From: Microcaldota archaeon
Lineage (GTDB): Archaea; Micrarchaeota; Micrarchaeia; Norongarragalinales; Norongarragalinaceae
Direction: 5' to 3'
Assembly: GCA_016212375.1 (NCBI GenBank)
Contig: JACRGH010000052.1
Span: forward strand, 1 to 59,325
DNA length: 59,325 bases
Shown here: positions 1 to 59,325 of the stretch, in pieces
Layout: the number at the start of each line of letters is the position of its first letter
Position numbering within the stretch: the stretch's first letter is position 1
Notes under the pieces: model-generated
The model's database searches: none
What the model was told of the DNA's origin: nothing
Seen by the model: only the letters and a program-made list of their open reading frames with translations
Made by a program: the position numbers and the translations under genes

Positions 1-142
1 CTCGCGTACGTATTTTTCGTCTGTCATGGCGGGTGGGCCTTTTTTTGCGCGGGGCGTCCTGGTCGGGACGCCCAAGCAAAAGAGGTACGAAAAAGTAGAA
101 CTTACGCCTTTCGGTCGACCTACAAAACTAAACCCTTACGAA
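1..142. repeat. Terminal inverted repeat, left copy (pairs with 59183-59324; one mismatch, at position 108)
   Basis: Read directly: reverse complement of 59183-59324 matches 1-142 with one C/T difference. Contains hairpin GGGCGTCC-CGACCA-GGACGCCC. Confidence 0.97.
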
Positions 143-2105
143 CGACTTTAATGCCACGATTAGACGTGTTAGAAATGACGTTGTTCGTGACCCAGCTGGT
201 ATTCGAGGATGACTCGAGGCTGATGCCGTCACCGGAAACATTTGAAACCGTATTGGAAGACAAAGTGGTGTTGGATGATGCCATGATCTGGAAGCCGCCC
301 GCATAAATGAACGAAAGAGTGTTACCGGAAAACGTATTGTTGTGCGATGAGCTACCCACGACGGTACAGGCCGAAGTGGAATTGGCGAACGTATTGGATT
401 GGATGGTATTGAACTTAGAGGCTGACGAAAGAATCAAACAATTGGACGTCACGTTGATGACGCGGTTGTAGGAGACGTTGGTGTAATTTGAATTGGTGAG
501 GTAGATGCCTTCGGAAAAACCGTTGGTGAAGTTATTCAGATACGCCGTGTTGTTCAGGGACGAGTCGAGGCGGAAACCGGACGAGGAGGAAAAATTGGTG
601 ACCACGTTGTTGGAAAACGTGTTGAAATTGGATGAAGACAATAGGAGGATGGACGAACCGGTGACGTTGTTCACCCGGTTGTCGTGGACGTTGGAGTACG
701 AGGCGCCGGTCAGGGATATACCAGAGGAGCCGCCGTAGATGAACGACACGTTGTTGTAGGCGACGGTATTGTTGTTGACAGTGGATGTCGTCAGGACGAT
801 GCCGCTTGCGGAGGAATTGGTTATCGTGTTGTTCAATACATAATTGTAGGAAGACTGTTGCACCAAAAGCGATGTCGACGTAGTATTGGTGATGGTATTG
901 TTCAGCACCGTGGTGTTCGACGTGCCGGTATTGGACAGGCTGATGCCATTGTTGACTGCGAATGTAACCGTGTTGTTGCGGATGGTATTGTTTACGCCTT
1001 CAATAACATCCACGCCGCCCGCGTCGTGGTCCAAGGTATTGGAACCGATGAACGTGAAATTCTCGCTGGAATCCAGGCGGATGGCGGTGCCCGTTGTGTT
1101 GGTGATGGTGTTGTTGCTGGCGTTGTTGTACGAGCCGGCCTGGAATTGGATTCCGTTGGACGTCGTATTATGGATCACGTTGCCCGTAACGTAGGCATAG
1201 TGGGCGCCGGGGAGGCCGATGCCAGTGGAAGAAAAGTTGATGGTGTTGTTGAACAAATACGAATTGTTATTCTGGGTATCGACGCGGATGCCGGCGGAGT
1301 TGTTCGACAACATATTGGCCGTCGCATTGTTCCGTAAGCCGCCTTGGAACACGATGCCATTGGCGGAATTATTGTAGATACGGTTTCGGTCCACCACGAT
1401 GTCCGACGTGGTGCCGACGAATATGCCGTCCTGGGTGTGGTTGAAAATTGTGTTGTTGAACAGGTAGGTGTTGGTTTCGCCTTGGTCCACCACGATGCCC
1501 CAGTTGGTGCCGTTCCAGATGGTGTTGTTGGTGATGTTGTTGTTCTGGCCGGTTGAAATCCACAATTGGTAATCACGGGTGCCGTAAAGAAGGTTGTCGT
1601 GGATTTGACTATTGTTCAGCGGAGTCGCATAGACCCCGGATTGCACGTTGTTCGCAAACGTGTTATTGTAGATGTTCGTCGAATTGACAGGCGCGGTGTC
1701 CGTCCGGATGCCGTCGTAACTGTTGTTGATGAAGGAGTTGTTGTAAATCGCTACGTTGCTGGCGGTGCTGATGCGGATGCCGGCGGAATAATTGGAAACG
1801 GTGCAGTTGGCGACGGTGACGTTGTTGACCCCGTGGATGTAAACCCCCACATCGGTCAGTTCATTGTCGCCCGCATCACTGCCGTTGCCGGAAATGCGGA
1901 AACCTTGGCAATTGAGGACCACGTCGGAAGATGTGACGTTCAAACAGATGGCATTGGCTGCGAAAAGGTTGGCCGTGATGTTGAAAACGCCCGATGCCGC
2001 GATGTTGCCACAAACGGAAACGGCCGTGTCGGCCTGGACCAATGGAAACAACAAAAGGGCCAACAAAGCAAACAAAAACAGCGTTAAGGACTTGAAACGG
2101 GACAT
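120..2105 (-). CDS. Secreted right-handed parallel beta-helix (NosD-like) repeat protein, 3' end inside the terminal repeat (probably truncated)
   Basis: 661 aa; signal peptide MSRFKSLTLFLFALLALLLFPLVQA; CLNVTSSDVVLNCQGFRISG followed by many N-rich NNTIxN-type repeats. Confidence 0.85.
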   Translation of the reverse strand: MSRFKSLTLFLFALLALLLFPLVQADTAVSVCGNIAASGVFNITANLFAANAICLNVTSSDVVLNCQGFRISGNGSDAGDNELTDVGVYIHGVNNVTVANCTVSNYSAGIRISTASNVAIYNNSFINNSYDGIRTDTAPVNSTNIYNNTFANNVQSGVYATPLNNSQIHDNLLYGTRDYQLWISTGQNNNITNNTIWNGTNWGIVVDQGETNTYLFNNTIFNHTQDGIFVGTTSDIVVDRNRIYNNSANGIVFQGGLRNNATANMLSNNSAGIRVDTQNNNSYLFNNTINFSSTGIGLPGAHYAYVTGNVIHNTTSNGIQFQAGSYNNASNNTITNTTGTAIRLDSSENFTFIGSNTLDHDAGGVDVIEGVNNTIRNNTVTFAVNNGISLSNTGTSNTTVLNNTITNTTSTSLLVQQSSYNYVLNNTITNSSASGIVLTTSTVNNNTVAYNNVSFIYGGSSGISLTGASYSNVHDNRVNNVTGSSILLLSSSNFNTFSNNVVTNFSSSSGFRLDSSLNNTAYLNNFTNGFSEGIYLTNSNYTNVSYNRVINVTSNCLILSSASKFNTIQSNTFANSTSACTVVGSSSHNNTFSGNTLSFIYAGGFQIMASSNTTLSSNTVSNVSGDGISLESSSNTSWVTNNVISNTSNRGIKVVRKGLVL

Positions 2106-2254
2106 AACGAACCAAAACGGTTACGGATGACGGATATATTAATCGGTTTGAAAAAAAGTTTCAAAACGGTGCGAAAAGACCCAAACGCGACGGTTCTTCA
2201 CCCAAACCGCTCCAAGTTCCAATCCATATTGAACGACAAGCCGTCGTTACACGT

Positions 2255-2944
2255 TCATGAAAGCGTTTCCAACTTCTTTTTGATGTCGGACAGACCCAAC
2301 TTGGTCACAGCCAACGGGATGCCTTCGCTTTCCGCGATTTTGACCGCCAATTTATCCACCTTGTCGCCTGGAAGGTCATGCAAAACGACCATGGCCGGCT
2401 TAATTGGCGCCAATCGGACGGCGACCATTGGGCTACGCCCGGTAGAGGTGCCGGTGAACAACAAGGCGCGCTGGCTCGTGGTGCTGTAAATCCGGACGAA
2501 ACTTTCGTACGGCAATTCCAGGATGATTTTAATGGAATCCAAGATGGTCACGCCGTACAGGGGCAATTCATCGACTTTGCGGCTGCAGGCCACGCATTCA
2601 CCCTGGATGGCTTCCAGAAGCTTGCCCCCGGTAATGGATTTTGAAAAGTCAACCGCGTCAAAGAATTTTTGCTCCGGTTCCGCTTCCATAAACCGTTTGA
2701 TGAGCTCGCCGCCGGCTTTCAGGTCTATTTGGAAAAGGGCATCCACGAACCGTCGGATTACACCGATGCCGGGGCTTTTGCGCCGGTTGGACTCGTAATC
2801 GCTGATGGTTGAGGGGGAAATGCCCAAATAGTGGCTCAAATCGCTTTGGGAGATACTGAACACTTCACGCCATTTTTTCATGGCATTGCCCGGATCTGAG
2901 CTTAGGGCAATTTCACCGGCAATTTTGACTTTTAGTTGGTCCAT
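2255..2944 (-). CDS. Archaeal XRE-family HTH transcriptional regulator
   Basis: MDQLKVKIAGEIALS...WREVFSISQSDLSHYLGISPSTISDYESNRRKSPG HTH; the longer upstream ORF is probably not the true start. Confidence 0.8.
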   Translation of the reverse strand: MDQLKVKIAGEIALSSDPGNAMKKWREVFSISQSDLSHYLGISPSTISDYESNRRKSPGIGVIRRFVDALFQIDLKAGGELIKRFMEAEPEQKFFDAVDFSKSITGGKLLEAIQGECVACSRKVDELPLYGVTILDSIKIILELPYESFVRIYSTTSQRALLFTGTSTGRSPMVAVRLAPIKPAMVVLHDLPGDKVDKLAVKIAESEGIPLAVTKLGLSDIKKKLETLS

Positions 2945-3296
2945 GGAAATAGGATATCCACCAAAGCAAATGGGGCGTTCATACGAATAAAAAGCTTTGC
3001 TTCTTGACGAAGGGTAGTTCGGCAGATGGCTATCAAATCCAGTTGCCACGATGCGGCTGACGCCAAAGCACGCCAACAACGATTAGCCAAAAATCCCAAG
3101 GGACCAATAGTCAATGCCTACGTACAAAATAAGGGCCCATTTCCAAAGTTTTCGAAGCGGAGGCGTGCCCGCCCAGCCCAGTATTATATTTAGAGGAGAG
3201 AGGCGGACAAGCGGGAAAACAATCCTGGGTCACAGGATAAAGAAACGCACAAACAAATATAATTATATATACATAGATTAATAGAAATAATAGAAA

Positions 3297-3512
3297 ATGA
3301 CGCTTTTTTTCCATTTGAAAACCGACACGGAACAAAAATTCCGAGAAGCGGCGATGAAAAAACACGGCTATTCCAAAGGCTCCCTTAAAACGGCATTGGA
3401 AGAGGCCATCGGCGATTGGCTCGAGAAACAAAACGGCCAGCCGACAGATTCAACAAATGAAAAAGAACGTCAAACAAAAGAAACAACACAAACACAGAAA
3501 AAAACAACGTAA
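3297..3512 (+). CDS. Small hypothetical protein, possible ribbon-helix-helix-like N-terminus with Lys/Thr-rich tail
   Basis: 71 aa ORF upstream of the PIN-KH ATPase. Confidence 0.45.
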   Translation: MTLFFHLKTDTEQKFREAAMKKHGYSKGSLKTALEEAIGDWLEKQNGQPTDSTNEKERQTKETTQTQKKTT

Positions 3513-3550
3513 CAAAATTGCGTCGTAAGAAAATTAGGTGAAAACCAAAA

Positions 3551-5104
3551 ATGAAAACAATAGTCCCCGATACCGGCGTCCTCATCGACGGCCGCATCAC
3601 CCAACGCTTAGAACAACTCAAGGAACCCCTCAAAGTCCTGGTGCCTGAAAGCGTCGTCGCGGAACTGGAATACCAGGCCAACAGCGGAAAGGAAATCGGC
3701 TTTGCCGGACTTGCCGAGCTTAAGATTCTCTCGGAATTTGCCAAAGAGGGCAAGATTGAGATTGAATTCGTCGGCGAGCGCCCCACGGCTTCGGAAATCG
3801 AGCGCGCCCGTTTCGGAGAAATCGATTCAAAAATCCGCCAAGTGGCCAAAACCCGGAAAGCAATGCTTTGGACCACGGACAAAGTGCAAAGCAAGGTCGC
3901 GGAAGCCGAAGGCATACCCGTCGAATACTTGGAACCCATCATTACACAGGCCAAACTTTCCTTGGAAAAATACTTCACGCCTGAAACCCTTTCCGTCCAT
4001 CTGAAGGAAGGGGTCAAACCCAAAGCCAAAAAGGGCAAGCCCGGCAACTTCCAACTGGTACCCATCGGCCAAGAACTCATCAACCGAAAAGAAATCGAAG
4101 TTTTGATGAAAGATGCGGTGGAATTTTCCAAGCAGCATGAAAAATGCTTCATTGAAATCGACAAGCGCGGTGCCACCGTGATGCAGGTCAAGGACTTGCG
4201 CATCACGTTCACCCGCCCACCCGTTTCCGAGGCATTTGAAGTCACTGCGGTCCGCCCTATCGCCAAACTGTTTTTGAAAGATTACGTTTTGGGGGATAAA
4301 CTCCGAGAGCGCCTCAACGCCCAGGCCGAAGGCATCATCATCGCAGGACCCCCCGGTTCCGGAAAATCCACCTTTGCCACGGCTTTGGCCGAACATTACA
4401 ACTCGCAGGCCAAAATCGTCAAAACGCTGGAGTCGCCCCGCGATTTGCAAGTGAGCGCGGAAATCACGCAGTACGCGCCCATGGACGGAAAAGCCGAAAA
4501 TACGGCGGATATCCTTCTGCTGGTACGACCCGATTATACCATTTACGATGAAGTGCGCAAAACCGATGACTTCCTCGTATTTGCCGACCTGCGTATGGCG
4601 GGCATCGGCATGGTCGGCGTGGTGCACGCTTCAAAGCCGATTGATGCCATCCAACGGTTCATCGGCAAAATTGAATTGGGCATGATTCCACAAGTGATTG
4701 ACACCATCTGTTTCATCGAAAAAGGGACGGTCGCCAAGACTTTTGCCTTGACCTTCACCGTCCGGCCGCCGCACGGCATGCCCGATGCGGACCTCGCGCG
4801 GCCCGTCATCGAAGTCCGTGACCTAGAGTCCAACGTCCTGGAATACGAAATTTACAAGTTCGGCGACGAAACGGTCGTATTCCCGCTCAAGAACGCCAAA
4901 CCGGAAAAGAAGGTGGATGAGCGCCAGGTGCAAAAGGTGCTGGACCGCTTCATCACGGGCGATTACGAATACGAGCTTACGGGAAGAACCGTGCATCTGA
5001 TCGTGCCGGAACACGCCATCGCCAGCGTCATCGGCAAAAAAGGCGCCAACATCATGAAATTGGAAAAGATGCTGGGATTGAAAGTGGACGTCAAGGCGGA
5101 ATAA
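3551..5104 (+). CDS. PIN domain / P-loop ATPase / KH domain protein (archaeal PINc-VapC family ATPase)
   Basis: MKTIVPDTGVLIDGRITQ PIN start; Walker A GPPGSGKSTFA; C-terminal KH VIGKKGANIMKLEKMLG. Confidence 0.95.
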   Translation: MKTIVPDTGVLIDGRITQRLEQLKEPLKVLVPESVVAELEYQANSGKEIGFAGLAELKILSEFAKEGKIEIEFVGERPTASEIERARFGEIDSKIRQVAKTRKAMLWTTDKVQSKVAEAEGIPVEYLEPIITQAKLSLEKYFTPETLSVHLKEGVKPKAKKGKPGNFQLVPIGQELINRKEIEVLMKDAVEFSKQHEKCFIEIDKRGATVMQVKDLRITFTRPPVSEAFEVTAVRPIAKLFLKDYVLGDKLRERLNAQAEGIIIAGPPGSGKSTFATALAEHYNSQAKIVKTLESPRDLQVSAEITQYAPMDGKAENTADILLLVRPDYTIYDEVRKTDDFLVFADLRMAGIGMVGVVHASKPIDAIQRFIGKIELGMIPQVIDTICFIEKGTVAKTFALTFTVRPPHGMPDADLARPVIEVRDLESNVLEYEIYKFGDETVVFPLKNAKPEKKVDERQVQKVLDRFITGDYEYELTGRTVHLIVPEHAIASVIGKKGANIMKLEKMLGLKVDVKAE

Positions 5105-5111
5105 ACGCCAA

Positions 5112-5564
5112 TTACATCCACGGGCCATCCGGACGTTTTTTGGATCTATTTTTTTCATCGGCGTCCATTTCACGCTCACGTTCCTGCCGCATTTTTTCAC
5201 GTAGACGTTGTTCATTCCGGTGCGACTGGTCAATCAACTTTACGGCATGGTCGGGTGTGAACATATTCGAATCCAGCCAACGGGGAGGAATCGCAGCCAA
5301 TAACACCAGATGTTTTTTCCCTTGGCGGATTTCGGATAGCCTCATGTGCCATTCGGGTTCCAGCGAAACGACCACATGACTTTCGCACAATTTGGTGTAA
5401 AGCGCCTCGTCCGATGGCGGGCGTTTTTCGGTATAGCGGACTTGCTCAAAAATAGGTCCTTTGGCATTTTTGGCGGATATCGATGCCATGGACTCAAAGA
5501 AAGCGTCCGAACCAGGATTCTGCGCGCTGGAAAGAACGATGACGCGCGGCCGCTCAAATGCCAT
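5112..5564 (-). CDS. Hypothetical protein
   Basis: ORF from MAFERPRVIVLSSAQNPG; charged C-terminus. Confidence 0.5.
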   Translation of the reverse strand: MAFERPRVIVLSSAQNPGSDAFFESMASISAKNAKGPIFEQVRYTEKRPPSDEALYTKLCESHVVVSLEPEWHMRLSEIRQGKKHLVLLAAIPPRWLDSNMFTPDHAVKLIDQSHRNEQRLREKMRQEREREMDADEKNRSKKRPDGPWM

Positions 5565-5620
5565 ACCCACGCTGAAAACATGAAAGTAGATAAACCGTGC
5601 GGCCGTTTCAAAGATGGACC

Positions 5621-5830
5621 ATGAAACCACACGACGACTCCGCCATGCGCCACCATGAGATTTACATGGGCCAAAAGGAAGGCTGGACCGAAGTTGGCAA
5701 AGAATTGGGCCTGAGCGCCAAAGAGCTTTGGACCGCCGTTCGAACCGGAAAAATCAAATCGGTCGAGACGCACGAACGGGTCTACATCATCCCGCCGGAC
5801 GAGGAGTTGAGGCTGACGGGGAATTTATGA
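5621..5830 (+). CDS. Small MerR/excisionase-like (HTH_17-like) DNA-binding protein
   Basis: GWTEVGKELGLSAKELWTAVRTGKIKSVETHERVYIIPPDEE pattern. Confidence 0.5.
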   Translation: MKPHDDSAMRHHEIYMGQKEGWTEVGKELGLSAKELWTAVRTGKIKSVETHERVYIIPPDEELRLTGNL

Positions 5831-5850
5831 GTCTTGAATGAGCCGCACGA

Positions 5851-6597
5851 TTATCGAAGGAGAATCACTCCCCCGGCACTAGACCTGCGGCCGTGATGAA
5901 ATGCCAAAAGTTTCTCGAAATGATTCCCTGCCAATGGAATTTCCTCCAAAACGACCCCTGGAGATAATCGTGATTCCAACTCTCGAATAAAAGCAGAATT
6001 CAAGTCCGCGCGCTGATTGGTCAAAATCAGACCCGCGGGTTTTAAAGACTCTGCAAGACTGGCAGCCATGCGCCGTTGTCCATGTGCGTCATAATGTTGC
6101 GCCACGTTGATGCAAGTGATTAAATCGGGTGACTCAGAGGGAATCGAATGAAGAATATCCCCCGAAACCCCTGGTCCGTGCCATTGGAACCTGCGAACCA
6201 CATCGACAGGAACGCGAAACCGGAAAGGAACACCCGCCAACGGCTTTACCCCCGTCAGGCCATAAATGTACTCCCGTTGTTCATTCAAGTCACGACGGTT
6301 GAATGCCTCGGAATTAGAATCACGCGCGGTGAAGACTGCTGGGACCCCTTCAGGATGTTCCAACACGTGCTTTGCAGAATCGAGAAGAGGTTTGCTAGGT
6401 TCAACCGCATGAACACGATACCGGCGAACGCCGTGTCTTTTTAGAGAAAGAGCAATCTCAAGATGTTCGGTCCCAGGCGATTGCTTTCCACCCAACCCCA
6501 CTACCCACGCTATAATTGGTCCCGCGTGACCCGAAAAATAATGAGACGCATACGTAATGGCTTTATGATTTCGTCCCATCCAGGTCGTGTGTTGCAA
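5851..6597 (-). CDS. SAM-dependent methyltransferase-like protein
   Basis: SPDLITCINVAQHYDAHGQRRMAASLAESLKPAGLILTNQ resembles CheR/class I methyltransferase motifs. Confidence 0.6.
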   Translation of the reverse strand: MQHTTWMGRNHKAITYASHYFSGHAGPIIAWVVGLGGKQSPGTEHLEIALSLKRHGVRRYRVHAVEPSKPLLDSAKHVLEHPEGVPAVFTARDSNSEAFNRRDLNEQREYIYGLTGVKPLAGVPFRFRVPVDVVRRFQWHGPGVSGDILHSIPSESPDLITCINVAQHYDAHGQRRMAASLAESLKPAGLILTNQRADLNSAFIRELESRLSPGVVLEEIPLAGNHFEKLLAFHHGRRSSAGGVILLR

Positions 6598-6615
6598 GGA
6601 ATCCAGCCACCAAAA

Positions 6616-7266
6616 TTACTCAAACAAAACCGCCCGTGCCGGCGCCGCTTCCCGCCCTTCCAGCTTCAGCGGCAAGCAGACCAAAAAGTACCGCCCCGCC
6701 TTGACCTCGCCTAAGCGAAGGCCCTCGATGATGGCCAACCCCTTGTCCAAAATGGCGTGGTGGACGGGGTGGTTGCCGGAACGGAATTTGTCCACGGATA
6801 AGCCATCGACCCCGACGGTCTTGACGCCCGTTTTGGCCAAATATTCCGCGGCTTCGACGCTTAAGGGAACAAAATCTTCGCGCCAGGCGTTTTCCGAGGA
6901 GTTACACGTCTTGAACAAAACGATGTCGCCTTTTTTGGGCCCCGCCTTCTTGAGGGTTTCCAACGTCACGGCCGGCAGGTCCGACGTGGCATCGACGACC
7001 AACGCCTCGCCCACGAATGCCGAAAGCGGCACGTCATCCAGACTTGCCGCACCCAACTTGAAATGCATCGGCGCGTCCACGTGCGTGCCGGTGTGCGCGC
7101 CAAAGGAAATGCGCGTCACGAACGATTTGTCGGCGGGCAAACTTTTGGCCCATTCCAGTTGGGGCACCGGATCGCCCTTGTAAACGGGCATCGACTCGGT
7201 AATCGGCATGGAAATGTCGAACATTTTGGAATATTGGAACATGACATGCAACCTCGAAATATTCAT
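6616..7266 (-). CDS. Cyclase family protein (KynB-like metal-dependent hydrolase)
   Basis: DISMPITESMPVYKGDP...SFGAHTGTHVDAPMHF signature. Confidence 0.88.
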   Translation of the reverse strand: MNISRLHVMFQYSKMFDISMPITESMPVYKGDPVPQLEWAKSLPADKSFVTRISFGAHTGTHVDAPMHFKLGAASLDDVPLSAFVGEALVVDATSDLPAVTLETLKKAGPKKGDIVLFKTCNSSENAWREDFVPLSVEAAEYLAKTGVKTVGVDGLSVDKFRSGNHPVHHAILDKGLAIIEGLRLGEVKAGRYFLVCLPLKLEGREAAPARAVLFE

Positions 7267-7305
7267 GACGGTTTCAATTCGTTTCGCGCGTTGAACAGTT
7301 CATTT

Positions 7306-8094
7306 TCATTCTTTTAACTCAATATCATTCGGATTGGCCAAGAAGCCGAAATCATCCGGATTTTCCGCGAACAGTTCGTAATTGTACCCGCCGTCCAAAA
7401 AGTCCGCCAATTCGGGATTGACCATCCGGTTGAACTCGTGCGCCAAAAACGTTTCCAATTTGGGAAGGGCGCTTGAATCGCCATAAGCCGGATTAGGCGT
7501 GTCCCCGTCTTCCGTCACGTAATACGCGCCGCCTTTTTGTTTGATGTACGGCTCGTACACGCTTTTGAAATTCCGCTCCACGAGGTTGTCCATCACCAGC
7601 ACGTCCGCGCCCATATTGAGGGTGACGTGACCAAAGTTGGGGGGAATCAGCACTTTTTCCCCTTCCGGGCACTCAACCATTATCACACGTTGGACGCCCT
7701 TGAAATCCGGACCCGGTTGTTGGAGCAAATAGTGGGCCGTACCCGACAAGACCTCATACAGTTCAGGAAATGAAAACCCAGGCCGCGCAGTTGAAGGCGG
7801 GTGGTAATGGCCTAAGGTCTTGTTGAACTCGGTCCCCAGCATGATGGACGGCACGACGGTGATATCATAACGCAAGTTGCGGTCGGAATAGGTTTTCAGG
7901 TCCGCCGAGTTGCACGATTCCCTATACATATAATAGAGGGGCGCCGAGTCGGCCAAGGCCACGGCAGCTGAATCCATAAGCACGGGGCGCATCTGCTGAA
8001 GGGTGCGGATGTCGGGGGCTAATTTTTGGCCTTCAACCAGTAAGTCAAACGAATCGGACAGTTCGACGTTTAAACCGGGATTATGGATGTCCAT
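7306..8094 (-). CDS. pgiA: Cupin-type glucose-6-phosphate isomerase
   Basis: LGTEFNKTLGHYHPPS...PELYEVLSGTAHYLLQ...PPNFGHVTLNMG cupin motifs. Confidence 0.88.
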   Translation of the reverse strand: MDIHNPGLNVELSDSFDLLVEGQKLAPDIRTLQQMRPVLMDSAAVALADSAPLYYMYRESCNSADLKTYSDRNLRYDITVVPSIMLGTEFNKTLGHYHPPSTARPGFSFPELYEVLSGTAHYLLQQPGPDFKGVQRVIMVECPEGEKVLIPPNFGHVTLNMGADVLVMDNLVERNFKSVYEPYIKQKGGAYYVTEDGDTPNPAYGDSSALPKLETFLAHEFNRMVNPELADFLDGGYNYELFAENPDDFGFLANPNDIELKE

Positions 8095-8148
8095 GTGGAT
8101 TCCTCTTGTGAATTCAAACTTTTAAGCCCGAATTCAGGCAAACTTTGA

Positions 8149-8220
8149 AGCCCCGGAGGAGGATCGAACTCCCGACTTCCTGTTTACAAAACAGGCGCTC
8201 TGCCGCTGAGCTACCGAGGC
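8149..8220 (-). tRNA. tRNA-Thr(TGT)
   Basis: Minus strand GCCTCGGTAGCTCAGCGGCAGAGCGCCTGTTTTGTAAACAGGAAGTCGGGAGTTCGATCCTCCTCCGGGGCT folds as a cloverleaf; loop TTTGTAA gives anticodon TGT. Confidence 0.95.
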
Positions 8221-8457
8221 GTCTTAAGCAAAGCGATCGTTGAAAGGAAACGACCGCTAGCTTCGTATTTGCCGCCACGCTTTTTCCATGGCGCCAGACT
8301 CCTTACAAATTGATTTCTTTCTCAAGGCCACATTCCCTGAAGCGCAAACCACTTGAAAAAGACGTAGAAAAGTAGTGTTCTTGAGGATATTTATACGGTT
8401 TAAACCATAGGAACTTACCAACCAAAATCATTTAAAAAAAACCAATTACAATTCAAG

Positions 8458-8775
8458 GTGACCAAACCCATGGAAAATTTCGTCTACTCCTGCTCCGACG
8501 TCAAGGAACTCAAGAAAGTACTGGATGCCGACCCTCTGGACGCCCAGTCGTTCACGCGGCTCGGCTACATTTTGCGCGAAGGCAAACTCTACGGCCTGAC
8601 CGGCTATGTAGTCCACTTCAAGGTTGATGCCGCGTTGGCCAAAGGCTATCAGGACAAATTGGCCGCCGTGCCCGGATGCACCGCCCTTCCAGCCGCGGAC
8701 AAACAAAAAGTCGTGGACGCCATCGAGCAGGAAGAAAATTCGGCCACCGCCGGCTTTGGCAGTTTGTTCGGCTGA
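8458..8775 (+). CDS. Conserved small archaeal hypothetical protein
   Basis: ~101-105 aa ORF, MENFVYSCSDVKELKKVLDADPLDAQSFTRLGYILREGK. Confidence 0.6.
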   Translation: MTKPMENFVYSCSDVKELKKVLDADPLDAQSFTRLGYILREGKLYGLTGYVVHFKVDAALAKGYQDKLAAVPGCTALPAADKQKVVDAIEQEENSATAGFGSLFG

Positions 8776-8863
8776 ACCAAACCAAGTCAGCCGCAATCCG
8801 GTCGTTTTAGGCGACAAGGTACCTCGGTTTTTATAGCGTGACTGCGTCCCTCTACTGATTCAC

Positions 8864-9817
8864 ATGTTGCGCGCGCTTTGCAGCCATAATGGCAGTATCC
8901 GGCATATTTCGGGATTGGATGAATTGGAAGCCGAAATGAAGGACGCCAAAAAACAAATCTGGATGGACATCGACAAACCCACGCCGGATGAATTCGAATT
9001 TTTGGAAAAGAAACTCGGCTTGCACTCCTTGGTCCTGGAAGATATGGCGCACGAACGCCAGCGGCCCAAAGTCGAGCCGTACGACGACCACCTGTACGTC
9101 GTCGTCAAGGTATTCCAAAACGGGAACACCGGACAGACGGCCCAGCTGAACATGGTGCTGGGTGCCAACTATTTTTTGACGTCGCGGTACAAACCCATGC
9201 CGTTTTTGGAAGAGGTCTGGGAGCGGGCCGGAAAAAACAATGGGTTGCTCAGTCGCGGGGCCGATTTTGCATTGTACAGCCTGCTGGACGCGTTCGTCGA
9301 CAACCTGTTTCCCCTCATCAACCAAATTGACCTGGAACTTGACGACGTCAGCGAAAAAGTGTTCAAGGATTCCTCACCGGACGTGATGAGCCGCCTATTC
9401 AGCCTCAAACGCCGGTTATTCAACACGCGAAAAGCCATCGTACCGTTGCGCGACGTGTTGACCACCCTGTCACGCCATGACAGCACGCTGATAAGCAAGA
9501 AAAACGCCGTGTACTTCCGCGACGTGTACGACCACATGATCCGCATCATCGAATCGCTGGACAACGACCGTGAAGCCACGTCGTCTGCAATGGAAGGCTA
9601 CCTTACCGGCGTGTCGAACAACCTTAACATCATCATGAAAAAACTCACGGCGATTACCGCCATCATCATGGTCCCATCCCTGATTGCCGGCATCTACGGC
9701 ATGAATTTCGCGAACATTTCCGATTACGCCCTCGGGGGCGCACAAGTGGCGTTCGCCATCATGGCGCTGTCCGTCATGGGCCTGGGAATTTATTTCAAGG
9801 GGCGCGGCTGGCTCTGA
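8864..9817 (+). CDS. corA: CorA-family magnesium/divalent cation transporter
   Basis: C-terminal IAGIYGMNF motif and two TM segments. Confidence 0.93.
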   Translation: MLRALCSHNGSIRHISGLDELEAEMKDAKKQIWMDIDKPTPDEFEFLEKKLGLHSLVLEDMAHERQRPKVEPYDDHLYVVVKVFQNGNTGQTAQLNMVLGANYFLTSRYKPMPFLEEVWERAGKNNGLLSRGADFALYSLLDAFVDNLFPLINQIDLELDDVSEKVFKDSSPDVMSRLFSLKRRLFNTRKAIVPLRDVLTTLSRHDSTLISKKNAVYFRDVYDHMIRIIESLDNDREATSSAMEGYLTGVSNNLNIIMKKLTAITAIIMVPSLIAGIYGMNFANISDYALGGAQVAFAIMALSVMGLGIYFKGRGWL

Positions 9818-10044
9818 GACGAGCAAGACGATGATATACCGTTCAAACCGTTTCTCATTTCCGGAAAAAACGACCTGTTTTTTAACGCGAAAACCCACCG
9901 TTTGCCTTGAATGATGAGGCATATGAGTAATGAGCAATGCAGCGCATTGCGATGATATAGAGTTAGAGTGCTGAAAACCGATTCCACGCCACGTCGATAT
10001 GCCTGCGTGGAATCAAAAACAATAAAAAAATCATTGCAAACAGT

Positions 10045-10578
10045 ATGAAAAAGTTGACGTTATCATATGAATTGACTTGGAGGACCAAAGAAGACAATGA
10101 GTTCCTAAATAGCCAAGAATGGAAAAACATCCGCGTAAAGATACTGAAACGCGACGATTTTTCTTGCAATTATTGCGGTTTAAAAAGGGAAAAGGGGATG
10201 CACGTAAACCACATCGACGGCAACCCGAAAAACAATTCCAATGAAAACCTCGAAATAATTTGTCCGGAGTGCCACATGATTACCCATTCAGGCCTCTGGT
10301 GCGAAGTCCGAAAAGTCATCGATTGTTATGAAAAAAGCAATACTGACCAGAACAGGATTATCCGAGTCACGAGGGAACTAAGAGCGTCTGGAAAAACTGA
10401 CGCGGAAATCATCGCACACCTAGGGCTGAAGAACCAAGTTCCGTGGAAACAGGACCTAAAATATCTTTCAAAGTTGTTTGGTTTTGTCACAAAGCGAGCG
10501 CCGCAGACGGAAAATGAAAAACCAATTCTTACAAACGCGGAACAAAAACAGGCAGTGTTGACTAGGCAAAACTGGTGA
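10045..10578 (+). CDS. HNH endonuclease domain protein
   Basis: CNYCGLKREKGMHVNHIDGNPKNNSNENLEIICPECH. Confidence 0.85.
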   Translation: MKKLTLSYELTWRTKEDNEFLNSQEWKNIRVKILKRDDFSCNYCGLKREKGMHVNHIDGNPKNNSNENLEIICPECHMITHSGLWCEVRKVIDCYEKSNTDQNRIIRVTRELRASGKTDAEIIAHLGLKNQVPWKQDLKYLSKLFGFVTKRAPQTENEKPILTNAEQKQAVLTRQNW

Positions 10579-10585
10579 AAAAAAC

Positions 10586-11324
10586 ATGATTGACGCCGAC
10601 TTGACCATCGCCAAAATCATTAACGAAGCCAACGGGGTCAAGACGTTCCGATTCAGCCTTGCGGACTTGCCTGCGGGCCAAACCTTGGGACAAAAACCGG
10701 GTCAATTCGTCTCGGTCCAAATCCCGACCGCCTCAGGCATCCAAATCCGCTCGTTTTCCATTTCATCCTCCCCATTGGAGCTGGACCACTTGGACATCAC
10801 GGTCAAGCGCTACGAGGACAGCTTGGCGGCAAAGGCCTTGCACGAATTGAAAGAGGGCCAGAAATTGCACCTCAAGGCGCCGTTTGGCAGGTTTACGTTC
10901 AACGATGCGGACCAAAACCCCGTCTTCATCGCCGGAGGAAACGGTGTCACGCCGCACATGGCCATGATACGCTACATCGTCGAAAAAAAACGCTCCCAGA
11001 AGCCCATTTTGATTTACAGCAACCGGACGCAAGACGACATCATTTTCAAGGACGAATTGGAACAATACGGCCGGGATAAAAAAAATCGTAGCCGACATCA
11101 CCCTGACCAATGAACCGGAAGGCACCAATTGGGCCGGCTTGCGGGGCAGGATTGACGCGGCCATGATTACTACGCTTGCCTCACCCTTGAATGAAAAAAC
11201 GTTTTTCCTCTGCGGCCCGCCGGACATGGTCAAAGCGATGAAAGGGACGCTGTTGGGCCTAGGCGTGGCCGATACGCAAATCAAGATGGAGCAGTTCATC
11301 CGGCCGCCCAAAAAAGCGGTTTGA
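10586..11324 (+). pseudogene. FAD/NAD(P)-binding oxidoreductase (ferredoxin reductase-like), interrupted by a frameshift at an A8 run
   Basis: N-half 10586-11113 (RSFSISSSP, GGNGVTPHMAMIR) and C-half (TFFLCGPPDMVKAMKG, 11139-11324) join in frame if one A is removed from 11078-11085. Confidence 0.8.
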
Positions 11325-11370
11325 AACGAAAAAGAAACAAGGAAAAAGAAGAAAAAACAAGTGAAAGGCC

Positions 11371-11814
11371 ATGTACGTCGAACGACCCCGCAAATCCCTC
11401 TTGGTTAACACAGTCATCACATTGGCCATCGTGGCATTGGGCGTGGCATTTTGGTTCACGGTGAATTCAAGAAATGCCCCAAGTGGCGCGTTTTTGGCCG
11501 TTGGCACCGCAGTGGTCGCAGTTGCATACGTCCTGATTGCCTTTTACACCATGGAATACCGCATTACGACCGATGAATTGCAAATCCGATATCCGCCCTT
11601 TTTGTACCGCATACCCAAGCGCGACATCCGCCGCATCGAGGTGGCAAAACTGCCTTGGTGGCGCGGCGTAGGAGTAAAAATGGGTTGGCACCGGATTGCA
11701 TTCACCACACGCTACGGCCAAGCGATGCACATCGAACGCAAAACCGGATTTTTCCACGACGTGTGGCTGACGCCGGATGAACCGGACGCGTTCGCTGCCA
11801 AGTTGAAAAAATAA
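11371..11814 (+). CDS. PH-domain membrane protein
   Basis: Two N-terminal TM helices then YRITTDELQIRYPPFLYRIPKRDIRRIEVAK. Confidence 0.6.
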   Translation: MYVERPRKSLLVNTVITLAIVALGVAFWFTVNSRNAPSGAFLAVGTAVVAVAYVLIAFYTMEYRITTDELQIRYPPFLYRIPKRDIRRIEVAKLPWWRGVGVKMGWHRIAFTTRYGQAMHIERKTGFFHDVWLTPDEPDAFAAKLKK

Positions 11815-11882
11815 GGGAAAAAAAGCCAGTCAAACATAAAAATGAAAGCCGGGCTATAGCCCAAAGCGGAAATAAAAAAAAC

Positions 11883-13016
11883 TCAAGTCCGCTCCTCACT
11901 CATCACGATTTTGACCAATTCATCCAAGGATTCCTTAACTGCGGCCTGAAGGTCCCAGTTCTTGAAATGGTCCTTGCGGTCGTGGGGGTGGGCGGCAAAG
12001 ACCTTTCCTTTGACCGTCAATCGGCTCTTGATTTCATACTGGCGGCGGGCACCTCCCGTGTTTTTGGCCTTGATATCCACAACCAACTCATCATCCGGCT
12101 GCAAATCCACCCGGCTTGAGAGTTTGTCCCAGTATTTGGCGCCGATGTCCTCCAACGACGTCTTGAAGATATGCTCCTCGGAATTCAGACCCAAAAAACG
12201 CACGTTGGCCCGCTCGTGAACCAAGCAGGCTTCGAACACGTCGCGGACGGTCAGGACCCCGGTAAGCGTCCCGCCGGATACGACGGCAAAGGAGGAGACG
12301 CCGTTTTTCTGCATGAGTTCCACCGCATCTCCGACGGGCTTGTCGGCCGAAACGGTTTGAGCGGGGCTGGTCATGATGCTGGATACGGGCTCCTCATCGA
12401 TGCGCACTTTGGGGGTGTCAAAATAGTAGTATTGGCGGCGGTTGTCCTTGGGGTCGGCTTGCACCCGCGTGGCCAAGTCAAACGAGGAGACCATGCCGAC
12501 GACCTGGCGTTTGCCATTGATGACGACCAAACGGAATATTTTTCCATCCTTCATTGCGTTGCGGGCCTGGGCGATGCTCGCCGTGTCCAAGATGCTCAAC
12601 GCCGGCGCACTCATGATTTCAATGACTTTCTTGCCGTGCAAATGCGATGCGTTCTTGACCAACGCCAATGCCTTCCAGCGGGTGACGGCACCGACGACTT
12701 TGTCGGTTTTATCCAAAACGGGCAGGACCTTGGTCTGGGTGGCAAGCAATTTGCGGACCACTTCTTCGTCGGAATCTTCCGCACGTAAGACGGGGGGTTT
12801 GACGGCCAGATGCTGGCATTTGGTCTTGGACGGATCGGCGTAAAAATCACGCAACACGCGACTGTCGACTACGCCTGCGTATTTGTTCGTTCCATCGGTT
12901 ACGATGAAGTAATCGTCGTTTCGCTGTTTTAACTGGCCGATGGCCTTGGATAACGTCTCATTCCCATCAATCATGACGGGGGTTTCGATGACTTGTTGAT
13001 CCATAGGGGTTACCAC
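11883..13016 (-). CDS. Multi-CBS-domain protein with C-terminal HPF/S30EA-like domain
   Basis: Repeated CBS signatures; C-terminus KYWDKLSSRVDLQPDDELVVDIKAKNTGGARRQYEIKSRLTVKGKVFAA...DLQAAVKESLDEL resembles hibernation-factor domains. Confidence 0.8.
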   Translation of the reverse strand: MVTPMDQQVIETPVMIDGNETLSKAIGQLKQRNDDYFIVTDGTNKYAGVVDSRVLRDFYADPSKTKCQHLAVKPPVLRAEDSDEEVVRKLLATQTKVLPVLDKTDKVVGAVTRWKALALVKNASHLHGKKVIEIMSAPALSILDTASIAQARNAMKDGKIFRLVVINGKRQVVGMVSSFDLATRVQADPKDNRRQYYYFDTPKVRIDEEPVSSIMTSPAQTVSADKPVGDAVELMQKNGVSSFAVVSGGTLTGVLTVRDVFEACLVHERANVRFLGLNSEEHIFKTSLEDIGAKYWDKLSSRVDLQPDDELVVDIKAKNTGGARRQYEIKSRLTVKGKVFAAHPHDRKDHFKNWDLQAAVKESLDELVKIVMSEERT

Positions 13017-13226
13017 CTCAGCGCGACAATCGGCCCAAAAAACATAGGGTCAAATCGTCAAAGCCGTTCAAACCATTCCAATTGTCCAATGCCTAATTAC
13101 GAAGTCAAAGTAGAATAAGCTTTCGCGGATATCCGGCCCAAAAAATCACGGGCATAGGCGTAAAAGGCAACCGATGACCCTTCCGGGAAAAAAGCCAAGA
13201 CACCGACAAGATAAAAAAAGAAAGGA

Positions 13227-14288
13227 TTAACGCGTAATCTTCGCGTCCTTGTAGACGTCCAAGAACCTCGGGTTTTTCTCAAAATGCGTGCGGACCGGCT
13301 CCAACACGCGGTTGACGTGCGAGGCCACGCCGTTTTTGAGGTCCATCGGATGCAGTTTTCCGGCGGCAAAGTCCACCTCCAGTTGGCCGTATGACTCGTA
13401 CCACACGTCGCCGCCGAACTTTTCCGGCCGCTCGATGCGCAAAGAACCGATGGAGGGGAAAATCAGGTACTTAGCCCAATCCAACACGGGGTTGTCAGCA
13501 ACCGTCTTTTCCGGACAGAAAGCTTTCTTGAATTTGGACTTGATTTCAACATCAGTGTCGTGAATGAAAACCGCGGAATCGGGTTTTGACTTGCTCATTT
13601 TCTGCAACATGACGCGCTCTTCGATGTCGTCGGTTTTCGGCGGCTCGCCTAAGGCGGGCAAGAGGTGGTGATGGACGCACACCGGGGGCTTCCAACCCAT
13701 TTTGGGGTAGACTTCGCGTGCCAAAACGTGGATTTTACGCTGGTCCATGCCGGCGTGCGCAATGTCCGCGCCCAATTCGTGGATGTCCACGCCCTGCATG
13801 GACGGGTAGAAAAACTGGGACACATGGAGCGTCTCTTTTTCCGAGCGGCCCATGATGGTCAGACATCGGGTGGCGCGGGCCATGGTCACGTGGTTGGAAA
13901 ACTCCAACACCTTGCGCCAGAACTCGTCGTTGGAGCGGTAAAGGTCGGAGCCGTGGACGATTTTGACACCCGGGCAGAAAAATTTGAAGGCGGCCTCGTA
14001 GTATTTGGCGGCTTGCTGGATTTTGTCCCAATCCCCGTCCATCTTGCGGTTGATGACGGAATGCCAATCCGCCAAGAATACCTGGCACTCCACGCCGGCT
14101 TTGAGAAGATTGTTGATGACCAAACCATTGGCCACCAACGAGCCCACGTGAAGCAGACCGGAAATCTCGAAACCGATGTAGTGCTTGGGCTTTTTGTTCG
14201 TCTCAAATAAGGTAGTCAGCTCGTCAGTCTGGATGATTTCCTCGACCGGCAAGGCGGTTGCCAATTCGACTTTGCTTTGGACGTCCAT
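13227..14288 (-). CDS. tyrS: Tyrosyl-tRNA synthetase (archaeal/eukaryal type)
   Basis: GFEISGLLHVGS, ADWHSVINRKMDGD, KMSKSKPDSAVFIHD. Confidence 0.95.
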   Translation of the reverse strand: MDVQSKVELATALPVEEIIQTDELTTLFETNKKPKHYIGFEISGLLHVGSLVANGLVINNLLKAGVECQVFLADWHSVINRKMDGDWDKIQQAAKYYEAAFKFFCPGVKIVHGSDLYRSNDEFWRKVLEFSNHVTMARATRCLTIMGRSEKETLHVSQFFYPSMQGVDIHELGADIAHAGMDQRKIHVLAREVYPKMGWKPPVCVHHHLLPALGEPPKTDDIEERVMLQKMSKSKPDSAVFIHDTDVEIKSKFKKAFCPEKTVADNPVLDWAKYLIFPSIGSLRIERPEKFGGDVWYESYGQLEVDFAAGKLHPMDLKNGVASHVNRVLEPVRTHFEKNPRFLDVYKDAKITR

Positions 14289-14390
14289 AATCCAGAACCT
14301 TGGAAACTTGGGCTTTTAAGCTCTTTCCAGCCTTCACAATATCATGGCGCGGAAAAAAAGAAAACGGACGGCACAAACCAAACTCGCGTA

Positions 14391-14879
14391 ATGCCCGCCA
14401 ACGCCGCGCCAATTGTCGCAAATCCCGAAAAATCGGTTCCCGCAATAAAAATCAAGAAAAACGCCCTTTTGAGCGCTTTGGAGGGCGCCAAGAACATGCA
14501 TCCGGATGAATTCATCGCCTTATTCCGAGGAAACGAGCAATCGGATACGTCCGGCAAGACCAAAAAAGGAGGCATTGATATCAGCCAAAAGAAAGACGGC
14601 AAGCCGGATCTTTTACTCACCGAACTCATCATCCCGCCCTTTGCCACCGGGGATGAGGATTCGTCATCGTATTCGCCTTATTTCATCCCCGCCAACTCCT
14701 CGGAAAAAGCTTCGTTCCACTCCCACCCCGACCCGGACACGGCGTATCCCTCGGATGAGGACTTGTATTACATGGCGCGCTCCGGCGGAGTTCACTTCAT
14801 CGCCTGTTGGCCGTTCCGGATGCAGGACGTGGCGTGTTTTGACGCGGCAGGAAAACCCCAGCCATTTGCCATTGTTTGA
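14391..14879 (+). CDS. JAMM/MPN (Mov34/PAD-1) family protein
   Basis: ASFHSHPDPDTAYPSDEDLYYM JAMM motif. Confidence 0.75.
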   Translation: MPANAAPIVANPEKSVPAIKIKKNALLSALEGAKNMHPDEFIALFRGNEQSDTSGKTKKGGIDISQKKDGKPDLLLTELIIPPFATGDEDSSSYSPYFIPANSSEKASFHSHPDPDTAYPSDEDLYYMARSGGVHFIACWPFRMQDVACFDAAGKPQPFAIV

Positions 14880-15028
14880 AAATGCCCTGCGTTGAGAGGG
14901 AATCGGCAAGTGTCGGACGGCAGGTCGATGCAAAAGCCGTTTTAAGCGCAAAGGTACAATAGAAGCTCAAGAAAACCGAAAAAATAACACAAATACGCGT
15001 AACCAAATCTCAAAACCGTTTACCAAAG

Positions 15029-16240
15029 GTGTCAAACATTATGCGGATTGCTCGCCGATTGGACGGAGTGACGTACGCCGTGCGTGACGTCGTGGCCGAA
15101 GCGCAGAAATTGGAAAAACTGGGCCACAAAATTTTGAAACTCAACATCGGCGATCCCAACGCGTACGACTTGGACACACCGCAATACATCAAAGACGCGC
15201 TGGCCAAAGCGGTTGCGTCCGGACATAACGGTTATTCCGATTCCCAAGGTTATTTTCCACTGCGCGAAGCAGTGGTGCAATTCAACAAGGGCAAAGGATT
15301 TGACAGCACGGCGGACAACGTCGTCGTCACGTCGGGCCTATCCGAGGCAGTCAACCTATTGTTTGGGGCCATGGTTGAGCCGGGCGACAACGTCGTCATC
15401 CCATCGCCGTCTTACCCTCTTTACGATGCCTTTGTTTCCTATTACGGCGGCGAAAAACGCCTTGCCCTTTTGGACGAGTCCAACGGCTGGGCTCCCGATG
15501 TGGACGACTTGCGAAAACGGGTGGACGAAAACACCCGCGCCATCGTGGTCATCAACCCCAACAACCCCACCGGCTCACTGTATCCGGAAAAAGTCCTGCG
15601 CGACGTCATTTCTGTCGCCGGCGAGTACGACATTCCCATTTTGGCCGACGAAATTTACGACGAATTAGTGTACGAAAAGACGCCCAAATCCATGGCATCC
15701 CTGACCAAAGACGTGCCCATCGTCGCCATGAACGGCCTATCCAAGAACTTCATCGCACCCGGCTGGCGCGTGGGCTGGATTACGTTCTGCAACTTCCCGG
15801 ATGACAGCCTCAAGAACGCATTCATGCAATTGGCCCGCATCCGACTGTCCTCCAACTTCCCGGCCCAGGTGGCAACCGTCGAAGCCCTCAACAACCGCAA
15901 GGCGTATGTCGCTGCCAAAGCCGAATTCATCCCGAAACTGCAAAAACGCCGCGACATCACCTACAAGCGTTTGAACGAAATCCACGGTTTGTCTTGCGTG
16001 AAGCCGGAAGGCGCTTTTTATGCATTCCCCAGAATAAATGAAGGGCCCTGGCCCACGGACAAGGAATTCGTGCTCCAACTCCTCCGCGAGAAACATGTCC
16101 TGACCGTTTATGGCGTGGGTTTCGCCCAACCGGCCAACACACGCCATTTCCGCACCGTTTTCCTGCCCAATGAACAAATTCTTGAGGAAAGCTTTAACCG
16201 GATTGAGGCGTTTATGAAGGAGAACGTCGGAAAAAAATAA
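15029..16240 (+). CDS. PLP-dependent class I/II aminotransferase (alanine/aspartate aminotransferase-like)
   Basis: LNIGDPNAYDLDTP, NPNNPTGSLY, ADEIYDELVYE, SKNFIAPGWRVGW. Confidence 0.92.
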   Translation: MSNIMRIARRLDGVTYAVRDVVAEAQKLEKLGHKILKLNIGDPNAYDLDTPQYIKDALAKAVASGHNGYSDSQGYFPLREAVVQFNKGKGFDSTADNVVVTSGLSEAVNLLFGAMVEPGDNVVIPSPSYPLYDAFVSYYGGEKRLALLDESNGWAPDVDDLRKRVDENTRAIVVINPNNPTGSLYPEKVLRDVISVAGEYDIPILADEIYDELVYEKTPKSMASLTKDVPIVAMNGLSKNFIAPGWRVGWITFCNFPDDSLKNAFMQLARIRLSSNFPAQVATVEALNNRKAYVAAKAEFIPKLQKRRDITYKRLNEIHGLSCVKPEGAFYAFPRINEGPWPTDKEFVLQLLREKHVLTVYGVGFAQPANTRHFRTVFLPNEQILEESFNRIEAFMKENVGKK

Positions 16241-16280
16241 AAAAAAGTGTAAAAAAAGAAAAAAAGGTCCCGGATTAAAT

Positions 16281-16916
16281 ATGGTTCGCGCATACACGGA
16301 AAAAATATTCAAACGTAACAGTCCTTTTGGTGACCAACCGCACAAACCCGGACTTTGGAAGGTCACTGGCCAAATCGAAGCAGAAGATAAATATAGAGGA
16401 ATACCGATTCCGTCATTGCGTCTTACGACTTCGGGGAAGCTGATTAAAACGGCCGAATTGCACCTATTCGACCGACCTGAACTGGGACCCCACTTTCTTC
16501 TTGATATCAAAGAACCGGAAAGTAAAACCCCGGACTTAGTAGCGGTGACGATTGACACAGAATTCGTCAGAAGCCAAGTCAAAAAACCACTTAATTCCAG
16601 AGTCAGGCCACAAGTAAAGGTGTTTTGTTACAAACCAGGGGTTGAAGGTGAATTAGAGCCGCATCCGCAAAAAGAAGTCATCCTCCAGCGGTTGGCAGAA
16701 CTATTCTGGCATGCAGGAAAAAATGCAAGCGAATTTCAAAAACAAGGAAAGTCATCGGAAACGTATCCGAGCAGCCTTTCGGCTAAAGCGTTGAAACGAA
16801 TTTCCATCGCATTGATTCACGCGGCGGATATCGGGATGGCAGACAAAGCAAAAAAAATCAGGCAGTCCAATGCCAATCGGCAACCACAATACCAACATGG
16901 TCCCGCGCGGAAATGA
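16281..16916 (+). CDS. Hypothetical protein
   Basis: 211 aa ORF, no recognised motif. Confidence 0.5.
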   Translation: MVRAYTEKIFKRNSPFGDQPHKPGLWKVTGQIEAEDKYRGIPIPSLRLTTSGKLIKTAELHLFDRPELGPHFLLDIKEPESKTPDLVAVTIDTEFVRSQVKKPLNSRVRPQVKVFCYKPGVEGELEPHPQKEVILQRLAELFWHAGKNASEFQKQGKSSETYPSSLSAKALKRISIALIHAADIGMADKAKKIRQSNANRQPQYQHGPARK

Positions 16917-16963
16917 GGGAAAAATATTAACTAAAAAGGCCTAACCGGTTCGAGGTGTTTTCG

Positions 16964-17425
16964 ATGAAGTATGAAACCCGGGATGTCTCACGGACGAACA
17001 TGTGGCGCGGAACGCCTGGCTCCAAACGGTTTATTTTCAACCCATTTCACCGGATGAATGACGAGGCAGGAATACAAAACGGGGAATTCAACCTCGGAGG
17101 CAAGGAAAGTTCGTCCCACCTCCATCTGAGAAACGGCGAGGGCCATTCGATTTCCATCCTATTCAGTCCGGAACTTTTCACGAAAGTCGGATTGAACCGC
17201 ACGGATTACCGCGATGCCGTCCAACGGGGCCAAGGTGAACCGGTGGCGGTGATGCACGCCCAAGAAGGCGGCGGTGCAATATCCCCAGTCCAAATGGAAA
17301 AAATGAAAAAAATAGCATTACAGGCATTGGGGCAGCTCGGAAAAGAAAAAGGCTATAAAAACGCCCTAAAACTTGCAAAAATGGCGATGGATGAAGACAA
17401 CGCCCCGGCCAGAAAAGCGGCCTAG
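16964..17425 (+). CDS. Hypothetical protein
   Basis: ORF preceded by an SD-like GAGGTG. Confidence 0.55.
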   Translation: MKYETRDVSRTNMWRGTPGSKRFIFNPFHRMNDEAGIQNGEFNLGGKESSSHLHLRNGEGHSISILFSPELFTKVGLNRTDYRDAVQRGQGEPVAVMHAQEGGGAISPVQMEKMKKIALQALGQLGKEKGYKNALKLAKMAMDEDNAPARKAA

Positions 17426-17504
17426 TGGACGATTAAAACCACTCCGGCAAAAAACAATGCACATTTGAAAATTGCAGCCAATGCAAAAAACGGAACGATT
17501 GAAT

Positions 17505-18707
17505 ATGCAAAAAGACTTCTACGCCGAATCGATGAAATTGCACCGAAAGGTCCGCGGCAAAGTGTCAACCGAGTCCAAAGTCCCCTTGAGCTCGAAAGAC
17601 GATTTGAGCATCGCCTACACGCCCGGCGTGGCCGAACCTTGCCGCGAGATTGCGCGGAATCCGGAAGCCGCATTTGACCTGACCATCCGGGCCAACACCA
17701 TTGCGGTGGTATCCGACGGCTCGGCGGTATTGGGGCTTGGAAATATCGGCGGATTGGCGGGATTGCCCGTCATGGAAGGAAAGTGCCTTCTGTTCAAGGA
17801 GTTCGGCGGCATCAACGCGTTTCCCATCTGTTTGCAGACACAGGACCCCAAAAAGATCGCCGACATCGTCGAAGAGATTTCCATCAATTTCGGCGGCATC
17901 AACTTGGAAGACATTGCTTCACCCAATTGCTTTGAAGTGGAGCGCCTGCTCCGGGAGCGCTTGGACATTCCCGTATTCCATGACGACCAGCACGGCACCG
18001 CCATCGTGGTCATGGCCGCCCTCATCAATGCCTGCAAGGTCACTGGGAATAAAATGAAGGATTTGAACGTGGCCTTTAGTGGGGCGGGTGCTGCGGGTTT
18101 GGCCATTTCGCGCTTTTTGCTCGGCATCGGCCGCAAACCCGACGAATACATCGTCAAGAATATCATTTTGTGCGACTCACACGGCATCGTCTCCCGCGAC
18201 CGCAAGGACCTGAATTGGGCCAAAGCGGAAATCGCGAAGATAACCAACAAATCCAACCGAAAAGGCACCATGGCAGACGCCATGAAGGGAGCCGACGTGT
18301 TCATTGGCGTATCCGTCAAAGGCGTCGTTACCCAGGAAATGGTCAAATCCATGGCCAATAACGCCGTGGTCTTAGCCATGGCCAATCCGGAGCCGGAAAT
18401 CTGGCCCGAAGATGCCTTGAAAGCCGGCGCCAAGATTGTCGGCACCGGCAGAAGTGACTTGCCAAACCAAATTAACAACGTCTTGGCGTTTCCCGGGGTC
18501 CTGAAAGGCGCATTGGACGCCCGCGCCACGCAAATCAATGAGGAAATGAAGCTTGCAGCCGCGTTGGCTATTGCGAATCATTTGCCGAAGCCTACCGCCG
18601 GCCAAATCGTGCCCAGCGCGTTGGACCGAACCGTCGGGAAAGCCGTGGCGAAAGCGGTGGCGGATGCGGCGATAAAGACGGGAGTAGTACGGCACAATAA
18701 AACATAA
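17505..18707 (+). CDS. Malic enzyme (NAD(P)-dependent malate dehydrogenase, decarboxylating)
   Basis: YTPGVAEPCREIA, VSDGSAVLGLGNIGGLAGLPVMEGK, FHDDQHGTAIV. Confidence 0.95.
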   Translation: MQKDFYAESMKLHRKVRGKVSTESKVPLSSKDDLSIAYTPGVAEPCREIARNPEAAFDLTIRANTIAVVSDGSAVLGLGNIGGLAGLPVMEGKCLLFKEFGGINAFPICLQTQDPKKIADIVEEISINFGGINLEDIASPNCFEVERLLRERLDIPVFHDDQHGTAIVVMAALINACKVTGNKMKDLNVAFSGAGAAGLAISRFLLGIGRKPDEYIVKNIILCDSHGIVSRDRKDLNWAKAEIAKITNKSNRKGTMADAMKGADVFIGVSVKGVVTQEMVKSMANNAVVLAMANPEPEIWPEDALKAGAKIVGTGRSDLPNQINNVLAFPGVLKGALDARATQINEEMKLAAALAIANHLPKPTAGQIVPSALDRTVGKAVAKAVADAAIKTGVVRHNKT

Positions 18708-18778
18708 CCGGCATGATCATCTCATTGACTTAATCAAAATAATATTCAGCGAATAATTTTAAATAATAAAAAACAAAG

Positions 18779-19063
18779 GTGGTTTTCTTGAAAGAAGAGA
18801 TTCGACCAAAAACAGCGGCTGAATACAAACTCGTGGAAGCCATGGGCCACACTTTCGCGGTAGATGCAAGAAACAGCGTCGTCGGAGTCACGTTCAATGG
18901 CGGCCTTCAAAAAACAATGACGGCAGGCAGTTTTGCAAACACAAAAATTGGCAATCAAGTGCACCGGATGTTCATTATTCATCCCGAAGAAAAACAAAGA
19001 ATCCAGCAAGCAATCGAGCTGAAAATAGAAGAACAAGAAAAAAATAAAAAAAATAGGCGTTAG
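18779..19063 (+). CDS. Hypothetical protein
   Basis: 94 aa ORF, GTG start. Confidence 0.4.
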   Translation: MVFLKEEIRPKTAAEYKLVEAMGHTFAVDARNSVVGVTFNGGLQKTMTAGSFANTKIGNQVHRMFIIHPEEKQRIQQAIELKIEEQEKNKKNRR

Positions 19064-19122
19064 TGAACCCGCAAATCAATGAATTCCAGTTGGGTCAGCG
19101 ACTCAATCACGCGTAGCGGTGC

Positions 19123-19695
19123 TTAAAGCGGCTTGACGTACAACAAAACGTCCTTCCCCCAAATCTTCTGAGCCAACTTGCCCCGTTTGACAAAGCCGGC
19201 CTTTTCATAGATACAGATGGCCGTTGCGTTGCTTTCTTCCACCAACATCACCACCTGCGTACACCCCGTGGTTTTGGCCTCGCTCAACGCGGCCGCCAAT
19301 AACTTTTTGCCCCAGCCATGGCCTTGAAGTTCGGGTACCACGCAAAGCCCGAGTATTTTGGCGGTTTTCTGGGCCGGGAGTGGGGGTTTTTCGGTTATTG
19401 CGTGACGGGGGTTGGGCTCGTCATTGAGCTCAAAGTCGATGAAACCGACCAATTCGGCAGTTCCATCGACGTCGGACCGTTCCAAGACAAAATAAACCAC
19501 TCCCGTTTTAATCCGCTCAAAGACGTGGTCCGCGCTGATGTGGATGTAGGAAAAGAAGCGTTTGGTCAACTCGGACAAGCGGACCGAGTCGGAGGTGACG
19601 GCGCGGCGTATGTGAATTGGGGAAACCAATGCGGTTTCCAATGACACGTTGGAAGGTGGGCGATAATCCAATTCGTTTGTATTTAAGGGGTCCAT
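19123..19695 (-). CDS. GNAT-family N-acetyltransferase
   Basis: ILGLCVVPELQGHGWGKKLLAAALSEAK...IYEKAGFVKRG. Confidence 0.85.
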   Translation of the reverse strand: MDPLNTNELDYRPPSNVSLETALVSPIHIRRAVTSDSVRLSELTKRFFSYIHISADHVFERIKTGVVYFVLERSDVDGTAELVGFIDFELNDEPNPRHAITEKPPLPAQKTAKILGLCVVPELQGHGWGKKLLAAALSEAKTTGCTQVVMLVEESNATAICIYEKAGFVKRGKLAQKIWGKDVLLYVKPL

Positions 19696-20279
19696 GGGGT
19701 GCCGATATTCCAATCGGTTTCAAAAACCGACTCAAATGAATTGGCAACGTCGATGTTTTCAATGCTTACGGCCGCCTCGCGATTCAATTGCATGGCATGG
19801 CGGGACCAGTTGGTTGAGCCGACAAAGACGGCTTTTCGGTCCACCACCATGAATTTCGCGTGGGTAGAGGCAAAAGAACGGCTTGCCCAGCGTACGCGCA
19901 CGCCGGATTGGACCAGCTTTTCGGCGACGAATAAGTTGGAGTCGATTTTGGGATCCATCAACACGCGAACCGTTACACCGCGGGCCGCAGCCATTGCCAG
20001 CGCGACCTGAAGGGGGGTGTACGAAAATTGGTAAAGCATCACATCCAAACGGGCGTCCGCCGAGTCAATCAAATCCAAAAGGACCGGTTCGCTCTGGCCG
20101 GGCGAAAAAACCGGACGGACGAGCGCTGCATCCGCATTCAGCGAAGCGGAAGGCAACGGAACGAAGGCGTGGAAAATAAATCCGGCAATAAAAGAAAGGG
20201 CGGCCACGACGACCAAAAGAACCAGCGGGCGCTTGGGGCCGATCAAAACGGGGGAAAAACCGCGGGAAAACGTCGACAC
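19683..20279 (-). CDS. Membrane-anchored phospholipase D-like (single HKD) nuclease
   Basis: N-terminal TM; HAKFMVVDRKAVFVGSTNWS. Confidence 0.88.
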   Translation of the reverse strand: MSTFSRGFSPVLIGPKRPLVLLVVVAALSFIAGFIFHAFVPLPSASLNADAALVRPVFSPGQSEPVLLDLIDSADARLDVMLYQFSYTPLQVALAMAAARGVTVRVLMDPKIDSNLFVAEKLVQSGVRVRWASRSFASTHAKFMVVDRKAVFVGSTNWSRHAMQLNREAAVSIENIDVANSFESVFETDWNIGTPWTP

Positions 20280-20337
20280 GGAAACCTGGGCCGAAAATGG
20301 GACTTAAAGCTTGGGTGGAAAAAAAATCAACTCAGAA

Positions 20338-20450
20338 CCGCGGAGGGGAAGCGTCCCGTCCCAGTTTCATGGTCTTGCAAGCCATGGGCGGCTTGTAAGG
20401 CCACACAATTTTGCGAAAAAATTGTGCTGTCCTCCTGCCCCTCCCCTCAA
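20338..20450. ncRNA. Candidate structured RNA, three-helix arrangement (strand uncertain)
   Basis: Pairings read by eye: 20342-20348/20438-20444 (7 bp), 20371-20383/20390-20402 (13 bp with 2 GU on plus), 20404-20412/20418-20426 (9 bp). Confidence 0.4.
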
Positions 20451-20538
20451 ATTCGCACGAATCAAAAAAGAAGCGCCGGAATACAGGTAGTATTCATGCA
20501 AAAATGCGATGCGGCGGTTGCACCCCGGCGAATCCGTA

Positions 20539-21414
20539 CTAATACGACGCCTCGATGTACGCGCCCACGCCCAACAACACGAACGAGAGGACCAGCAACA
20601 AAAGCACTTCAAGAAATACGTGGAAGAACAAATCCGGTTTGGAAAAGCCGCGTTTCATGAATTCCATGGAAAACAGGCCGCCGGCGATGCTGGCAAGGAA
20701 GTACGCCGACATCTCGAAGATGCCGTGGGGCAACAAGTTCAGAAAACCGATGGCAGCGCCCATGATGCCCATCTGATGCACCTGGCCGCCGATGACCACG
20801 CCGATGATGGAGGCGTTCCACAATAAAAGATAAATCGAGCCGATGCCGTACACCAGTGAAAACAAAAGCATCAGGCCCATCACTTGCAGGTTATGCTCCA
20901 GAAGGAACCAAAACGTGCCTTCTTTGGCCCCCAGGCCGATGTTGACGACCTGTCCTTGGATGGCGGATACGGAGCCGCGGATGAAGCTGACTTCCTTGAG
21001 CTGGTCGGCAAACAACGCATTGGAGCCCGGAAGTTGGCGGCCCATGAACTCAAACGAATCCGGGGGCAAAATGGCGAACCAAAACGTGTATGCCAATGCC
21101 GACCCGATGAAAAAAAAGGCGAATACTTCCCATAAATCGATGTTGTGGCTGAACAGGCGGAGTTTGCCGGTTCCTTTTTTCCAGGCATCCACTTCGGATT
21201 CCTCCAATTCCTCCTCGCGCATCAGCACCATCCAGACCAACGGGATCAGGGGGACCATGGCGAAAACGATGATGGAGCCTTGGATGGGTAAGTACATCTC
21301 GACAAAGACGCCGAAGGAGACGAAGACGAACGTCGCCAGTATCAGGGACCACGGCTCCTTGGTGGCTTGCGTTGGGGACACTAAAAAGTCCAAGACCATA
21401 AGGGGACTAAGCAA
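20539..21414 (-). CDS. SpoIIM-family (stage II sporulation protein M) membrane protein
   Basis: HNIDLWEVFAFFFIGSALAY...GLLLFSLVYGIGSIYLLLWNASIIG...LLPHGIFEMSAYFLASIAGG. Confidence 0.88.
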   Translation of the reverse strand: MLSPLMVLDFLVSPTQATKEPWSLILATFVFVSFGVFVEMYLPIQGSIIVFAMVPLIPLVWMVLMREEELEESEVDAWKKGTGKLRLFSHNIDLWEVFAFFFIGSALAYTFWFAILPPDSFEFMGRQLPGSNALFADQLKEVSFIRGSVSAIQGQVVNIGLGAKEGTFWFLLEHNLQVMGLMLLFSLVYGIGSIYLLLWNASIIGVVIGGQVHQMGIMGAAIGFLNLLPHGIFEMSAYFLASIAGGLFSMEFMKRGFSKPDLFFHVFLEVLLLLVLSFVLLGVGAYIEASY

Positions 21415-21461
21415 GCGCCGATTAATAAAGGAGCCAAGACGGAAAGAAAAAAAATCCAGGA

Positions 21462-22967
21462 TTACCGGAATCGCACCATCGCCAAAGACAGCAACAGCAC
21501 CAGGCCCAACAACAGCCCGTCATATCGGCGTGCCACGACCATTCCATCGGACGGGGGTTTGCCGACGGTGACCACCGAATCGGCAAATGCCGCGGAAAGT
21601 CCGTCAGCGCCTGGAAAGCGGGCCAGAATCCGGTACGCGCCCGGTTGGTCGAACGTAAGGGCGGAATAGGCAAAACCGTCGGAATCCGTGAAAAGGTCCT
21701 CGCGGTTTCCGGCGGATTCCAGGACCAGCGGTTGACCGGAAAGGGGGTCACCAAAAAAGTTGCGCAAGGATAGACGGACTGGAACCGTTTGGAAAGGATG
21801 CACGAAATTGGGAGTGGCCCGGATGGCCAATCGGACCGAGGCGTGACCCGAGACATTCACGGAAAACCCAATGGCATCCCCGAATACGTCGTAAGCCGTG
21901 ACGGTCCAGCGATGCGTATTTGCGGACGTGCGGGAATCCAAGGATTGCTCAGCACGGATGGCCCATGAAAAGTTTTTTGCCGCGAACTTTTCCACCCGGT
22001 CGGATGCACGGTCATCCGGCGTCAGGAAAAACGTCGAATCGTTTGCAAGTGTCCAAACCGACCAGGCATCCGCGGAATCCGAGCGGATCTCAAAATCCAG
22101 ATACCGGCGCCTACCCCGGATTGACCCGTCCAAACTCGACGACACCCGATACGACGTCGTATTGGAAAACAAGTAGGCCTGAAGATTGGGCAAAAATACG
22201 CTGTAATTTGAAATCCAGGGGTTCAAAAAAACGGTTCGATTCACCGGATGGACTATCGGGGCGACAACAGTCGAGGAGGTTGCAACATACGGATAATCCA
22301 ATACGCGATGCGTGGTTTCCACCCAGGTCTGAATGTTGCAACTGCCCCAAAAACAGGCGGTACGGCACATCCGGATTTCATCATCGGTGTAATAATGGAG
22401 CGTCAGATTGCCATCCAGCCATACGGACAGCGGCTTTTTGGACGAAGAAAGCTCGGATACCGACCAACCCACGCTTACCGGGCTTTTTTTCACTTCCACC
22501 GACCGCACGCCCCCGTCCGAGAGGGAGTGAAGCCAAAATCGCCCCGACGTCCCGGACAACACCATGCGCGTGCGGTTCGCACCGCAACTATAACCCAAGG
22601 CCCGGTCCCAATCGTAATTGGATTGGGCATCATAGGTCCAGCCCCACAACACCGAGGTGGGATGGATGGCCGAAATCGTTTGGTCAACAGACGGATAGAC
22701 CGAATGGAGCGACACGGTGAATGAGCGAAGCGGGCTGTCCTTTGGGCGATTGCCTTCCAAGGGCAACCGGACGCCTAAAAGTTTCAAACCAAGTGCGTCA
22801 TTGTGTTCCGCAACCTGCGCATGCGGCGGATCCGGATAGAATCCGGAGGAAAAAGGTAGTGCCAAAAAAAGGATTAAAAAGAAAAGCGTACGGGAATTTT
22901 GGAACGGCCGGCATTGGGAAGCGGCACGATTGGATATGCCGGAAAAAAAGCCAACCAAATCCATCAC
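21462..22967 (-). CDS. Large exported protein with C-terminal TM anchor, T4SS-like cluster
   Basis: Hydrophobic N-terminus, Ig-like/sequon-rich body, C-terminal LLLGLVLLLSLAMVRFR. Confidence 0.65.
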   Translation of the reverse strand: MMDLVGFFSGISNRAASQCRPFQNSRTLFFLILFLALPFSSGFYPDPPHAQVAEHNDALGLKLLGVRLPLEGNRPKDSPLRSFTVSLHSVYPSVDQTISAIHPTSVLWGWTYDAQSNYDWDRALGYSCGANRTRMVLSGTSGRFWLHSLSDGGVRSVEVKKSPVSVGWSVSELSSSKKPLSVWLDGNLTLHYYTDDEIRMCRTACFWGSCNIQTWVETTHRVLDYPYVATSSTVVAPIVHPVNRTVFLNPWISNYSVFLPNLQAYLFSNTTSYRVSSSLDGSIRGRRRYLDFEIRSDSADAWSVWTLANDSTFFLTPDDRASDRVEKFAAKNFSWAIRAEQSLDSRTSANTHRWTVTAYDVFGDAIGFSVNVSGHASVRLAIRATPNFVHPFQTVPVRLSLRNFFGDPLSGQPLVLESAGNREDLFTDSDGFAYSALTFDQPGAYRILARFPGADGLSAAFADSVVTVGKPPSDGMVVARRYDGLLLGLVLLLSLAMVRFR

Positions 22968-24958
22968 CGCCGAGCCCGCGCTTTATTTGCCATGTATTTT
23001 TCAAGTTCGCATAAATCCATCGCCGACTTGACCCCGATGATCCGCACCCGGCCCACGGGCCCGTCCGCGTCCAAATTAAAACGGCACCCATACCCGTGGC
23101 ACGTATATCGGTTTTTTTTCCGCGTAAAGCGCCAACCGGCCAAAGTCAGCGCATCCGCAACGTGGCGGTTGAAAAAAGCGGCCTTGGCATCGGCCTTGGT
23201 TGCAAACCAGCCAACGGGGGCGGACAGGCCGCGTTCGACGTAAAGAAAGCCAGAGTCTTGCGCCTGCAACAAAAACAACCGGGCCGCATCCTCGGTCAGA
23301 ACCAACGTCGGATCACCCAGTACCGAGATGACGCCGGAACAAAATTCGGTAATATGAAGCGGCATACGCGTCCAACCGAAACGGGCGTTGGTGGATTCAA
23401 AAACCAAGTCCAATTTTTGCACATCCAAGGGGATTTTATGCGAACGGGGTGGAGCGGATGCCAACAAACGGATGCGCAACGGCCGGCTCCGCGCCATATG
23501 CCACGCGCCCAAAAAAAGCAACAGTCCGGATGCGGCCAACATCCGGTCGGGCCATGTGGACAAAAAGGAGGATTGCACCTCATAATCCAACGGCACGCGG
23601 ATTCCATCCCCTAAGTCCAAAAAGCCGCGGTTGGCGCCGGAGGCCATATCCGGATCCGGCAATTTGAAATTACCCTCGGAATCCGCATACACCGTCTGGT
23701 TTTTCCAAATGAGTTTCGCACCCCCCGCAGAATGCGCGCCTTGCCAAAGGCGGCCGTAAACGGTTTTGGACGCCCCATCGACGTACCGCACCTCCACACG
23801 GTAGGCGTAAACCTCCAATGCCGAATACGCATTGACTCGGTCCGACCCCATGACTTCCAAAACATACATGCCCGGAGCAAGGGGACCAGGCACGGGTTGG
23901 GAGTGCCAAAACGGCCCAACCGGGAATACACCCAACGGCATCCGTGCCACCTCTTGGCTAGTGTTGGACATAAAAAGCGAGAATGACGCGGCGGTTGTCA
24001 GGTTCGCCAACACGGACACGAAAAGGGTTCGATTGAAGGGCATCCGGCTTGGATGGACCACGCGTAACGCGGGCATGGAAAGGGCGACCGAATGCCGGGT
24101 CCGGCGTCCGGCCGAATCGCGTATCCAAAGCACGGCATGGCTGGGCGTTCCGGAAAAGGCAGGTGAAAAAATAGTCCGGATGCCGGACACGTTGCCTGAA
24201 AAGAAAACTCGTTGCAGCCAGGACGCGTTAAGATACATATCGGAAAAAACACGGGCCGCAACTTCCGCATCGGCAAAGGAAACATCCAAAAGGCCAGGAT
24301 GGACGGCCAAATATCCGCGGCCTCGCTGGAAAACCTGCCATCCGTCCATCCGACGTAGCGTACCGTTGCGTGCGACCAGCCGGTAATCGGAAAGCCCGTC
24401 GCCGGTTTTTTCAAACCCAAGTCCCAAACCTGCGCTTTGGATGTTCCAATCCGGATTGTCAACCAGGCGGCCATCATGGCGCACCATTGAAAAAGGCAAA
24501 CCGGAATACAGGACGACCCATCCACGGTCCAACAATCGGGAAAGCAGTCCATCACGCAGGAGACCGGATGGAATGGCCGACGCGACCACGACCAGCACGG
24601 ACGGATCCATTGCATCCAACCGGACAAGCGTGCGGGCATCCACCTCGCCGGATGGAATGGATTCATTGGAAAGCAGACCGGCCAATGATTTGGAAAAACG
24701 ACCGAAACCGTTTTGGTCCGAATCGTTGAATACCAACACGTTAGAGGGCGACGGATGCGAAAAAAGGGTGCCCTGGACGTCGGCCGTTCCGCTTGCATTA
24801 ACGACAAAAAATGCGACGGTTGCGTTGCCATCCACCCAGGCTATGCCAGACTTTTCCAAATCGGCCGTTCCGGGCGTTTGCACGACATGCACGGGCTGCA
24901 CGAAAAACCATAGGCCGACGAGTACCAAGCCCACAGCCAACAATACCACTCGCCGCAT
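22964..24958 (-). CDS. Membrane protein, large extracellular region plus cytoplasmic C-terminal domain, T4SS-like cluster
   Basis: N-terminal TM VVLLAVGLVLVGLWFFV, internal TM MLAASGLLLFLGAWHMA; ATGA overlaps with neighbours. Confidence 0.7.
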   Translation of the reverse strand: MRRVVLLAVGLVLVGLWFFVQPVHVVQTPGTADLEKSGIAWVDGNATVAFFVVNASGTADVQGTLFSHPSPSNVLVFNDSDQNGFGRFSKSLAGLLSNESIPSGEVDARTLVRLDAMDPSVLVVVASAIPSGLLRDGLLSRLLDRGWVVLYSGLPFSMVRHDGRLVDNPDWNIQSAGLGLGFEKTGDGLSDYRLVARNGTLRRMDGWQVFQRGRGYLAVHPGLLDVSFADAEVAARVFSDMYLNASWLQRVFFSGNVSGIRTIFSPAFSGTPSHAVLWIRDSAGRRTRHSVALSMPALRVVHPSRMPFNRTLFVSVLANLTTAASFSLFMSNTSQEVARMPLGVFPVGPFWHSQPVPGPLAPGMYVLEVMGSDRVNAYSALEVYAYRVEVRYVDGASKTVYGRLWQGAHSAGGAKLIWKNQTVYADSEGNFKLPDPDMASGANRGFLDLGDGIRVPLDYEVQSSFLSTWPDRMLAASGLLLFLGAWHMARSRPLRIRLLASAPPRSHKIPLDVQKLDLVFESTNARFGWTRMPLHITEFCSGVISVLGDPTLVLTEDAARLFLLQAQDSGFLYVERGLSAPVGWFATKADAKAAFFNRHVADALTLAGWRFTRKKNRYTCHGYGCRFNLDADGPVGRVRIIGVKSAMDLCELEKYMANKARARR

Positions 24959-26493
24959 CAGGGGACCAACACCAATTCGGCCAACCGTTTGCCGGACGGA
25001 AGCGAGAGTGCAAAAAGGCCGGCCATGGCGTGCGCCACTTGGTCATCGGGCAGTCCGGCGGTTTTGAATTTCTGCCGGATGGCCTCGCGCGATAAACCGC
25101 ATTCCTGCAATGCTTGGGCAAAATGGGCGGCGTCCACCACATGGTTGCGTCGGTTCAAAAATGAATCCAACACGGCCAATCGATCCTCCCCGACACCGTC
25201 CGCACGCAATCCGTCGAATACCGCACTTTTTTCCAACGCCCATTCCATACCGGTTCCCTCCAACACGATCCACTGCAACAGCCCTTCCCCGTCCACGCGC
25301 TCAAGGAAAAACAAATCCGAGCGGGCGTGGTCCGCCCACTGCAACGCAACGGCGCATTGCCCTTGGCGCAACTGGGCCAAATCGTTCCGGACGTCCGGGC
25401 CAAAACGCAACGAGCGCTGCAAATAATCCAGCGAATCGGAAAAGGGCGTGCGGAATACGAACAACGAGCCCACGTTGGAAAAAATCACCGGACTCAAGTC
25501 AGTCGGGTTCTGCGACGCGACCATTAGACCGAACGCGTATTTGCGGCCCTCCCGGACAATGGCGACCGGATCACCGTCTTCCTGGCAGATTTTCCACGCT
25601 TCATCCATGACCACCATCAAATCCAAGTTCCGTCCCTCGCATGGTCCCCGGGCCCGCATGGCCTCCCGCACGAACTGCACGATGCAAAGCCCGGCTAACG
25701 AACGCATCGATTCGCTGGGCAGCCCGCTTAAATCGACGCAGGACAAACCGGATTTCAACAAGGCATCCAGCCGGAACGACGTGGGGCGCGCGAAAAAATC
25801 GGCACCAGGCAAGCATAAGGGGCGCAACAGATGGTAGGCGCTTTGGACCACGGAACGCTCAGAAAGGTTTTGTTTTTTAGCCTGTAGTTTGAGCCACGCC
25901 AGGACATCCAGCAAGGTGGGCGCGCGCCGTGACGAGCGCTGGGAGGGGGAAAAACGGCCAAGCGCATAGGCCATTTCCACGGCCAGGCGGACCCATTGGC
26001 GCTCTTTTGGAAAATCCTTCAAATCGGTCAACAGACGCAAGGAATCCACCACTTGCGAGGTGCGCATGGACGGGCTCATGCCGCCCAAATCCAGCAGGTT
26101 CAACGACTCGGGGCCCAATCGGACCACCATGCCGCCGGACTGCCGCACCCACGGCACGTATTCGCCGGACCAATCGATGATAAGCGCCCGCGTGCCAAAG
26201 GAGACATTGGCCCGAGTCAAGAACGTCTTGACGAAAAAACTCTTCCCCGAACCGGACATGCCGATGACGGCGATATGCGGATTGGACAGCGGCGAGAACG
26301 ACCAGGAAAACGGCACGGCCCAATGGCGGGTCCGGGCCACGCGAACGCCGGCGCCATCCGTCGGCATGAGCCAATCGGCTTTGGGTTGCGGCGGGCGCAC
26401 GAAAATAGGCCGACTACGCAGGGACCCTGATAAAAGTGGCGCCGATTGGTCCATACCCAATAGACGTTCAATGACGGCCAACAAATCCAACAC
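24958..26493 (-). CDS. VirB4/HerA-like (CedB-like) ATPase
   Basis: Walker A VIGMSGSGKSFFVK; Walker B LMVVMDEAWKI; GRKYAFGLMVASQNPTDLS. Start set at GTG (VLDLLAVIERLL) because the upstream extension overlaps the next gene. Confidence 0.85.
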   Translation of the reverse strand: MLDLLAVIERLLGMDQSAPLLSGSLRSRPIFVRPPQPKADWLMPTDGAGVRVARTRHWAVPFSWSFSPLSNPHIAVIGMSGSGKSFFVKTFLTRANVSFGTRALIIDWSGEYVPWVRQSGGMVVRLGPESLNLLDLGGMSPSMRTSQVVDSLRLLTDLKDFPKERQWVRLAVEMAYALGRFSPSQRSSRRAPTLLDVLAWLKLQAKKQNLSERSVVQSAYHLLRPLCLPGADFFARPTSFRLDALLKSGLSCVDLSGLPSESMRSLAGLCIVQFVREAMRARGPCEGRNLDLMVVMDEAWKICQEDGDPVAIVREGRKYAFGLMVASQNPTDLSPVIFSNVGSLFVFRTPFSDSLDYLQRSLRFGPDVRNDLAQLRQGQCAVALQWADHARSDLFFLERVDGEGLLQWIVLEGTGMEWALEKSAVFDGLRADGVGEDRLAVLDSFLNRRNHVVDAAHFAQALQECGLSREAIRQKFKTAGLPDDQVAHAMAGLFALSLPSGKRLAELVLVP

Positions 26494-26545
26494 CCCTTTT
26501 TTTAGTTGCCAACAAGGCCCACCCGTCCTATCGTGCGTCCATCGA

Positions 26546-27337
26546 CTATGCGGACCCCAATCCGTCGCGTGCGATGGCCACTTTCCAATCCAGGCATCGG
26601 CGCAGCGCATCCCCATCCAGCGGCCGGACCTGGGCATTGAGCGCATGCGAAAGAACGGCACGGAGTTCGCGGGCCTGCAAGCGGGCGGACTCCGCGGCTT
26701 GCTCATGCGTTGGCCCGGCGGCCGTGGTTGAGACGTAATACACCGCATCCAACGGACGCTGGCCCGCCGACAATTGGTTGAGCACGCGGGTGGCCATCGC
26801 TTTTTTCCGTTCGGCCGACGCAAGGGCCGAAGCGTCAGGCGTTGGCGATTGTTTGATGCGGCTGATGGAAAGCTCCGCCTCCAGTCGCTGCGTCAATACC
26901 GATTCCCGGTATTTTTCCAAATCAATCGGATACACCAGCAAACCGAATTGGGCGGGAAAGGACAGGCCGCAAAGGGCCTTTTCAAACGCCGCGCCATAGG
27001 AAACAGATGCTTCCGCCGGATGGCGCGACGGTGAAAAATGCACGTCGACGTCGAGATATGCCGAGGCTAAATATCGGTCGCCGTCGTGCAGGACGGCCAC
27101 GTCGCGGTCCAGGACCCAACCGCCGCGGGTCTCGACCACCGAAAGGCCCTTGAGAAAATAAGGCAATAGGACGCCGCCGAAGCGCTGGATGACCACTGAC
27201 AAACACAACAAAACGGCGGACAAACCGATGAGCCATGCATTGGCCAGGACCAAGGAGAAGACCAGAGCGATCAGACCGCCGCCCAAGCTTATCAAAACGG
27301 CCTGGCGTGCGTTCAAATCCAAAACACCATAACCCAT
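26546..27337 (-). CDS. Two-TM protein with VirB4 N-terminal-like domain (VirB3-VirB4N-like)
   Basis: Two N-terminal TMs then FEKALCGLSFPAQFGLLVYPIDLEKY...AAESARLQARELRAVLSHALNAQVRPLDGDALRR. Confidence 0.6.
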   Translation of the reverse strand: MGYGVLDLNARQAVLISLGGGLIALVFSLVLANAWLIGLSAVLLCLSVVIQRFGGVLLPYFLKGLSVVETRGGWVLDRDVAVLHDGDRYLASAYLDVDVHFSPSRHPAEASVSYGAAFEKALCGLSFPAQFGLLVYPIDLEKYRESVLTQRLEAELSISRIKQSPTPDASALASAERKKAMATRVLNQLSAGQRPLDAVYYVSTTAAGPTHEQAAESARLQARELRAVLSHALNAQVRPLDGDALRRCLDWKVAIARDGLGSA

Positions 27338-27347
27338 TACGAATAAT

Positions 27348-28283
27348 TCAACTCCAAAGGACCACGTCGGATGCCAACACGCGGTACAACGAACGGGTGA
27401 ACAAGAAAACGACGGCTAGGTTGAACAGCGGGAAAAACGTGGTCTGGACCGTCAAATCGGCCACTAATTTGGCCAATGGGGCGATTGCGCTAAGGGCAAG
27501 GTTCCACACGCGTTGCGTAATCAGGGACGCGACAAAGGATGCTACGGCTGCCGGATTGAGAAGATCCAACGAGGAAAGGGAATATTTGGAATTGAAATCC
27601 TTCAGACTATCCAAGCGGGCATCGATGGATTCGTTGGTCTTTTCCACGGCCGCGGCATTGAACACGTACGTCAAAGGCAGGACGAAATACAGCCCGACCG
27701 CCAAGGCAATCATGAACGCGCCGACCGGCCGCGTGAGAACGAACGTGCGTAAGACCACGCCGACGGGCAAAAAATAGTACATCATCGTGGCCGAAATGAA
27801 CGTGAACAACACGCGCTGCACCTCGTTGAACAATTTGGTCCATTCCAATATCGATAGGATGAAATGCACCTCGTGCAGGGCCTCGTTCAGCCCGGCCAAT
27901 GGTTTGTCACGCACCTCCACCACCTCGGCATTGACGCCGACTTCGATTTCGCTCAGTGCGGCCACCACCAGGCCGAAAAGCGTCGTCGCACTGGAGATGG
28001 TTTCAATCCTCGAGTTGACCTCTTCCAGATAACGGTCGGCAAAAGCAATCGGTTCCTCGCCTCCGGACAACTCCGACGCAAAAGCTGAAATGCCCACCGC
28101 GGATACCAACAAGACGCCCACCAACAGTGCGGACACGACGGCTTGGAAAAATTCCGCTTTGGCCCACACCCGCAAGCCGCGCAGGTCGAAAATCGCACCC
28201 AGCGCGAAGACCATGGCAGCCAACAACATGCTGAACGTGGCGGCGGCAACCGCGATGGGTTGCCAGCCGTCGACAAAGTCCAT
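27348..28283 (-). CDS. Polytopic membrane protein, VirB6/TrbL/CedA-like
   Basis: About 6 TM segments, directly next to a VirB2-like gene and a VirB4-like gene. Confidence 0.65.
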   Translation of the reverse strand: MDFVDGWQPIAVAAATFSMLLAAMVFALGAIFDLRGLRVWAKAEFFQAVVSALLVGVLLVSAVGISAFASELSGGEEPIAFADRYLEEVNSRIETISSATTLFGLVVAALSEIEVGVNAEVVEVRDKPLAGLNEALHEVHFILSILEWTKLFNEVQRVLFTFISATMMYYFLPVGVVLRTFVLTRPVGAFMIALAVGLYFVLPLTYVFNAAAVEKTNESIDARLDSLKDFNSKYSLSSLDLLNPAAVASFVASLITQRVWNLALSAIAPLAKLVADLTVQTTFFPLFNLAVVFLFTRSLYRVLASDVVLWS

Positions 28284-28288
28284 GGGGC

Positions 28289-28528
28289 TCAGATTCCGGT
28301 GAGCCAGTTGACCAACGTCGGCGCCACGTTGCCGATGACCACGGCGATGGCGCCACCGATGCCGACGCGGTGCGCCCACGCTTTCATCCGCGCATTGACC
28401 TCATGCGAGCCGGCCATAGCGCCGAAAGCATACAGACCTCCTGCAAGAAGGATGGCAAAAAGCCCCAGCGTCGGCAACAACGTCTGCAACAAGGTCACGA
28501 GCTGATGCACCTGCGTTTCAATCCCCAT
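28289..28528 (-). CDS. VirB2/TrbC-like (TedC-like) pilin candidate
   Basis: 79 aa, two hydrophobic helices separated by a short charged loop (SHEVNARMKAWAHR). Confidence 0.65.
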   Translation of the reverse strand: MGIETQVHQLVTLLQTLLPTLGLFAILLAGGLYAFGAMAGSHEVNARMKAWAHRVGIGGAIAVVIGNVAPTLVNWLTGI

Positions 28529-28574
28529 GATTCAAAACCACCTTGAAACCCGTTAGCGGAATTTCCGGTAAAAA

Positions 28575-28599
28575 ACCTTGGGTAGAAAAAAGTTCTACC
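28575..28599. promoter_or_regulatory. 25-bp palindromic motif upstream of the T4SS-like cluster, repeated at 32015-32039
   Basis: accttgggtagaaaaaagttctacc; GGTAGAA-aaaag-TTCTACC perfect 7-bp arms. Confidence 0.8.
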
Positions 28600-28738
28600 G
28601 AAGATTAAAAAGGGAAAAATGGCGTTTGAATCATCTACGAGGAAAAAACACAAACGAGTGAGTTGGTGAAAACCATAAAAATCCGAAAATACGCGAATTT
28701 CCGAAAAATATAAGAAATCCGAAAACTACAACACATAC

Positions 28739-28960
28739 ATGAAAACAAAAAAAAGGAAAACACTCGGAAAAAAAATACCGACCCGGACAAAACCCATGTT
28801 CACCGACATCGTCAAACTGGGAAAGAAAGGCCAGATTACCCTCCCGAAGGAAATACGGGAGGATGAAGGCTACCGGGAAGGGGACGAATTCAAGCTGACA
28901 CATATGCCGGGTGGCGACGTGCTATTGCAAAAAAGAAACGGGCAGTCACCGCTGGATTGA
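28739..28960 (+). CDS. AbrB/MazE-type antitoxin, with in-frame TGA before its C-terminal tail
   Basis: TDIVKLGKKGQITLPKEIREDEGYREGDEFKLTHMPGGDVLLQKRNGQSPLD*; same frame continues LSEFLDTVPKFDWSKAWKEVEEERNRDR* to 29047. Confidence 0.85.
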   Translation: MKTKKRKTLGKKIPTRTKPMFTDIVKLGKKGQITLPKEIREDEGYREGDEFKLTHMPGGDVLLQKRNGQSPLD

Positions 28961-29043
28961 TTGTCCGAATTTCTCGATACAGTGCCCAAATTTGACTGGA
29001 GCAAGGCGTGGAAAGAAGTGGAAGAAGAACGTAACCGTGACCG

Positions 29044-29448
29044 ATGATGATATACGCGGTAGACACCTGGTTTATCCTGTCCATTTGGAACAAGGAGCCC
29101 AAAAGCCAGGACACGTTGAATGAAATCGGCCAAGGCAAAGCACAGTTGGTCATTTCCTACGCGGCCGTAGCGGAAGCCGCGCGGAAACTGATGCAACAAG
29201 GCAACGGATGGCAAAGTATCGAAACGCTTTGGTCAATGCTTGAATCGTTTGAAAAAATCCGGTTCGTCCAATTGGACAAGACCATCGCGCTTGAAAGTGC
29301 GCGCATCAGCATGAAGTATGGAATCCCGCTGATTGACGCCATCATCGCCGCCACGGCGAAACTTTCCGGATGCGACGTCCTTTTATCGGCGGATGAGGAC
29401 ATGGCGGTTTTGGCAAAGAAAAAATACCTCAAAGTCCAGTCGTGGTAA
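29044..29448 (+). CDS. PIN-domain toxin (VapC-like)
   Basis: MMIYAVDTWFILSIW...YGIPLIDAIIAATAKLSGCDVLLSADEDM. Confidence 0.88.
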   Translation: MMIYAVDTWFILSIWNKEPKSQDTLNEIGQGKAQLVISYAAVAEAARKLMQQGNGWQSIETLWSMLESFEKIRFVQLDKTIALESARISMKYGIPLIDAIIAATAKLSGCDVLLSADEDMAVLAKKKYLKVQSW

Positions 29449-29585
29449 GATACAAAAAAAACATTTTCGCCAGCGCCACGGCAACCGCCGAACCTAAGAC
29501 TCCTTTTTAAAGAAAACGTGCCTCAAAAGCAGTTACAACCATTCCTTCCATTCAAAATATTTTTCAGCGCGAGGTGTTAATTTCC

Positions 29586-30494
29586 ATGCAGAACCCGACC
29601 GACATGCTCATTTTGGCCTTTGACCACCGCGGCTCCTTTAAGAAAAAACTCATCGGCGCGGCGGGCGAGAACCTTACGCCGGAACAGTTGCAAAAAGCCA
29701 AAGAGCTTAAGAGCATGATTTACTCAGGTTTCGAAAAAGCCATTTCCATGGGCGTGCCGAAGACAAAGGCTGGCATGTTGTTGGATGAGGAGATGGGCGA
29801 GGCCGCACTCAAGGACGCCCAATCCAAGGGCTACATGACCATTTGTCCTGCGGAGAAAAGCGGGCAGGACGAATTCGACTTTGAATACGGCGCCCAATGG
29901 AAAGAACACATCCGAAAAATCAACCCAACTTTTTTGAAAGTGCTGGTGCGCTACAACCCGGAAGCGGATGCCGAGGCTAATAAGCGCCAAGCCGCCAAAC
30001 TCAAGGAGCTGGGTGCCTTCCTTAAGTCCATTGACAAAGGCTTCCTGATTGAGCCCTTGGTGCCCGCCACAAAAGCGCAACTAGACGAAGTCGGCGGCAA
30101 CCAAGCCACCTTCGACTTGGAAATCCGGCCCAAATTAATGGTCCGCATGATGCAACAACTCCAGAATTACGGCATCACACCGGACATCTGGAAGCTGGAA
30201 GGCGTAGACCGGCCCGAAGACGCCCAAGCCTTGGTCAACCAAGCCCGTGCCGGCGGCCGAAAAGCCGGAATCGTCACGCTCGGAAGGGGCGAGTCCAAAG
30301 AAAAAGTCGCGGAATGGCTCAAAGTCGGCGCGCACATCAACGGCATCGTCGGCTTTGCCATCGGCCGCACCATTTTCATGGACGCCTTGCAGGCCTACGT
30401 AAAAGGCGCAACAACAAAAGAGCAGGCCATCGAACAAATCGCCAAGAACTACAAGGAATTCGTGGACTTGTGGCAAAGGGAGCGCAAGTCTTAA
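29586..30494 (+). CDS. DUF2090-like class I aldolase
   Basis: MLILAFDHRGSFKKKL...IWKLEGVDRPEDAQALV...GFAIGRTIFMDAL; SD GAGGTG upstream. Confidence 0.8.
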   Translation: MQNPTDMLILAFDHRGSFKKKLIGAAGENLTPEQLQKAKELKSMIYSGFEKAISMGVPKTKAGMLLDEEMGEAALKDAQSKGYMTICPAEKSGQDEFDFEYGAQWKEHIRKINPTFLKVLVRYNPEADAEANKRQAAKLKELGAFLKSIDKGFLIEPLVPATKAQLDEVGGNQATFDLEIRPKLMVRMMQQLQNYGITPDIWKLEGVDRPEDAQALVNQARAGGRKAGIVTLGRGESKEKVAEWLKVGAHINGIVGFAIGRTIFMDALQAYVKGATTKEQAIEQIAKNYKEFVDLWQRERKS

Positions 30495-30519
30495 GCGCAA
30501 CACGCGCTAAGTGAATAAC

Positions 30520-31398
30520 ATGCCCGACCAACTTCTCGACCACGTCGCCGCCGACGCCAATGCCGAATTGGCCAAAGTCATCGACGCTATTGCCAAAGCC
30601 TCCATCGACATCCGCTTGGAGTTTCCCTACCGAATGGGCATCGTGGAAGGGGGCGAGAACAAATACGGCGAACAACAGCTCAAACTGGACGCATGGACCA
30701 ACGAGTTTTTGTGCGACCGGATGATTGAGACCAATTTGGTCAAAGCGGTTTATTCCGAAGAGCTGGAACAGCCGGAAACGGGCCTTCCGGACGCGCCCTA
30801 CATCATTTGCATGGATCCGCTGGACGGCTCGTCCAACGTCAAATCCAACAACAGTTGCGGCACCATCGTGTCCATTTACAAAAATGAATTGGGCCGAGGT
30901 TCGGAGCAGGTCGCCGCGTTGTTCAAGCTGTACGGTCCGGTCACTACACTTGCATACACCGTAGGCAAAGGCACCCACCAGTTCATCCAACAGCTCAAGC
31001 ACGACATCGGGTTCGTCATATCACAGGAAAACATGACGCTTTCCGCCACGGGGGGTATTTACGGCATCGGCGGCAAAAAAGAGGAGTGGAACCCCAAACT
31101 CCGGACATTCGTTGAAGGGCTTGAACCCCGCGGCTACAAATTGCGCTATTCCGGCAGCATGGTCGGGGACGTCAACCAGGTCCTGCACTACGGCGGCCTG
31201 TTTGCATACCCCAAACCCAAACTCCGCCTCAACTATGAAGCCAAACCCATGGCATTTCTGATTGAACAGGCCGGAGGCGCTTCAACCAACGGCGTGCAGA
31301 GCCTGATGGAGGTGTTGGGTGACAGTGTCGACGCCCGCACGCCCGTCTTCTTGGGCAATAAAGACCTGATTAAGGAAATCGAGAAGATGAACCGGTAA
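30520..31398 (+). CDS. fbp: Fructose-1,6-bisphosphatase, class 1
   Basis: MDPLDGSSNVKSN, RYSGSMVGDVNQVLHYGGLFAYP. Confidence 0.93.
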   Translation: MPDQLLDHVAADANAELAKVIDAIAKASIDIRLEFPYRMGIVEGGENKYGEQQLKLDAWTNEFLCDRMIETNLVKAVYSEELEQPETGLPDAPYIICMDPLDGSSNVKSNNSCGTIVSIYKNELGRGSEQVAALFKLYGPVTTLAYTVGKGTHQFIQQLKHDIGFVISQENMTLSATGGIYGIGGKKEEWNPKLRTFVEGLEPRGYKLRYSGSMVGDVNQVLHYGGLFAYPKPKLRLNYEAKPMAFLIEQAGGASTNGVQSLMEVLGDSVDARTPVFLGNKDLIKEIEKMNR

Positions 31399-31407
31399 GT
31401 TGTTCCG

Positions 31408-31785
31408 TCATTGCTTTGGCCGCAAAAACTTTACGCCAGAAAGCCCGGAAAAGTCCGAATCCGACGTGAGAAGCTCAAGACCATTGGTTTGTGCCGTCGC
31501 ATAAATGAGCGCACCCGTGGTCGACAGCCCTTTGGAATGGGAAACGCGAGCGGCCATTTCGCAGGCGTCCGAAACAAGCGGAAGCATATCAAATTGAAGT
31601 AACCGCTGGCGTAGGATTTCAAAATCCATTCCGCTTACCTTTTTGTGAAGATGGCGCAACGCTTCAAAATACGTCACGATGCTGATTCCACCGTCCCCGG
31701 ACTCCAAACGTGCATCCGTTTGGGGGCTTGTCCGATTCTGGAGGTAGTCGATTAAGATAGAGGTATCAGCCAAAAACCCGGTCAC
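31408..31785 (-). CDS. PIN-domain toxin (VapC-like)
   Basis: MTGFLADTSILIDYL...ALIYATAQTNGLELLTSDSDF. Confidence 0.9.
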   Translation of the reverse strand: MTGFLADTSILIDYLQNRTSPQTDARLESGDGGISIVTYFEALRHLHKKVSGMDFEILRQRLLQFDMLPLVSDACEMAARVSHSKGLSTTGALIYATAQTNGLELLTSDSDFSGLSGVKFLRPKQ

Positions 31786-31978
31786 GTTTATCCCTCACGA
31801 ACGGTTCGGTCCCCGTTAATATGCCCTTGAGGTCCTTGATGAGCAAAAAATTACTCCGCTTTGCCAAGGCATTCAACGTCTCATCATAACTCCGAGCACC
31901 CAACGCATGCCGGAAGGCGTCAATCTTATCCTTGGTCTCTTTTTTTACCGGGATATTCACATACACAGAAACCACCAT
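31766..31978 (-). CDS. VapB-like antitoxin
   Basis: MVVSVYVNIPVKKETKDKIDAFRHALGARSYDETLNALAKR; overlaps the PIN gene; TATAAATA about 30 nt upstream of this ATG. Confidence 0.75.
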   Translation of the reverse strand: MVVSVYVNIPVKKETKDKIDAFRHALGARSYDETLNALAKRSNFLLIKDLKGILTGTEPFVRDKRDRVFG

Positions 31979-32014
31979 TGCAACTAATATTGCAATAGAT
32001 ATTACAATATTTAT

Positions 32015-32039
32015 ACCTTGGGTAGAAAAAAGTTCCACC
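32015..32039. promoter_or_regulatory. Second copy of the 25-bp palindromic motif, directly upstream of the vapB TATA box
   Basis: accttgggtagaaaaaagttccacc, one difference from 28575-28599. Confidence 0.8.
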
Positions 32040-32121
32040 CACGCCCGGTAAATACGACTCGCCCGGAATAATCTAAACCAACGATTTAAGTATCTTTTCC
32101 GGCAAACTTTTCTTCCATCCT

Positions 32122-32259
32122 GCAGGGGTGGCAGAATCCGGTATCGCGCTAGACTCGAAGCCTCTCTTTTCAACCAAACGCCCAAATGGGTCAAAAAAAG
32201 ATTGCCGCGAGCCATCTAGTGTTCTTCGGAACTTCCGAGTTCAAATCTCGGCCCCTGCG
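32122..32259 (+). tRNA. tRNA-Ser(CGA) with 54-nt intron (32160-32213) at position 37/38
   Basis: Acceptor GCAGGGG/CCCCTGC, G discriminator, anticodon stem CTAGA/TCTAG, variable arm GTTCTTCGGAAC; BHB core CTCG/CGAG with bulges AA^G and CC^A. Confidence 0.92.
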
Positions 32260-32347
32260 TCCTTTTTCGTTATTGCAACAAAGTGCGCTTGATGAAAACG
32301 CCGGAGAGTGCCAAGTTTTTTCAACCCAAGACTTCCACGATTGAAAC

Positions 32348-33448
32348 ATGAAGTCACCCTCAATGGCCAAAACGGTCGGAATGGTGAAAGCTTACGCCGC
32401 CCAAAACAAGGACGCCCCGCTTGCGCCCATGGAAATCCGCCGACGCGAACTAGGCCCGTCCGACGTATCCATTGCCATCCGTTACTGCGGCATTTGCCAT
32501 TCGGATTTGCACAAGGCGCGTGACGAGTGGGGCGTGACGCAGTACCCCATCGTGCCGGGACACGAAATCGTTGGCCAAATTGAAGCGACCGGTTCAGCCG
32601 TTGGAAAATTCAAAACCGGCGACTGGGTCGGTATCGGCTGTTTAATCGATTCATGCCTTACCTGCCAAAGTTGCAAAAACGGCCAAGAGCAGCACTGCGA
32701 AAAAGGCGCCACCTATACCTACAACTCCCCGGATATCCACCTCGGTGGCATGACGTACGGCGGTTATTCGGAAAAAATCATAGTGGATGAGGCATTCGTG
32801 TTGCGGATTCCAAAAGAACTGGATCCCGCGGCGGCCGCACCTCTGTTGTGCGCCGGCATCACCATCTACTCCCCCATGGTCCGCTGGAACGTCAAAAAGG
32901 GCGAAAAAGTGGGCGTCGCTGGCATCGGAGGCTTGGGCCATGTGGCAGTCAAGATTGCCAAAGCTTTAGGCTCCCATGTCACGGCCATCACTACGTCGGA
33001 AAGCAAAGCCCAAGCGGCAAGAATATTGGGTGCGGATGACAGCTTGATTTCAAACGATGCGGATGCCATGGCCAAAAATGTCCAAACATTGGACGTCATC
33101 ATCGACTCCATACCCGCGTCCCATGACGTGGACGCCTTGTTGCAACTATTGAAACGCGACGGTGTGCTGGTCCTAGTCGGCCTGCCGGCGGAGCCGTTGC
33201 AGGTTTTCGCCAAAACCCTGGCCCGCAAAAGCCGCATCCTGACCGGCTCCCAAATCGGCGGCATAACGCAAACGCAGGAGATGCTGGACTTTTGCGCCGC
33301 GCACGGCATCGTTGCTGACGTGGAAATCATTCCCATTCAGAAAATCAATGAAGCGTATGCGCGGATGAAAAAAGGCGACGTGCACTACCGGTTCGTCATT
33401 GACATGGCAAGCCTGAAAGAATCAAATAAAAAGTCAACGGCCCGTTGA
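32348..33448 (+). CDS. Zinc-dependent alcohol dehydrogenase (CAD/YahK-type aldehyde reductase)
   Basis: YCGICHSDLHKARDEWG, PGHEIVGQ, CQSCKNGQEQHC, GIGGLGHVAVKIAKALG. Confidence 0.93.
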   Translation: MKSPSMAKTVGMVKAYAAQNKDAPLAPMEIRRRELGPSDVSIAIRYCGICHSDLHKARDEWGVTQYPIVPGHEIVGQIEATGSAVGKFKTGDWVGIGCLIDSCLTCQSCKNGQEQHCEKGATYTYNSPDIHLGGMTYGGYSEKIIVDEAFVLRIPKELDPAAAAPLLCAGITIYSPMVRWNVKKGEKVGVAGIGGLGHVAVKIAKALGSHVTAITTSESKAQAARILGADDSLISNDADAMAKNVQTLDVIIDSIPASHDVDALLQLLKRDGVLVLVGLPAEPLQVFAKTLARKSRILTGSQIGGITQTQEMLDFCAAHGIVADVEIIPIQKINEAYARMKKGDVHYRFVIDMASLKESNKKSTAR

Positions 33449-33467
33449 ACCAAGAAAACCAATCCGC

Positions 33468-33980
33468 TCAATAAACGCTCATCTTTTTGACGCACGACAA
33501 TCCTGACAATTCGCCCAACACTTTCACCGGCGGTTTGCGCTGCAGAACGATGAACAGTTTGGGTGATTCGAACAACTCCGGATCCTGCGACAAAATCTGC
33601 CGGATGGCCACTTTATGGTCGGCCAAAAGGGCGGTGATCTCCGCCACCACTCCGCATTTGGACGCTACAGATGCGGGCGGCTCCAATTCCAACACCGTCA
33701 GACCCAACGCGGCGGCATTCTGTACGAATAAGGGCCCGGCCGGCTGGAGGCTTTCAAAGACCGGCCTCAGGAAAGCATCGGACTCAATCCGAACCACGGT
33801 GGCTGCAACAACGCGCCGGTCCACGCCGCAGCTTTGGGCCAACGACACGTCCTTGACTTCAACGCCGCCAGAATTGATGGACCCATTTCGCACCGAAAGG
33901 CCCAAGGCCAACATTTTTTCAGCGACAGATCGTTGAGCGGGAAAATCCGCGAACGACGCCCGAACACGCTCCAGAATCAT
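33468..33980 (-). CDS. Predicted amino acid metabolism regulator with C-terminal ACT domain
   Basis: MILERVRASFADFPAQRSVAEKMLALGLSVRNG...LEPPASVASKCGVVAEITALLADHKVAIRQIL; divergent from trpE. Confidence 0.78.
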   Translation of the reverse strand: MILERVRASFADFPAQRSVAEKMLALGLSVRNGSINSGGVEVKDVSLAQSCGVDRRVVAATVVRIESDAFLRPVFESLQPAGPLFVQNAAALGLTVLELEPPASVASKCGVVAEITALLADHKVAIRQILSQDPELFESPKLFIVLQRKPPVKVLGELSGLSCVKKMSVY

Positions 33981-34192
33981 GATGAACAATAATGTACAAC
34001 ATAGATATAAATAGTACGTCGGCCCCAAGGGACGAAGCAAGATAAGCGTAACGGGGCAGAAGTCGAAAGCGTCGGAAAAATAAGACGAAAAAGACACGAC
34101 GAAAAGCAATAGAAAATATCAATACGAGGATATGACGATGGAAAGCGGAGAGGGTTTTCTTTGGCCTGCGACACGACTTCCAGTCCCAACCC

Positions 34193-35542
34193 TTGGATTT
34201 GAAAGACCCACTTGGCGCGTTTGAGTCCCTGTACGACCAATGCCAAAACTGCTTTTTGTTGGAATCGTTTGAGCAGGACGGCACGCTTGGTCGGTTTTCC
34301 TATGTGGGCTTCAACCCCAAAACCACGGTGCAAGTCAAGGACGGCGTCATCCGCGTCGGCACCGAGGAATTGGAACAAGACCCCTTCGCGTTCTTGAAAA
34401 GCTATTGCACCTCAAGCTCCCGACAGGGTTTCCGCGGCGGATTGGTCGGTTACCTCGCACACGATGCCATCCAGTACGTCGAGGATTTCAAGCCAAAGCG
34501 AGGCACCTTTGCAGACATGGAATTCGGCCTTTACCTCGATGGCTTGGTCTTTGACCACCTCAACCACACGGCGCGCTACGTCACATATGGCGAAAATCGC
34601 TTGGACGAATTGCAAAAATTGCTATCCCAGGGAAAAGTTGACCCCACAATAGATCAGAACGCAACCGAACAACCAACGGCCAAACTCTTCGACCCTTTTG
34701 TCAACCAGAACGCATATTGCCAAAGCGTTCTGCAAGCACAGGAGTCCATCCGTGCCGGCGATGCATTCCAAGTGGTCCTATCCCGGAAATTTCCAGTCCG
34801 CATTCGCGGCTCTAAGATGCCATTTTACAAGCGGCTTCGTGCGACGAACCCATCCCCTTACCAATACGTGTTGAAAATGGGCCAGCGGGAAATCATCGGC
34901 TCAAGCCCCGAGATGCTCATCCGGGTGGAAAACAAAAAAGCCACCACGTTTCCCATTGCCGGCACCCGGCCCCGCGGACGCAACCCAGACGAGGACGCCC
35001 GATTGGCGGCCGAACTGAAAGCGGACCCAAAGGAAAACGCGGAACACGCCATGTTAGTGGATTTGGCCCGAAACGACATCGGCCGCGCATCGAAGCCGGG
35101 CACCGTCAAAGTCGAACGTTACGCCGAAATCAAGAAATTCAGCCACGTCCAGCACCTGGTGTCCGAAGTCAGCGGCACCCTGAACGGGACGGCCGCCGAC
35201 GGCTTAAAATCCGTGTTTCCGGCCGGCACCCTATCGGGCGCGCCGAAGCTTTCCGCACTCAAAATCATCGACCGACTTGAACCGCAAGCGCGCGGGCCCT
35301 ATGGCGGTGCCGTGGGATTTTTGTCCCTCGACGGAAGCGGCGATTTTGCCATTTCCATCCGCACGCTGTTTTGCGATGGGGAAGCCGGATTCGTGCAAGC
35401 CGGAGCCGGGATTGTCCAGGATTCCGTTCCGGAAAACGAGTTCCAAGAGACGCAAATCAAAGCACAGGCGTTGTTGGATTGTTTGAAACCGCAAGGAAAA
35501 GACGAAAACGAAAAAACAAAAACGCGAAACGCCAAGTTGTGA
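34193..35542 (+). CDS. trpE: Anthranilate synthase component I
   Basis: GSSPEMLIRVENKKATTFPIAGTRPRG, DLARNDIGR, FPAGTLSGAPK; TTG start is uncertain. Confidence 0.93.
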   Translation: MDLKDPLGAFESLYDQCQNCFLLESFEQDGTLGRFSYVGFNPKTTVQVKDGVIRVGTEELEQDPFAFLKSYCTSSSRQGFRGGLVGYLAHDAIQYVEDFKPKRGTFADMEFGLYLDGLVFDHLNHTARYVTYGENRLDELQKLLSQGKVDPTIDQNATEQPTAKLFDPFVNQNAYCQSVLQAQESIRAGDAFQVVLSRKFPVRIRGSKMPFYKRLRATNPSPYQYVLKMGQREIIGSSPEMLIRVENKKATTFPIAGTRPRGRNPDEDARLAAELKADPKENAEHAMLVDLARNDIGRASKPGTVKVERYAEIKKFSHVQHLVSEVSGTLNGTAADGLKSVFPAGTLSGAPKLSALKIIDRLEPQARGPYGGAVGFLSLDGSGDFAISIRTLFCDGEAGFVQAGAGIVQDSVPENEFQETQIKAQALLDCLKPQGKDENEKTKTRNAKL

Positions 35543-35545
35543 ACA

Positions 35546-35620
35546 CCATGGCACCCCGACTCCCCATATTGGACAACTTCGACTCATTCACCTACAACCT
35601 AGTCCAATTATTCCAAACGG
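35546..35620 (+). repeat. Upstream copy of the trpG 5' end (tandem repeat, second copy 35683-35757)
   Basis: 75 bp, two substitutions from the second copy; period 137 bp. Confidence 0.95.
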
Positions 35621-35676
35621 TCGCCCCGGGGGAAGCATACCCCCTGGCCCGGCCTGGGCCTCGCCCCCTTCCGTGA
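35548..35676 (+). pseudogene. Truncated trpG' decoy ORF (MAPRLPILDNFDSFTYNLVQLFQTVAPGEAYPLARPGPRPLP)
   Basis: Starts like trpG then runs through a GC-rich hairpin insert to a TGA. Confidence 0.85.
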
Positions 35677-35682
35677 CGAAAA

Positions 35683-35757
35683 CCATGGCACCCCGACTCC
35701 TCATATTGGACAACTTCGACTCATTCACCTACAACCTAGTCCAGTTATTCCAAACGG
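35683..35757 (+). repeat. Second copy of the trpG 5' repeat (start of the intact gene)
   Basis: See 35546-35620. Confidence 0.95.
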
Positions 35758-36257
35758 CAGGGGCTGAATGCCTCGTATTCCGCAATACCGTTTCGTTCGA
35801 CCAAGTCCTTCGGTTGAAGCCGGACGCCGTCGTGATTTCTCCCGGCCCTGGAACCGTGGAAAATGCCAAAGATTTCGGCGTGTGCGCCCGCGTCATCAAA
35901 GAATTCGAAAAACCGATTTTGGGAGTCTGCTTGGGCCATCAGGGCATCGCCTACGCGTATGGCGCCAAGATCGTGCGGACCACGCCGGTGCATGGAAAAA
36001 CCAGCATCATCACGCACGATGGCACCGGCCTGTTTGCGGGCGTGAAGAATCCGCTCCAAGTGGCCAGATACCACTCTTTAGTCGTAGACCCCGCCTCGGT
36101 GCCGGAAGTCCTGACGGTCACAGCCAAGACTCAAGACGGCCAAATCATGGCACTCCAACACAACGAAAAACCGCAATACGGCGTGCAATTCCATCCCGAA
36201 TCATTTATCACGGAAGATGGAAAGAAAACGGCGGATAATTTCCTGAAACTGATTTGA
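35685..36257 (+). CDS. trpG: Anthranilate synthase component II (glutamine amidotransferase)
   Basis: ILDNFDSFTYNLVQ, SPGPGTVENA, GVCLGHQGIA, QFHPES. Confidence 0.95.
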   Translation: MAPRLLILDNFDSFTYNLVQLFQTAGAECLVFRNTVSFDQVLRLKPDAVVISPGPGTVENAKDFGVCARVIKEFEKPILGVCLGHQGIAYAYGAKIVRTTPVHGKTSIITHDGTGLFAGVKNPLQVARYHSLVVDPASVPEVLTVTAKTQDGQIMALQHNEKPQYGVQFHPESFITEDGKKTADNFLKLI

Positions 36258-36312
36258 AACCCAACCGGACGAAATTGAGTCAAACACATCAACACATCAA
36301 AAGGTTCCAAAA

Positions 36313-37308
36313 ATGCAAACCCCACTCACCCGACTCCAAAATAACGCCGATTTGGACGAAAAACAGGCCCAGGAGCTTGCGGACGGTTTCTTTGACGGCA
36401 CGTTGGACGAAGCCCAAATGAAAGAATCATTGCTTGCGCTCAATGCCAAAGGCATTACCGTGGACGAGCTCGTAGGATTTGCCCAAAGCATGCGACAACA
36501 CGGAGTGCATATCCAAACGAAAACGCCGTGCGCCGACACCTGCGGCACCGGCGGCGACGGCCTAAAGACGTTCAACATCTCCACCGCGGCCGCATTTGTG
36601 GTCACGGCATGCGGCGTCTCCGTTGCAAAACACGGGAACCGCTCGGTGTCAAGCCAAACCGGCTCGGCCGACGTCTTGGAAGCATTGGGCGTGCGCGTCA
36701 ACTTACCGCCGGAAAAGACAACGCAGATGATTGATACCGTCGGATTCGGCTTTTTGTTCGCCCCAACCTACCATCCGGCGATGAAGCGCGTAGCACCGGT
36801 GCGAAAAGCATTGGGCGTCAAGACGATTTTCAACATGCTTGGGCCCCTGACGAACCCCGCAAGCGCCGCGTACCAAGTCATCGGCACCTACAACCCCGAA
36901 TGCCAGGACAAAATGGCGCATGCCGTCACACGCGTGGGCATCCGCCGGGCCTTGGTAGTGCACGGCAACGGCATGGATGAAGCGGGTTTTGGCATCAGCC
37001 GCATCTTGGACGTAACCGGTGGAAAAATTGAAGAAAGCAATTTGGATGCCGCCTCGCTGGGCATTACCGGAACGATTACGGATTTGACGGTACGGAATGC
37101 GGCAGAGAGCGCCACCAAAATCCGGAAAGCCTTGAGCTCCGCGGACAAAATGGAGACGCAAATCGTCTGCCTCAACGCGGCATTGGCATTGGTCGCCGCA
37201 GGTAAGGCCAAGGATGCCCATGAAGGCTTTCACCAAGCGCGAAAAGCGGTGAGCACCGGTTGGGCCATGAAAAAACTGCAGGAAAGCGTGGAGGCCGGAC
37301 GCGAATGA
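36313..37308 (+). CDS. trpD: Anthranilate phosphoribosyltransferase
   Basis: DTCGTGGDGLKTFNISTAAAFV, KHGNRSVSSQTGSADVLEALG. Confidence 0.95.
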   Translation: MQTPLTRLQNNADLDEKQAQELADGFFDGTLDEAQMKESLLALNAKGITVDELVGFAQSMRQHGVHIQTKTPCADTCGTGGDGLKTFNISTAAAFVVTACGVSVAKHGNRSVSSQTGSADVLEALGVRVNLPPEKTTQMIDTVGFGFLFAPTYHPAMKRVAPVRKALGVKTIFNMLGPLTNPASAAYQVIGTYNPECQDKMAHAVTRVGIRRALVVHGNGMDEAGFGISRILDVTGGKIEESNLDAASLGITGTITDLTVRNAAESATKIRKALSSADKMETQIVCLNAALALVAAGKAKDAHEGFHQARKAVSTGWAMKKLQESVEAGRE

Positions 37309-38126
37309 ATTTTTTGGACGACGTGTTGGATGGAGTTCGGCAAAGCCTGGTTGACGGCTACTATGAAGTCGGAAAAATGGAACCAGATGCAGAATCGCGA
37401 ACGCAAGGAAAAAAATCACTCAAAACCGAATTGCAACAAAGATTCAGCATTATTGCCGAAATCAAGCCGCGCTCGCCCACCGCCGGAGTGCTGTACCAAG
37501 GCTCAGCCGCGGATTTGGCCAAAACCTATGCCGAAGCGGGAGCAGGCGCATTGAGCGTGTTGTGCGAGTCGAAGCGCTTCAACGGCCGACTTGAAAATCT
37601 GACGGAAGCGAAAACAGCAGCGACGCACTTGCCCGTTTTGGCCAAGGATTTCGTAATTTCGAAAAAACAGCTGCAGGCCTATGCCGCGCATGGCGCAGAT
37701 GCCGCCCTTTTGATTTACGAGCTTTTCGAGCACAAAAAGACCAACGTGCCATTGGAAGCTATGATTGACGCGGCGCACGAATTGGGACTCGAAGTCTTGT
37801 TGGAAGTGCACGGTGCCAAAGACCTGGACGAGGCGCTCAAGAGCAAAGCCGACGTCATCGGCATCAACAACCGGAATTTGGATGATTTGTCGCTCAACAT
37901 GCTTCATTTCCAGAACGTGTTATCGGAAAGCGGCGTGGACATTGAAAAAATAACGGCCGAAGGAAAAGCCCTCATCGCCGAAAGCGGATTTGTTAGCGCC
38001 GCGGACGTGCAGATGGCCCGCGATGTCGGATTGAACGGCATCCTAATTGGCACCGGCCTTCTGAAGAACAAAGACCCCGCCTTCGCATTGAAACAACTCA
38101 CAAAAATAACGAAACAAACGAGGTAA
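37305..38126 (+). CDS. trpC: Indole-3-glycerol phosphate synthase
   Basis: [41 protein letters not shown]-type overlap with trpD. Confidence 0.94.
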
Positions 38127-38134
38127 ACAGCAAA

Positions 38135-39343
38135 ATGACATATTTTGGAGAATTTGGCGGACTGTTTGTTCCGGAAACACTGGTCAGCCCGCTTCAAGCG
38201 ATTTCAGAGGCGTACGAAAATGCCAAAAAAGATCCGGCGTTCCAAAGTGAGTTCCAACGGCTTTTACGCGAGTACGCGGGACGGCCGTCCATGCTGTACT
38301 TTGCAAAAAACCTATCCGTTAAGTACGGCTGCCGCATCTACCTCAAACGGGAGGACTTGCTGCACACCGGCTCGCACAAAATCAACAACGCGTTGGGACA
38401 GGCCTTGCTTGCCAAATCCATGGGCAAAACGCGCGTCATCGCGGAAACCGGTGCGGGACAGCATGGCGTGGCGTGCGCCACGGTCTGCGCCCTGATGGGT
38501 TTGAAATGCGTCGTGTACATGGGCTCGGAAGACGTCATCCGCCAAAACTTGAACGTCCAGCGGATGCGCCTATTGGGCGCCACCGTGGTGCCGGTCGAAT
38601 CCGGAACCAAAACCTTGAAAGATGCCATCAACGAAGCCCTCCGGGACTTCGTGGCGAATCCCGACAGCTATTACCTCATCGGCTCAGCCGTGGGCCCGAC
38701 GCCGTATCCGGAAATGGTGCGGGATTTCCAGCGGGCCATCGGCGATGAGACCAAAGCCCAAATCCTCAAAGCCGAAGGGCGGCTTCCGGACGCCGTGGTG
38801 GCCTGCGTGGGCGGGGGCAGCAATGCGATAGGCATGTTTTATTCGTTCAAAGACGACCAAAGCGTCAAAAAAATCGGCGTGGAAGCATATGGCGCGGCAT
38901 CGTTGGGTTACGGCCAGACGGGCGTGCTGCACGGTGCGAAAACCAAAATTTTGCAGGACAGCGACGGACAAATTTCCGGCACGCACAGTATTTCGGCCGG
39001 ACTGGATTATTCCGCCGTGGGGCCGGAGCATGCTTTTTTCCAATCGGCTGGAATCGCGAAATACGTTTCCGCCAACGACGAGGACGCGCTTTTCGGCTTC
39101 AAGGAACTTTCCCTACAAGAAGGCATCATTCCGGCACTGGAATCGGCACACGCCGTGGCCCATGGCCTCAAAGTGGCCAAAACCATGACCAAAGACCAGA
39201 TTCTCGTCATCAATTTGTCCGGACGCGGAGACAAAGATGCGCATGCATTGGAAGCTCTTGGAAAAGAAAAAGAGCCGTCGGCGTGGGGAAAAAATGAAAT
39301 AACCAAAATAAATGCCAAAACAACGGAGGCGAACAATCAATGA
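38135..39343 (+). CDS. trpB: Tryptophan synthase beta chain
   Basis: [43 protein letters not shown]. Confidence 0.96.
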
Positions 39344-40116
39344 AATTCTCCGAACTTTTCAAAACCAAAAAATTTGCCTTCCTACCATACGTTTGCTTAG
39401 GTTACCCCACACTCGAAAAAAGCCTGGACCTAGTGCGGGCCTTGGAACCGTACGCGGATGGCTTTGAGCTCGGTATCCCTTTTTCCGATCCGGTGGCCGA
39501 CGGACCCGTTCTGCAGAAAGCCGCCCAGAGTGCCCTAGAGGCCGGTTTTAAAGTCAGCCAGACGTTTGACGCGGTGCGGGTGGTCCGCCGGTTCACGCAA
39601 AAACCAATCGCCATCATGACGTACTTGAATCCGGTTTTGGCCCACGGATTACAGCGTTTCGTTGACGAGGCGCATGCCACGGGAGCCGATGCGCTCATCA
39701 TACCGGATGCGCCGATGGAAGAAATCGGACCGGTCCAGGCCGCGTGTGCCGGAAAACTGGAAGTGCCGTTATTTGTCACCCCCACCACGCCGAAAGCGCG
39801 CGCCGGGAAAATCGCCCAAAGCGCACAAGGATTCATCTACGGCATTGCAATCAAAGGCGTCACAGGCGCACGCAAAGAAACCGAAATGGACGGCATGGGT
39901 GCCGACGTCAAGGCATTGGTGGAAAAAACGTCCGACATGGGTTTCCAGATTCCGGTGGTCTTTGGTTTCGGGATTTCAAACGCAAAGCATGCAAAAGCGG
40001 TCCAAAACGCCGGAGCCGCCGGTTTCATCATCGGTAGCCGCATCGTCCAGGCCTACGAGGAAGACGGATTGGAGGGCGTGAAAACATGGGTACAATCGCT
40101 AACCTTAAAAACGTGA
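39340..40116 (+). CDS. trpA: Tryptophan synthase alpha chain
   Basis: [33 protein letters not shown]. Confidence 0.94.
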
Positions 40117-40162
40117 ACCGGGAAGTAATTGAAAAGACAACGAAATCAGCGAGTTAGTTCCC

Positions 40163-40228
40163 ATGAACCAACGCAAAAACCAATGGTCGTATCCGACGTT
40201 TGGCTTTAGCTTTGGCTATTACCAATAA
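40163..40228 (+). CDS. Candidate aromatic leader peptide MNQRKNQWSYPTFGFSFGYYQ
   Basis: 21 codons with 1 W, 3 Y, 3 F, located between trpA and the DAHP synthase gene; below the length cutoff of the ORF track. Confidence 0.55.
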   Translation: MNQRKNQWSYPTFGFSFGYYQ

Positions 40229-40230
40229 TC

Positions 40231-40321
40231 TTGGGAAAAACCCGCGCAAACTGAAAAAAAGTGTATCAATCGGTTTCAATCTTCGGTTTGCAGCCGCCAG
40301 GCCATTGCGGGTTTCTTCCAA
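40231..40321 (+). promoter_or_regulatory. Candidate leader RNA structure following the aromatic micro-ORF
   Basis: 40231-40245 pairs with 40307-40321 (15 positions, 1 mismatch, 1 GU), enclosing 40246-40255/40282-40291 (10 bp, 1 GU); CCGC at 40294-40297 can compete for GCGG 40307-40310. Confidence 0.5.
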
Positions 40322-40440
40322 AAACAGCAAAGAAATAAGACCAACGGAAAAAATGGGAAAAAAGCAGAAACCATATTGAAAACATCAAAATAAGAGTACA
40401 AAAACTAAAAAAATAATCCGAACGAACAGGTGTTACGACT

Positions 40441-41454
40441 ATGATCATCGTCTTTGAACCGTCCGCGAAACACGAACAAATCCAGCACGTCTTTGACCGC
40501 CTTATCGAATGGGGTTTCAACCCGGTACTTCAAGAAGGGGAAGCCACCAGCATCGCGATTACCGGAGACACGTCCTCGCTGAAGTCCGAGACGCTAGAGG
40601 CCTTTGACGGAGTCCAAAAGGCCGTCCGCCTGACCCAGCCGTACAAACTGGTGGCCCGTGAGTTCAAACCCGAAGGCACCATTATCGACATCGACGGCGT
40701 CAAAATCGGCGGAAAACATTTCACCATGATTGCCGGCCCCTGCAGTGCGGAAAGCGAAGCCCAACTTCTGACCACGGCTCACGCGGTTAAGAACGCGGGC
40801 GGCAAAATCCTGCGCGCCGGCATCTACAAACCCCGCACATCCCCCTACGAATTCCAAGGCATCGGCGAAAAAGGATTGCCCTGGCTAAAAAAAGCAAAAG
40901 AGCAGACGGGATTACCGGTGTGCACAGAAGTGATGGACCCAAAAGTTCTGGACAAAGTCAAGGACGTCGTGGACATCTACCAAGTCGGTGCGCGCAACAT
41001 GCAAAATTATGATTTGTTGCGGGAATTGGGCAAGTCCAAAAAACCGGTATTGCTCAAACGGGGCCTTTCCGCCACGCTCAAGGAATTGTTGTTGGCCGCG
41101 GAATACATCATGTCCTCCGGCAACCATGACGTGATGTTGTGCGAGCGGGGCATCCGCACGTACGAAACGGCCACCCGCTTCACCTTGGACGTCGGCGCCG
41201 TTCCCGTGCTCCGCCACGACACGCACCTGCCCATTATCGTGGACCCATCCCACCCCGCCGGCAAGCGGGCATTGGTCGGGGCATTGGCCAAAGCGGGCTT
41301 GGCAGCGGGTGCCGATGGGCTCATCGTGGAAACGCATCCAGATCCGGAGCGTGCTTGGTCCGACGCGGCGCAACAATTGACGTTCGACCAATTCGGACAA
41401 CTGATGACCGAACTTCGGCCCATTGCCACAGCCGTGGGACGGACGATGGATTGA
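40441..41454 (+). CDS. 3-deoxy-7-phosphoheptulonate (DAHP) synthase with N-terminal regulatory domain
   Basis: MIAGPCSAESEAQLLTTA, GIYKPRTSPYEFQG, PIIVDPSHPAGKR; SD AGGTG upstream. Confidence 0.95.
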   Translation: MIIVFEPSAKHEQIQHVFDRLIEWGFNPVLQEGEATSIAITGDTSSLKSETLEAFDGVQKAVRLTQPYKLVAREFKPEGTIIDIDGVKIGGKHFTMIAGPCSAESEAQLLTTAHAVKNAGGKILRAGIYKPRTSPYEFQGIGEKGLPWLKKAKEQTGLPVCTEVMDPKVLDKVKDVVDIYQVGARNMQNYDLLRELGKSKKPVLLKRGLSATLKELLLAAEYIMSSGNHDVMLCERGIRTYETATRFTLDVGAVPVLRHDTHLPIIVDPSHPAGKRALVGALAKAGLAAGADGLIVETHPDPERAWSDAAQQLTFDQFGQLMTELRPIATAVGRTMD

Positions 41455-41580
41455 TATCACAGCTAAAAAAATGAGAAAAAAGGGGCAATGAAAAAACAAA
41501 AAAAAGGAAGATCGGAAAACCAAATTGGAAAATAAAAAAACGAATGGAAAAAAAACTTGAAAAAAGGATTGAAATCAACC

Positions 41581-42648
41581 ATGACGCATGCATCGGGCCT
41601 TTTGTTGGATTTGGGGCAATATCCCGTTTTATTGGGACGCGGCACCTTGAAGGCCTGTGGCACGCACGCACCCATTTGCAGCCGCGCATTCATCATCCAC
41701 CAAGCTGCATCGAAAAAATACGCGCAAACAGTGGCGGAAAGCCTCGACGAACGAAAGACGGACTTAGCATTGGTGGAAGTGCCCGACGGAGAAAAAGCCA
41801 AAGAGCTGGACCAGGTCGAAGTCTTGTACGAAAAAGCCCTTGATGCCAAACTGGAGCGGACAGACGCGGTGTTCGCCGTGGGCGGAGGGTGCGTGGGCGA
41901 TGCGGCCGGATTCTTTGCAGCCACCTACCTTAGGGGCTTGCAGTTGGTCCATGTGCCTACGACGTTATTGGCGCAAGTGGATTCCAGCATCGGCGGCAAA
42001 GTGGGCGTCAATCTGGGCGCTACCAAGAACATGGTGGGCAGTTTTTACCAACCCGAACTGGTCGTGGATGACATCGACGCGCTGCAAAGCCTACCACCCA
42101 TGCAAATCAGCAACGGATTGGCCGAAGTCATCAAATACGGCCTGATCCGGGATTCCGATTTTCTCAGGTATTTGGAAAAAAACATGGACGCAGTCCAGGC
42201 CAAAGACCCCGGCGCCCTTTTGCACGTGGTCCAGCAAAGCGTCCAGCACAAAGGGACGGTAGTGGCGCAGGACGAGCGTGAAGCGGGTAGCCGGATGACG
42301 CTCAATTACGGACACACTTTGGGCCATGGCATTGAAACGGTTTGCGGACTGCCGCACGGTTTTGCCATTGCCATAGGGATGCATGCGGCCGGGATTTTGG
42401 CCGTTGAAAAAGGCCTGCTTGAAAAACAAGACCTCGAAAGGCAAAATGACTTAATCCAAGCCGCCGGATTGGCCCTGGTCGCAAAAACGAAAGCAGACGC
42501 GGAAGGCATCATGGAAAAAGTACGCAACGACAAAAAGCGCACGGCAGGGAAACTCCGGATGGTACTGTTGGACAAAATCGGCAACTGCCGCATCGTTGAA
42601 GTCACTGAAAAGGACGCGCAATTTGCGTTGGAGCAGGTGTTGGAATGA
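41581..42648 (+). CDS. aroB: 3-dehydroquinate synthase
   Basis: AVGGGCVGDAAGFFAATYLRGLQLVHVPTTLLAQVDSSIGGKVGVN. Confidence 0.95.
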   Translation: MTHASGLLLDLGQYPVLLGRGTLKACGTHAPICSRAFIIHQAASKKYAQTVAESLDERKTDLALVEVPDGEKAKELDQVEVLYEKALDAKLERTDAVFAVGGGCVGDAAGFFAATYLRGLQLVHVPTTLLAQVDSSIGGKVGVNLGATKNMVGSFYQPELVVDDIDALQSLPPMQISNGLAEVIKYGLIRDSDFLRYLEKNMDAVQAKDPGALLHVVQQSVQHKGTVVAQDEREAGSRMTLNYGHTLGHGIETVCGLPHGFAIAIGMHAAGILAVEKGLLEKQDLERQNDLIQAAGLALVAKTKADAEGIMEKVRNDKKRTAGKLRMVLLDKIGNCRIVEVTEKDAQFALEQVLE

Positions 42649-43385
42649 ACGCATCCCGAAATAATCCGGAATCCAAAAGCAGCGCGCCGTCCGCGATAAT
42701 CATCGTACCCATTGTCGCCAAAACAATCGACGGGGCAAAAGTCCAAATACACGCAAGTACGGGCGACATCGTGGAACTTCGAATGGATGCATTGGACTCC
42801 ATGGAAAACGTCTCGACGGAGCAATTGCAGGAACTGGTCGCGATGGGAAAAATCATCATGACGGACCGGCGGGCCTACGAAGGCGGCCACAAAGCGCAGA
42901 CGGACACCCAGCGCTTTGACGACATCCATCGTGCCATTGAAGCCAAACCTTGGGCGGTGGACATCGAAATCCAATCACCCCGCCTGTTCCGTCGGAAGCT
43001 CATCAAGTTGGCAAATCAAAACGGCGTGAAAGTCATCTCGTCATACCACAACTTTAAACGCACCCCGCCCTTTGACAAATTGGCGGAAATGGCCAAGGAG
43101 GCGCTTGGAGAATCGGATTACGCCAAAATCGTGTGTTTGCCTGAAAACGACGGTGACATCACGGCGCTGTTGGATTTGGTCCGCCAGCACCCGGGCCGCG
43201 TGGCGGCATTCGGATTGGGCGACAAACCGGCGCAGTCGCACACCCGTATCCTCTCGCTGAAATTGGGCGCGCCCTTTGGCTACGCCCGCGGCCACCAACC
43301 GACCGCACCGGGCCAGATGACCGTAGAAGAAATGAGAAAACAACTCGCCGGAATGCAATTTGCCAAAAAAGACGACAAAAAATGA
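42645..43385 (+). CDS. aroD: 3-dehydroquinate dehydratase type I
   Basis: VELRMDALDSM, VKVISSYHNFKRTPP. Confidence 0.93.
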   Translation: MNASRNNPESKSSAPSAIIIVPIVAKTIDGAKVQIHASTGDIVELRMDALDSMENVSTEQLQELVAMGKIIMTDRRAYEGGHKAQTDTQRFDDIHRAIEAKPWAVDIEIQSPRLFRRKLIKLANQNGVKVISSYHNFKRTPPFDKLAEMAKEALGESDYAKIVCLPENDGDITALLDLVRQHPGRVAAFGLGDKPAQSHTRILSLKLGAPFGYARGHQPTAPGQMTVEEMRKQLAGMQFAKKDDKK

Positions 43386-43502
43386 GAACCTGAGAAAAGG
43401 AAAGCGTTGAAAAAATTAAAACGGAAAAAAAGATGAATCCTAAAAAAAAACGAAAAAAAAAGATTCGAGAAATAAAAAATCCGACGAAGAACGAAAACCG
43501 CC

Positions 43503-44405
43503 ATGACTTGGATAAAGACTAACACGGGCCACGCCATGATTACCGCCAAAACCCATATCGTCGCGCTCATCGGCGAGCCGGTCAAACACAGCCTTTCACC
43601 CGCCATGCATAACGCGGCATTTGCCCAACTGGGTTTGGATTGGGCCTACGTGGCGCTTTCCGTCAAAACCCAAAACTTGGCGCAAGCGGTTGCCGGAATG
43701 AAAGCCCTGAACTTCCAAGGGTTCAACGCCACCATGCCGCACAAGCAAGCATTGGTGCATTTGGTCGATGAGTTGGACCCGTTTGCCAAGTTCTGCCAAG
43801 CGGTCAACACCGTATCCGTCCGCAACGGCAAGCTGTTGGGGTTCAACACCGACGGGCCGGGAACGCTCAACGCACTCAAAGAAGCCAAAGCGGACCTAAG
43901 CCACGTCGTCATCCTGGGCGCGGGTGGCACCGGCTCGGCCATGGCCCTGGCATTGGCGCAGGCCGGCTCCGAGGTCGTCATCCTGAACCGAGACGTGAAA
44001 AAAGCCGAGGGCTTGGCCCACAAAATTGGAAAGACCGGTGACGTTTTGATCGAAGCGGGAAGCCTGGATGAAGCCGCCGACCGCATCCGTGAAGCGACAG
44101 TGTTGTGCAACGCCACGTCCGTTGGCATGCGAACCAACGAAACGCCCATTTCCAAAAATGCGTTGCATCCCGGATTGACCATAATGGACGCCGTGTATGC
44201 ACCGCGCCTTACGCGCCTCATCAAAGACGCAAAAGGCGTGGGCGCCCACGTCGTCACCGGAGACCGCATGTTGTTGCACCAGGGCATGATTGCATTTGAG
44301 CGCTGGACCGGCGGCAAGGCGCCAAAAACGGCGATGGAAAACGCGCTTGAACATGCATTCAGCATCTTGGAAACAAACGGTCAGAACGGTTCGGTGAACA
44401 CATGA
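43503..44405 (+). CDS. aroE: Shikimate dehydrogenase
   Basis: LIGEPVKHSLSPAMHNAAF, GFNATMPHKQ, GAGGTGSAMALAL. Confidence 0.95.
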   Translation: MTWIKTNTGHAMITAKTHIVALIGEPVKHSLSPAMHNAAFAQLGLDWAYVALSVKTQNLAQAVAGMKALNFQGFNATMPHKQALVHLVDELDPFAKFCQAVNTVSVRNGKLLGFNTDGPGTLNALKEAKADLSHVVILGAGGTGSAMALALAQAGSEVVILNRDVKKAEGLAHKIGKTGDVLIEAGSLDEAADRIREATVLCNATSVGMRTNETPISKNALHPGLTIMDAVYAPRLTRLIKDAKGVGAHVVTGDRMLLHQGMIAFERWTGGKAPKTAMENALEHAFSILETNGQNGSVNT

Positions 44406-46255
44406 ACATCCTTTTGATCGGCATCATGGGCTCCGGCAAGACCACCGTAGGATATGCATTGGCCGAAAGCCGGCAGATGGCGTTCGTGGATCTGGACCGC
44501 GAATTGGAAAACGTGGAAGGCCGGACCATTTCCGAAATTTTCAAAACCGACGGCGAGGATGCGTTCCGTGAAAAAGAATCGGCGTTGCTTCTGAAGTGGG
44601 CGGAACAACAGTTGGACAACACGGTCATTTCCACTGGCGGAGGCATCGTTCTAAGCGAGGTCAACCTCCAGCTGATTAAGAAAATGGGCCGGACGGTATG
44701 GCTGGACGTATCCGCGGAAGTGGCCCACCAGCGCACGCAACACGAACCAAACCGCCCCCTGCTCAATCATCCGGAGCGCGCCGAAATCCTGAGGGTCCTG
44801 ATACGGCGGCGAAGAGAATTGTATGAACAGGCTGAAGTGCACGTCCAAGTGGACGATAAATCCGTGGACAAAATCGTGGATGAAATCAACGACCGCCTGA
44901 GGCAAACCGCCAAATCCGCGCTTCGGAGCCGGGTCTTATCCGCCATCGGCCAACTGGAAGGCAAGTCCATGCGGATTGAACCATCAGCCCTTCAAGGGTC
45001 GCTCAAAGTCCCGCCGTCCAAAAGCATGACACACCGTGCCCTGATTTGCGCGGCGCTTTCCAAAAAGCCGTGCCGCGTGAGCAATGCATTGGTCTCCGAT
45101 GACACCTTGGCCACGGCCAGTGCGCTCAAAGTCTTGGGCACACGATTTGAAGGCGACGTGCTTGACGGAACCGAAATTTTCACCATCGGAGGAACGCTGT
45201 CCTGTGGCGAATCCGGCTCCACCCTGCGATTCATGCTTCCATTGGCATGCCTCGGACAGACACGAAACGTCCTGATGGGCCACGGACGCTTATTGCAAAG
45301 GCCCATCCAGCCGCTGGCCGATGCGTTGAACCAATTGGGCGGCCACGTGGAAACGGCGGAAGGACTGGCGCCGGTCAACACCACCCCCGGCTTAAGCGGT
45401 AGCACATGCACCCTACCCGGAAACATCAGCTCGCAATTCGTGTCCGGCCTTTTGATGGCCTTGCCGTTGTGTCCAAAGCCGAGCCAAATCCAGTTGGAAG
45501 GATCGTTGGAATCGGCGCCGTATGTGGACGTGACGTTGGACGTGATGGCGCACTTCGGCGTTCACGTGGATGTCCAACGCAATGAACACCAACAAATGAC
45601 CGGTTTTTCCATTGCCCCCCAATCGTATCAACCCCACGACATCACCGTGCCGTCGGATTGGTCCAGCGCCGCCTTTTGGCTCGTGGCCGGATGCATCGGG
45701 AATCACAAAGAGGGAACCTCAAAAAGGTCAGGTGGTTCAAACGGCATCACCATTGAATCTATCCAGCCGGACCGCCAAGCAGATGCCGCGATTGTGCCGA
45801 TATTGCAGAAAATGGGGGGAAAAATAACCATCCAAAGCCAGAGCAAAACCGTGCGGGCGCACGCCTCCGACTTGGTTGGAATTGACATCGACGTCTCGGA
45901 TTGCCCGGATTTGGTGCCCATTTTGGCGGTAGCCGGCTGCTTTGCTGCAGGCATCACACGATTGACCAATGCAGCCCGACTGCGATTGAAAGAAAGCGAC
46001 CGCCTGTCCGCGATGGCAACCGAGTTGCAAAAAATGGGAGCCCGTATCGAGGAAAAGCCCGATGCGCTCATTATCCATCAAAGCGCGCTTTCCGGCGCCA
46101 CCTTATCCAGTCACAACGACCACCGCATCGCCATGGCATTGAGTATTGCCGCAACAAATGCCACCGGCCAGTCGGTCATCGACAACGCGGACTGCGTCGC
46201 GAAATCCTATCCGGCGTTTTTCAACGATTTGCAAGTCCTGGGGGAAAAGACATGA
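44402..46255 (+). CDS. aroK-aroA: Fused shikimate kinase (P-loop AroK type) - EPSP synthase
   Basis: N-terminal LIGIMGSGKTTVGYALA...ISTGGG kinase; C-terminal LKVPPSKSMTHRALICAALS...ESGSTLRFMLPLA...SDWSSAAFWLVAG...LRLKESDRLSAMA EPSPS; one uninterrupted 617-aa ORF. Confidence 0.95.
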   Translation: MNILLIGIMGSGKTTVGYALAESRQMAFVDLDRELENVEGRTISEIFKTDGEDAFREKESALLLKWAEQQLDNTVISTGGGIVLSEVNLQLIKKMGRTVWLDVSAEVAHQRTQHEPNRPLLNHPERAEILRVLIRRRRELYEQAEVHVQVDDKSVDKIVDEINDRLRQTAKSALRSRVLSAIGQLEGKSMRIEPSALQGSLKVPPSKSMTHRALICAALSKKPCRVSNALVSDDTLATASALKVLGTRFEGDVLDGTEIFTIGGTLSCGESGSTLRFMLPLACLGQTRNVLMGHGRLLQRPIQPLADALNQLGGHVETAEGLAPVNTTPGLSGSTCTLPGNISSQFVSGLLMALPLCPKPSQIQLEGSLESAPYVDVTLDVMAHFGVHVDVQRNEHQQMTGFSIAPQSYQPHDITVPSDWSSAAFWLVAGCIGNHKEGTSKRSGGSNGITIESIQPDRQADAAIVPILQKMGGKITIQSQSKTVRAHASDLVGIDIDVSDCPDLVPILAVAGCFAAGITRLTNAARLRLKESDRLSAMATELQKMGARIEEKPDALIIHQSALSGATLSSHNDHRIAMALSIAATNATGQSVIDNADCVAKSYPAFFNDLQVLGEKT

Positions 46256-47364
46256 ACCAACATTACGGAAAACTGTTTGAAGTGCAGATTGCCGGCGAAT
46301 CCCACGGACACGGCGTCGGATGCATCATCCAAGGCTGCCCCGCGGGACTTTCCTTAAACGAAAGTGACATCCAAATCGAATTGGACAAGCGCAAGCCGGG
46401 CCAGAAACTCACAACCGCGCGCACCGAGGCCGACCGAATCCACATCAAGACCGGCGTGTTCAACGGCAAAACCACGGGCGCACCCATTTTGTTGTGGATG
46501 GACAACACCGACACCCGGTCCGCCGACTACGAAGCGCTGCAGGCCACCCCGCGGCCCGGACATGCGGATGTCACGGCGGCTGAGAAGTACGGAGGATTCA
46601 ACGATTACCGCGGTTCCGGTCCGTTTTCGGCCCGCCTCACGGCGCCCTTAGTTGCAACGGGAGCCATAGCTCGAAAACTGTTGCAACAACACGGCGTGGA
46701 AATCCTTGGCCACGTCCAGCAATTAGGCGGACTTAAAATCGAAAACGCCTCCGACACGGCCATCCGCACCAACGTTGCCAACAGCCCCCTGCGGTGCGCG
46801 GATGCCAAAATGGAAAAACGCTTCGAAGCCGCGCTTCAGGACGCACTCAAAGCCGGCGACTCCCTTGGGGCGGTCATAGAATGCCGCGTCAGAGGCCTTC
46901 CGATGGGCGTGGGTGAGCCCCGCGCGCAATCGGTGGAAAGTGCCATCGGGGCCATTTGTTTGGGCATTCCAGCGGCTAAAGGCGTGGAGTTCGGCGAAGG
47001 CTTTGCCGCGGCGGCGATGAAAGGAAGCCAGCACAACGACGCATTTGAAAAAGTCGGAACCGGCGAATCAAACAAAGACCACGTAACCATCCGCACCAAA
47101 ACGAACCACTCCGGCGGCACGCTGGGCGGCATAACCACAGGAATGCCATTGATTTTCCGCGTGGTATTCAAACCCACGTCCAGCATCGCCAAAACCCAAA
47201 CAACGCTCAACGTCAAGACCGGCAAGCAATCCGAAATGTCAGTCATTGGCCGACATGACCCGTGCGTCGCGCTTCGAGCCGTGCCCATCGTCGAAGCGGC
47301 TGCGGCGTTGGCGTTGGTTGATTTGATGTTGCAGGCACAAAAAATTCAAAGGGTGCTAAAGTAA
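46252..47364 (+). CDS. aroC: Chorismate synthase
   Basis: GESHGHGVGCIIQGCPAGL, RPGHADVTAAEKYGGFNDYRGSGPFSAR, VIGRHDPCVALRAVP. Confidence 0.95.
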   Translation: MNQHYGKLFEVQIAGESHGHGVGCIIQGCPAGLSLNESDIQIELDKRKPGQKLTTARTEADRIHIKTGVFNGKTTGAPILLWMDNTDTRSADYEALQATPRPGHADVTAAEKYGGFNDYRGSGPFSARLTAPLVATGAIARKLLQQHGVEILGHVQQLGGLKIENASDTAIRTNVANSPLRCADAKMEKRFEAALQDALKAGDSLGAVIECRVRGLPMGVGEPRAQSVESAIGAICLGIPAAKGVEFGEGFAAAAMKGSQHNDAFEKVGTGESNKDHVTIRTKTNHSGGTLGGITTGMPLIFRVVFKPTSSIAKTQTTLNVKTGKQSEMSVIGRHDPCVALRAVPIVEAAAALALVDLMLQAQKIQRVLK

Positions 47365-47365
47365 G

Positions 47366-48595
47366 ATGGCGGAAGCAAAAATGCCAAAGCAGGAAAAAAA
47401 GAAGGACAACAAAATGGAAAAAGTCGACAACGACGGCCTTGACGCCACGCGCCAGCAAATCGACTCCATTGATGAGCAAATCACCAAACTGTTAGCGCAA
47501 CGCATGGACCTGGCCATAAAGACACGCCGGGAAAAAGAACGCAGCGGAAAAAGCGTCGAAGACTCAAGCCGGGAAAAAAACGTATTACAACACGTGGAAG
47601 CCGTAGCGAAATCCGAAGGCCTGGACGGCGCCGTCGTATTGCGCGTGTTCGAGGAAATCATGGCCGCAAGCAAGTCGCAGCAAATCATGGACCACGCCCC
47701 CGCGCATGCCGCCACCAATCAGATGCAACCCAAAACCATCGCATTCCAAGGGGAGCGGGGCGCATACAGCGAAGAAGCCTTGAAAGCGGCGTGGCCGAAC
47801 GCGCAACCGGTGCCCTGCAAGGAATTCGCCGACGTATTCGAGGCGGTGCAATCCGGAACGGTGGACGCAGGCTTGGTGCCGATTGAAAACAGCACCGAAG
47901 GCAGCATCAACTGGACCTACGACTTGCTTCTCAACTCCCAACTCACTATTGCGGGAGAAAAATTCCTCCGGGTGCACCATTACTTATTGGCCCCCGCCGG
48001 CACTCAGCTCCAAGCCGGACTAAACGTCTACTCACACCCCCAAGCCTTGGCGCAATGCCGGGATTTTTTGCACGACAAAGGCCTGCAAGCGGTGCAATAC
48101 TATGACACGGCAGGTGCGGCTCGTGATTTGGCCCAAGGAAAAATCGAAACCACCACACCGACCGCGCAAGACAAAAACAAAGGACAAACCGGCGGTGCGC
48201 CATTTGCCGCGGCCATCGCCTCTCGCATTGCTGCCGAACACTACGGCTTAACCGTCATCGCCGAAGGCATCGAGGACAACCGCAACAACTACACTCGGTT
48301 CATCCTGATTTCAAAGACGGCCCCGACACCGCAGGCCGATTTCAAGACGTCCATCGTCTTTTCGACCCAGCACAAACCCGGCGCCCTTTTTCGCGTGCTG
48401 AAGGCATTCGCTGACGCCGGAATAAACCTCACAAAACTGGAATCCCGCCCGACCAAGTCCACGCCTTGGGAATACGTCTTCTACCTGGACTTTGAAGGTT
48501 CGGCGTTCCACGACCCCGCCCGCACGGTACTGGAACAAATCAAGCCGGACACCCTGATGCTCAAGGTGCTGGGAAGTTACCCGAAGGCGAAGTGA
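47366..48595 (+). CDS. pheA: Chorismate mutase - prephenate dehydratase - ACT fusion (P-protein)
   Basis: RQQIDSIDEQITKLLAQRMDLA; IAFQGERGAYSEEA...VPIENSTEGSI; HKPGALFRVLKAFADAGINLTKLESRPTK. Confidence 0.95.
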   Translation: MAEAKMPKQEKKKDNKMEKVDNDGLDATRQQIDSIDEQITKLLAQRMDLAIKTRREKERSGKSVEDSSREKNVLQHVEAVAKSEGLDGAVVLRVFEEIMAASKSQQIMDHAPAHAATNQMQPKTIAFQGERGAYSEEALKAAWPNAQPVPCKEFADVFEAVQSGTVDAGLVPIENSTEGSINWTYDLLLNSQLTIAGEKFLRVHHYLLAPAGTQLQAGLNVYSHPQALAQCRDFLHDKGLQAVQYYDTAGAARDLAQGKIETTTPTAQDKNKGQTGGAPFAAAIASRIAAEHYGLTVIAEGIEDNRNNYTRFILISKTAPTPQADFKTSIVFSTQHKPGALFRVLKAFADAGINLTKLESRPTKSTPWEYVFYLDFEGSAFHDPARTVLEQIKPDTLMLKVLGSYPKAK

Positions 48596-48641
48596 ACCCG
48601 GTTTACCCAACGCCGCATCTGCGTCAACACCGCATGCGTAG

Positions 48642-48676
48642 GTATCGGATAGAATCAATTATTAACTATCCGATAC
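48642..48676. promoter_or_regulatory. Inverted repeat flanking the fic promoter AT-rich core
   Basis: GTATCGGATAG - aatcaattattaa - CTATCCGATAC, perfect 11-bp arms, 11 bp upstream of the fic ATG. Confidence 0.85.
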
Positions 48677-48687
48677 AACAAGTAGTC

Positions 48688-49629
48688 ATGACGGAATCGC
48701 GCATCGGAAATGAGTTGCTCGAAAGGATTGAAAAGAAGCAAAAAAACCTCCGAAGCTTGCGTCCGTTCAACCAAGGCGCCTTGCTGAAGCTGCAGGAAAG
48801 CTTCCGCGTCTCTTTGACATACAACTCGAACGCCCTCGAGGGCAATTCGCTTTCCTTGAATGAAACCAAACTCGTGCTGGAGGAAGGCATCACCATAGGC
48901 GGAAAGACGCTCAAGGAACATCTGGAAGCGACGAACCATGCCAAAGCGATGGAATTAATCGACGGCCTGGTAAAAAAAGCCCATATCGATGAAATAGACG
49001 TCCTTGAGCTTCACGCGTTGATTTTGGACCGGATTGATCCGCAGAACGCCGGCGTCTACCGGAAAGGGTCCGTACGGATCAGCGGGACGGATTACACTCC
49101 GCCGAACGCCGCGAAGGTCCCGGCATTGATGGGCGACGTTTACCGCAGGCTCAACCAGAAAAACAGGCACGCGCAAGACATCATCAAATCGGCCGCGTCC
49201 ATCCACCAACGGTTCGTCGATATCCACCCGTTCATTGATGGCAATGGCCGCACCGCCCGCCTTCTTTTGAACCTACATCTCATGCGCTCGGAGTACCCGC
49301 CCGTCATCATCCTGCGTACGGAGCGCCAAAAATACATTCACACCATCATCGAGGAACAAGTCGGCCAAAACCCGGCGCCGTTTGCCAACTTCGTCGCGTC
49401 ATGCGTGGACCGATCACTCACGATTTATTTGGATGCGTTGGGCACGGAAGCCAAAGAATACCTGGGCTTGACGGAGGCGGCTAAAATTTCAAAGAACGGA
49501 TACGGCGCCGAATACTTGGGGTTCCTTGCAAGAGAGGGCAAAATCGGAGCGGTCAAATTCGGCCGTAACTGGAAGATATCAAAAGAAGCCCTGGAGGAAT
49601 ACGAAACGGAGCAAGCACCGAAAAAGTGA
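48688..49629 (+). CDS. Fic family protein (AMPylator-like) with C-terminal HTH-like domain
   Basis: HPFIDGNGRTARLLLNLHLM Fic motif; possible inhibitory motif SNALEGN; C-term GLTEAAKISKNGYGAEYLGFLAREGKIGAVKFGRNWKI. Confidence 0.92.
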   Translation: MTESRIGNELLERIEKKQKNLRSLRPFNQGALLKLQESFRVSLTYNSNALEGNSLSLNETKLVLEEGITIGGKTLKEHLEATNHAKAMELIDGLVKKAHIDEIDVLELHALILDRIDPQNAGVYRKGSVRISGTDYTPPNAAKVPALMGDVYRRLNQKNRHAQDIIKSAASIHQRFVDIHPFIDGNGRTARLLLNLHLMRSEYPPVIILRTERQKYIHTIIEEQVGQNPAPFANFVASCVDRSLTIYLDALGTEAKEYLGLTEAAKISKNGYGAEYLGFLAREGKIGAVKFGRNWKISKEALEEYETEQAPKK

Positions 49630-49668
49630 GAGCCGCAAGGGCTAAAAGCCAATATGGCCGCAACCATA

Positions 49669-50475
49669 TCAAGAAAGCATTAGATGAAGCCAGTTCGTCA
49701 GCTTGACGAATTTTTCAACTGCAAACGAGTCCTTGACGGCGCCGCTGTGCCCATCGCCTGCAACGACATGCTCCAAACGATGTGCCCGGATGTTCTTGAC
49801 GATTGGAACATGCCGATCTTCAATCAATTGGTTAAAATCGGCCGTAGCTTCGCGGCTGCCCTCAGGATCGCTGAAAACGGTAGAACCTGCTCTTTCCTTC
49901 GCCAATGAAGCACGCTTCCGCAATTCGCGATCGTCCAATGGAATCACTTCAATGCCTCGTTCTTCCGCGTGATATCGGATGGCTTCAAGTACCCCGAAGG
50001 TACCGTTTCCAACTTGACGCTTAAAATCGGCAAACGAATCGGCCGCGTTAACCAGGTGTGCAAGTGCCGTAGGCGGCGTTCTGGAACCATTGGCGCCCGT
50101 CCATTTCGAAATAGCCTTGGCAAGCGTTTCACGCGCCTTTGTATCAAATATCGCTAGTCCATCGCTCAGAACATATTTCTTGGGTAAGTCAGCAACTGCA
50201 TACCCCAATAACGACCTTTTAGACGCCGTTTCAAGACCGATGCGTCTGGGCGAATGACGGTCAAGAAGCGAAATCGTCTTTCGTATGACGGCCTGATGGA
50301 ATCGCCCTTTGTGCCCAAATTTGGAACCATGACGGATACCAATCAAAAGCTTGACAGAATGACCCTCAAACATACTCAAATCAAGGGAAACACATACTAA
50401 AAAAGCAACCGTTGCTCCGCATGCCAAAACCTTGAAAAAGCGGACCGCACCCAACAGCAAACGGACGCAAGTCAA
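49669..50475 (-). CDS. Hypothetical protein, opposite orientation inside the aromatic cluster
   Basis: ORF; likely start at MFEGHSVKLLIGIRHGSKFGHKGRF. Confidence 0.5.
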   Translation of the reverse strand: MTCVRLLLGAVRFFKVLACGATVAFLVCVSLDLSMFEGHSVKLLIGIRHGSKFGHKGRFHQAVIRKTISLLDRHSPRRIGLETASKRSLLGYAVADLPKKYVLSDGLAIFDTKARETLAKAISKWTGANGSRTPPTALAHLVNAADSFADFKRQVGNGTFGVLEAIRYHAEERGIEVIPLDDRELRKRASLAKERAGSTVFSDPEGSREATADFNQLIEDRHVPIVKNIRAHRLEHVVAGDGHSGAVKDSFAVEKFVKLTNWLHLMLS

Positions 50476-50498
50476 CCATGATTCAGGGTGGAACCAAC

Positions 50499-51575
50499 AT
50501 GTCGCTTTACAAGTTATCCGAACGCATCTTCGAACTGGAAAAACAAGGCAAAAGCATCGTCAAGTTGAACATCGGCGACCCCGGATTGCCGACCCCGCCG
50601 CTTTTGGTCCAAGCCGCGCAAAAAGCCATCTCCGAGGGAAAGACGCGCTATGCCTCCGGCCAAGGCGAAAAAAAACTTTTGGAATCCATTGCCGGATTGC
50701 ATGGTGCCGAAGTCAAGAACACCACCGTCACGCCCGGCTCGAAATGGGCCATCTACGGCCTGATGAAAATCCTGGTGCAACCGGGAGAGAACATCGTCAC
50801 ACCCGGGCCATTCTGGTCGGCATTTGAACTGATGGCCAAAAATCTGGGCGGAAGCTGCAAATTGGTGCCCACCACGGCAGAAAACCGGTGGAATTTCCAA
50901 CCCGATGCTTTATTCGAGCTAATTGACAAAAAAACCAAGCTCATAGTCCTGAACAGCCCGCTGAACCCGACGTCCACCGAATACAACCCCAAAGACCTCC
51001 AAGCAGTGTACGAATACGCCCAGGACCACAAAATCCAAGTATTGGTGGATGAGGCGTACCGCGACTTATCGTTCAAGTCCAACGGCTTGACCCCCTATGC
51101 CGAATGCATCAACGTGACCAACACGTTTTCCAAAGCGTATTGCATGTCCGGCTGGCGCGCCGGCTACCTAGTGGCCTCGGATGAGCTGACCAAGAAATTG
51201 GTGGAGCTGAACCAAATCACGTTTACGAACGTCCCGTTGTTCACCCAGGCGGCCATGCTCGCAGGACTTGAAAACCGCCAAACCATCACAAAAGCCACGC
51301 GTGAGGAGTGCCGCAAGCGCCTCCAGATGGCCCAAAAAGTCTTTGACGGCATCGAGTACGCCAAACCGGATGCCGGATTCTACATGTTCCTCCGTTGCCC
51401 CGGCCGGGACGGCAACAAAGTCGCCCAAAGCGCATTGGAAAAAGGCGTGGCCATTGTTCCGGGCCAAAACTTCGGCGGCTACGACGAATACGTCCGCATT
51501 TCGCTTTCTCATCCGGAAGCCGTTCTAAAGCCAGCGCTGGAAAAAGTGAGGCAGGCGTTGGACGAAACGGCTTAA
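50499..51575 (+). CDS. PLP-dependent aminotransferase (aspartate/aromatic)
   Basis: LNIGDPGLPTPP, NSPLNPTSTEY, VDEAYRDLSF, TFSKAYCMSGWRAGYL; SD AGGGTGG. Confidence 0.92.
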   Translation: MSLYKLSERIFELEKQGKSIVKLNIGDPGLPTPPLLVQAAQKAISEGKTRYASGQGEKKLLESIAGLHGAEVKNTTVTPGSKWAIYGLMKILVQPGENIVTPGPFWSAFELMAKNLGGSCKLVPTTAENRWNFQPDALFELIDKKTKLIVLNSPLNPTSTEYNPKDLQAVYEYAQDHKIQVLVDEAYRDLSFKSNGLTPYAECINVTNTFSKAYCMSGWRAGYLVASDELTKKLVELNQITFTNVPLFTQAAMLAGLENRQTITKATREECRKRLQMAQKVFDGIEYAKPDAGFYMFLRCPGRDGNKVAQSALEKGVAIVPGQNFGGYDEYVRISLSHPEAVLKPALEKVRQALDETA

Positions 51576-51686
51576 GCAAAAAAAGGCAAGGAAAAGCGAA
51601 AAAGGGAAACGGCCAAGAACGCCTGAGTTTTCAAAGAAGGACAACCTCCCGCGCTCCTTTTATTATCGGCGCATTTACACCTCATC

Positions 51687-52655
51687 ATGAATAAAAGCGC
51701 CGTTACCGCCGTCTTGATCTTTTTTATATCCATCCTACTCACCGGATGCATGACCCCGGACAAATTTCAAGAAAAAACATCGAAAGCACCGACAAAAATC
51801 TCGGGAACAATAAGTTGGGACACCAGCTGGTCCGGAAACATTTCAATCTCGGGCGATGTGACGGTTGAAGAATGGGCTACGTTGACGATACTGCCGGGAA
51901 CAACAGTCACGGTAAATGCGTTTAGCGACGACCAACACGGCGGAGACGACCACCCCCGCGACACGCCCTTTCCAAAAGACCCGGACCGGAAAGAAACATC
52001 GAGCACGACCATCACAATACGCGGCACCCTGAATGCCACGGGCACGCCTGACAAGCGCATTGTCTTCACATCAGACCAGAAAAAAACGACCTATGACTGG
52101 GATGGCTTGTACATCAACCATGGAAAATTGGATTATGCAGTGGTGGAGCATGCACGGTACAACAAAATCCAGGAAACATCGGACGTAACCATTTCCAACA
52201 GCATCATCCGAAACAGCCTGGAATGCTGCCTATGCATAGGGCACTACAAACCGGTCAGCCCACAAATACTGGACAACGACATCTACAATTGCGGGCATGA
52301 GGGGATTGACAACGGCGGCGGTTCGGCAACAATACGCGGAAACTATTTCCACGTGGAAAACCCCGAAATCCAGCCGGACCCATCGATTGGCAGAAACGGG
52401 ATTATCATATATCAAAATACCCACCCCATTGTCGAAAACAACCGGTTTGAAAAATTGAGCAGGGCGGTTTACTTCCTGGAGGATTCCAAGAATGCGCGGG
52501 AAGAAGGCAAGCAGGCCATGGTGCGGAACAATATAATAAGAAACAATGATGCGGCATTCGGCGTAAACCCCGGCTATTCAATGGAACTAGTTTTGCGGGA
52601 AAACAACACCTTGGCAAACAACACGGAAGACGAGGCCTTGGAAGGGCGGGACTGA
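51687..52655 (+). CDS. Lipoprotein with right-handed beta-helix repeats
   Basis: Lipobox LLTGC; TISNSIIRNS, ILDNDIYNCG, IVENNRFEKLS repeats. Confidence 0.8.
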   Translation: MNKSAVTAVLIFFISILLTGCMTPDKFQEKTSKAPTKISGTISWDTSWSGNISISGDVTVEEWATLTILPGTTVTVNAFSDDQHGGDDHPRDTPFPKDPDRKETSSTTITIRGTLNATGTPDKRIVFTSDQKKTTYDWDGLYINHGKLDYAVVEHARYNKIQETSDVTISNSIIRNSLECCLCIGHYKPVSPQILDNDIYNCGHEGIDNGGGSATIRGNYFHVENPEIQPDPSIGRNGIIIYQNTHPIVENNRFEKLSRAVYFLEDSKNAREEGKQAMVRNNIIRNNDAAFGVNPGYSMELVLRENNTLANNTEDEALEGRD

Positions 52656-52755
52656 GGCGTAAAGCGGCGCCATTGAAGTTGGCGCAAAGAAGGGAACGGT
52701 ATGGAAAAAGCGCAACGGGCATGAAATGGAAAAACTGCGAAACGAGGAAGGTAAA

Positions 52756-53598
52756 ATGAAAACGGTCGGAATCATCGGTTTTGGGAATTTCGGCCAATTC
52801 GCCGCCTCTCACCTCAAAGAACATTTAGACGTCAGCGTCAGCGACGCCCACGACGTCTCCATCGCGGCCAAAAAAATCGGCGTCAAAGCCGTTTCCTTAG
52901 AGCAAGCCGCTTCCTGCGACATCGTCATCCTGGCCGTGCCGGTTCAACAGATGGAAACAATTTTGTCCCAAATCAAGCCCCACGTCAAGCCCGACGCGAT
53001 CGTCATCGACGTCGCCTCGGTCAAGCAAAGACCCGCCGCTTTAATGGAAGCAATTTTGCCCAAATCGGTCCAGCTCATTGGCACCCACCCTCTTTTCGGG
53101 CCCCAAAGCGGGAAGGATGGCCTCAAAGGGCTTCAAATCGCACTGTGTCCCATTCGTGCGGATGCCAACACCGTTGTCAAAACGCGTGCTTTTTTGAGCG
53201 AACTCGGCCTCGAAGTTATCGACATGACACCCAGCAAGCACGACCAATGGATGGCCCGGACGCAGGCGGTGGCGCACCTGGTTGGAAGGGCGGCTAAAGA
53301 GATGGACCTGCCGGCGGCACCTTTCAAACTGGCCACATACGACGCCTTGTTGGCATTACGGAATTTGGTCAAGGACGACTCGGATGCGTTGTTTGAAACC
53401 ATCCAGAACGAAAACCCGGATGCGGCGAGTCAGCGAGAGAAACTGGAGCGCAAGATGCTGGAAATCGAAAGCCGGCTTGCGGATTCAAAAGCCAAAAAAG
53501 AAGAAACCCGCGCGGTTCAAAGCAAAGAATCCAATCCAGCCAAAACGCAAAAAATCAAGCCACCATTGAGCAAACCCGTGAAGAAAAAGCAAGCTTAA
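52756..53598 (+). CDS. tyrA: Prephenate/arogenate dehydrogenase
   Basis: GIIGFGNFGQFAASHLK, LIGTHPLFGPQSG, MDLPAAPFKLATYDALLALRNLVKDD. Confidence 0.92.
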   Translation: MKTVGIIGFGNFGQFAASHLKEHLDVSVSDAHDVSIAAKKIGVKAVSLEQAASCDIVILAVPVQQMETILSQIKPHVKPDAIVIDVASVKQRPAALMEAILPKSVQLIGTHPLFGPQSGKDGLKGLQIALCPIRADANTVVKTRAFLSELGLEVIDMTPSKHDQWMARTQAVAHLVGRAAKEMDLPAAPFKLATYDALLALRNLVKDDSDALFETIQNENPDAASQREKLERKMLEIESRLADSKAKKEETRAVQSKESNPAKTQKIKPPLSKPVKKKQA

Positions 53599-53627
53599 AC
53601 AACCTTTGGCGCATTAGTGAATCCAAG

Positions 53628-54749
53628 ATGAACAAAGAAATCAACCCCTGGTCCAACCAGCTCGTAACCGACTACGATTACTTGTTCGAGCAATTCGGCT
53701 TGCAACGGATGAATCCGACATTGGTTGCCAAACTGGGCAAGCATCGCTTATACCGCCGGGGCATCGTGTTTGCGCACCGGGATTTGGACAAGTTCGTGGC
53801 GGCGGCGGAAGCCGGCAAGAAAACCGGCGTCATCACCGGCATCAAACCATCCAGCGAATTCCATTTGGGCTCGCGCATGACGGCCGAACAAATCATCCAC
53901 CTGCAACAACAGTTCGGCACCAAGGTTTTCTATGCCATTGCGGACATCGAAGCGTACGCGGACAATGGCTTAGGACTGGAAGACAGCCACAACTACGCCG
54001 TGGACAATGTGGCCGATTTGTTGGCCCTTGGACTTGACCCCGAAAAGACCTTCTTTTACAAACAGTCGCAAAACATGCACGTCGCGAATTTGGCGAACAT
54101 TTTCGCCCGGAAAACCACGCTGAACATGTTGGAAGCGCTTTACGGCCACCAAAATTTGTCACTTTACCTCGCGGTCTTGACGCAGGCCGGTGACATCATG
54201 GCCCCGCAACTGGAGGCCTTTGACGGGCCCAAGCACATGGTCGTACCGGTGGGCATCGACCAGGACCCGCACATCCGGTTCACCCGGGATTTGGCCGACA
54301 AGTTCAAGGACGAATTTGGATTCATCACCCCCGCCGCCACGTTCCACAAGTTTTTCCGCGCCTTAAACGGCGAGACGAAGATGTCCAAACGCGACCCATT
54401 GGGCGTCATGACACTCAACGACACTCCTGAATTGCTCAAGAAAAAGCTTGCCAATACCCTCACCGGCGGCAGGTCCACGGCGGAAGAACAACGCCGCCTG
54501 GGCGCGGAGCCGGAAAAATGCGTCGTGTTCGAATTGATGCAGTACCACTTCTACGAGGACGACAAAGACTTGAAGGAAATGGAAACGGATTGCCGTTCCG
54601 GAAAGTTGCTCTGTGGAGAATGCAAAGGCATACGCCTCAAACATATCCAAGAGATTTTTAAGAAGCACCAGGAGAAGAAGAAAAAGATGCTTCCAAAAGC
54701 CGAGAAAATACTCGAACAGCCGATTGGGTTCAAGAAAAAAACCAATTAA
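53628..54749 (+). CDS. trpS: Tryptophanyl-tRNA synthetase (archaeal/eukaryal type)
   Basis: GIKPSSEFHLGSRMTAEQI, GIDQDPHIRFTRDLA, KMSKRDPLG. Confidence 0.95.
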   Translation: MNKEINPWSNQLVTDYDYLFEQFGLQRMNPTLVAKLGKHRLYRRGIVFAHRDLDKFVAAAEAGKKTGVITGIKPSSEFHLGSRMTAEQIIHLQQQFGTKVFYAIADIEAYADNGLGLEDSHNYAVDNVADLLALGLDPEKTFFYKQSQNMHVANLANIFARKTTLNMLEALYGHQNLSLYLAVLTQAGDIMAPQLEAFDGPKHMVVPVGIDQDPHIRFTRDLADKFKDEFGFITPAATFHKFFRALNGETKMSKRDPLGVMTLNDTPELLKKKLANTLTGGRSTAEEQRRLGAEPEKCVVFELMQYHFYEDDKDLKEMETDCRSGKLLCGECKGIRLKHIQEIFKKHQEKKKKMLPKAEKILEQPIGFKKKTN

Positions 54750-54891
54750 TCCGGCGCAAAATCCCCATCCAAATCAATGCCAAGAAGCAGTTTTAAAAGC
54801 GCAACTGACGTCTTTTGTTCCGGGAGAAAAAAAGAAAAAAAAATTCAAGTTTTTCAAATCGATAAAGTGGGGAAGTGATTAACCGCCGTAC

Positions 54892-56019
54892 ATGCTGATT
54901 GATTTCAGACTTGCCAAAAAACTGGTCGCACAACATGACTCGCCCCTGATGGTCATCAGCAAGTCCCGCATCCGCCAGAACTACCAAACGCTTAAAAAAG
55001 CCATGCCGCGTGCGGAAATCCATTACGCCATGAAGGCCAATCCGCACAAGGGCATCCTGAATATCCTGCGCGAGGAAGGCTCGGATTTCGACGTCGCGTC
55101 TTACAATGAAATCAAGATGTTGTTGGATATCGAAGTCGATTCAACCAACATGATTTACGCCAACCCCGTAAAAGCCATTCCCGATTTGGTGCGCGCCTAC
55201 AACGTGGGCGTCGAGAAATTCGTCTTTGATAACGATGTGGAATTGCAGAAGATGGCACGGTATGCTCCGGAAAGCGACGTGTTACTCCGTTTGTACGCCA
55301 ACGGCGACAACGCGTATTACAAATTATCCACTAAATTCGGCGCCCAACCTAAAGACGCCATTCGCTTGCTCAAGAAGGCCAAACGCCTGGGCCTTGACCC
55401 GGTGGGCATCTGTTTCAACGTCGGCTGCCAAGTGACCCGCTCGGACGGCTATATCCAAGCGGTGCAGGCGGCCATGAAAATTTTCAAGGAAGCCAAGAAA
55501 AACGGCATCGAATTGACCACCTTAGACATCGGCGGCGGATTTCCCGTGCGCTACGGCAACAAAAAAACCGACATGGGCGGCGATTTTGACGCCAAAACCA
55601 TCATTTCCGAAGTCAACGCCGCCATCGAGGAGCACGTGCCCGAACACATCAAGATTATTGCGGAACCGGGACGCTTTATTATCGGCGACGCAGCCGTTTT
55701 GATTATGCGCGTCATCGGATTATCCAAACGAAAGGGCGTAATCTGGTACTATGTGGACGACGGGTACTACCACTCCTATAGTGACATCCATGCATCGGAT
55801 TGGAAGTTCGACTTCGTACCGCAGAGCAAGGGTCGCAAAATCCGCTCGGTTTTGGCCGGCCCCACGTGTGATTCGTTCGACGTAATCGCCAAGAACATCT
55901 GGCTGCCTGAATTGGAACTTGGCGAGCTCATCATGAGCCCCAACATGGGGGCGTACACGTCGGGCATGGCGTCCAATTTCAACGGTTTTCCGCCGGCCAA
56001 GACGGTTTTTGTCGATTAA
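54892..56019 (+). CDS. Fold-type III PLP decarboxylase (ornithine/lysine/DAP decarboxylase family)
   Basis: IHYAMKANPHKGILNILREEGSDFDVASYNE, LDIGGGFP, EPGRFIIGDAAV, GPTCDSFDVI. Confidence 0.92.
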   Translation: MLIDFRLAKKLVAQHDSPLMVISKSRIRQNYQTLKKAMPRAEIHYAMKANPHKGILNILREEGSDFDVASYNEIKMLLDIEVDSTNMIYANPVKAIPDLVRAYNVGVEKFVFDNDVELQKMARYAPESDVLLRLYANGDNAYYKLSTKFGAQPKDAIRLLKKAKRLGLDPVGICFNVGCQVTRSDGYIQAVQAAMKIFKEAKKNGIELTTLDIGGGFPVRYGNKKTDMGGDFDAKTIISEVNAAIEEHVPEHIKIIAEPGRFIIGDAAVLIMRVIGLSKRKGVIWYYVDDGYYHSYSDIHASDWKFDFVPQSKGRKIRSVLAGPTCDSFDVIAKNIWLPELELGELIMSPNMGAYTSGMASNFNGFPPAKTVFVD

Positions 56020-56071
56020 AAACAGTGGCAAAATCCCAAGACATATTAATTTCGAGATTACTGGTAAAAAT

Positions 56072-56710
56072 ATGATAATAATGAAACCAGCGGGATTCCG
56101 AGAGCCGGCTTTGCAGGACGCACACCCTATTGTTGACCAAGCAATACGTCAGGGAAATATAGAAACTCTGAAAAGAGACTGGCTAGCTCACCAACATCTT
56201 AAAGTAGAAACCTCCGAGGAGCCGATACATATTGAGCGCCATGTCATCAACATGTTAGAGCATCAAGCTAAACAAGGACAACAACTCGGCGAAATACCTC
56301 TTTTTTTCATGATGGTACCAAAAGACGACCATCAAATCGTTCGAGCAGTATGGCAAGGGAATGCTGGAGAGTATGGTAGTGTTAAATTTGGAGGCATGGA
56401 TCCACACTTCAGAAACGCCTTGGGGGCTACGCTATCTCACGGCGGAACAATGCCGTTGGGACATACTCATCCTCGCGGTTATGGCCCCATTTTCTCACAC
56501 GTCACATCAGAAGACGTTGGCGAAGATGGCAGAGAAAGTGCCGACTACAATGTTGCAATGACGTTTGAACCGTTTACCCATTCGCCCTACCATTTGATGG
56601 TCGCGATGAATCCTAGAAACGGTAAACCCACATTGGGAGTGCTGGAAGTAAAAAAAGGTCATAAAGTAGGCTATCATCCTTGGAAATGCATTAATCCAAA
56701 ATCCGAATAA
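56072..56710 (+). CDS. JAB/MPN-like hypothetical protein
   Basis: GHTHPRGYGPIFSHVTSEDV resembles HxHP...S..D; weak. Confidence 0.45.
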   Translation: MIIMKPAGFREPALQDAHPIVDQAIRQGNIETLKRDWLAHQHLKVETSEEPIHIERHVINMLEHQAKQGQQLGEIPLFFMMVPKDDHQIVRAVWQGNAGEYGSVKFGGMDPHFRNALGATLSHGGTMPLGHTHPRGYGPIFSHVTSEDVGEDGRESADYNVAMTFEPFTHSPYHLMVAMNPRNGKPTLGVLEVKKGHKVGYHPWKCINPKSE

Positions 56711-56736
56711 TAACATTGAAAAAGTGAATAACATAC

Positions 56737-57456
56737 ATGCCTGCAAAATTTCCAAAAAATACTTCTTCAAAATCATACGTCAACACCGTACCCAACGGTT
56801 TGCTTTCCATCCTACCCAAACTGTGGCCATTGGCATTCGTGCCCATCACCATCCTCGTGGTCCAACGGTTCGGACATGACGGCGCCAACCTCCTTCTTGG
56901 GGCATTGTTTCTATACCTTTTCATCCAAAAAGCCGACCTCCGCTTGCGCCGCTTGATGATTGTTCTGGCCGTGTTCTCAGGATTATTTGAGACGGCCAAC
57001 GTCGCATCGGGAGCGTACACCTATTTCGGCGCGCTTGCATCGCCGTTGTGGATTTCCTTAGGCTGGGCCATTTTGGGCTGGTGGTTCATGCAGTTGAAAC
57101 CGGCGTTGGAAAAAGTGCCATTCAACGCCGCATTTGCCGCCATTTCCATCGTCATTGCCGCCGCGTCATTTTCCAATCACACGTTGGGCCTCACCACCGC
57201 CATCTCAATTGCCGGACTGTACGCCTTGAGCCTATCGGTCAAACAGCCATTCGCCATGTTCGCGTTCAGTTCCTTATTCGCCATCATCGCCGAAGTGTCC
57301 GGAACATATGGTCGCATCTGGGGCTACTTTGATTTGAACCACGCACCCGTCCCGCCGGATTTGGCCATGCTAGCCTTAGTGTATTCAGTCGTTATGGCAT
57401 TTTCGATTTGGATATCCGGTTACGAAAATGCGGAGCGGGCTCAAAGCATCGGCTAG
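56737..57456 (+). CDS. Polytopic membrane protein, unknown function
   Basis: About 8 hydrophobic segments. Confidence 0.6.
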   Translation: MPAKFPKNTSSKSYVNTVPNGLLSILPKLWPLAFVPITILVVQRFGHDGANLLLGALFLYLFIQKADLRLRRLMIVLAVFSGLFETANVASGAYTYFGALASPLWISLGWAILGWWFMQLKPALEKVPFNAAFAAISIVIAAASFSNHTLGLTTAISIAGLYALSLSVKQPFAMFAFSSLFAIIAEVSGTYGRIWGYFDLNHAPVPPDLAMLALVYSVVMAFSIWISGYENAERAQSIG

Positions 57457-57505
57457 CAAAGAAAGCAAAAACAAAATCCAGTCCGCAAACGTAAATCGGC
57501 TTTTT

Positions 57506-58126
57506 TCACTCGATTGGTCTTGCAATAACCCGGCACGGTGCTCCATCGCCTTTGTTGATGTTCAAAGGCAGAGCAACTATGTCAACCCGCAAGCCGGCAA
57601 GCGGAGCCAAACCCACCAAGTTTTCCACAATCAGCACGTCATGGTTGAACAGCATCTTGTGCACTTCGTACGGCGGGTTGTCGGGCGTAAACGAATCCAA
57701 CCCAACGAGACGGACCCCGCGTTGGATCAAGGCGTGTGCCGTGGACTTCAAAACCACCGGATTGCCATCAAAATAGTCCGCCTCGTACGCGTTGTCAGAA
57801 TGTCCGGTGAGAAAAAAGACGAAATCACGGACTTGGATTTTTTGCAAGTCCGTTTCGGCCAACCGGATTTCCTTGTGGCCCCTCACGTCAAAGACCCAAC
57901 CTTGGCCCACGAATGCGTCCGCAGGGTAGTCGGACAATTTCTTGCCCGTTTTTAGCATGTGGAAAGGCGCGTCCATGTGCGTACCGAAATGCGAGCTGAA
58001 CGAAAGACGTTTGGTGTTCACACCAGTTTTGCCCACTTTACCCACCTGGGTGAATTCCGCACGGGAATCACCGGGAAAAACGGGGGTCCGAGCGTCCAAT
58101 TGCATTGACAAATCGAGCCAAACCAT
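57506..58126 (-). CDS. Cyclase family protein (KynB-like metal-dependent hydrolase), second copy
   Basis: DLSMQLDARTPVFPGDSR...SFSSHFGTHMDAPFHM. Confidence 0.88.
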   Translation of the reverse strand: MVWLDLSMQLDARTPVFPGDSRAEFTQVGKVGKTGVNTKRLSFSSHFGTHMDAPFHMLKTGKKLSDYPADAFVGQGWVFDVRGHKEIRLAETDLQKIQVRDFVFFLTGHSDNAYEADYFDGNPVVLKSTAHALIQRGVRLVGLDSFTPDNPPYEVHKMLFNHDVLIVENLVGLAPLAGLRVDIVALPLNINKGDGAPCRVIARPIE

Positions 58127-58207
58127 GAAATGAAATAGGTCGATATGGGACTATTAAGATGACGGCGGCATATTGGAATAGAAATGGTATAAAAAAAGGA
58201 AATTAGA

Positions 58208-58897
58208 ATGGAATTGAAATTCATCTACAATACACCGGCCGCCATCCTCGGCGACGCTTTGTTGTTGGCGGATTTGCACCTTGGCATCGAGTACGACCTC
58301 CAGCAAAACGGGTACAACATCCCCCTGCAATTCAAGGCAGTGGCCGACAAAGTCAACAGCCTGCTCAAACAGACCAAAGCCCGACAAATCATCTTTTTGG
58401 GCGACGTCAAGCACGACGTGTACGGGATGAAGGACCCGGAAGAGCGCATGCTCAACTCGTTTTTCGCACGTTTGAAGACCAAACGCATCACCGTGTGCAA
58501 AGGCAACCACGACTCTGCAATCGAGGGCGTCAAAGGGATTACGGTGGCACCAGCCGAAGGGATGCTCTTTGAGCAGACGCTTTTGTTCCATGGCCACGCC
58601 ACACCTGACCCGGCTTTTTTGGAAGACGCCACCACCATCGCCTGCGGCCATGAACACCCGTTGGCGCAAATCAAGGAAGGCAAGCATATGTGGACGGAAA
58701 AGGCCTGGATTTTGGGCCAACAAGACAAACAGAAATTCGTCATTTTCCCTCATTTTGGCGATTTGGTGGGTGGACGGCCCTTTGACCCGAAAAAGCATCT
58801 GGTACGGTTTTTGGAAGAAAAGGCGTGCAAGCAAGCGAGCGTGCATTTGTTGTCGGGATTGAAATTGGGCAAAGCCGGACGCTTGATGCCCAGGTAA
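58208..58897 (+). CDS. Archaeal metallophosphoesterase
   Basis: LLLADLHLGIEYDLQ, IIFLGDVKHD, CKGNHDSA, FHGHATPD. Confidence 0.9.
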   Translation: MELKFIYNTPAAILGDALLLADLHLGIEYDLQQNGYNIPLQFKAVADKVNSLLKQTKARQIIFLGDVKHDVYGMKDPEERMLNSFFARLKTKRITVCKGNHDSAIEGVKGITVAPAEGMLFEQTLLFHGHATPDPAFLEDATTIACGHEHPLAQIKEGKHMWTEKAWILGQQDKQKFVIFPHFGDLVGGRPFDPKKHLVRFLEEKACKQASVHLLSGLKLGKAGRLMPR

Positions 58898-58939
58898 ATA
58901 GGGAATAGGTTTATGGGTCTCCCCAACCTGTTCTAACCC

Positions 58940-59197
58940 ATGGTTTTACCCAAAGCCTACCGGCCGATGGTCTCCAAAGTCAATGCGGCCATCCAAGCGG
59001 CTGGATTGGAAAATATCAAGAACTTGCAAGACCTCAAAGAAACCCTGGCGCAACCTCCAACCACGATAAAAATCCGTTCTCAGGGTCTTGTTGCGTTAGG
59101 CGTCATGGCCAGAGCCACGGAAAGATACCTCGACTCTATTCCGTCAGAGACACTTCACAACCTGAACCGGGACATTGAAAAATTCGTAAGGGTTTAG
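58940..59197 (+). CDS. Hypothetical protein whose 3' end lies in the terminal repeat (possibly truncated)
   Basis: 85 aa ORF; last codons FVRV* are within 59183-59324. Confidence 0.5.
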   Translation: MVLPKAYRPMVSKVNAAIQAAGLENIKNLQDLKETLAQPPTTIKIRSQGLVALGVMARATERYLDSIPSETLHNLNRDIEKFVRV

Positions 59198-59324
59198 TTT
59201 TGTAGGTCGACCGAAAAGCGTAAGTTCTACTTTTTCGTACCTCTTTTGCTTGGGCGTCCCGACCAGGACGCCCCGCGCAAAAAAAGGCCCACCCGCCATG
59301 ACAGACGAAAAATACGTACGCGAG
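59183..59324. repeat. Terminal inverted repeat, right copy
   Basis: See 1-142; outward-facing ATG at 59298 (MTDEKYVRE...). Confidence 0.97.
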
Positions 59325-59325
59325 C

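Follow-up and report, generated by a model that had tools for sequence, protein, structure and literature searches.

Ced and Ted are the closest described systems; they have been reported with homologues of VirB2, VirB4 and VirB6 only (PMC9905601) and represent a reduced set for DNA import (PMC9905601, PMC11868833). A VirB4 N-domain divided between proteins has a precedent in CedB/CedD (PMC11868833) and another in Gram-positive plasmids. In a Pontibacillus plasmid (L163, 4440-7119), a 274-aa gene of its own occupies the N-domain position ahead of the bacterial VirB4 ATPase, a split like that in the locus described here. A role in host interaction has been proposed for the nanohaloarchaeal Ig/VirB4 giant proteins (PMC10266531) and is conceivable for the type IV secretion system (T4SS) of Patescibacteria. 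A search of the open-access literature returned no earlier account of the present operon in Micrarchaeota or DPANN.

The window (the whole stretch of 59,325 nucleotides that was analysed) belongs to a micrarchaeote, a DPANN host. It contains six tightly packed genes on the minus strand (28528-21462), which are followed on the same strand by two further genes.

28289..28528, minus strand: VirB2-like pilin P0001, 79 aa, two hydrophobic helices (Pfam and iterative search)
27348..28283, minus strand: VirB6/CedA-like polytopic membrane protein P0002 (homology of family F0)
26546..27337, minus strand: two-TM protein P0003, 263 aa, with a soluble part like the VirB4 N-domain (hhalign, conserved position)
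24958..26493, minus strand: VirB4/CedB-like ATPase P0004, Walker A GMSGSGKS (Pfam, NCBIfam)
22964..24958, minus strand: P5 (P0005), 664 aa, membrane-anchored surface protein (family co-occurrence, AF2)
21462..22964, minus strand: P6 (P0006), 501 aa, membrane-anchored surface protein (synteny)
20539..21414, minus strand: SpoIIM-family membrane protein (Pfam SpoIIM, 3e-15; same position in genomes G001 and G002)
19683..20279, minus strand: membrane-anchored PLD-family protein with a single HKD motif (PLDc_2, 2e-26; same position in G001 and G002)

All six ORFs of the operon were found in the sequence with the order and coordinates given in the earlier note. Their tight packing was equally confirmed, with intergenic gaps of about 5, 10 and 52 bp followed by overlaps of a few bp. 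The start of the VirB6-like gene was corrected to ATG 28283, and that of P6 is probably ATG 22964. The ATPase ORF opens at TTG 26823; homology begins only near 26493-26454, past the end of the VirB4-N gene, and the start codon is uncertain between GTG 26493 and ATG 26454. A programmed frameshift joining P0003 and P0004 at an A7-G4 stretch was considered and rejected, since the two are separate genes in the relatives too. Two sister species of the genus have orthologues of all six genes, identically arranged. For every gene dN was well below dS: dN/dS ran from about 0.05 for the pilin to about 0.45 for P6 versus the more distant species, ratios that are rough because dS is partly saturated. These values indicate selection at the protein level and, together with the conserved order in the sister species, identify the six ORFs as real genes. 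The first five of them have relatives across Micrarchaeota.

In each of the three species of the genus, P6 is followed by the SpoIIM-family and PLD-family genes. Both may possibly be associated with the operon, the synteny being limited to the genus. The PLD-family protein is nuclease-like and predicted to lie outside the membrane (DrmC and NucT models match under the cut-off); it could process DNA at the cell surface. Upstream of the operon, two small gene pairs (28739-29448 and 31408-32215), each with a PIN-domain-like protein, have a toxin-antitoxin-like appearance. Further away, an extended series of genes for tryptophan and shikimate/aromatic biosynthesis was recognised by eye (34193-48595), which is unexpected in a reduced DPANN genome. 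An exported protein of 661 aa with N-rich repeats and the look of a parallel beta-helix (NosD-like in appearance) is encoded at 120-2105.

The ATPase P0004 matched Pfam AAA_10 (3e-12) and the HerA central domain (6e-12). It had originally been described as VirB4/HerA-like, and the ranking of NCBIfam models sustained this: CedB was the best curated match (7.5e-15), followed by CedD and VirB4, with the repair HerA models lower. P0004 is not CedB itself, as its 54.6 bits are far under the 700-bit equivalog cut-off. When the window ATPase was used as lone query, no match was obtained in the search of genome contigs, and an alignment query worked; the named relatives recovered by alignment search were mostly labelled Micrarchaeota.

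P0003 is encoded directly upstream of the ATPase, a position conserved across loci. Comparison of its profile by hhalign with Gram-positive VirB4 N-domain/TrsD proteins (A8) gave a probability of 85% (E 6e-6), against 0.1-0.2% for two control families from the same operon, which upholds the proposal of a VirB4-N-like domain. Searches of PDB and Pfam with the sequence profile returned nothing useful. With the AF2 model (pLDDT 87), the top Foldseek match among 350,542 PDB chains belonged to the R388 T4SS; the matched chain has 711 residues, a length that would fit TrwK/VirB4, and the E value of 0.11 is not significant by itself. It is possible that P0003 is the functional counterpart of VirB3 plus TrsD/VirB4-N.

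Taken alone, P0001 matched Pfam TrbC (8e-4) and T4SS_pilin (2e-3), both under the curated cut-off. Iterative searching gave 28 matches in the ATPase loci; signal peptides are present in many of them, and some form tandem arrays. In the aligned family, 13 of 23 members matched T4SS_pilin and 7 matched TrbC/VirB2, bearing out the assignment as a VirB2-like pilin. Nothing significant was obtained with the pilin profile in PDB (TrwL, E 0.32). The family of P0002 (F0) comprises 203 ORFs in 46 loci, with up to six in tandem. Its VirB6/CedA-like character, also suggested at the outset, was supported at the family level: two of 25 members matched the NCBIfam CedA model (best 5e-6, L097:4365-5489), and P0002 by itself matched nothing, this model included. 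Five genomes have a match to the CedA model no more than about 10 kb away from the ATPase. The VirB6 profile matched neither single bacterial or haloarchaeal VirB6 proteins nor, significantly, any PDB entry.

P5 and P6 were first described as exported, membrane-anchored and apparently novel proteins. The membrane anchoring holds for both, but P5 is predicted to be bitopic rather than simply exported. Its model (AF2, pLDDT 79, pTM 0.58) suggests an N-terminal TM helix, an ectodomain made of an alpha/beta part plus Ig-like sandwiches, a TM helix at 469-489 and a cytosolic C-terminal domain resembling a winged helix. Only generic Ig/beta-sandwich matches were returned by Foldseek. In the P5 alignment, four of the seven invariant columns (W529, P533, E538 and W584) come after the second TM helix of the predicted structure. 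P6 displays a signal peptide, an Ig-like ectodomain and a C-terminal TM helix, and follows P5 in both sister species, in G008 and in other members of the class at P5-P6 loci. Both proteins diverge fastest in the operon, with 42-44% identity to the nearer sister species versus 94% for the pilin; identity of P6 to the two species was 44% and 32%. Such rapid divergence is expected for contact surfaces.

Nor is P5 a local novelty; it is a widespread core component. ATPase matches at E<=1e-3 were found in 80 of 98 relatives, and in 72 of these the level of the match set it apart from HerA; the P5 family was present in 71 of 96 genomes. Co-occurrence of strong ATPase matches and P5 matches was tallied by hand for the 96 genomes in both sets. 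P5 was present in 69 of the 70 ATPase-positive genomes, the exception (G050) being 61% complete with a truncated ATPase. Among 25 ATPase-negative family- or order-mates, no confident P5 was detected (one 72-residue match at 2e-4). In one genome (G075), P5 sits at the end of a contig and no good match to the ATPase was obtained. As P5 tracks the ATPase across genomes, it is regarded as a core subunit and not a passenger.

Clustering of 100 loci revealed a conserved operon in two layouts. Type A, which is also that of Ca. Micrarchaeum sp. A_DKE, whose genome is complete, has one or two VirB4-N genes followed by the ATPase, a Zn-finger/2TM protein, a coiled-coil winged-helix protein and, last, a long P5. 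Ahead of VirB4-N there may be pilin and VirB6-like genes, the latter in up to six copies; at many type A loci the VirB6 genes stand apart. Type B is compact, with single pilin, VirB6 and VirB4-N genes before the ATPase, followed by a winged-helix protein, a shorter P5 and P6. Locus L152 (pilin-VirB6-VirB4N-ATPase-wHTH-P5-P6) has exactly the order of the window plus the winged-helix gene, and L159 and L148 have the type B order, partly rearranged. The window thus carries a type B locus that lacks the winged-helix gene; no copy of this gene was detected in its genome, in its two sister species or in G008. In the ATPase tree the window clade fell outside a 34-row clade holding the type A loci (support 92/98); the outgroups were only plasmid VirB4s and the cell's own HerA, on long branches, and the placing of the window clade is approximate. 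A lone gene of about 100 aa after the ATPase in type A loci (L061:11519-11818 and similar ORFs) resembles the C-terminal helical domain of the ATPase, a part that is fused in the window. At seven other loci (L149-L151, L153, L155-L157), P5, often with P6, is located apart from VirB genes and comes after an exported protein of about 270 aa and one of about 460 aa. The latter was considered as a second ATPase and rejected, as it matched none of the family models compared; by eye it reads like a phenylalanyl-tRNA synthetase subunit (PheS-like).

The absence of a relaxase and a coupling protein, claimed in the earlier note, holds in the window and, for VirD4-type PF02534 and for PF03432, the one relaxase family searched, in the 82%-complete genome; a relaxase and a VirD4-type coupling protein are marks of a conjugative T4SS. 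ComEC was not found in that genome either; these absences are soft at 82% completeness, and they are expected for Ced/Ted, with their VirB2/B4/B6 homologues only (PMC9905601). The operon has housekeeping flanks and conserved synteny within the genus. The matches in viral contigs were nine, all weak, partial and distant, and no plasmid match covered 80% of the query. A mobile element therefore finds no support, and as judged from this sequence context the cluster is a conserved chromosomal operon.

Across the loci compared, the predicted VirB2-like pilin, VirB6/CedA-like subunit and split VirB4 show conservation together with P5 and P6. VirB4 proteins power the handling of pilins and the transport of the substrate; the channel through the membrane is lined by VirB6, and VirB2 builds a fibre. 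With moderate confidence, the operon is proposed to encode a minimal, domesticated type IV secretion apparatus of Ced/Ted type, located on the chromosome and probably for contact-dependent uptake or exchange of DNA. Its component identities appear well supported by sequence comparison, while we infer substrate and direction. The N-domain protein P0003 would dock the hexameric ATPase beneath the VirB6 channel and anchor it where VirB3/VirB8 are absent. The ATPase may then extract pilins into a short conduit, drive the substrate, or both. P5, with its ectodomain outside and its winged-helix-like domain inside, and P6 would together meet a partner cell at the surface, and could link this contact to the motor. 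The most likely substrate would be DNA from a neighbouring or host cell, used for repair, for recombination or as nucleotides; import is favoured because VirD4, the PF03432 relaxase and ComEC were not found in the 82%-complete genome. Against this explanation count the lack of the system in most family- and order-mates and the absence of any linked recombination gene at the locus. A bolder version, which we judge rather unlikely as a whole, is that Micrarchaeota possess a class-wide type IV apparatus with an obligate P5. The ectodomain of P5 would then meet the partner cell, its cytosolic domain would report to the motor or dock it in place of the VirB8/VirB10 scaffold, and the apparatus would serve to take DNA from the hosts.

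The main rival keeps the same machine and changes its cargo: a host-interaction apparatus delivering proteins or DNA into the host cell, which we hold possible, if doubtful. It owes this rank to the nanohaloarchaeal SPEARE-type proteins, where an Ig ectodomain, a TM segment and a VirB4-like ATPase are combined beside a second VirB4 (PMC10266531), and to Patescibacteria, which retain VirB2 arrays, VirB6 and VirB4 (PMC12102498). Cultivated DPANN archaea live attached to their hosts (PMC11291902), and the ectodomains of P5 and P6 are Ig-like. Nevertheless, a PF02534 coupling ATPase, present in conjugative T4SSs and in most of those that secrete proteins (PMC12102498), was not found in the 82%-complete genome; no effector genes were recognised, and the absence of the system from many family- and order-mates weighs here as well. 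It is improbable that the system serves adhesion only, with VirB4 assembling a VirB2 fibre, P5 and P6 as adhesins and no transfer of macromolecules. Conservation within the operon is indeed highest for the pilin, which at other loci forms arrays, and P5 and P6 resemble surface proteins, but a system that builds only a fibre would not be expected to retain VirB6 channel proteins, present in up to six copies in type A. ATPases of family PF00437, to which the motors of type IV pili belong, are moreover encoded elsewhere in the genome. Finally, the reading as a DNA repair ATPase of HerA type whose membrane neighbours are unrelated, a case that the earlier note had tied to a nearby nurA, is rejected as highly improbable despite the match to the HerA central domain and the weak ones to HerA models, since the canonical NurA-HerA-Mre11-Rad50 operon lies on a separate contig (C44) and its HerA, opposite to P0004, scores best to HerA models, while P0004 prefers CedB and its relatives adjoin P0003-type genes in nearly all complete loci.

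A conserved machine in most of the micrarchaeal genomes sampled is a concrete candidate for gene acquisition by DPANN archaea or for action on their hosts. A Ced/Ted-like apparatus would reach beyond Crenarchaeota, where it was first described, and P5, P6, the Zn-2TM protein and the coiled-coil wHTH protein are new candidate T4SS subunits.

Compared with known systems, the operon resembles Ced of Sulfolobales (CedA, CedA1, CedA2, CedB, CedD, CedE) in being chromosomal, in its VirB2-, VirB6- and VirB4-like parts and in a VirB4 N-domain divided between proteins, with CedB as best curated match of its ATPase. Unlike in Ced, the N-domain protein of the window has no ATPase domain and carries two TM helices, and the descriptions of Ced consulted name no counterpart of P5, of P6 or of the Zn-2TM and coiled-coil wHTH proteins that occur in type A. 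Ted of Thermoproteales (TedA, TedB, TedC) is likewise a reduced chromosomal VirB2/VirB6/VirB4 set; TedB, however, is described as a VirB4-like ATPase that is not split, and the micrarchaeal system has extra surface proteins. Several Gram-positive conjugation modules (TrsD-TrsE, CD1110 type, pBS72) show a small protein in the N-domain position followed by the VirB4 ATPase, in line with the hhalign match, but they are located on plasmids with peptidoglycan hydrolases nearby, and several are typed as conjugative with relaxases. The T4SS of Patescibacteria is similarly kept in a lineage of small genomes, with VirB2 arrays, VirB6, TrsD and VirB4; it differs by its own VirB3/PrgI homologues, and no P5 or P6 has been described there. 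The nanohaloarchaeal SPEARE/giant Ig-VirB4 proteins, also from DPANN, couple an Ig-like ectodomain to a VirB4-type ATPase, with a second VirB4 next door. There, one giant protein combines ectodomain and ATPase; in the micrarchaeal system the P5 and P6 ectodomains and the ATPase come from separate genes, alongside a pilin and VirB6.

Follow-up and report, generated by a model that had tools for sequence, protein, structure and literature searches.

The 21-residue open reading frame (ORF) between trpA and the DAHP synthase gene of a micrarchaeal contig probably encodes the leader peptide of a ribosome-mediated attenuator, which senses the supply of Phe-, Tyr- and Trp-tRNA and controls the DAHP synthase/shikimate operon. 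We put the probability of this reading at roughly 80%; that the ORF is translated, that ribosomes stall on it, and in which direction and at which level it exerts control are all inferred, without data from expression studies, Ribo-seq or mutants. Bacteria provide the textbook cases of leader-peptide attenuation, and we know of no archaeal one. An archaeal leader-peptide attenuator was likewise absent from the hits listed in searches of an open-access full-text library; subscription papers and preprints fall outside this coverage, hence priority is not proven.

The window, meaning the whole stretch of 59,325 nt that was analysed, is a single contig (G000:C36), and its named relatives are groundwater MAGs of Candidatus Micrarchaeota. 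Its two ends (1-110 and 59216-59325) form a near-identical inverted repeat of about 108 bp, offset by one base, which is probably a repeat at which the assembly stopped. An aromatic micro-ORF between trpA and DAHP synthase had been claimed in a preliminary description of this DNA, and it is real: seven of the 21 residues of MNQRKNQWSYPTFGFSFGYYQ (leader peptides are given here up to the stop codon) are Trp, Tyr or Phe, all three kinds are present, and both neighbouring genes are confirmed by NCBIfam models. The ORF is separated from trpA by 46 nt and from DAHP synthase by 212 nt. The features of the locus are as follows.

39340-40116, + strand: trpA, the last gene of the trp operon and upstream neighbour (NCBIfam TIGR00262 over cut-off)
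40104-40111, + strand: TATA-like box CTTAAAAA, 59 nt 5' of the leader start (from sequence)
40149-40162, + strand: segment 1, GCGAGUUAGUUCCC, proposed antiterminator partner just 5' of the leader ATG (duplex with segment 2; family-wide peak of complementarity)
40163-40228, + strand: aromatic leader ORF (from sequence; conserved in relatives)
40231-40246, + strand: segment 2, 5' arm of the terminator-like hairpin, beginning 3 nt past the leader stop codon (duplexes)
40306-40321, + strand: segment 3, 3' arm of the hairpin (duplex with segment 2)
40312-40317, + strand: short interrupted U-tract UUUCUU, within segment 3 (from sequence)
40428-40432, + strand: AGGTG, Shine-Dalgarno-like site of DAHP synthase, outside the hairpin (from sequence)
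40441-41454, + strand: DAHP synthase, the first committed step of aromatic synthesis and presumed target (NCBIfam NF006421 and TIGR01361 over cut-off)
41557-48595, + strand: aroB, aroD, aroE (by sequence only), an aroK-aroA fusion, aroC and chorismate mutase-prephenate dehydratase, the remaining operon behind the leader

Beyond the shikimate operon lie genes for prephenate dehydrogenase and a W/Y-type tRNA synthetase. The leader itself lacks a Shine-Dalgarno sequence. Such an ORF arose in none of 100 dinucleotide shuffles of the region upstream of DAHP synthase, and is found upstream of two of 47 other genes in the window.

Similar leaders are widespread in front of DAHP synthase. A survey of the Micrarchaeota class took in 303 genomes, 52 of them with DAHP synthase, and 54 loci were examined; a short aromatic-rich leader precedes the gene at 34 of these and is kept in most DAHP-synthase-bearing families of the class, while in Woesearchaeota an aromatic leader was present at nine of ten loci (for example MMKRIENLMAQIGFAFYRLFSSFRYFFFYFKF). 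Both same-genus genomes carry it (G001, MTEVKANQQNWSFGFSFGYFG; G002, MNQARLNRTYRAFWFSFGYFG), as do a member of the same family (G008, MAGTEARWNFGYSFSFGY) and a representative of another family in the same order (G012, MASEPCSAAVTAQNSWRFGYFYFYFA), and further examples from the class include MKITEVAKTNVFSFGFFSFSYWY, MEKAKANRFNGFFRYFSFGYFYW and MERAKPKTINYFYYSRFFWFSFFYYYFRFFWF, the last with 18 of 32 residues aromatic. The order trpA, leader, DAHP synthase recurs in a distant family (G121). Two families (f15 and f11) have DAHP synthase with no leader at the loci examined. Leaders are 18-38 residues long, and their sequence outside the aromatic positions varies freely. Multiple origins are apparent in the DAHP synthase tree, a point that is unresolved, with several deep forks open.

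Two loci have unusual arrangements. In G002 (L002/L016, G002:C14:40956-42718), two unlike DAHP synthases stand in tandem behind one leader, the first 55% and the second 81% identical to that of the window, and additional hairpin sequence separates the leader stop codon from the gene. In G156 (L033, G156:C42), an aromatic ORF lies at a DAHP synthase of a Bacillota clade, together with a strong CCUCAGGC/GCCUGGGG hairpin followed by U6; this leader was not relied on, given that the genome has 6% contamination and the locus is possibly a bacterial contaminant.

The frequency of these ORFs was compared with chance using a blind criterion, namely 15-50 codons with an ATG or GTG start, at least six aromatic residues making up at least 28% of the ORF, and a position within 465 nt upstream of the gene. 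This was met at 26 of the 54 Micrarchaeota loci (1.2 expected from dinucleotide shuffles) and at nine of the ten in Woesearchaeota (0.5 expected from shuffles), compared with 0/30 control loci at hisG and 3/30 at trpE, where the sequences were unrelated. As no His-rich leader was found at any of 30 hisG loci, and no credible Trp-rich leader among 30 at trpE, there is no sign of the device at these two kinds of operon; the trp operon of the window also has no leader peptide. A divergent gene upstream of trpE in the window (33468-34109, - strand) has no Pfam match; its sequence suggests a resemblance to small ACT-type amino-acid regulators, and it may control the trp operon. TATA-like boxes occur upstream of 26 of 43 leaders, as against 6.7 in shuffles.

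Phe, Trp and Tyr together comprise 32% of leader residues, compared with 5% in DAHP synthases, and exactly one Trp is present in 28 of 34 Micrarchaeota leaders. Across aligned leader pairs, an aromatic residue remains aromatic in 2924 of 4069 comparisons, whereas other residues are identical in 1344 of 7100; the corresponding values in the genus of the window are 16/20 and 12/40. Relatives without the ORF, or with its aromatic codons not kept, would have refuted the leader-peptide reading; the aromatics are kept while other positions drift. Judged by its substitutions, the ORF in one Woesearchaeota group is evolving as a protein, since dS is 0.90 and dN 0.10, with 125 of 226 differences at the third codon position. 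In the window's genus alone (three sequences), dS and dN hardly differ (0.52 and 0.47). Codon choice in the leaders runs against the bias of the DAHP synthase genes: Tyr is encoded by TAT 71 times and TAC 12 times, against 92 and 188 in the genes, and AGC makes up 64% of Ser codons, against 31%, which could reflect either wobble-decoded hungry codons or an RNA constraint.

RNA structure forms a second line of evidence. Across the 34 Micrarchaeota leaders, a strong ungapped helix starts at the leader stop codon, with a total score of z = 22 relative to shuffled downstream sequence and a 5' arm beginning between -24 and +18 of that codon. Gene ends do not share this feature in general, given a mean helix score of 28.5 at leaders against 18.9 at 43 ordinary stop codons of the window. 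The 5' arm has a second complementary region immediately before the leader ATG: a sliding 25-nt window gives a single peak at -20 to +4 of that codon (z = 9.7) and baseline values elsewhere. Exchanging segments between species lowers the pairing of segments 1 and 2 (p = 1e-4 for all loci and 4e-4 for a 25-locus subset; overall range 1e-4 to 5e-4), and pairs that have changed and still match are seen in G141 (GUGUGGUUU with AAACCACGC), G100 (CGUGAUUUU with AAAAUCGCG), G008 (GCGUGGUU with AACCGCGC), G137 (GUGUU with AACAC) and G001 (GCAAGGGUU with AACCCUUGC). About half of the loci show little or no segment 1 pairing. Duplex energies calculated with fixed borders were dropped in favour of helices anchored on the hairpin, because the former are blurred in those genomes where segment 2 lies inside the ORF.

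The duplex of segments 1 and 2 in the window, between 40149-40162 and 40231-40245, spans 11 bp (-12.1 kcal/mol); that of segments 2 and 3, between 40231-40246 and 40306-40321, has -21.6 kcal/mol, and the whole hairpin -35.4 kcal/mol. As computed, not probed, these two structures cannot coexist. The preliminary description had recorded the absence of a U-tract terminator; the U-tract is weak, UUUCUU falling short of the U4-U7 runs of many relatives; the strong stem-loop after the stop codon and its competing partner before the start had been overlooked. The last aromatic codon starts a median of 6 nt 5' of the hairpin 5' arm, a distance from which it is inferred that a ribosome waiting there would cover the arm.

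These observations suggest a mechanism in which three RNA segments would compete: segments 1 and 3 are alternative partners of segment 2, whose pairing with segment 3 gives the terminator-like hairpin. With an ample supply of Phe, Tyr and Trp, ribosomes would reach the stop codon and leave, while initiating ribosomes would cover segment 1, so that the hairpin forms and curtails downstream expression. A lack of charged aromatic tRNAs would instead stall the ribosome on the aromatic codons: with a stall further upstream, segment 1 would stay available for pairing with segment 2, whereas a stall near the end would cover segment 2 itself. Under starvation, either stall position would thus prevent the hairpin from forming, and the operon would be expressed. 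The leader-peptide interpretation already advanced in the preliminary description is supported by the conservation, coding selection (clearest in the one Woesearchaeota group) and aromatic enrichment of the ORF, and by the stop-codon hairpin, the position- and species-specific complementarity of segments 1 and 2 and the tie to the head of the pathway; tRNA sensing, stalling and an effect on expression remain inferences. The type of output is the least certain part of the mechanism.

It is conceivable, if not what we favour, that the leader is regulatory but that its output is not hairpin-driven intrinsic termination. It would then act on translation, on mRNA stability or on termination by FttA (aCPSF1), and the ribosome, whether stalled or finishing, would decide if the downstream RNA is exposed to the factor or if the DAHP synthase start is open. 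Reviews describe archaeal termination as driven by poly-U or by FttA/aCPSF1, with no need of hairpins for the intrinsic process (PMC7289017, PMC8116511). Bacterial-type terminators are not enriched in the window, its U-tract is weak and the Woesearchaeota leader hairpins have no clear U-tract, so that factor-dependent termination, mRNA decay and translational control all remain possible; in G091, moreover, the 3' arm leads directly into an AGGTG site before the gene. Against such an output, U-runs of four or longer occur within or directly behind the 3' arm in 21 of the 34 Micrarchaeota leaders, when 9.7 would be expected (the other 13 have runs of three or fewer), and the window hairpin ends about 107 nt 5' of the DAHP synthase Shine-Dalgarno site and therefore does not hide it.

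Other explanations concern the ORF itself. That its conserved core, F-S-F-[SG]-Y, is a nascent-chain arrest peptide sensing free aromatic amino acid rather than hungry codons is unlikely, even though the likeness of the core between families exceeds what codon sensing alone would need and the skewed choice of Tyr and Ser codons could be read in the same way. Many leaders lack the core and are aromatic nonetheless, among them those of G012 (RFGYFYFYFA), G157 (18 of 32 residues aromatic), G091 (NYYFYYYF) and Woesearchaeota (FFFYFKF), which fits codon counting, and 29 of 43 leaders contain all three aromatic amino acids. There is very little to recommend a free-standing small protein located here by accident: a short conserved motif could be a protein feature, but the length and non-aromatic sequence are free to vary, in several genomes the last codons of the ORF also serve as the 5' arm of the hairpin (QENHE or PENR followed by the stop codon), and the ORF is bound to the head of the pathway operon. 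Least credible is chance, or an untranslated U-rich RNA or DNA element, despite the U-richness of Phe codons and the conservation of the nucleotide string TTTAGCTTTGGCTAT itself in the genus, as such ORFs are rare in shuffles and at other genes, the excess of dS over dN in the one Woesearchaeota group indicates coding, and conservation extends from the Phe codons to those for Trp and Tyr.

A leader has also been found in front of a different set of enzymes. Searching with the core pattern identified the aromatic leader MRNAKVCISGNSFFFSFSYY in G070, a Micrarchaeota genome without a match in the DAHP synthase searches. The pattern alone is not diagnostic, since five of its ten matches are not recognised leaders and a reversed control pattern matches about equally often; a DNA pattern joining the core to segment 2 was too strict. 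The G070 leader has a TATA-like box and a hairpin just past its stop codon, and its segment 1, GUGUUGG, is complementary to CCAGCAC right after that codon (p = 0.065 against shuffled segment 1). It lies 117 nt upstream of a complete alternative shikimate operon (L222, G070:C33:2000-13000) comprising aspartate kinase, aspartate-semialdehyde dehydrogenase (Asd), ADTH synthase (TIGR01949 over cut-off) and DHQ synthase II, then aroD, an aroE-aroK fusion, an aroA-aroC fusion and prephenate dehydratase (pheA). The archaeal alternative entry to the shikimate pathway starts from aspartate semialdehyde. DHQ synthase II is present in only six of 299 genomes of the class, and no leader was seen in the regions examined in the other five, some of which are cut by contig ends. 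Since the operon in G070 belongs to a non-homologous pathway, the leader seems, on this one case, to follow the pathway and not the gene, marking the head of aromatic synthesis regardless of the enzymes that carry it out.

The proposed attenuator resembles the bacterial trpL, pheL and hisL systems in having a short ORF rich in the end product at the head of a biosynthetic operon, overlapped by mutually exclusive RNA structures of which one is terminator-like. It differs in its archaeal host, in combining all three aromatic amino acids in one leader before DAHP synthase, in having three segments rather than four, with the antiterminator partner 5' of the start codon, and in having no Rfam match and a U-tract that some family members have only in weak form or not at all. 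Rfam searches of 39900-40600 with E up to 10 gave no meaningful match, including to Trp, Phe or His leaders and T-boxes, and loci from six relatives likewise had no match, T-boxes included. T-box riboswitches share the sensing of tRNA charging and the switch between terminator and antiterminator that are proposed here, but the leader would sense through a translated ORF. TrpY-type repressors represent transcription-factor control of aromatic genes in archaea; these are proteins acting on DNA, whereas the leader would regulate aromatic genes through a cis-acting ORF and RNA structure. Archaeal riboswitches and ribosomal-protein leaders are also 5' regulatory RNAs, and to our knowledge none has a translated sensor ORF.

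On balance, it appears that two DPANN lineages use ribosome-mediated attenuation for aromatic amino acids, although this broader proposition is held with only moderate conviction. The switch would combine a hairpin-dependent stop signal with an antiterminator next to the start codon, and would stand ahead of two non-homologous entries to the pathway (DAHP synthase, and aspartate kinase-ADTH synthase-DHQ synthase II). If true, such a stop signal would conflict with the idea that hairpins play no part in archaeal termination. Attenuation of this kind would imply that transcription and translation are functionally coupled in DPANN archaea and that the output responds to a hairpin. It would also mean that an amino-acid sensor of uncultured archaea can be read from sequence, and would open the role of RNA hairpins in archaeal termination to direct tests.
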